Of a DNA stretch of 25,935 nucleotides, positions 1 through 25,935 are shown piece by piece. The stretch's first letter is position 1; each line of letters starts with the position of its first letter. The notes under the pieces are model-generated. The model did no database searches. It was not told the DNA's origin and saw only the letters and a program-made list of their open reading frames with translations. A program made the position numbers and the translations under genes. Source of the stretch: a virus. The DNA lies in IMG/VR virus record IMGVR_UViG_3300045933_000005, positions 1 through 25,935 of that record. One strand, written 5' to 3'.

Positions 1-2
1 GC

Positions 3-425
3 AGCGTCCGTGAGATGGTGTGTGACGTCACCTACGAAAGCACCTTCGGTGCTGCGGGGGCAGGCATCACTCTCCCGACTTACGTGGCTGTGCGTTCCGT
101 GTGGTTTGAAGTGACCACGGCGTGGGCCTCGGCTGACTCGGGCACGCTCAGCGTTGGTGACGACAGCGAAGACACCGATGACGTAGACGGTTGGATTACA
201 GCGACTGCCCTGGCAGCTGCTGCTCTCACCCCGGCTGGCAAGAAGATCAAGGCTGACGGTGTGTACGCAGTGGGTGACGACGGTGGTGCCGCTGACACGG
301 ACAACAAGGCTCCTGAGCAATTGCGGAGTGTTGGTTTCGGTCTGACCACGGGTGCCAAAATCTACTTCACCAAGGCCAACAACTTCACGGCTGGTGCAGG
401 ACGCCTTCACGTCGAGTTTCATTAA
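3..425 (+). CDS. Phage structural protein, C-terminal part (5' end outside window)
   Basis: The frame is open from the first bases of the window, so the ATG at 15 need not be the real start and the gene probably begins upstream. The visible part is about 140 residues, rich in Ala, Gly, Thr and Asp, without cysteines or long hydrophobic segments. This composition suits a beta-rich virion protein. It is followed by a strong terminator, which suggests a highly expressed structural gene such as a capsid or decoration protein. I do not recognise a family. That it is structural is inferred from composition and from lying just upstream of the tail genes. Confidence 0.6.
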   Translation, partial: SVREMVCDVTYESTFGAAGAGITLPTYVAVRSVWFEVTTAWASADSGTLSVGDDSEDTDDVDGWITATALAAAALTPAGKKIKADGVYAVGDDGGAADTDNKAPEQLRSVGFGLTTGAKIYFTKANNFTAGAGRLHVEFH

Positions 426-480
426 GCTCAACCCACGTTCTGTGGGCTAAGGCAAGCAAGCCGTGCAACGCGGCAACCGA

Positions 481-520
481 AAAGGGAGGGGCGGCTATCC
501 GTCGCCTCCCTTTTCTTTTC
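481..520 (+). terminator. Rho-independent terminator after the first structural gene
   Basis: An A-rich, G-rich arm starting near 481 (AAAAGGGAGG) pairs with the CCTCCCTTTT arm near 506-515 and is followed by a T-rich run. A smaller hairpin (CCCAC, five-base loop, GTGGG, about 432-446) precedes it. The A tract, GC stem and T tract together make a classic intrinsic terminator. It probably ends or attenuates the transcript of the upstream gene, with reduced read-through into the tail genes. Coordinates may be off by one or two bases. Confidence 0.85.
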
Positions 521-532
521 TAAAGGAACACT

Positions 533-922
533 GTGGCTAACGTTCAACACTCGGCGCTGACCGATCCCGATATTCACGAACCGAAAGGGGCAGCGTCCGC
601 CACTGTTGGGCAGGTGTACGTGGCCAACGGTGCAGGCAGTGGCAACTGGTCTCTGCCCATCAAGAAATACACAGCGTCCCTCACCCCGTCATCCGTAGGT
701 GCCAACTCCACGAGTGAGCAAACCTTCACCGTGACGGGATTGGTGGCGTCGACAGACACCATCATCGGCGTGTCGAAGCCTACCCACCAAACTGGTATTG
801 GCATCGTGGGTTGGCGCTGCTCTGCGAACAACCAAATCGCCATCACGTTCATGAACACCACTGCTGGAGGCATCACGCCCACTGGTGGTGAAACCTACAC
901 CATCTTCGCGCATCGAGCGTAA
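533..922 (+). CDS. Small virion appendage/fibre-like protein
   Basis: 129 residues from a GTG start at 533, with AAAGGAAC just upstream as ribosome binding site. The N-terminus reads ALTDPDIHEPKG followed by VYVANGAGSGNW. I associate this signature with small phage head-fibre or tail-appendage proteins, where it forms an attachment module before a beta-rich domain. The remainder is Thr/Ser/Gly-rich and looks beta-structured (TVTGLVASTDTIIGV), as in trimeric fibre or decoration heads. It follows the terminator of the preceding structural gene and is linked to the tail-gene operon by a 29-codon gene. A virion role is likely; the exact position in the particle is inference. Confidence 0.6.
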   Translation: MANVQHSALTDPDIHEPKGAASATVGQVYVANGAGSGNWSLPIKKYTASLTPSSVGANSTSEQTFTVTGLVASTDTIIGVSKPTHQTGIGIVGWRCSANNQIAITFMNTTAGGITPTGGETYTIFAHRA

Positions 923-924
923 GC

Positions 925-1014
925 ATGGCGACGGTGGTGCTGTACGACCCCGACGATTGGGTTGACATCGATCCACCTCTGCCTGACGGACCTGACTTGG
1001 AAGGCTTTATATGA
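925..1014 (+). CDS. Tiny acidic peptide gene (29 aa)
   Basis: This open frame runs from an ATG three bases after the preceding stop to a TGA that overlaps the next ATG as ATGA (1011-1014). The predicted peptide is acidic and proline-rich, with a core of DPDDWVDIDPPLPDGPDLEG and no hydrophobic segment. Tight spacing on both sides is the pattern of a translationally coupled gene, and the frame fills an otherwise empty gap. Function is unknown. It could instead be only a leader that couples translation of the downstream gene. No close family is recognised. Confidence 0.5.
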   Translation: MATVVLYDPDDWVDIDPPLPDGPDLEGFI

Positions 1015-1715
1015 AAATGACGTTGCTGCAAATGGTCCAAGACATTCTCAACGATATGGACAGCGACAACGTCAACTCCATCGAGGACACGGAAGAAGCT
1101 GCCCAAGTCGCAGGGATTGTTAAGAACGCCTATTACAAGCTCATCGACCTGAGGGACGACTGGCCGTTCCTAAGAACATTGACGACGCTTCAATCGGCAG
1201 ATGTCGACAATCCGACCAGGATGGTCTTTCCGGTTGCGATGACCAAGGCGGAGTGGATCAAGTACAACAAGAAGAAGATTACGTATCTGGAGCCGGAAGA
1301 GTTCAAGCACGTCATTGACACTCGCACTGAACTCGCCGACGTCGTCGATGCCAACGGCTACATCCTCAACGCTGACCCCACCTACTGGACGTCATACGAT
1401 CAGGAGTATGTGCACTTCGACGGCTACGACAGCGAAGCTGGAGACTTCTTAGATGGAGCACTCAGCTCCGTCTATGGCGTTGTCACTCCAGCGTGGACGC
1501 ACGAGAACACGTTCATCCCCAATCTCCCCTCGAAGATGTTCTCTGCCTTCTTGGCCGACGCAAAGGGCACAGCATTTCTCGCGTTGAAGCAGCAGGCGAA
1601 CGCCAAGGAAGAGAACTACGCCAAGAAGAGTTTTGATCGGTTCCAACAAACCTCTTGGCGCGGACGTGAAGCACAGAAGAAAACCAACGAAGGTGTTAAC
1701 TACGGTAGGAAGTAA
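1011..1715 (+). CDS. Putative head-tail connector / tail tubular A-like protein
   Basis: 234 residues. The start ATG at 1011 overlaps the stop of the preceding tiny gene. The protein opens with a helical segment (LLQMVQDILNDMDSDNVNS), then an aromatic core (RDDWPFLRTL) and a lysine-rich C-terminus. This N-terminal style and its place before the long tail protein resemble small head-tail adaptor or gatekeeper proteins in podoviruses, the position of T7 gp11. The assignment rests on gene order and general character, not on a diagnostic motif. It should act at the portal-tail interface. A DNA palindrome of the dispersed family lies inside it at 1166. Confidence 0.5.
   Translation: MKMTLLQMVQDILNDMDSDNVNSIEDTEEAAQVAGIVKNAYYKLIDLRDDWPFLRTLTTLQSADVDNPTRMVFPVAMTKAEWIKYNKKKITYLEPEEFKHVIDTRTELADVVDANGYILNADPTYWTSYDQEYVHFDGYDSEAGDFLDGALSSVYGVVTPAWTHENTFIPNLPSKMFSAFLADAKGTAFLALKQQANAKEENYAKKSFDRFQQTSWRGREAQKKTNEGVNYGRK
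1166..1177. repeat. Dispersed palindrome, CTAA-centred copy
   Basis: GTTCCTAAGAAC inside the connector-like gene, read there as part of P-F-L-R-T. Exact match to GTTCYTARGAAC. Confidence 0.85.
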
Positions 1716-1972
1716 TGACTAGAGAAGTCGTCAAGACCCTTGACCAAGTGGAAGCAGAGTTCCTGTCAGAAAAACAACCACAAACTTCGGACAACAAACG
1801 AGACGCGCCGAAGACTCTTGTCGTCGAACGTATCCCTGGTGGCGGCTTGCTCCGAGTGGTGTACACCGCAGGGGGTGAAGTGCCGGACGAGCTGAAGGGG
1901 CAGTTCACGCAGAAACGCATCGCTGAAGCAGCCATCTCAAACTACCTGACAAAACAAGAAGCAGTTGGCTAA
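1715..1972 (+). CDS. Small hypothetical virion-operon protein (85 aa)
   Basis: The ATG overlaps the previous stop by one base (TAATG). The protein is charged and soluble: a predicted N-terminal helix (VVKTLDQVEAEFL), a short beta-like middle (KTLVVERIPGGGLLRVVY) and a C-terminal helix. There is no transmembrane segment and no cysteine. Its coupling between two probable tail-assembly genes suggests a small tail or assembly component, but I recognise no family. The next gene starts eight bases before this one ends. Confidence 0.6.
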   Translation: MTREVVKTLDQVEAEFLSEKQPQTSDNKRDAPKTLVVERIPGGGLLRVVYTAGGEVPDELKGQFTQKRIAEAAISNYLTKQEAVG

Positions 1973-4900
1973 AACTGTCTCGAAGCGCAAGTCCTTCAAC
2001 TTCACGGGGGGCTTGAACACTGAAGCTGGACCTCTAACCTCTCCGCCCAATGCGTGGGCGGATGGGGTTAATGTCGTCCCTCGTCTTGATGGAAGCGTCA
2101 ACAAACGCGCTGCTATCAATTTCGAGACTGCCTACAGCTTGAGTTCCAACAGCCTCAGCTCTCTCACGGAACAGCAAGGTGCGTTCGTCAGTTGGGAGTG
2201 GGATGCTGCTGGCGGGGACGGCACGAAGAACTTTGTCATCGTGCAGGAAGGTTCCATCCTCAGGTTCTACACCAACTACGGCGAGGGTATCAGCCCGTCA
2301 GAAAACCTGGCGTGGGACGTCACCCTCGTCAACTTCTACGTGGCAGGCAACGAGCATCCGGTAGGCAGTGCGCCTTGCGCATTCGCGAACGCAGGCGGGA
2401 AGGTGCTTGTTGTCAACCGCGACTGTGATCCGTTCCTCATCAGCTTCAACCCGGCTACGGGAGTGTTCCGTGCCGATGTCGTCCCCATCGAGATACGTGA
2501 CCTACTCGGCATCAACGATGGGTTGGCGATTAATGCGCAGCCGACAATACTGAACGAGCAGCACCAGTACAACCTGAAGAACCAAGGGTGGGACAACACC
2601 AAGATCGGTGCCTTCTTTGCGTCCCAGTCTAGCTACCCCTCCAACGTCCAGGTGTGGACTGCGGGCAAGGACTCGAACGACGACTTCGATCCGGCGCTGT
2701 TGGTCAAGCAAGACTTCGGCACATCAGCAGCTCCGCGTGGTCGTTACGTCCTGCCCCTCTTCAACCAAGACGGTGGTCGCGGAGTGACGAGCGGCGACAT
2801 CGAGTACGCCACCAACCTCACGTGGAACATCCGCACTGGTCCCCTCACCAACAACAAGTACGACCTCTACTACGTAGAGAATCGGGACGAGGTGTGGATA
2901 CTTGACTACACCACCGACACCATCTACATCCGCAACGTTCTGACGGGCGTTGAGGAAACGATTGTTCTCCCGTTCATTCGTACTTCGCAGTTCTCGGGCT
3001 GCATCGACGAGACCACTGAGCGTGTGTGGATTTCAGGTGAGTCCAACGCGAACGAAGATCGTCTTGTCATCGACATGGCGTCACGCGCCATCATCTACAA
3101 CTTCAGCCACGTCAATGAAGTGTTCCAAGCTGCGCGTGGAGACCTGGTTGTCAGCTACGCCTCAGGGTTGAAGCTGAAGCGGTTGACGAGTGGTAGCTTG
3201 CAGTTGGTTCGCACTACAGCCATCACGGGTAACCAGTTGGGCGCAGGGTTCTGCGACAACAGCGGCACGTTCTGGATACCGTTCGAGGATAAGGTAGCGT
3301 TCATCAACACCATAGCGGATGGAAGCTATGCGCTACCTTCAGGTGAACTAGGTACTACGCGAGTGCACTACGACGCGGTGCGTCACGTGGCGTACATAGG
3401 CACGTACCACGTCGGGGATGACATGGACCGAGTCTACAAACTCGATCTGGCCACGGGCACGTACACGCTGCTGGTCGAAGTGGACCACATTGCGGTGATG
3501 ACCTCCCTCGACTACGACGCACGTACTGATGTGGTGTGTTTCGTCCGTGGCGGTGAGGACATCACGCGGGTGCAGGCAAGCACCGGGGCCATCATCGACA
3601 TCTATACGTTCGATACGGCGAACGCGGACATCATCATCCCCGAAATTAACGACGGCGTAGGAAGCGGGCAATACATGAGCTATCGCTCCGGAGTGGCGTT
3701 TGTCCACTGCTCGAATGGCTTCCTTGAGATTCACTACCCAGGCAGTGCAATCAATTTCGGGCTGTCCAACATCGAGTACAACCGCCCCACCTGCGTGGAG
3801 TTCTATGCAGGTAGGGCGTGGTATGCCGGCATCGAGAGCCAAAGCATCGCGTCGTGGGTGTTGTTTAGTCAGGTGGCTGAGGGCAGCGGTAAGTACGGGA
3901 AGTGCTACCAGGACGCCGATCCTACGTCAGAGTTTATTTCCGATCTGGTGGACAGCGATGGAGGTGTCATCCCCATTCAAGATGCGGGGAACATTGTGGC
4001 GTTGAAGACAGCGTACAACTCCGTGTTGGTCTTTGCGGACAACGGGGTGTGGCAAATCAACGGAGGGGCTGACACAGGATTCAGAGCCACAGGGTACGAG
4101 GTGAGGCGTTTGTCGAGCGCAGGTTGTGTTGCTCCGCGTTCAGTTGTGATGGTGGAAGACAGTGTTCTCTACTTCAGCAACGACGGCATCTGGCGCATCG
4201 CCCCGCAGAACGGGGTGCTCACTGTGGTGAACATTACGTCAGCAAACATCCAGTCGTTCTACACCGACATCCCGATGCCGGGACGCGCCAACTCTAGCGC
4301 GCGTTACCACCTCGAAGAGAAGTGCGTCTACTGGCTGGTCAACAACGATCCGGACCAAGACAACACCACTCGCCGATTCAAGAAGAACAGCATGCTGATC
4401 TTCGACACGAGGTTGGGTTCCTACTACTTCCACCAAATTTCGGAGGTGGAGGAGAGCAGTCCCTACATCGTGGATTTGGTCATCACCAAACCGCGTAGAG
4501 GTGCGTCTGCCACTTACGACGTAGTGGACAGCGACGGGGACACCGTAGTTGATGGGTCGTCCAACCAGGTGGTTGTCGAGCTGTCTCCGTTTGTTCTTAG
4601 GAACACGGATGTTCGATTCCTCACCTTGGTGCCGGACAGCACTTTGTTCAAGGTGACGTTCTCTGCGTTCGACGAAGGGCTGGTGCTGGCTGGCTTGTTC
4701 CACGACTGGTACAGCTTTAACAGCGCAGGAGTTACGTACGACGCATACGCTCTCACCGGCTACGACATGGGAGCCAACCAAGGCGGCGACACCGCCATGC
4801 AAGGGTTGTACATCACCTGCTTCTTCCGCCGCACAGAAGACAGGGTGGACGAGATTTGTCAACTTGAGCACCCGTCGAGCTGCACCATGCAGGCGCGGTG

Positions 4901-5141
4901 GAACTGGGCTGACGAAGCGATCTCGGGGAAGTGGACTGCCGGTGAAGAAGTGTATCGACTGCGTCGATTGTTCCTCTGCGACGACGACAGTGAGTACAAC
5001 GACGGCATGCCCGTTGTGTGGTCCAAGAGCAAGATCAGAGGACGAGGGAAGGCAGTACAAATCAAGTTCACGGCACACCCTGACAAGGACATGCAGCTAC
5101 TCGGGTGGGCAGTGACCTACATAGGCAACCAGAATGTCTAG
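1965..5141 (+). CDS. Large tail protein, probable nozzle (T7 gp12 position)
   Basis: 1058 residues from a TTG start at 1965 inside the preceding gene. The N-terminal block KSFNFTGGLNTEAGPL, followed by a GVNVVPRLDGSVNKR segment, is the opening I associate with large podovirus tail proteins in which an extended arm precedes a beta-rich body. The body shows repeated short strand-turn units (YYVENRDEVWILDYTTD, ERVWISGESN, KVAFINTIADGSYALP) consistent with a beta-propeller or stacked sheets. By order, after a connector-like protein and before the internal proteins, it matches the T7 tail nozzle. The start is uncertain because TTG is rare and the ribosome binding site (AAGAAG) is weak, but the MAKTVSKRKSF opening is plausible. 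Confidence 0.7.
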   Translation: MAKTVSKRKSFNFTGGLNTEAGPLTSPPNAWADGVNVVPRLDGSVNKRAAINFETAYSLSSNSLSSLTEQQGAFVSWEWDAAGGDGTKNFVIVQEGSILRFYTNYGEGISPSENLAWDVTLVNFYVAGNEHPVGSAPCAFANAGGKVLVVNRDCDPFLISFNPATGVFRADVVPIEIRDLLGINDGLAINAQPTILNEQHQYNLKNQGWDNTKIGAFFASQSSYPSNVQVWTAGKDSNDDFDPALLVKQDFGTSAAPRGRYVLPLFNQDGGRGVTSGDIEYATNLTWNIRTGPLTNNKYDLYYVENRDEVWILDYTTDTIYIRNVLTGVEETIVLPFIRTSQFSGCIDETTERVWISGESNANEDRLVIDMASRAIIYNFSHVNEVFQAARGDLVVSYASGLKLKRLTSGSLQLVRTTAITGNQLGAGFCDNSGTFWIPFEDKVAFINTIADGSYALPSGELGTTRVHYDAVRHVAYIGTYHVGDDMDRVYKLDLATGTYTLLVEVDHIAVMTSLDYDARTDVVCFVRGGEDITRVQASTGAIIDIYTFDTANADIIIPEINDGVGSGQYMSYRSGVAFVHCSNGFLEIHYPGSAINFGLSNIEYNRPTCVEFYAGRAWYAGIESQSIASWVLFSQVAEGSGKYGKCYQDADPTSEFISDLVDSDGGVIPIQDAGNIVALKTAYNSVLVFADNGVWQINGGADTGFRATGYEVRRLSSAGCVAPRSVVMVEDSVLYFSNDGIWRIAPQNGVLTVVNITSANIQSFYTDIPMPGRANSSARYHLEEKCVYWLVNNDPDQDNTTRRFKKNSMLIFDTRLGSYYFHQISEVEESSPYIVDLVITKPRRGASATYDVVDSDGDTVVDGSSNQVVVELSPFVLRNTDVRFLTLVPDSTLFKVTFSAFDEGLVLAGLFHDWYSFNSAGVTYDAYALTGYDMGANQGGDTAMQGLYITCFFRRTEDRVDEICQLEHPSSCTMQARWNWADEAISGKWTAGEEVYRLRRLFLCDDDSEYNDGMPVVWSKSKIRGRGKAVQIKFTAHPDKDMQLLGWAVTYIGNQNV
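4593..4604. repeat. Dispersed palindrome, TTAG-centred copy
   Basis: GTTCTTAGGAAC in the large tail-protein gene, read as V-L-R-N. It is the reverse complement of the CTAA-centred form. Confidence 0.85.
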
Positions 5142-5583
5142 CGTTGTTATCAGGCAGGTCGAGGGGCGCGACTTGCCCTGGATCGTGGAGCAGGTGAAAG
5201 AGTTCCTGCTGTTCATGGGTGGCACCATTCCTTTCAACGAAGCGTACGTCAAGAGCTTCAGCAACAAGATCGCCTCGGAAGGATGTTCGTTCGTTGCTGA
5301 GAAAGACGGGCAGTTGGTCGGGGTCATTGCGGGCACCATACAACCTCACTACCTCAATCCCGACGTGTTGACGATGAACGAGTTGATGTGGTGGGTAGTG
5401 CCGGAACATCGGTATAGCAGCGCAGGGCTGCGTCTCCTTAAGGCGCTAGATCAATGTGCCGAAGATTGTGGCGTCAACTTGTCGGTGATGTCCGTGGCGG
5501 CACAGAGCAAGCTCACAGGGAAGACACTAGCTCGCATGGGCTACGTTCCTCAGGAGCTGTCGTTAATTAAAAAGGTGGCGTAA
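5134..5583 (+). CDS. GNAT-family N-acetyltransferase
   Basis: 149 residues with GNAT layout: an N-terminal strand (VVIRQVEGRD), helices, the V-x-G strand pair (FVAEKDGQLVGVIAG), the central strand ELMWWVVPEHR followed by a shortened acetyl-CoA loop (YSSAGLRLLKALDQCAE), and a C-terminal strand region containing MGYVPQE. These proteins transfer acetyl groups from acetyl-CoA to amines or protein residues; the substrate cannot be read here. It starts inside the tail-protein gene (ATG 5134) and ends in TAATG with the internal-protein gene, so it is firmly part of the virion operon. A role in modifying a virion or host protein is inference. Confidence 0.8.
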   Translation: MSSVVIRQVEGRDLPWIVEQVKEFLLFMGGTIPFNEAYVKSFSNKIASEGCSFVAEKDGQLVGVIAGTIQPHYLNPDVLTMNELMWWVVPEHRYSSAGLRLLKALDQCAEDCGVNLSVMSVAAQSKLTGKTLARMGYVPQELSLIKKVA

Positions 5584-6086
5584 TGGCAGCATTCAGTACG
5601 ATTGTTACGGCAGTAGGTGTTGGCGTCAGTGTCGTTGGAAAAGTCAACGAGCGCAAAGCGCAGAAGGAACAGACGCAAGCAATAGAGCGCCAAGCAGTTG
5701 AGGTACGTCGTCAAGCTGAGCTTGAGCAGCGCCGCGCTGACATTCAGAACGCACGACAGATCAGAATGGCCATGCGTCAAGCGCGCATTGCGCGAGCGTC
5801 TGTCGTCAACACAGGTGCCAACGCAGGAACACTGGGAAGCAGCGGTGTCCTCGGAGGTGTCGCCTCGATTGGCAGCCAGTTTGAAGCCAATCGTAGTTTT
5901 ATGGGTCAGATGGGACAGATCAGCGACGCGACCACTGAGAGCCAAGCACGAGCTGGTGTAGCAGTTGGTGAGCAGGCAGTCGCTGGCGCTGAAGGCGCTG
6001 CGTGGGGTGCACTAGGTCAGCTTGGTGGCACCATCTTCGAGGCGGGTGGCGGATTCAAAACTATCTTCGATGCGGTGAATAAGTAG
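5583..6086 (+). CDS. Internal virion protein, gp14-like
   Basis: 167 residues. A hydrophobic N-terminal segment (FSTIVTAVGVGVSVVG) is followed by a long charged, Gln/Arg-rich coiled coil (about residues 20-75), then a Gly/Ala/Ser-rich half. This is the architecture of T7 gp14-type internal virion proteins, which are ejected first and form a pore in the outer membrane. The position immediately before two very large ejection proteins fits exactly. The gene is coupled to the GNAT gene upstream by TAATG. Sequence identity to gp14 is not claimed; the call rests on architecture and synteny. Confidence 0.65.
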   Translation: MAAFSTIVTAVGVGVSVVGKVNERKAQKEQTQAIERQAVEVRRQAELEQRRADIQNARQIRMAMRQARIARASVVNTGANAGTLGSSGVLGGVASIGSQFEANRSFMGQMGQISDATTESQARAGVAVGEQAVAGAEGAAWGALGQLGGTIFEAGGGFKTIFDAVNK

Positions 6087-6089
6087 GTA

Positions 6090-9000
6090 ATGCAAGAGAC
6101 ACTACTGCCGGTAGTTGAAGAGGCAGAAGTAGAACAGTCCCTCCTTCCAGAAGTACAAACTCCCACTCAAGTTGTTCCTAAGAACGTTGCTGAAGTAGCG
6201 ACGCAGTTGGCGCTCGCCCATGATCCGGAGCAGTTCTATGCAACTTTCAAAAAGAACATTCGTGCTGTGGAAGCGGGTCAGCAGAACGCTCTCCTGGCTG
6301 ACATCCTGTACGAAGACGCTAAGGACGAGATTGTCGCAGCTCGTGCACAAGCCCTCGCCTTCGCCAAGGTACGCAATGAGCAAGGTCTCCGCTTTGCAGC
6401 GGAGAGAGCTGCTGAAGTCGAGAACAACCCACGCACACCCGAGCAGCATCCCGTCGAGGCGCAGACGGTTGCTGCAACACGGGCCATCGAAGCCGCTGCC
6501 TTCAACGAAGCTGTCAAGCGCTGGTCCAGCTTCAAGGATTTGCAAGACCGACTAGAGGGTGGGGCAGCCAACCTGGTTGTCCGCAACCTGGCAGCGAAGG
6601 CTGCGTCTGACCTCGAAGAGAAGGCCACGTTCTGGGACAAGCTGAAGAACGTCGCCTACTCCTTCCTTCCTGTCCTTAGCCGCAAGGAACAGACCGACCT
6701 CCTGGCCAAACACTTCGGACGAGGCGGCTACTTCGACAAACTCGGAGCCATCGAAGACATCCGCGAAATGATGGCGGTGCTGTCCCCGGCTGAGCAACAG
6801 AAGCTCATCGAGGCAGTGGCGAAGGACGACAGCATCAAGAACCCCGCCACCAAGGCGGACATTCTGCAAGCACTCGCGTCGTTCTCTGGGAAGGAAGAAA
6901 CAATTGAGCGAGTGACGGAGCTGTTCAACGTGACAGCTGTCCTCGACGTCTATTCCATCCTCTCGCACGTCATTCGGAAAGGGATGCCCGCCAGGGTGTT
7001 GCAGGATGTGGGCGGTGAGAAAGCCGCAGGCAACGCTGTGGCTGACGATCTCCTCGCCAAGACTGGCAGCACTGGCCTCACCGATCCGGAACTGGTGGGG
7101 CGTGCCGTTGCTGCTGGCAAGCTGCCGTTCGACATTGACCCCGCTGCTGCCACCGGCCTCAACAGCACGGTACAACAGGAGTTGAGGAAGAAGTACAACG
7201 ACCTCATCGATTCCGTCAACTCTCGTCTGTCCAGCTCAGGGATGTCGAAGGACGAGATGGCAACGGCTGCTGCGCAGATTCGTGACAGCTACATGCAAGC
7301 GACGGACAAGAGCATCCACTCCGTGCGCTTCGGGGAAGCGAGCGTAGACGGGCTGCAAGTCACGCTGTTCAAGCAGGACGTGAGCGGGCGTGTCTTCCTG
7401 TCGAAGGAAGCAGCTGAGGCAGCAGCCAAGGCCGACGGGCTGGTGAACTACAAGGTGGTACCGGCTAACGCTGCTGACGAGGTGCTGAGCGTTCCTCGTC
7501 GCAACATCGGGTTCGACGACATTGACGACCCCAATGCTGGTCGCGCTCTCACTCGCGAAGAACTGAGGGTGGAAGTCGAAGCCCTCAAGCAAAACGACTT
7601 ACCCGCACTGAAGCGGTTGGAGTCGCAGCTCAAACGCGACATCGACGAAACCTGGCGTACAGCTGCTGAGTACGACCTGGACCCAGTGGTGTCTGCGGGA
7701 ATACTGGAGCAAGGACTCCAGCGCATCAAAGACCTCCGCAACATGGTGGGGAAGATTCGGAATGAGCAGCACCTCGACGCGTGGTTGAAAGGGTTCAACG
7801 ACCTGCACCAGTTTGACAGCAAGGGGTTCCTCGTCGCTGGTGGAGAGCGTGCAGGCAAGGCTCGCATTGAAGACCTAGCGGCTCACTTTGCAAAAGGTGA
7901 GACGTTGTACGTCAGTCCTAAGTTCGATCCCCAGTTCGCAAAGCTGTTGAAAGCGTGGAGACAGATGTTGGGTCTCCAGCACCAACGTCTCGTCCTGCTT
8001 GACCCTGACGACCTGGCTCTTTACGGCAAGCAGATAGACGTCAACACTCGACAGATGTCGGCGTCCGCAAAAGGACTGCACGCGTGGGAGCCTGAGCTTA
8101 GGTCGTGGTCTATGGTTGTCAGTCGGAACGAGAGTCCCGTCGCACAACTGCAAACTGTTGCTCACGAGTTGGGCCACCACTTCGACGAAACTGTGTTGAG
8201 GCATGTTCTTAAGAACCAGCGGCTACAACTGCTGAAGGACTACCTCGCCTGGAAACAAGTGCGAGGAGGTGAGAACGCTGTCACAGGAGCAGCGAAACAA
8301 ACTCAAATCAGCGAAGACCTGGCGCGCATGTTGGCTACGGGCACAGATGCCGACGCGCCCATGAGTGAGTGGTTCAAGAAGCTGACCCCGCATTCACAGG
8401 CGTGGTTGTCTGACTTCCCTGAGTTTTGGGCAGATCAGTTTGCCAAGTTCATGCTCACTGACGCAAAGCCTGCCAATGCTCTCGAACGCTTCGTTAAAGA
8501 AGCTGTTGAAAAACTAAAACAGTTTTATGAACTGGTAAGAGCAGCGTTCTCAGCTGAGCTGAAAGGAGTTGATCCTTCTAAACCTCTCCCGACTGTCGAA
8601 GCGTTCTTGCGGCAACACATCGAGAACGTTCGCACGGGTAGGTTCTCGTTGCAGGAGTCAATGCCGGTCCACCTTGACTCGGCTAGGGGTCTGCAAGCCA
8701 TCAAGGTGGAGGGCAAGCCACACATCAAGGCCAAGCTCCCTGGCTTCCTCATTCAGATGGAACGCACCGACCCCTTCAGCTACGCTGCTGTCGGGAAGTT
8801 CAGCGACAGGGACATTGCGTCGATGCCCTTCATGGGTGTGGACCCGAAGCACCGTGCGTCTGAGCAAGCTGTCGAAGCTCGTGTCGTAGGTGTGCACGGC
8901 GAGGCGATGGTGAAGAAGGCGCTGAACGACTTCATCGATCCGTTCTTCAAGAAACTCAATCGCGCAGAGAAGCAGCGAGTGGAAGCTGTGCTACGTGACG

Positions 9001-11732
9001 GAGATTCCTACAGCAATGCTGGTGGAGTAGGACGTGAGTTCACGGCGATGGAGTTGTTGGCTCGTGGCCTCTCTCAAGACGAGGTGGCTGCCTACTTCGC
9101 TGCCCGCCAAGTTCGCATGGCTTCCTACTACATCCGCAACGGTGAGCTGGTGCGCCACATGAGGGCGCAAGGACTGAAGGAGCTGGAGATTGATGGTCAG
9201 CGCATGGCTGGCAGTGTTGTGCCTGCTCCGTCTGAGAAGGTGTGGTCTACAGTCACGAAGGAGATGGTGGACGGTAACACTCTCGCAGCCAACCAGAAGG
9301 TAGTGAGGCTGGCGCAACCCACCGAGATCGACGGCAAGCTGCGACAGCTCGTCGTGGTGGATGAGAAGGCGAAGGTGAGGGACGTCACCACAGCGCTGTC
9401 CTACCGTCCTGGTGAGCACGCTCGTATCTACTCGGACGAATACTTCATCGTCAGTAAGCAGGTGAAGAACGTCGACGATAAGGACACGGTGGTCACGGAA
9501 GTTGTGCGTACAGCGGCGTCTCCTCGTGAGGCGGAGGAGTTCATCGCTGCGGTTAAGCAGGGCATCAACGTTCTTAAGAACAACCCTGGCGACACAGCGA
9601 AGCTACAGCAGGCGGTGGGACGCCACTTCGACGTGGATGAGTTCACTGCTGCGCACAAGGCAGGGGAGTTTGACAACCTCGCAGACCTCTCCTACCACTT
9701 CACCCGCAACCAAGAGGAGTATCTGAACGGTTCAGTGCAAGAGGCGCTGGCCTACGGTCGGCTCTTTTACAGCGAGAGGAAAGAGCGCATCTGGTCTGTC
9801 GACAGGAGCAGGGAGAACACCCTCTCTCCGTTCGAGAGCTTGGAGCGCGAGATAAGCAACGTCTCCCGTGTCGCCAACATCACGCAGTGGCGTGAGCAGA
9901 TGGTCAGACGGTGGATGAACACCTTCGGTGACCTTCTTCCCCAACGCACGGGTGATGACGTGGCCGACTTCTTCAGCGCTGCTGATGCCCACTTCACCAA
10001 GCCAGGTGACAGCACAGCGTTTGCTCAGCGCACCCACCGCTACATCATGCGGCAGGTGGGACTGCGCACGCAGGAGGAGAGGTATTACGCGGAGGTGACC
10101 CGTTCCTTCACGGAGAAGTATTTCCAAGGGAACGAACGCATCGAGAGTATTGGGGCAAAGATCAGGCAGATGGGCGTGCTGTCCTTCATCCGCAACGCCA
10201 ACTTCAACCTGACGTTGGGGATGTTCAACCCTGCGCAGCTCATCGTACAGGCTAACGGAGCTGCCACTGCTCTCATCCTGTCCCCGCTGCACGGACTCGC
10301 TGCTGCGAAGACTGTGCCGCTGCTGCGCATGGCACTCATGTCCGATAACCCCGAGGTGTGGAAGTTCTTCAGCAAGGTGGACAGTGCGCTGTTCGGTAAC
10401 AGTGAGGAGTTCACCAAGCTGGTCAAGGCTGTGCGTCAGACAGGCATCATCGACAACCTGCGCAGCACTAGCTTGTACAACCTGGAGGACGGGAAGCTCA
10501 ACGTCTTCGGGGGCTACCCGCGTCGGGTGTGGGGACAACAAGCGTTCTTTTTTAATAGAGGGGAAGAGTTTGCTCGTTTGGTTAGCTTTGATGTTGCTCG
10601 TCGTGAGTTTATATCTGCCAACCCTGGCGTCGATTGGACCAGCAAGGAAGCGCTTGCTCAAATCATAGTGCGTCAGGATGACCTGACACAGAACATGACG
10701 AGGGCCAACCTCGCCCGCTTCCAAGAGGGAGCAGCATCCATCCCGTTGCAGTTTGCTCAGTACAACATCAAGCTCGCAGCGAATGTGTTGAGTGCCTTGC
10801 TAGGCAAGGGCGAGGGTAGGGGCTTCACCAAAGGTGAGGCGCTGAGGCTACTGGCCGGTCACTTGGTCCTGTACGGAGCTGCGGGTAACGGCATCGCATC
10901 TCTGGTGGACGAGCTGCTGCCTGACGACACGAAGAAGAGTATGTCCGTGGAAGCCAAGCAATACATGGCGCAAGGTTTGATTGCTGGTCTGGTGAACAAC
11001 GTAGCCCAGTGGTTCACCGGGGAGTCGATGAACGTGGCAGTGGGTTCCCGACTGGGTTCGTTCGACTACTACCAGAAGCTGGCTGACGCTGTCTTCAACG
11101 ACCCTAAGAACATCTACCACGCGCTCCTCGGACCCACGGTGAGCACGGCTAAGCGCATCGGCATCGTGGCTGACGTCGCCAAGCTGTGGGCCACCGATCC
11201 TGAGCTGACCGGCACGGACATCCTCGAAGGGTTGTCGCACATCACCACTGAGCAAGTCACTACGCTGCGTAACGCAGGCAAAGCCTACCTGTTCATGGTT
11301 CACCAAGGGAAGATGCTCGACAAGAACGGTGTCGCCATCTCTCAGCTGTCGCCTAACGAAGTGTTGGCGCAGGCGTTGGGCTTCCAGCCCACAGCTGCGG
11401 TGGACGTGCACAACCTCATCACGTCGAAGAAGAAGCACAGCGAAGCGCTCGATGAAATCGCGCGCCTGGTGTTCAAGGTGCAGCAGGAGATCATCACAGC
11501 TCAGCTGAATGGAGATTCAAAGCGTGCTGAGGAACAGCGCAAGTTGCTGATGGCCTTGTGGCCTAAGAACGTGGGCGACTTGCAGGAAGTGCAGCGTCGT
11601 GTCCGTGATCGCCTCTATCCCTACAACACTGAGTTCCAGAAACTCTTGGGTGACTACATGTGGAAAGGTCACACCTACGAACAACCGCTGGTTGTAACGC
11701 AACCGCCTAGGAAACCTGATGGCTCGCAATAG
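6090..11732 (+). CDS. Giant internal virion (ejection) protein with HELGH zinc-protease motif
   Basis: 1880 residues. Starts three bases after the gp14-like gene and is one of the proteins expected to travel with the DNA into the cell. Long helical, Ala/Glu/Lys-rich stretches fill residues 1-250. A zincin motif HELGHH lies at residues 692-697, with a candidate third ligand in PEFWADQFA (Glu778). A hydrophobic section around residues 1363-1420 (SFIRNANFNLTLGMFNPAQL onward) could insert in or cross a membrane. The C-terminus is helical. T7 gp15/gp16 are the positional counterparts but carry no such protease. Codon choice becomes T-rich for about 25 codons at 10545-10619. The 3' end overlaps the next gene by 14 bases. 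Confidence 0.75.
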   Translation: MQETLLPVVEEAEVEQSLLPEVQTPTQVVPKNVAEVATQLALAHDPEQFYATFKKNIRAVEAGQQNALLADILYEDAKDEIVAARAQALAFAKVRNEQGLRFAAERAAEVENNPRTPEQHPVEAQTVAATRAIEAAAFNEAVKRWSSFKDLQDRLEGGAANLVVRNLAAKAASDLEEKATFWDKLKNVAYSFLPVLSRKEQTDLLAKHFGRGGYFDKLGAIEDIREMMAVLSPAEQQKLIEAVAKDDSIKNPATKADILQALASFSGKEETIERVTELFNVTAVLDVYSILSHVIRKGMPARVLQDVGGEKAAGNAVADDLLAKTGSTGLTDPELVGRAVAAGKLPFDIDPAAATGLNSTVQQELRKKYNDLIDSVNSRLSSSGMSKDEMATAAAQIRDSYMQATDKSIHSVRFGEASVDGLQVTLFKQDVSGRVFLSKEAAEAAAKADGLVNYKVVPANAADEVLSVPRRNIGFDDIDDPNAGRALTREELRVEVEALKQNDLPALKRLESQLKRDIDETWRTAAEYDLDPVVSAGILEQGLQRIKDLRNMVGKIRNEQHLDAWLKGFNDLHQFDSKGFLVAGGERAGKARIEDLAAHFAKGETLYVSPKFDPQFAKLLKAWRQMLGLQHQRLVLLDPDDLALYGKQIDVNTRQMSASAKGLHAWEPELRSWSMVVSRNESPVAQLQTVAHELGHHFDETVLRHVLKNQRLQLLKDYLAWKQVRGGENAVTGAAKQTQISEDLARMLATGTDADAPMSEWFKKLTPHSQAWLSDFPEFWADQFAKFMLTDAKPANALERFVKEAVEKLKQFYELVRAAFSAELKGVDPSKPLPTVEAFLRQHIENVRTGRFSLQESMPVHLDSARGLQAIKVEGKPHIKAKLPGFLIQMERTDPFSYAAVGKFSDRDIASMPFMGVDPKHRASEQAVEARVVGVHGEAMVKKALNDFIDPFFKKLNRAEKQRVEAVLRDGDSYSNAGGVGREFTAMELLARGLSQDEVAAYFAARQVRMASYYIRNGELVRHMRAQGLKELEIDGQRMAGSVVPAPSEKVWSTVTKEMVDGNTLAANQKVVRLAQPTEIDGKLRQLVVVDEKAKVRDVTTALSYRPGEHARIYSDEYFIVSKQVKNVDDKDTVVTEVVRTAASPREAEEFIAAVKQGINVLKNNPGDTAKLQQAVGRHFDVDEFTAAHKAGEFDNLADLSYHFTRNQEEYLNGSVQEALAYGRLFYSERKERIWSVDRSRENTLSPFESLEREISNVSRVANITQWREQMVRRWMNTFGDLLPQRTGDDVADFFSAADAHFTKPGDSTAFAQRTHRYIMRQVGLRTQEERYYAEVTRSFTEKYFQGNERIESIGAKIRQMGVLSFIRNANFNLTLGMFNPAQLIVQANGAATALILSPLHGLAAAKTVPLLRMALMSDNPEVWKFFSKVDSALFGNSEEFTKLVKAVRQTGIIDNLRSTSLYNLEDGKLNVFGGYPRRVWGQQAFFFNRGEEFARLVSFDVARREFISANPGVDWTSKEALAQIIVRQDDLTQNMTRANLARFQEGAASIPLQFAQYNIKLAANVLSALLGKGEGRGFTKGEALRLLAGHLVLYGAAGNGIASLVDELLPDDTKKSMSVEAKQYMAQGLIAGLVNNVAQWFTGESMNVAVGSRLGSFDYYQKLADAVFNDPKNIYHALLGPTVSTAKRIGIVADVAKLWATDPELTGTDILEGLSHITTEQVTTLRNAGKAYLFMVHQGKMLDKNGVAISQLSPNEVLAQALGFQPTAAVDVHNLITSKKKHSEALDEIARLVFKVQQEIITAQLNGDSKRAEEQRKLLMALWPKNVGDLQEVQRRVRDRLYPYNTEFQKLLGDYMWKGHTYEQPLVVTQPPRKPDGSQ
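6174..6185. repeat. Dispersed palindrome, CTAA-centred copy
   Basis: GTTCCTAAGAAC near the start of the giant ejection-protein gene, read as V-P-K-N. Confidence 0.85.
8205..8216. repeat. Dispersed palindrome, TTAA-centred copy
   Basis: GTTCTTAAGAAC, perfectly self-complementary, just after the HELGH protease codons, read as V-L-K-N. Confidence 0.85.
9570..9581. repeat. Dispersed palindrome, TTAA-centred copy
   Basis: GTTCTTAAGAAC, third exact copy within the giant ejection-protein gene, again read as V-L-K-N. Confidence 0.85.
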
Positions 11733-14142
11733 TTTGAACTACGCTGAAGTTCTACCCGACGTCAACTACACGCCTAGCAGGGCAGGGGAACACCTTACCC
11801 AAGCTGGTGCGTTGGAGGGGAAGGCTAAGGCAATGGACGTCCAGTCCGACGCTCAGCTTGGCTTGTTCCTAGGAACAACGGCCATCGAGGCTGGCAAGGG
11901 CTACCTGAAGAGTGAGGAGTCGAAGGAGATTAAGTCCGACCTCGACAAGCTAGAAGACTTCGGCGACGGGGCCAAGGCTGCGGCACAGGTTCCTCAACGC
12001 GAGGCCAACATTGTCGAGGCTGTTGGCACCTTCATGGGCGCGGCTCCCAATTCCCCGGAAGTGGGAATGATGATGGCTGACGCCAAGCGCCACGTCGAAG
12101 CCGCTAAGCAAGGCATCCTGACCAAGGACGAAGTCATTACCCGAGTCGCTGCTACTGTGAAGAAGTACAGCGCGATGATGCCTGGGTGGGCGTCTGACTT
12201 CCGCAAGGTGGCAGCGGAGCTGACCGGCATTGCCAACATCGAGACGCTTCAGATTCACAACGCTCTCACTCAGAAGAGTGCGAGGGAGAAGCAGGCGGAG
12301 CGCATTGCCCAAGCGAACATCGAGTTCCAGAAGCAGGTGAGCACTGCCGTAGGCGAGCCTATCGAAGCCCTCACGCCTGCCCACTACAACCTCTACCGTG
12401 TGTCACAGCAGGGGAAGATTGCCCGTGAACGTCTTGACAACGAGATCAAGATGAAGAACCTGGTACAGGAGGATGCCGACCAGGCGTACGGGCAGATGGT
12501 GTCGCTGGACATTGCGACTGGGGTGTCCGACCTCATGCTCGACTTCGGGAAGGTGTGGTCTCTCAACTCCGACCCGAAGAAGTTCATCGACAGCCAACAG
12601 GCTGGCCTCGAACTGTCCGCCAAGATTGGCATCCTTCATCACAGGTTGGCACAGAACATACGCAGCATGACTACGCCTCGTGGTGACAGGCCCGCTATGT
12701 CAGCGAAGGAAGCTGACGCTCGCCTTTCGCGCCTCGACACGGACATGAAGAACTATCAGGAGATGGTCAAGACAGCTGAAGGTAGGAACATGTTCCTGTC
12801 CATCGCTAAGCACGCCAACACCAGTGCTGAGATGATGATGAACAACTTCATGCTGGCCAATCCCCACGTTGCTCAGCTGAGTAAGTTGGGCGTGTTCCCG
12901 CCGTTGTTCCAAGCTCGCGTCACTCTCGACAAGAAGGAGTTTGAAGCGAGGTTTGGTAAGAGGTTGGGCGACACAATGGAAGCGCTGATGAACCCCACCA
13001 GCCAAACGCAATACGCTGGTGTGTTCGGGGGCATGGTGTCAGGCACTGGACCCACTCCTGCCGACACTGCTCGTGTCGATCCAAAGCTCGGCGAAGTGCA
13101 GATGCGGGATGGGGTGGAGTTTCTTAAGAACAGCGACAACCTCAAGCCCGATCCTGAGAGCCAGGACAAGTTCGCCAACACCTTGAGTTCGGTGGTGAGA
13201 AGCCTGCGCTACGGATTCGAGACCGACTTGAAGGCGTTCAACGAGCTGGTCAGCAGCCCTGCCCGTAAGGAATACATCAGCTCGATGCCCTCTGAGGTGC
13301 GAGCCAAGGCTCTAGCTCCTGCTCTACCTGAGCTTCAGATCGCTGCGGTTAACGCCATGCAGAGCGTCACTGAAGCCCTCGACAAGTACAACAACTCGAA
13401 GGAGTTGAACGTGCTGGCAGGGTGGAGGTTGGAAGCAGTCCTCGATCCGGTGACGGAGCGAGTTCGCATTCAGGAAGTGAGAGCCGGACAGTCGGCACTA
13501 CCGCCGGAACTTCGTCGGATGGGTGTTCGAGGAGGGGAGAAGTTTCCTACACGCACTCGGTTCAACGAGGCGAGTGACGCAGCCACGACAGCCAACAAAG
13601 CAGCAGCACGTCTGAACCAAGCGCTGGAAGCGTACGGCAGCGCTGCTTCCCTGGTATCTGGCAAACCCTTCGCCCTTGATGACCTGCGGTCTAGGGCTTA
13701 CGAGGGCATCCAGAACAGGAAGACTGACCTGGTTGAAGGAGCGTTCCTGATCCAGAGGCAGCCTGCTGAGACGGTAGACCCCACTGTTCTTAGGAACATG
13801 ATTGACGCTCTCGGGAAGGCGGAGAGCAACGGGAACACCAAGGCGGTAGGGGATGGCGGCAAGGCCGTAGGAGCGTGGCAGATGCACCCTGAAGCAATGG
13901 TGGACGCTGGATTCAAACCTGAGGACAGGAACGATCCTGAGAAGTCCCGCGCAGCGGCAACCATCTACTTCGGGAAGAAGTTGCAGGAGTACGGAGGGGA
14001 TGTGGTGAAAGCCATCTCTGCCTGGAACATGGGAAGTGCAGGTTTCCAACGTCACTTAGAACGACATGGTGATCTGTGGATGATGGAACTACCTGATGCA
14101 ACAAAAGGATTGTTGAAGAGGTTTAAAGAACACCTTAAATAA
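11719..14142 (+). CDS. Internal virion protein with C-terminal lytic transglycosylase (SLT) domain
   Basis: 807 residues. The first about 680 are helical and charged, like other ejection-core proteins. The last about 115 form a soluble-lytic-transglycosylase domain. The catalytic glutamate is Glu702 in GKAESNG, followed by GAWQMHPEA and the C-terminal AISAWNMGSAGF block. The domain cleaves the glycan strands of peptidoglycan so that the ejected proteins and DNA can cross the wall. In T7 the SLT domain is at the N-terminus of gp16; here it is at the C-terminus of the smaller partner. The start at 11719 lies inside the preceding gene. Codon use becomes AT-rich over the last about 30 codons. Confidence 0.85.
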   Translation: MARNSLNYAEVLPDVNYTPSRAGEHLTQAGALEGKAKAMDVQSDAQLGLFLGTTAIEAGKGYLKSEESKEIKSDLDKLEDFGDGAKAAAQVPQREANIVEAVGTFMGAAPNSPEVGMMMADAKRHVEAAKQGILTKDEVITRVAATVKKYSAMMPGWASDFRKVAAELTGIANIETLQIHNALTQKSAREKQAERIAQANIEFQKQVSTAVGEPIEALTPAHYNLYRVSQQGKIARERLDNEIKMKNLVQEDADQAYGQMVSLDIATGVSDLMLDFGKVWSLNSDPKKFIDSQQAGLELSAKIGILHHRLAQNIRSMTTPRGDRPAMSAKEADARLSRLDTDMKNYQEMVKTAEGRNMFLSIAKHANTSAEMMMNNFMLANPHVAQLSKLGVFPPLFQARVTLDKKEFEARFGKRLGDTMEALMNPTSQTQYAGVFGGMVSGTGPTPADTARVDPKLGEVQMRDGVEFLKNSDNLKPDPESQDKFANTLSSVVRSLRYGFETDLKAFNELVSSPARKEYISSMPSEVRAKALAPALPELQIAAVNAMQSVTEALDKYNNSKELNVLAGWRLEAVLDPVTERVRIQEVRAGQSALPPELRRMGVRGGEKFPTRTRFNEASDAATTANKAAARLNQALEAYGSAASLVSGKPFALDDLRSRAYEGIQNRKTDLVEGAFLIQRQPAETVDPTVLRNMIDALGKAESNGNTKAVGDGGKAVGAWQMHPEAMVDAGFKPEDRNDPEKSRAAATIYFGKKLQEYGGDVVKAISAWNMGSAGFQRHLERHGDLWMMELPDATKGLLKRFKEHLK
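11865..11876. repeat. Dispersed palindrome, CTAG-centred copy
   Basis: GTTCCTAGGAAC, perfectly self-complementary, near the start of the transglycosylase gene and read in another codon phase (F-L-G-T). Confidence 0.85.
13120..13131. repeat. Dispersed palindrome, one-mismatch copy
   Basis: TTTCTTAAGAAC in the transglycosylase gene matches 11 of 12 positions; the first base differs. Confidence 0.5.
13786..13797. repeat. Dispersed palindrome, TTAG-centred copy
   Basis: GTTCTTAGGAAC at the entry to the SLT domain, read as V-L-R-N. Confidence 0.85.
14113..14140 (+). promoter_or_regulatory. Possible sigma70-like promoter before the lysozyme gene
   Basis: In the AT-rich tail of the transglycosylase gene, TTGAAG (14113-14118) and TTAAAT (14135-14140) are separated by 16 bases, 15 bases upstream of the lysozyme ATG. 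The match is only partial (about 4 of 6 at each box). It would give the endolysin its own transcript with a very short leader. AT-richness alone could produce this, so confidence is low. Confidence 0.22.
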
Positions 14143-14154
14143 TAAAAACAATAA

Positions 14155-14613
14155 ATGAAAATAAGCAAAGCTGGTGTCAACCTCATCAAAGAGTTTGAAA
14201 GTTTTGAACCTCACCCGTACGTTTGTCCTGCCGGGAAGTTAACTATCGGTTACGGACACGTCATCAAGCCTGATGAGCAGTTTGACGATCTCACTGAACA
14301 AGAAGCAAGCAGCCTGCTAGCGAAGGACTTGACCCCACGAGAGGAAGCTGTTCACCGACAAGTGCACGTAAAGCTGTCCCAACCGCAGTTCGACGCGTTG
14401 GTGAGCTTTGTGTACAACGTAGGGGAGGGAGCGTTTGCGATGTCTACGTTGTTGCATAAGCTCAACAATCGAGACTACTTGGGCGCAGCTGGCGAGTTCC
14501 GCCGCTGGAAGTACGGAGGTGGAAAGGAGTTGCCTGGGCTGGTCAGGCGAAGACGAAGAGAGGAAGAGTTGTTCCTCAGTGGAACAAACCTACCAGTTAA
14601 AGCGTTCCTGTAG
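14155..14613 (+). CDS. Endolysin: T4-type lysozyme (GH24 muramidase)
   Basis: 152 residues covering the whole GH24 fold and of usual phage-lysozyme length. Glu15 in EFESF is the catalytic acid, and Thr30 in KLTIGYGH fits the catalytic Thr. The place of the usual Asp is taken by a CPAG motif (Cys24), a substitution common in phage enzymes. QFDALVSFVYNVGEGAF is the conserved helical core. There is no signal-anchor N-terminus, so release to the periplasm needs a holin. No Shine-Dalgarno sequence is seen: the leader is almost purely A/T, so initiation probably relies on an unstructured start. It is the last gene of the plus block and ends just before a terminator. Confidence 0.92.
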   Translation: MKISKAGVNLIKEFESFEPHPYVCPAGKLTIGYGHVIKPDEQFDDLTEQEASSLLAKDLTPREEAVHRQVHVKLSQPQFDALVSFVYNVGEGAFAMSTLLHKLNNRDYLGAAGEFRRWKYGGGKELPGLVRRRRREEELFLSGTNLPVKAFL

Positions 14614-14623
14614 GACGCGAAAG

Positions 14624-14830
14624 TCAAGCCCCCTTCTCGGGGGCTTTTCTTTTGAGCACCCACCGGGTGGCTGCCACGATGAGGCCAAGCCACGCAGCGA
14701 TGAGTACCAGCTCCAAGGTGACCTCGAACGCTTCACCGTGAAGGCTGTGGCCGAGGGGTTTGAGTACCTTCCACAATCCAGCTAGGAGAATGAGGAAGGT
14801 GCAAGAGATGACTAGAGCTTTGTTCGACAC
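14624..14830 (-). CDS. Putative holin (two transmembrane segments)
   Basis: 68 residues from a GTG start with GAGG upstream. Two hydrophobic helices (about residues 5-23 and 37-57) are joined by a short polar loop, and the protein ends in a basic tail (RWVLKRKAPEKGA). This is the class II holin pattern, forming inner-membrane holes that release the endolysin. The nearby cytoplasmic-type lysozyme needs such a partner. It lies on the opposite strand to the lysozyme, at the far end of the replication operon. Its final codons form the stem of the shared terminator. Family identity is not certain; it could be another small membrane protein. Confidence 0.6.
   Translation of the reverse strand: MSNKALVISCTFLILLAGLWKVLKPLGHSLHGEAFEVTLELVLIAAWLGLIVAATRWVLKRKAPEKGA
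14626..14653. terminator. Shared terminator at the convergence of the two operons
   Basis: An eight-base-pair stem (AAGCCCCC with GGGGGCTT), loop of five, then TTCTTTT on the plus strand. It ends the virion/lysis transcript just after the lysozyme. On the minus strand the same stem encodes the last codons of the holin and is followed by TTGACTTT, a weaker T tract, so it may work in both directions. Confidence 0.85.
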
Positions 14831-14851
14831 GGGTGTACCTCACTGTCGATT

Positions 14852-14873
14852 TGTGGTAGGTCAGTCTACCACA
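14852..14873. promoter_or_regulatory. Perfect 8-bp hairpin between the 76-aa gene and the holin
   Basis: TGTGGTAG (14852-14859) pairs exactly with CTACCACA (14866-14873) across a six-base loop. It overlaps the stop codon of the 76-residue gene and sits 22 bases upstream of the holin start in the minus-strand transcript. No T tract follows, so a standard terminator is unlikely. An RNA processing site, or control of holin translation, is possible. Confidence 0.5.
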
Positions 14874-15091
14874 GGTTCCGTACCTAGTTGTTTACGGAAA
14901 TATTCCGACGGACTGTAGGTGACAGGGTTGCCGTAGGTGTCGGCAAGCACACAGCCCACCTCAGCCACGGTGTCACACACGACCAGGGTCACCACTTGAG
15001 TGGTGTTGTAGACGCTGTCGTGCTTTACCACCCTCACCAGATACTTCCCGTTGTCCGTCTTCACAATTGACACGTCAGTACGTTCAGTCAT
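14861..15091 (-). CDS. Hypothetical protein (76 aa)
   Basis: Starts at ATG 15091, with AGGAAC upstream as likely ribosome binding site; this AGGAAC is the right half of a dispersed palindrome (15097-15108). The protein is soluble and probably beta-rich at the N-terminus (DVSIVKTDNGKYLVRVVKH), with two cysteines and a polar C-terminus. I recognise no family. It lies downstream of the cloverleaf element and upstream of the holin, so it may be a late gene of the minus block. Confidence 0.6.
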   Translation of the reverse strand: MTERTDVSIVKTDNGKYLVRVVKHDSVYNTTQVVTLVVCDTVAEVGCVLADTYGNPVTYSPSEYFRKQLGTEPVVD

Positions 15092-15096
15092 TGTTT

Positions 15097-15108
15097 GTTC
15101 CTAGGAAC
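15097..15108. repeat. Dispersed palindrome, CTAG-centred copy, the only intergenic one
   Basis: GTTCCTAGGAAC lies six bases upstream of the 76-residue gene and four bases from the cloverleaf element. It could act as operator and supplies the AGGA of the ribosome binding site. Confidence 0.88.
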
Positions 15109-15111
15109 ATT

Positions 15112-15204
15112 GGGGACGCGGGACACGGTTTATCAGACCGCTGCTCGACAGGGGTTGCAAAGCCCCAGTAGCCAATCTCCGAACCCCGGAGACTCCCGGT
15201 CCCC
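15112..15204. ncRNA. Compact cloverleaf-forming element, not a recognisable tRNA
   Basis: Plus-strand pairing. The closing stem is 112-117 with 199-204 (6 bp), one bulged G, then 119-123 with 194-198 (5 bp), offsets from 15000. Hairpin A is 126-129 with 137-140. Hairpin B is 141-145 with 167-171 (one G-U), an asymmetric bulge, then GGGG 151-154 with CCCC 163-166. Hairpin C is 176-180 with 188-192, with a seven-base loop. Linkers are only 2, 0, 4 and 1 bases, the order seen in tRNA. The T loop lacks TTC, the closing stem is too long and no CCA follows, so it is not an ordinary tRNA. It fills the only sizeable intergenic gap. A G-U pair favours plus-strand RNA, but both strands can fold. Confidence 0.55.
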
Positions 15205-15212
15205 CTCGTTGT

Positions 15213-15431
15213 CTACTGTACCTTAGCGATGCTGTAGCCGGCGTTGGTGAAGTTCACCGGGTTGCGGCTGATGTTGTCCCACCAACCACGTCCTTCAAAA
15301 TCACTCGTCGATGCTTTGCCCTTCGCCACCAACTGCCGGATGTGCTTCCGCAGGAACTGACGCGCTCTCTCGTAGCTGTCGAACGCCGTTCCCTTGAACA
15401 TCACCTTCTTGTTCTTAAACACCTGATACAT
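15213..15431 (-). CDS. Hypothetical protein (72 aa)
   Basis: I take ATG at 15431 (MYQVFKNKK) in preference to a TTG seven codons upstream, because AAGAAG precedes this ATG and the overlap with the DUF3310 gene is then only 17 bases. The protein is basic, with a helix SYERARQFLRKHIRQLV and an aromatic C-terminal part (GRGWWDNISRNPVNF). This suggests a small nucleic-acid-associated or adaptor protein like those found in many phage replication operons. No named family is recognised. It is translated with the DUF3310 and RNR genes. Confidence 0.65.
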   Translation of the reverse strand: MYQVFKNKKVMFKGTAFDSYERARQFLRKHIRQLVAKGKASTSDFEGRGWWDNISRNPVNFTNAGYSIAKVQ

Positions 15432-15645
15432 GCTTCTTGCTCTCCAGTTCAATGAGGAGATCGAGAAAGTGTCTCGCTTTCTTCAAGTCCTCAATTCCAT
15501 TTTTGTGTTTCCAACGGGTGACGTACTTCACCACTGCACCCTCGGCGTAGCCCAGGTTGTTCGCGTGAATGAACTCGATGGGCTGGATGGCGCAGCTTGT
15601 GTAGTGGTTGCCACCAACCTGTGTGTCTAGTGCCCTAGCTTCCAC
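15415..15645 (-). CDS. DUF3310 family protein
   Basis: 76 residues. I choose the GTG at 15645 because AAGGAGG lies five bases before it; a GTG at 15651 overlaps that site. The family signature is complete: VGGNHYTSCAIQPIEFI, then NNLGYAEGAVVKYVTRW, then GIEDLKKARHFLDLLIEL. DUF3310 proteins are common in phage nucleotide-metabolism operons and are sometimes annotated as nucleotide kinase-like, but their biochemical role is not established. The gene overlaps the end of the RNR gene by 11 bases, consistent with joint expression. Confidence 0.9.
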   Translation of the reverse strand: MEARALDTQVGGNHYTSCAIQPIEFIHANNLGYAEGAVVKYVTRWKHKNGIEDLKKARHFLDLLIELESKKHVSGV

Positions 15646-17305
15646 AGACACCTCCTTTCCCGCTAATCAAACAGATGTCGTTCTCTTCGTACACCACACC
15701 CTTGTGCTTCACTGCTTCGTTGTAGTCGCACTCGACTAGCGGCTGACCTCCTCGACTTCCATCTGGATAACACGTAAACCCTCGTAGTCGGGGAGCGTAC
15801 TGCGATAGGGTGAAAGCAAAGCGCTCAACAGTTCCCTCGTTGTTACCATCGGTTCCCCATCCGGGTAAGTTAATGGTCGAGGAGATAGACATGTCAACGT
15901 AATCTTGTACGTCCGCTTGGAATTTGATTCTTCGCCTTGGGTCCAGGGCGAGTTGGCCTGCTGTCTCAACGTTATCGGGTCTAATCCCATAGGTCTTGAT
16001 CAGGTGGTCTGCTGTCGAATCTACAACATACTCGTAGTGCCAGCGCGTTCCGTCTTTGAGATAACGTCGCTTATATGCCACCGCGTACAGAGGCTCGATG
16101 CCAGTTGTAGTAGCAGCAAGAATACCAATGGAGCCAGTTGGAGCCACTGCCCGGTAAGCAACAGGTTTACTAAGAAATAACCGCTCACAATGCTCGTTAG
16201 CACTACGTTCGCTGTACTCGCGGTAGATGCTGAGCCAAGAATGAAGTTCCGGTCCCACTTCATAACGCAAACCTCTCTTGAGCAGCCACTCATGGATGCC
16301 CATTAGTCCTAGTCCGAGTCGTCTGTTCTTCTCTCTTACTGCTGTGATTTTGTTTGTAGGGAGTACAGCTCGTACAGTGCCGCAAACGAGGAACTTACTA
16401 GCGAGTTCAACAACGGCTTGAAGCTCTCGAACGTCTGCAACATTGCCAATATGAACAGACCCAAGATTGCATACGTCGCTATCGTCGCTGCTAGTAACTT
16501 CAGTGCACGCATTGCGTAGTGTTTCATTCTGCTTGTCCCCTAAGTTGAAGCTAAACCCAGGTTCTCCCGTCATCAATGCCTGACGAACGTTCTCCAGAAA
16601 GACAGGGTTGCCAGCTAAGCCTGTTCCTAGGAACGCAGCGTCGTCGTAGTTGACGCTGATGTTCGTCATGTCTAAGGGACATGGGAAGTTGAAGTTGTCC
16701 TGCTTTACTTGCCAGAGCGTTTGCCCCGTAGTGCCCACCGCCTTGTCGTGCCAGTTTTTGGCGGTGAGGAACGCCGGGATGTCGTCGTGCGTCCAGTGTA
16801 GCGACGCATAGATCGCACTCCTTCGGCTTCCCCCTTGCATGACATTCCTGCCGATCTCGTTGATCGCATGCATGAGTGGGATCGGCCCACTAGCTTTACC
16901 ACCAGTGCGGCCAAGAAGACGGCCACCAGGACGGAACACAGAATAATCAATGCCGATACCTCCACCTAAACAGAGACAACTCATTGCGTCGTGAGCCAAG
17001 CGTGCCCACTCCTCTCGCGTATCTTCTTCACCTTTGAGTAGGTAGCAATTGTTGTACGCTTTAAGAGGACGCCCTGCGTAGTAGAGGTAACGTCCGCCAG
17101 GAATGAACTTCATCTCAGCAATGTATTCGGCGAGCTGACGCCGATCCCCCTCGCTCATCAGCGGGTGTTCTGTACCTCCTCTGGTTCCGCACACGTCGTC
17201 TACGACTCGGTGTGCTAGGTTGTCCCAACTGTCGGCTGAGCCGAAGGCGTACTTCTGGTAGAAGATGTGCTCAGCGAACGGGGTCTTGAATCTATTTGTT
17301 TGCAT
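15635..17305 (-). CDS. nrdJ: Ribonucleotide reductase, probably class II (adenosylcobalamin-dependent)
   Basis: I take ATG 17305, which gives 556 residues, because 30 codons of the longer frame lie inside the HNH gene and look non-homologous. Active-site features are the redox cysteine pair Cys87 (NNCYLL) and Cys279 (VCNLGS), the N-x-C-x-E radical site Asn265-Cys267-Glu269, the substrate loop APTGSIGILAATTTGIEP, and C-terminal cysteines (DICLISGKGGVCGS). It makes deoxynucleotides for phage replication. No small radical subunit gene is present and no ATP cone is evident, which favours the B12-dependent class II enzyme. Class cannot be proven by reading alone. It is shorter than the approximately 740 residues of the Lactobacillus enzyme. 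Confidence 0.88.
   Translation of the reverse strand: MQTNRFKTPFAEHIFYQKYAFGSADSWDNLAHRVVDDVCGTRGGTEHPLMSEGDRRQLAEYIAEMKFIPGGRYLYYAGRPLKAYNNCYLLKGEEDTREEWARLAHDAMSCLCLGGGIGIDYSVFRPGGRLLGRTGGKASGPIPLMHAINEIGRNVMQGGSRRSAIYASLHWTHDDIPAFLTAKNWHDKAVGTTGQTLWQVKQDNFNFPCPLDMTNISVNYDDAAFLGTGLAGNPVFLENVRQALMTGEPGFSFNLGDKQNETLRNACTEVTSSDDSDVCNLGSVHIGNVADVRELQAVVELASKFLVCGTVRAVLPTNKITAVREKNRRLGLGLMGIHEWLLKRGLRYEVGPELHSWLSIYREYSERSANEHCERLFLSKPVAYRAVAPTGSIGILAATTTGIEPLYAVAYKRRYLKDGTRWHYEYVVDSTADHLIKTYGIRPDNVETAGQLALDPRRRIKFQADVQDYVDMSISSTINLPGWGTDGNNEGTVERFAFTLSQYAPRLRGFTCYPDGSRGGQPLVECDYNEAVKHKGVVYEENDICLISGKGGVCGS
16623..16634. repeat. Dispersed palindrome, CTAG-centred copy
   Basis: GTTCCTAGGAAC within the RNR gene, read on the minus strand as F-L-G-T. 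Confidence 0.85.
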
Positions 17306-17669
17306 GGCGTCTTGCTCTTTCCTTCGAGCTTTTGTTTTTGTGACACGGTTTGCACAGCACCTGTAGCTTCCGGGCTTCGACGTACAACCGGGCAATGAAG
17401 GTGTCCCAGTTGGTGAAGCCTTGGCGTGTTGCCACTACAGGTTGCTTATGATCGACCTGAACGTCTTTGGCAGGGAAGTCATGTTGGCAGGAAGCGCAGC
17501 GATAGTGTGATGCCAGCTTCCCGCTCTTAGGATTGACGCGCTTCTCAGTGAAGGCGTTCCTAAGAACATCGAACTTCGGTGGCCAACGTCGGAATGCAGC
17601 TCGCAGGGCGCTAACAACAAAGCTGCGATAACGAGCTTCGGTCCAGCGCCCACCATTTCTAGTAGTCAT
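17292..17669 (-). CDS. HNH endonuclease
   Basis: 125 residues. The HNH/zinc-finger core is visible: YRCASC, then the VQVDHKQPVV strand with the catalytic His, then LQVLCKPCHKNKS with the second CxxC-like pair and the final His. A basic N-terminal region (SALRAAFRRWPPKFDVL) likely binds DNA. Such small free-standing HNH proteins cut DNA and sit among replication genes in many podophages. It overlaps both neighbours (11 bases with the membrane peptide gene and 14 with RNR), so it is an integral operon gene rather than a recently inserted homing gene. A homing origin is possible but unsupported. Confidence 0.88.
   Translation of the reverse strand: MTTRNGGRWTEARYRSFVVSALRAAFRRWPPKFDVLRNAFTEKRVNPKSGKLASHYRCASCQHDFPAKDVQVDHKQPVVATRQGFTNWDTFIARLYVEARKLQVLCKPCHKNKSSKERARRHANK
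17556..17567. repeat. Dispersed palindrome, CTAA-centred copy
   Basis: GTTCCTAAGAAC within the HNH gene, read on the minus strand as V-L-R-N. Confidence 0.85.
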
Positions 17670-17832
17670 CCACTAAGGTGATGAACGCCCACCAAACAGC
17701 GGCGACGACTGCCCACACGAAGGCGTAAACATTGAGAAACACTTCGAGTGGGGGCTTTTCGGCAAACCCCATACCAGCAATAACCGCCGCTGTTACGGAG
17801 ATTAGAATGCACCTAGCAACCAGAGACTTCAT
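17659..17832 (-). CDS. Tiny membrane protein (57 aa)
   Basis: ATG at 17832 overlaps the stop of the 55-residue gene as ATGA, and its end overlaps the HNH start by 11 bases. Two hydrophobic segments (about residues 4-24, ARCILISVTAAVIAGMGFA, and 31-54, including YAFVWAVVAAVWWAFITL) are separated by a short polar turn. This predicts a two-pass inner-membrane peptide. It could be a second holin-like or antiholin-like protein, but it is far from the lysis genes. Function unknown. Confidence 0.65.
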   Translation of the reverse strand: MKSLVARCILISVTAAVIAGMGFAEKPPLEVFLNVYAFVWAVVAAVWWAFITLVDDY

Positions 17833-17996
17833 TCTCCGCTCTCTAGGTCTTCAACGCCGAACTTGTTCTTGTTGTCGTACACTCGGTCAAAGAACCTGTC
17901 GAGGACGTCTTCAAGCTCAATTTCGAGTAGGTCCACCAAGTCGTGCACATCCTCCACTTGGCGGGATACAAGGTCTTTCAGGTCTTCTGCTCTCAC
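17829..17996 (-). CDS. Tiny acidic helical protein (55 aa)
   Basis: Starts with GTG at 17996, overlapping the stop of the phosphoesterase gene (GTGA), and ends in ATGA with the membrane-peptide gene. The sequence is acidic with a regular heptad-like pattern (LVDLLEIELEDVLDRFF), predicting an amphipathic helix or coiled coil. The perfect overlaps on both ends and absence of another gene here support it. It might bind the neighbouring phosphoesterase or a host protein, but that is conjecture. Confidence 0.65.
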   Translation of the reverse strand: MRAEDLKDLVSRQVEDVHDLVDLLEIELEDVLDRFFDRVYDNKNKFGVEDLESGE

Positions 17997-18772
17997 TTCT
18001 TCTTCCTACTTCGTGTCTTTGGTGGTGTATCTCCGTATTGGTTGTACAGCTGTCTCATGCTGGTGGTGCTGATGTCGAAGCGGTTGGTGTCGTAGACGGT
18101 GAGGTCAACGACGCCACGCCAGTAGTTGGTCATCGATCCCCGTGCGTACTCATCGACATGCTCAAAGAAACAACCCACAGCAAGAGACTGATTAAGGTGA
18201 GCACTGCCATGCCTGTGCTCAGCAGCATGGTCGAGAGTGTGAGTGTGACCAAAAACAACACTGCCGTTAAACAGACGGAGGGCTTTCTGTGCGACGTTAG
18301 GATTGCCGATAGCTTTGCCATTGGAAGCGATGGGGATGTGTGTGAAGCTGATCCCGTTGATGGTGAAGCACTCTTTGTACGGCACCCACACAACACCACG
18401 AGTGGACAACTCCAGGTCTTCAGGGATGCAGCTCCACCCCTCGAACGTGGGATCGTATTCGAGGTAGCGGGTCAACCTGTTCTCGTGGTTGCCTTCGATG
18501 TACACAACGCAGGAAGGGTTGAGCGCGTCAAGCTGCGCCAGATCGAGAGCACGGTTGCCCGCCTCAATCTCTAGTTTGTATCGCTTGCCTTCCAGCTTCG
18601 CCCGCTTGTTCTTGTCCCACTCACTGAGGCAGTTCATGGACAGGAAGTCGCCGATGAGGACGACGTAGTCGGGGTGCTCGTTCTTTATCTTGTTGCCTAG
18701 TGCTGAAAATCTATCTAGGTTTTGTGTGTCGTCAACGTGGGCATCGCCCACAACTAACACTCTCGTCGTCAC
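17993..18772 (-). CDS. Calcineurin-like metallophosphoesterase
   Basis: 259 residues from a GTG start coupled to the exonuclease gene (GTGA). The metal-binding motifs occur in order: GDAHVD near residue 10, IGDF near 42, GNHENR near 97, a FTHIPIA histidine near 145, and GHTHT near 175. Family members are phosphodiesterases or phosphatases, including the SbcD/Mre11 nucleases. Position directly after a Cas4/RecB-like exonuclease and in the replication operon makes a DNA end-processing role likely, but a nucleotide phosphatase cannot be excluded. The C-terminus is strongly basic (KTRSRKKK). Confidence 0.9.
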   Translation of the reverse strand: MTTRVLVVGDAHVDDTQNLDRFSALGNKIKNEHPDYVVLIGDFLSMNCLSEWDKNKRAKLEGKRYKLEIEAGNRALDLAQLDALNPSCVVYIEGNHENRLTRYLEYDPTFEGWSCIPEDLELSTRGVVWVPYKECFTINGISFTHIPIASNGKAIGNPNVAQKALRLFNGSVVFGHTHTLDHAAEHRHGSAHLNQSLAVGCFFEHVDEYARGSMTNYWRGVVDLTVYDTNRFDISTTSMRQLYNQYGDTPPKTRSRKKK

Positions 18773-19647
18773 GCAGCCTTCTTCAGTTCAATCTCAGGTA
18801 CTCCGGGTACTCGTTTTACGACAGTGAGAAAGCGTGGGTGGCCAGAGTAGGAGTAGGCTTTCAGCCCAGGCCAGCACGTCTGTTTGTACGGACAGTAGGA
18901 GCAGGTGGTGCAGAGCTTGCGATTGCCGCTCGCTCCGTCTGGTTCGTCGTCGAAGGCACGAGGCGGCCACGTGAGTTTCTTTGCGTCCTGAATCATTTGA
19001 TACGCCTTGTCGTACGGGTCTTTCCACGGCACCTCGAAGAACCCAATGCGTCCGTTCTGTTTGTCGACAGCAAGGAACCCCTGCCGCTTGAACCCAGGAG
19101 CTGTCGCCCCGTTGTACAGAGACAGCTGCGTGAGGTAGCCGAAGTCGTCGTTCTCTTCCGTCAACCCTTGTTCAAATTTCTTGAAGCCGAAGGGAGAACA
19201 ACTCTTTACGTCCACCAACACGTTGTCGATGACAGCGTCCATGCGTCCAGTCACGGCGTTACCGTCGATGATTGTGGTCACAAGGTACTGCTCGTTCGTA
19301 ACGTCGTGTCCCGCTGCCTTGGCCAGCAGCAGCACACTCTCTTCCACCATGTCGCCGAAGAAGAACTTGTACAAGGTGTGCCCTTGCATTTCCTCTTCGA
19401 CGTCGGCAGCCATGTCGCCTTTGTTGACCGAGAACCACAGCTTGCGGCTGCACGGTTGGCCCAACTCAGACGGGTAGAAGACGTCGGGCCTGCGTTCCCT
19501 ACGAGCAGAGAGAGTCTTGACGGCGTGCTTGGCTACACCCACACCAAACCCCGCTAACAAGTCCTCGTCGAGAGCTGTACTCGCGCCTCTCTGCGTTCGC
19601 TCCAACAAGTCATAGATGTCATCAACGAGCGTGTCAATGGACGGCAT
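18769..19647 (-). CDS. Cas4/RecB-like PD-(D/E)XK exonuclease with Fe-S cluster
   Basis: 292 residues. Nuclease motifs are GRMDAVID (Asp137), VDVKS (Asp146, Lys148) and the YLTQLSLY helix (Gln174). Four cysteines suited to a [4Fe-4S] cluster frame the domain: Cys66 near the start (QPCSRKLW) and Cys246, Cys249 or Cys252, and Cys258 near the end (CTTCSYCPYKQTC). This is the layout of Cas4, AddB and phage lambda-exonuclease substitutes. It probably resects DNA ends for recombination or host DNA degradation, replacing the T7 gp6 exonuclease. It is coupled to the SSB-like gene by TAATG. No CRISPR array is present, so adaptation is not implied. Confidence 0.85.
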   Translation of the reverse strand: MPSIDTLVDDIYDLLERTQRGASTALDEDLLAGFGVGVAKHAVKTLSARRERRPDVFYPSELGQPCSRKLWFSVNKGDMAADVEEEMQGHTLYKFFFGDMVEESVLLLAKAAGHDVTNEQYLVTTIIDGNAVTGRMDAVIDNVLVDVKSCSPFGFKKFEQGLTEENDDFGYLTQLSLYNGATAPGFKRQGFLAVDKQNGRIGFFEVPWKDPYDKAYQMIQDAKKLTWPPRAFDDEPDGASGNRKLCTTCSYCPYKQTCWPGLKAYSYSGHPRFLTVVKRVPGVPEIELKKAA

Positions 19648-20204
19648 TAAGCAGCCTCTTTCATCTCATCCAGTTCGGCTTGCACTTCTTCAAGATCGAC
19701 GTCACCACAGGCATACGCCTCGAACTTACGGGCGATGCGGATGATGGAGTCAGCGATTTGCAAGCACACTTTCTCCCCATCAGCTATCGGCTGATCTTTC
19801 GCCTTGCCGTGTGTGGAGTACAAACCAACCCACAACTCACGAGCGTTGGTGAGAGCGTTCTGCCTCACAATGGCACGCTGTCCGTCAAGGGCAGGGATGG
19901 GGAACACACCCTTGCCGCTGCTAAGCGGAGCGGTGTACACAGGTTTGGCTACGTTCGTAGCCGGGGCTGCTACAGCGGGTGCTGACGTGCCTTTGACGAT
20001 GGTGGTCGGGTTCACCTCGTGTCCGTAGGTGCCGGTGGTGTACTCGAACGTTGCGACATCGCCCTTGTTCAGTCCGTGGTTCTTGAACCCGGTGCTGAAC
20101 CACTGGCCGTTCGCTTGGAAACTGTAGGTGGGCTTCACCCCGAAGCGGGTGTTCCTGTCTTTGGTGCTGGTTGCAGTGATTGCTGCGTTGGTTACGCTGC
20201 TCAT
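19647..20204 (-). CDS. Putative single-stranded DNA-binding protein
   Basis: 185 residues. The N-terminal half (TRFGVKPTYSFQANGQWF, GFKNHGLNKGDVATFEY) looks like a small OB-fold; a linker rich in Ala/Pro/Val follows. The second half has DGQRAIVRQNALTNARELW, a segment I associate with phage ssDNA-binding or recombination-mediator proteins, and an acidic C-terminal tail (VDLEEVQAELDEMKEAA), as in SSBs that recruit partners. It lies between the DNA polymerase and the exonuclease, coupled to both by ATGA and TAATG. No diagnostic catalytic residues exist, so this remains probable rather than certain. Confidence 0.6.
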   Translation of the reverse strand: MSSVTNAAITATSTKDRNTRFGVKPTYSFQANGQWFSTGFKNHGLNKGDVATFEYTTGTYGHEVNPTTIVKGTSAPAVAAPATNVAKPVYTAPLSSGKGVFPIPALDGQRAIVRQNALTNARELWVGLYSTHGKAKDQPIADGEKVCLQIADSIIRIARKFEAYACGDVDLEEVQAELDEMKEAA

Positions 20205-22207
20205 GCGGCTTCCTTCATTGCTAGGTCTTCATTCCAATCTACTTGCTCTCCCCAAGACCTACCGTAGCTGACGTTCACATTGAACGGCATGTCTAAGGTG
20301 TGTCCGAAGGTCTCTTGAAACACTTGCACCACGCTCTCCAACACGCTCTTGATGAGAGGTAGGGCTTCTTGCAGCGCACTCTTGTGACAGTCGAGCATCA
20401 CGTTGTCGTGCACTGTGTTAATGAGTAGGCATTTGTTCCGCAGTTTCTTGTTGTTCTTAAGAACACGGAACAGCTTGCCGAACATCATTGGCACGATGTC
20501 CGCTGTGGCAAAGCTCTGCACTGGGTAGTTCTTGATTTCGGTGGGACTGAACGCGCACTCTCCCTTCAACCACAACGAAGGATACTCACGGAAGTGAAGC
20601 ACTCGGTGCGTGTAGTCGTTGACGTAGTACGACTCGCCGTAAGGCAGGTCTGTTTCCGTGTCACGTCTCCCTGCGTGGTAGCGGCACGACGACACGTCCG
20701 CAATCAAGTTCTCGTGGAACCGCTTCACGCCGGGGTATCGAGCGTAGAACGCCTCGATGAACCCCTTCGCTTGACCGATAGTGATGCCACCTTGCTCACT
20801 GATAGCCTTTGGTCCACCTCCGTACACCAGGCAGAACGAGCAGCGCTTGAAGGGGCGGCGTTCCTCTTTGGTAGGTGCCCTGCTGAACAACGCCTTGTAC
20901 AACTCGGTGTGCATGTCCACACCTTTGCGTATGTCCTCCTTCAGCCTCTCGTCACCGGACAGGATGGCAAGCGCCACCATCTCCAGCTGGCTGTAGTCAA
21001 CATCGATGATGACTCCGTCGTCTCCCCAACGAGAGATGTAAGCGTTCTTGATGTTGCTCTTGCTCTTGTCCGTGATGTTCTGAAGGTTGGGTTCGCTGGA
21101 TGTCAGCCGACCAGTGACGGACAAACATTGGTTCAGGTTGCCGTGTATTCGCCCATCAGGGAACGTCAACTCAATGGCGTTCTTGTAGTAGGTGTTAACC
21201 TCTTTCGACAACTCACGATAGGCACGAAGCTCGCTGGCAATGATGCGAGCTGTGGGGGTGGTGTACTTACCATACGTGTCGTCTATGACTCGACCAAGCA
21301 CCGCGTCTGTCGTAGCCCACGTACCGTTCTTCAAACGTTCACTGAGGGCAACTTGGGCTGTGCCGTGTACCTCCTTGGTGACGGTGCGCTTGCGATGTTT
21401 GGGCTTCCCGTTCTTGTAGGTGCCGACGCTTTCATCAATCATCACCTTCACCTCGCCGCCGAACAAGGCGACACCTGCGTCCTTAGGGCTGGTGTGTTTG
21501 AGATTGGGGTGAACTCGATGAAACAGTGCTGTGAGACGTTTGTCGACTTCCGCAAGAACTGCGGTCTTGATCTTCAGTTGTTCGTTGAGGAAGTCGACAT
21601 CAACGGCCATGCCGTTGTACGTCATCTCGATGCAAGCGAGCTTGGCGTCCATCTGGTTCCAGATGAGGGGCAGCATGCCCCGCTCCTCAGCCGCTGCATA
21701 CTGACCGACGAACACCTTGTACGTGTTGTCAACGTCAGCCTTCTGGTACTGCGCCAGCACGTCAGGATCAGCGGTGTCAGCTCCCTCGCCCTTAGCGAAG
21801 TGCTCCTTCATCTTGTCGTCTTTGAAGGTGCCGCCGTACTTGACCGACACCTCATCGAGTGAAGCAAACTTCGCTTGTTGTGCAGTGAGCAGGTACTCAG
21901 CTAGTTGCGTGTCCCACACAAGGCACTTGCCTAAGTCGTTCTGCTCGAAGTAGTCGTGCTTGAGAAGGTAGTGGATGTCGAAGCCGACGTTGTGCCCAAT
22001 GATGAGCGTGGGGTCTGCGCATGAAGGCGGCTTGTACGCCTCTTCGTACCTTGCCGTGAAATACTCACCATCACTTGTTCCCCCTACACATTTCGTACCT
22101 ATCGACACAATGTAGTTGTGCGGCCAGAACGGGCTGGCTTCATTACCAATGGGACTGCGCATCGTGGTCTCAACGTCAGCCACGAATCCGCTTGCGTCAC
22201 TCTTCAC
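20201..22207 (-). CDS. DNA polymerase, family A (T7-like) with 3'-5' exonuclease
   Basis: 668 residues, GTG start overlapping the helicase stop (GTGA). Exonuclease motifs are Asp11-x-Glu13 (ADVET), GHNVGFDIHYL and YQKADVDNTY. Polymerase motif A is DYSQLE (Asp404). The O-helix is RRPFKRCSFCLVYGG, with Lys454 and Phe458 at the Pol I Phe762 position. Motif C is VHDNVML: Asp601 is present, but the usual following Glu is Asn602. The length is close to T7 gp5 (704). It copies the phage genome with the neighbouring helicase and primase. Phe at position 762, rather than Tyr as in T7, suggests strong discrimination against dideoxynucleotides. Confidence 0.96.
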   Translation of the reverse strand: MKSDASGFVADVETTMRSPIGNEASPFWPHNYIVSIGTKCVGGTSDGEYFTARYEEAYKPPSCADPTLIIGHNVGFDIHYLLKHDYFEQNDLGKCLVWDTQLAEYLLTAQQAKFASLDEVSVKYGGTFKDDKMKEHFAKGEGADTADPDVLAQYQKADVDNTYKVFVGQYAAAEERGMLPLIWNQMDAKLACIEMTYNGMAVDVDFLNEQLKIKTAVLAEVDKRLTALFHRVHPNLKHTSPKDAGVALFGGEVKVMIDESVGTYKNGKPKHRKRTVTKEVHGTAQVALSERLKNGTWATTDAVLGRVIDDTYGKYTTPTARIIASELRAYRELSKEVNTYYKNAIELTFPDGRIHGNLNQCLSVTGRLTSSEPNLQNITDKSKSNIKNAYISRWGDDGVIIDVDYSQLEMVALAILSGDERLKEDIRKGVDMHTELYKALFSRAPTKEERRPFKRCSFCLVYGGGPKAISEQGGITIGQAKGFIEAFYARYPGVKRFHENLIADVSSCRYHAGRRDTETDLPYGESYYVNDYTHRVLHFREYPSLWLKGECAFSPTEIKNYPVQSFATADIVPMMFGKLFRVLKNNKKLRNKCLLINTVHDNVMLDCHKSALQEALPLIKSVLESVVQVFQETFGHTLDMPFNVNVSYGRSWGEQVDWNEDLAMKEAA
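20453..20464. repeat. Dispersed palindrome, TTAA-centred copy
   Basis: GTTCTTAAGAAC near the 3' end of the DNA polymerase gene, just upstream of motif C, read as V-L-K-N. Confidence 0.85.
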
Positions 22208-23466
22208 AGCGATCCCCGATACCGTGCAATTTCTGGTTCTATTTCCACCTCGAACATCCCGTGACGCAGCTTCGGATCAACACCAGGACCGCCGTTGAGT
22301 TTGTTCTTAGGAACATGAATGAACCTGGTGTTGGGGTTGGGCAAGCTGATGTCACGACCGATGGCAATGATGGCGTCAGCCTCAGCAGCCTTGTCCGTCT
22401 TGCTGCCACGGAGCTGGTTCATCTGGATGAAGCGCACCCCTTCAGCTGAGCCATCAGCCTGTGATCCTGCGATGACTGGCCCGTACTTGTGCGACAACTC
22501 TCGTGCCCACAGGTAGAGCTTGCCGAGTCGCAAGTCGTCTCGTTCTTCCTTGTTGAACCCACGCACCTTGTCGAGTAGGTCGAACACGATGATGGCGGGG
22601 TTGTGGTCACGGAACACAGAGTTCAGTTCGTCAACGCCTAGGTCCGTACCAACGTCGGTGATGAGGATTCGCTTTGGATCGCCGTTCATCAATCGGGTGT
22701 ACTCAGCTTCAGACGTGGTTAAGTCAGCCAGCATGTCAGCCTGCGTCAGCCCGAGCACCGATTGCATAACCCGAGCGTTCACCTTCGCACTGCGTTCCTC
22801 GTTGTTCACCCACACAACAGGGCGAGCGTCCCTAATTTGGGTAGCCATATACCCAACTTGGTCAGCGAAGAACGTGGTCTTGCCCACCTCAGGGCGGGCA
22901 GCAACGATGGTGAAGTCGCCTTGGCGTAGTGGGCCTAGGCTCTTGTTCAACTCACCGAGACGCCAGTTGTATCCAGGTACAGCCAGGGCAGCAGCGGTGT
23001 CAGCAAGGCTGGCCGACACAAACAGGTCAGCCGGATCGAACGCACGCTTGACGGCGTGCTCGCACTCCTCAACCAGCTTCACCATGTCGGACAGCTTGTC
23101 CTCGTCCGTTTTGGTGTGTGCTACAGCAGCCGCTCGAATCTGCTCGATGTAGTCCTTGACGATGTACGTGTGCAACACCGTCTCAGTTTGAGGACTGGTG
23201 ACCGGAGTGTGCTCCTTCAGTTTCCTGAAGATGGTATGGTAGGACTCAGCGTTGGTCTTTGTTATCTGGTGGTGTCGGTAGGAGAAGAAGTAGGCTTTGA
23301 AGTCATCCCAGTTGATGGTGACAATTGTCTTGTCGCTCTTGTAATAGGGGTCAAGGGTGTTGAAGACAAGCCGCGCTTCTTTGCCGAGAACGTGTTCCTG
23401 TACGTAGGGTTTGAATCGGGTGAACTGTGCTCGATCTCCAAGAATAGTCAGTAGTTCAATGTCCAC
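22204..23466 (-). CDS. Replicative DnaB/gp4-like DNA helicase
   Basis: 420 residues from GTG 23466. A helical N-terminal region of about 150 residues is followed by a RecA-type motor: Walker A ARPEVGKTT (190-198), VVWVNNEE (H1a-like, Glu223/224), and Walker B AIIVFD (Asp296) followed by LLDKVRG. The C-terminal loop SQADGSAEG is followed by a QMNQLRGSKT segment and DAIIAIGRD. It unwinds DNA at the phage fork as a hexameric ring. The primase is a separate gene directly upstream that overlaps it by 11 bases, whereas T7 carries both in one gp4 protein. Confidence 0.93.
   Translation of the reverse strand: MDIELLTILGDRAQFTRFKPYVQEHVLGKEARLVFNTLDPYYKSDKTIVTINWDDFKAYFFSYRHHQITKTNAESYHTIFRKLKEHTPVTSPQTETVLHTYIVKDYIEQIRAAAVAHTKTDEDKLSDMVKLVEECEHAVKRAFDPADLFVSASLADTAAALAVPGYNWRLGELNKSLGPLRQGDFTIVAARPEVGKTTFFADQVGYMATQIRDARPVVWVNNEERSAKVNARVMQSVLGLTQADMLADLTTSEAEYTRLMNGDPKRILITDVGTDLGVDELNSVFRDHNPAIIVFDLLDKVRGFNKEERDDLRLGKLYLWARELSHKYGPVIAGSQADGSAEGVRFIQMNQLRGSKTDKAAEADAIIAIGRDISLPNPNTRFIHVPKNKLNGGPGVDPKLRHGMFEVEIEPEIARYRGSL
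22303..22314. repeat. Dispersed palindrome, TTAG-centred copy
   Basis: GTTCTTAGGAAC near the 3' end of the helicase gene, read on the minus strand as V-P-K-N. Confidence 0.85.
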
Positions 23467-24298
23467 GTAGTGCGGTTGACAGTTCAGTAGGAGTTAATTG
23501 TTTAGGTTCTTGCTGGGCTGAGCGCACCGCTCTGTAGACGGGGTGCGTAAGCACTGTTTGGAGTCGGTTGTAAATGTCACCCTCTGCTTTCTGTCCTGCG
23601 TCGTCATAGTCCAACCACAACAAGACAGGGCAGTCCATCTTCTGTAGGAACTCGATGTGCTCGTCGTGAAGAGATGTTCCTAGGAGCGCAAGAGCGGTGA
23701 CATCTTCCACATCTTGAGCAATTCGGATGGCACTAAGCATGTCCTCCACTACAACAACCTGTTGAGGGTGCCCGTGACCCAAGCCGTGCGAAGCGAACAC
23801 AGGTTTCTTCGCTCCCTTGAAGGATACGTACTTCGGTCCTTTGACCAATCCCACGTTCCTGCCCTGCCAGAACAACAGCTCCCCACCATTAAAGACGGGC
23901 ACAATTACTCGTCCCCAACTTGGGGAGTAGCAGATGGAGTGAGCAAGGGTAGTGTGTTCAGTGACGTGGTGCTGGAACAGCCAGCCCCACGCCTCTGTAG
24001 GCCACTGCCTGGTGTCGTAGCAGCAGTCCTCAGGCAGCACCACCTTCGGTAGTTCAGGTGGTGTGTCTGCCAAGAACTCCGTCTCTATCGCGTCGTAGTC
24101 TCTGTAAGACCGACCAGGAACAGCGACTACCTTATGTCCGTTGCAGTGGTGACAGTAGGCCAGCACCCTGGTGCCGGTGTTCTTGATGTATAGGCGGCGC
24201 TTGGTGTCAGGGCCAGCAGGACAGTCGGCGTGGTTGACGTTTACCTGAATCCCAGGACGTGGGAGGTGGGGTTCGATGCAGCTCCACGGCAGGCGCAT
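23456..24298 (-). CDS. DNA primase (zinc ribbon plus TOPRIM)
   Basis: 280 residues from ATG 24298 with GAGG upstream. The N-terminal zinc site is HxxC/CxxC: His23, Cys26, Cys49 and Cys52 (HADC and YCHHC), with the first cysteine replaced by His relative to the T7 four-cysteine site. The TOPRIM part has VVVVEDMLSAIRIAQ with the catalytic Glu, and LLWLDYDDAG with the DxD pair. It makes RNA primers for lagging-strand synthesis. Overlap with the helicase start suggests the two are made together as a split version of T7 gp4. Confidence 0.92.
   Translation of the reverse strand: MRLPWSCIEPHLPRPGIQVNVNHADCPAGPDTKRRLYIKNTGTRVLAYCHHCNGHKVVAVPGRSYRDYDAIETEFLADTPPELPKVVLPEDCCYDTRQWPTEAWGWLFQHHVTEHTTLAHSICYSPSWGRVIVPVFNGGELLFWQGRNVGLVKGPKYVSFKGAKKPVFASHGLGHGHPQQVVVVEDMLSAIRIAQDVEDVTALALLGTSLHDEHIEFLQKMDCPVLLWLDYDDAGQKAEGDIYNRLQTVLTHPVYRAVRSAQQEPKQLTPTELSTALRGH
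23676..23687. repeat. Dispersed palindrome, one-mismatch copy
   Basis: GTTCCTAGGAGC in the primase gene; 11 of 12 positions match, and it falls in the spacing gap between the neighbouring exact copies. Confidence 0.55.
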
Positions 24299-24320
24299 GG
24301 TGCCCTCGTTCTTGTGCAGT

Positions 24321-24460
24321 ACAGGGATGTACGTCTTTTGCGAGGGTGTCGGTTGGACACCTGAAACGTGAAAAAGTTCCCACGTTTGTTGTCTAACTAC
24401 CTTTCGGTTTGTCCCCTAGTTTCAACGAGCCTGACACCTCGTCATAGTAGACAGGGATGT
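24321..24460. repeat. 10-bp direct repeat ACAGGGATGT, two copies beside attP
   Basis: Copies lie at 24321-24330 and 24451-24460, 130 bases apart; the second is 25 bases from the tRNA-His segment. Tyrosine-integrase attP sites often have short direct repeats as arm-type sites, so this pair is a candidate. Two copies of a 10-mer are weak evidence on their own. Confidence 0.35.
24345..24387. promoter_or_regulatory. Two tandem hairpins upstream of the primase gene
   Basis: GGTGTC (24345-24350) pairs with GACACC (24356-24361) around a five-base loop. Directly after, AAACGTG (24364-24370) pairs with CACGTTT (24381-24387) around a ten-base loop. They occupy the only gap between the primase and the upstream minus-strand gene. 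No T tract marks a terminator. They could be a processing site, a protein-binding site or part of the att region. Confidence 0.4.
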
Positions 24461-24962
24461 TCTTAGGCGTTGCTTCTAAAGGGGAAGCACTCGGATTGTG
24501 ATTCCGGTTGTCGCGGGTTCGAGTCCCGTCGTCCACCCCAAGTTTCTCATCGGAAACAACGACTAACGGAACTGATCTTTCGTTCCAAACCACTGTGTGT
24601 CTAAGATATTTGTTGGTGTCTAACGTCCACGGCTCAGGCTCCAGGGGTTGTTCCAACAACCCTGCGTCCTTCATCACCCTCGACAATGCAGCCATGAACC
24701 TCTTCTTTCCGAATCGGTTGTACATCATGCGCATGTTGCGCTCGATAATTTGTTCGTATGTGCCTCTGCCTTCGTACTGAAGTTGAGACACCTTATCCTT
24801 TAGCTCCATGCTATCGCAGGGGTTTAACCCTGGTGACTCCTCGTCTGTAGTGTTTGCTGGTTGTGCTGCTGTTGGTGTGTCCGAGTAGCGCTTGCGCATC
24901 AGCCACTGTTCGACTATCTGATCCGGACTTAGCCCGGATATCATGCTCACGAAATCGCTCAT
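24393..24962 (-). CDS. Unknown protein whose C-terminal coding region contains attP
   Basis: 189 residues from ATG 24962 with GGAG 11 bases upstream; the first 152 bases overlap the end of the integrase in another frame. The middle shows a helical segment (ELKDKVSQLQYEGRGTYEQIIERNMRMMYNRFGKKRFMAAL), given here as positions about 53-95, with many Arg/Lys/Met residues, perhaps DNA-binding. Residues around 143-160 read DGTRTRDNRNHNPS, the well-known false peptide of a translated tRNA on the opposite strand. The C-terminal 50 residues are therefore shaped by attP, and integration would swap them for host-derived codons. No family is recognised. It could be an excision/control protein. Confidence 0.55.
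   Translation of the reverse strand: MSDFVSMISGLSPDQIVEQWLMRKRYSDTPTAAQPANTTDEESPGLNPCDSMELKDKVSQLQYEGRGTYEQIIERNMRMMYNRFGKKRFMAALSRVMKDAGLLEQPLEPEPWTLDTNKYLRHTVVWNERSVPLVVVSDEKLGVDDGTRTRDNRNHNPSASPLEATPKNIPVYYDEVSGSLKLGDKPKGS
24486..24540 (+). other. attP: attP core: 3' part of a host tRNA-His gene
   Basis: The plus strand carries the anticodon arm TCGGA-TTGTGAT-TCCGG (anticodon GTG, histidine), the variable loop, a T arm with GGTTCGAGTCC, and an acceptor strand ending CGTCCAC-C-CCA with C73 and encoded CCA. The 5' half of the tRNA is absent, so this is not a functional tRNA gene. Its position 3' of the integrase is that of an attachment core which restores the host tRNA on integration. The exact left border of identity cannot be set without the host sequence. 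Confidence 0.85.
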
Positions 24963-25839
24963 ATCCCATCTCCACCCACTTCTTCATGGCGCGTTGCCAT
25001 GCACTCTTAAATCCACGTGAAGTGACTCGCCAGTAGGTGGTTGGGTGAACACTATCTCGATGATCTTGTTCACCAACAAGAGTTTCTTTAGCTGCGGGTC
25101 GATCAACCCTAAGTCTATGCACGCTCCCGACTGTGGTGCGTAGCGCCCACGTCCATCTGAACTCCAGAACCTGACGCTTTCGACTCTTTCCGATGTCGGC
25201 CCTGATTCCCCGCCCAGTTTCATTCGCACTAGACAACCTAAGAAGGTCACCCATACGTAGCCCGGTGAGGTATTTGAGTAGTACATAGGCACGGAGCCAA
25301 GGAGGACAGCATCGCTTGGCAAATTGTCGTCTTTCCCAATGCTCGACATAACGATCTCTCGCAGCTTCCTCGTTCCTAGGAACCTTGAAGCAGGGGTTGT
25401 CGGTCAGCTTGAATTTCTTGATGGCGTGGTTGTACGCCGCACTCAGTAGTGCCACCTCTCTGTTCGCACGAGTGGGTGCGCCTCGATCTTCGAGGTAGGT
25501 GGCTACGTCTTTGCGTTGTACTTCGTGCGCCTGGGCACCAGCGAAGTAGGTGCGCAGATAGGTGGCGTCGGTTTCGTAGTCGCTCTTGGTTCGCAACGCC
25601 AACCTACCTAGCTTGACACGTTCAGCGCAATGACGCAAATACTCGTCGAGTAGGGCAGCCACGCTGTTGGGTACAGACCCAGTCGTGGATACACCTGCCC
25701 ACTTAACACGAGCTGCCTTGTCCCACACCTTACCAAGAAGGTGCCACTTCTGCTCACGGTCTACGTAGTAGTAGGCACCATGCTTCTTGTACACCCTGTC
25801 AGGAAGGTTCTCAGGGTTGTGTTTTCTTCGCTGTCCCAT
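24811..25839 (-). CDS. int: Tyrosine recombinase (integrase), with probable internal frameshifts
   Basis: 342 residues. A SAM-like core-binding domain spans about residues 55-150. The catalytic domain has Arg195 (LTGLRMGDLL), Lys218 or Lys221 (GKSRKRQ), His299 and Arg302 (EHDIRAK), His321 (LLGHTNSS) and nucleophile Tyr331 (SKHYRR), so the active-site set is complete. It should integrate the phage at the tRNA-His gene via the nearby attP. Between about residues 239 and 270 (25029-25130) the frame reads poorly. The +1 frame there gives a smoother sequence (QLKKLLLVNK, FTQPPTGE) with about 71% GC at third positions against about 29%. Two compensating indels are likely, real or from sequencing. 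The start overlaps an upstream partial gene by 29 bases. Confidence 0.9.
   Translation of the reverse strand: MGQRRKHNPENLPDRVYKKHGAYYYVDREQKWHLLGKVWDKAARVKWAGVSTTGSVPNSVAALLDEYLRHCAERVKLGRLALRTKSDYETDATYLRTYFAGAQAHEVQRKDVATYLEDRGAPTRANREVALLSAAYNHAIKKFKLTDNPCFKVPRNEEAARDRYVEHWERRQFAKRCCPPWLRAYVLLKYLTGLRMGDLLRLSSANETGRGIRADIGKSRKRQVLEFRWTWALRTTVGSVHRLRVDRPAAKETLVGEQDHRDSVHPTTYWRVTSRGFKSAWQRAMKKWVEMGYERFREHDIRAKSGSDSRTVADAQALLGHTNSSTTSKHYRRGVTRVKPLR
25372..25383. repeat. Dispersed palindrome, CTAG-centred copy
   Basis: GTTCCTAGGAAC in the integrase gene between its two domains, read on the minus strand as V-P-R-N. Confidence 0.85.
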
Positions 25840-25935
25840 TTAGGTTCGCAACGTCTAGTGTGTTCATCATGTTGCTGAACATGTCGTGCATCTTCTTCAA
25901 CTCACCTTTGCCAACTGCGTTGTCGAAGGAATCTT
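25811..25935 (-). CDS. Partial gene at right edge (C-terminal 40 aa)
   Basis: An open frame enters from the right edge (first full codon at 25933) and stops at 25811, 29 bases inside the integrase gene. The visible 40 residues are helical and polar (GELKKMHDMFSNMMNTLDVA), ending in a short basic tail. The overlap with the integrase start follows the pattern of the rest of the operon, which supports a real gene. Nothing indicates its function. Confidence 0.5.
   Translation of the reverse strand, partial: DSFDNAVGKGELKKMHDMFSNMMNTLDVANLNGTAKKTQP

Follow-up and report, generated by a model that had tools for sequence, protein, structure and literature searches.

The cloverleaf-shaped element at 15112-15204 of the window (the whole stretch of DNA analysed, 25,935 bases long, from the IMG/VR virus record IMGVR_UViG_3300045933_000005) is best read, with a probability of about 0.62, as a rearranged, non-decoding relic of a tRNA gene lying in the minus-strand transcript. 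The case for a tRNA origin rests mainly on the combination of a tRNA anticodon arm inside the element with its position in a slot where the phage's clade keeps tRNA genes, in the direction that those genes take. The palindrome, which had been noted just before the element, is not a local feature of it but one member of a genome-wide array of LexA-box-like sites, and this array is probably the more important feature of the two.

The source phage is apparently temperate and podovirus-like. Virion genes and an endolysin occupy the plus strand to ~14.6 kb and are followed by a minus-strand block encoding a class II ribonucleotide reductase, an HNH nuclease, a Cas4-like exonuclease, DNA polymerase A, a helicase, a primase and a tyrosine integrase. 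Between g79 and g76, both small minus-strand ORFs, lies the cloverleaf, in a 121-nt gap (15092-15212) that is real but is not the only large one, as had been claimed, since the ORF list gives gaps of similar size at 426-532 and 17670-17992. A strong terminator-like hairpin with a T-rich tail also follows the first virion ORF (478-520, plus strand). Searches with g79 gave no match in reference bacterial genomes or phage records, and an 807-aa protein used as a query found no close relatives. The features of the locus, in window coordinates, are as follows.

14861-15091, minus strand: g76, small ORF downstream of the cloverleaf, with a homologue at the same place in contig L002
15112-15204, minus strand: whole element, putatively tRNA-derived, with the lowest folding energy of any 93 nt in the window; a four-way junction on the minus strand
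15112-15123, minus strand: closing helix, 3' strand TCCCGCGTCCCC, from the minus-strand minimum free energy (MFE) fold
15125-15141, minus strand: anticodon arm, 5 bp and a 7-nt loop CTGATAA (anticodon GAT, U33, A37, A38), recognised by the 18-mer CAGCGGTCTGATAAACCG and the profile score given below
15142-15146, minus strand: GAGC plus A, matching a tRNA D-stem 3' strand (positions 22-25) and A26; part of the 22-nt profile hit and identical in the slot tRNA-Thr of contig L084
15143-15172, minus strand: hairpin B, in the D-arm position, with a GCU/AGC stem and an expanded, hairpin-forming D-loop (GGGG-CTTTGCAA-CCCC), from the MFE fold and reading of the sequence
15173-15174, minus strand: TG, which would be U8-G9 by reading of the MFE fold
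15175-15193, minus strand: hairpin C, a 7-bp helix GTCTCCG/CGGAGAT with loop GGGTT, which would take the acceptor-stem position if the order were permuted; from the MFE fold and a weak end-to-end fit to a permuted model
15194-15204, minus strand: closing helix, 5' strand GGGGACCGGGA, from the minus-strand MFE fold
15213-15431, minus strand: g79, small ORF upstream of the cloverleaf and marker of the slot in relatives

Folding bore out the four-way structure, with a bulged 11-bp closing stem (6+5) and three hairpins. The plus strand of 15112-15204 folds with an MFE of -48.0 kcal/mol (z -4.40; 0 of 200 shuffles as good), the lowest energy in a scan of both strands that covered 17,228 windows of 93 nt, while the minus strand reaches -45.0 kcal/mol (z -2.45; 3 of 200 shuffles as good) and ranks fifth among distinct places in the same scan. 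The better plus-strand z-score counts against a relic of a minus-strand tRNA gene. Linker lengths of 2, 0, 4 and 1 had been given in the preliminary description, but the plus-strand MFE fold has linkers of 3, 0, 3 and 1, and the minus-strand fold has 0, 2 (UG), 1 (A) and 1. A G-U pair in hairpin B that exists only in plus-strand RNA had also been taken to indicate the strand. The pair is there, but wobble pairs do not choose between the strands because each strand's fold has its own, the minus fold containing two minus-only G-U pairs (the first pair of the 7-bp stem, and 27-43 of the anticodon stem).

The minus strand of 15125-15146 carries an intact tRNA anticodon-arm stretch, GAGCAGCGGTCTGATAAACCGT, of the Ile-GAU type. 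In the third minus-strand hairpin, a stem of GCGGT and ACCGT closes the loop CTGATAA, in which C32, U33, GAU, A37 and A38 are canonical, and the 5-bp anticodon stem, 7-nt loop, U33 and purine 37 of a tRNA are thus all found at 15125-15141. A profile of tRNA positions 22-43, built from 45 other tRNAs that included no Ile and no tRNA-Thr from the syntenic slot, gave this 22-mer 21.2 bits, the top score of the window; the runner-up had 15.0, and real tRNAs score ~18.7 at the median. As high a score was obtained in 10 of 8,015 whole-window shuffles and in 1 of 534,486 shuffles of the element. Counting against the relic is that the whole-window p for the arm alone is ~0.001 and that the homologous stretch is short (~22 nt).

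Three further viral contigs contain the exact 18-mer, each time in an element of the tRNA-Ile(GAU) type. In one of these (L092) it belongs to a genuine tRNA-Ile(GAU), and in the remaining two (L090 and L091, picked out by the 18-mer search itself) it lies in a single degenerate tRNA-like piece, of which each contig has a copy and which directly adjoins a tRNA-Ile(GAU). In L090 (536-706), as in L091, this degenerate tRNA-Ile-like piece, whose GAU anticodon arm is intact, wraps the second tRNA-Ile(GAU) within a long outer stem, forming an unusual composite of tRNAs. The arm and the tRNA-Thr of L084 have GAGCAGCGGT and ACCG in common. A host tRNA-Ile was rejected as the source of the arm: the host match GAACACACCCCTGATAA (genome G043) is tRNA-Ile-like and has a different stem, and the matches to MAGs in that search were mostly not tRNAs.

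The slot was located in relatives by homologues of g79, and the features found downstream of g79 on the same strand include tRNA genes in several of them. For example, the slot of L084/G022 holds a tRNA-Thr, that of L089, a distant relative, holds six tRNAs, and in G067 the order is g79, a box, tRNA-Asn, tRNA-Thr, a small ORF that resembles g76 by eye, and a terminator. These slot tRNAs have the same flanking genes and direction as the element. The slot of L002/G021 contains a plain hairpin followed by g76, that of L003/G002 a strong hairpin that is terminator-like in the plus direction, and that of G051 only a g76-like ORF (likeness by eye). The same cloverleaf was absent from every relative compared, most of the records being fragments, and a DNA search of phage records with the element and its surroundings gave no match. 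None of the relatives examined showed a form intermediate between a complete tRNA and the element, which counts against the relic. Two further features were seen in these phages: in the slot of L089 (4296-4430), a structured spacer that is not a tRNA and separates tRNA-Thr from tRNA-Lys, and, in the apparently complete 46.8-kb phage G067 (L184; 28131-28203 of the record), an ARAGORN-called tRNA with anticodon TTA, which would read the stop codon UAA and is a possible suppressor.

The element itself cannot decode. CCA and a T-loop are missing from it, as the preliminary description stated; by reading, a T-arm with a TTCRANY loop is absent on either strand, and in place of a 7-bp acceptor stem with a free 3' end, discriminator and CCA there is a sole 7-bp helix closed by GGGTT. 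The suggested tRNA and Rfam checks were without a match, ARAGORN calling no tRNA at the element and Rfam returning no family at the gathering threshold, nor at E up to 10 (14780-15260). The element thus resembles phage-borne tRNA genes (RF00005) in having the slot, strand and neighbours of the relatives' tRNAs together with a canonical anticodon arm, D-stem 3' strand and A26, and is unlike them in its lack of T-arm and CCA, its expanded D-loop, its closed acceptor end and its blank ARAGORN and Rfam results. The earlier label of tRNA-like therefore pointed in the right direction, but the likeness belongs to the minus strand and comes from the anticodon arm and the tRNAs of the slot, not from the plus-strand outline.

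If the element is a tRNA-gene relic, an ancestral gene would have kept one anticodon arm of the tRNA-Ile(GAU) type, the D-stem 3' strand and A26, while the D-loop would have expanded into a hairpin and the T-arm, T-loop, free acceptor end and CCA would have been lost, the 3' half of the tRNA gene being gone. Flanking sequence would then have turned into inverted repeats that close the whole into a four-way junction, and short template-switch inversions of old tRNA sequence would yield such repeats. The function most likely left to it would at most be that of a stem-loop between cistrons of the early minus transcript, where it would keep the g79 and g76 messages apart or protect them, a role suggested by the plain hairpins that L002 and L003 have in the same slot. 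These two relatives likewise make an RNA element of the minus transcript, one of the roles first put forward, a possible one. The high stability and compact inverted repeats could reflect a selected function rather than decay. A relic of this kind would illustrate a route from a phage tRNA gene to a stable, non-decoding RNA element in which the anticodon arm is kept, and it warns against labelling such folds new regulatory RNAs.

Of most interest among the rival explanations would be a selected tRNA mimic, in which the minus-strand RNA would display the anticodon arm of a tRNA-Ile(GAU) on a scaffold that is closed and stable, as a decoy for an anticodon nuclease or for a protein that modifies or binds tRNAs, perhaps together with a second, Ala-UGC-like loop (CTTTGCAA) within hairpin B. 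The arm is canonical and intact although the ends of the tRNA are lost, the stability is exceptional and the hairpin B loop TTTGCAA also fits the YUNNNRA pattern; the element is a concrete candidate for such a mimic. A mimic is nevertheless unlikely: no other element built in this way was found, no nuclease or target is known, and L090 and L091, which keep the arm in another degenerate context, were selected by the search. The earlier proposals, a regulatory RNA read from the plus strand or an element acting as DNA (an origin or cruciform), draw on the better plus-strand z-score, a GNRA-type loop in plus-strand hairpin B and the terminator-like hairpin that L003 has in the slot in the plus direction. 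The TTGACA hexamer at 15067, noted earlier as lying just before the element in the plus direction, is present, as is the palindrome (15096-15109), but the hexamer lacks an acceptable -10 and a scan of 14780-15480 yielded 0 promoters and 0 intrinsic terminators (GC-rich stem and T run), leaving a plus-strand RNA from this hexamer without support. There is also no Rfam match, the tRNA evidence and the slot tRNAs are all on the minus strand, and nothing positive was found for a replication origin, which could not be an essential one because relatives lack the element; both proposals are improbable.

Circularly permuted tRNA genes occur in red algae and archaea, and the element's junction linkers and helix order fit such a gene. 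It would be a tRNA-Ile gene opened in the T-arm, with the 3' acceptor strand preceding the 5' half and the transcript processed and circularised to give the tRNA. The linkers of the minus-strand MFE fold are tRNA-like in this order (T-acceptor 0, acceptor-D 2 = UG, D-anticodon 1 = A), the fold includes a 7-bp acceptor-like helix, and a covariance model built from 17 rotated real tRNAs aligns end to end (15119-15198, minus strand) with 9.7 bits. However, this score corresponds to E 0.016 over 1 kb and to E 0.42 over the window, where it ranks fourth and is not significant, and ARAGORN calls none of the rotated sequences. Unlike known permuted genes, the element is without T-loop halves and a discriminator-CCA stretch; it has no TTCRANY T-loop, its acceptor end carries a loop of just 5 nt and its variable region is 1 nt long. 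A permuted gene is therefore highly improbable, and because the T-loop, CCA and open acceptor end are missing the element was filed neither as a tRNA nor as a permuted tRNA. Inverted repeats that arose by chance in the GC-rich DNA between genes, combined with an accidental anticodon-like hairpin, would agree with the modest minus-strand z-score (-2.45) and with the whole-window p of the arm. Such a coincidence is very unlikely given the lowest energy in the 17,228-window scan, the rarity of the arm score among element shuffles and the tRNA slot of the relatives.

The array to which the neighbouring palindrome belongs comprises the following LexA-box-like palindromes in the window, listed with the probable attachment site (strand is given where it applies).

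1165-1178: palindrome at the same codon column in relatives
4592-4605: palindrome
6173-6186: palindrome, read as VPKN in the window and as VLKN or VPRN in relatives
8204-8217: palindrome
9569-9582: palindrome
11864-11877: palindrome
13785-13798: palindrome
15096-15109: palindrome TGTTCCTAGGAACA, 4 bp upstream of the start codon of g76
16622-16635: palindrome
17555-17568: palindrome
20452-20465: palindrome in the DNA polymerase gene
22302-22315: palindrome in the helicase gene
24492-24540, plus strand: 49 bp that match the 3' half of tRNA-His(GTG) exactly and lie next to the integrase; probably the attP core
25371-25384: palindrome in the integrase gene

The core GTTCYTARGAAC occurs in 13 copies in the window versus 0.005 expected, and 14-mer sites at up to 3 mismatches number 14 versus 0.79 expected. 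Five relatives have 13-31 core copies, and the counts by record are 13 in G002, 14 in G001, 19 in G021, 22 in G022, 27 in G051 and 31 in G067, the element locus being common to G001 and G021. The overlap of its ends by 127 bp indicates that G067 is probably a complete genome. More distant relatives identified by the tail protein have 0 to 10 copies, and phages related by the reductase only have none in nearly all cases. Boxes are found every 1-2 kb, and in each of the records tested they were spaced more evenly than expected at random (P from 0.011 down to <0.00005). Nearly all sites are intragenic and in reading frame 0 or 2; in frame 1 the site would be a stop. In homologous genes with 28-75% protein identity, the site is found at the same codon column even where the encoded residues differ (VLKN, VPKN and VPRN; FLRT and FLGT), which points to a constraint acting on the DNA itself.

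The 49-bp tRNA-His half has exact copies in Akkermansiaceae, other Verrucomicrobia and some beta- and gammaproteobacteria; an attP for a tRNA-Ile was ruled out, the attP-like core beside the integrase being this tRNA-His half. In four (G039, G042, G044 and G046) of nine verrucomicrobial genomes with this tRNA-His half, the exact sequence TGTTCYTARGAACA lies 14 bp upstream of a lexA start, and it is present in one or two copies per genome. The LexA domains PF01726 and PF00717 were confirmed in the protein of one genome, G039. On the basis of the attP and the lexA operator, the host is presumed to be a verrucomicrobium. The LexA consensus of Verrucomicrobia is reportedly a 14-bp palindrome, TGTTC-N4-GAACA, which the box beside the cloverleaf fits. 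No match to PF00717, PF01726 or PF01381 (S24, LexA and HTH_3) was found in the phage records searched, G067 being searched for PF00717 and PF01381. Together with the lexA-operator match, this leads us to propose, from sequence comparison, that host LexA may bind the candidate box array. There is an even chance that host LexA serves the clade during lysogeny as a silencer distributed over the whole genome and lifted by DNA damage, or that the clade titrates LexA in lytic growth. If host LexA does bind the boxes, the host SOS repressor would be a chromosome-wide silencer for the phage and not a single-promoter switch.

Two known systems offer partial parallels. The stoperators of cluster A mycobacteriophages are many short, asymmetric and oriented sites that are bound by a phage-coded repressor. 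They share with the present array the many operator-like sites throughout the genome, mostly in or between genes, whereas the sites described here are palindromic and agree with the lexA operator of the host, and neither an S24 nor an HTH_3 repressor turned up in the phage records searched. GIL01 is a temperate phage under the control of host LexA, with host SOS boxes at a promoter (PMC4551915). Like the present clade, in which no phage LexA was detected, it combines boxes for the host SOS repressor with the lack of a LexA of its own, but it has few boxes at one promoter, in contrast to 13-31 boxes running through coding genes. The papers searched contained no report of LexA with evenly spaced sites or stoperators, or with an intragenic array. 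In one verrucomicrobial genome (G042), the same SOS-type 14-mer also lies directly before a DNA methyltransferase-like gene (L118, 1501-1514).
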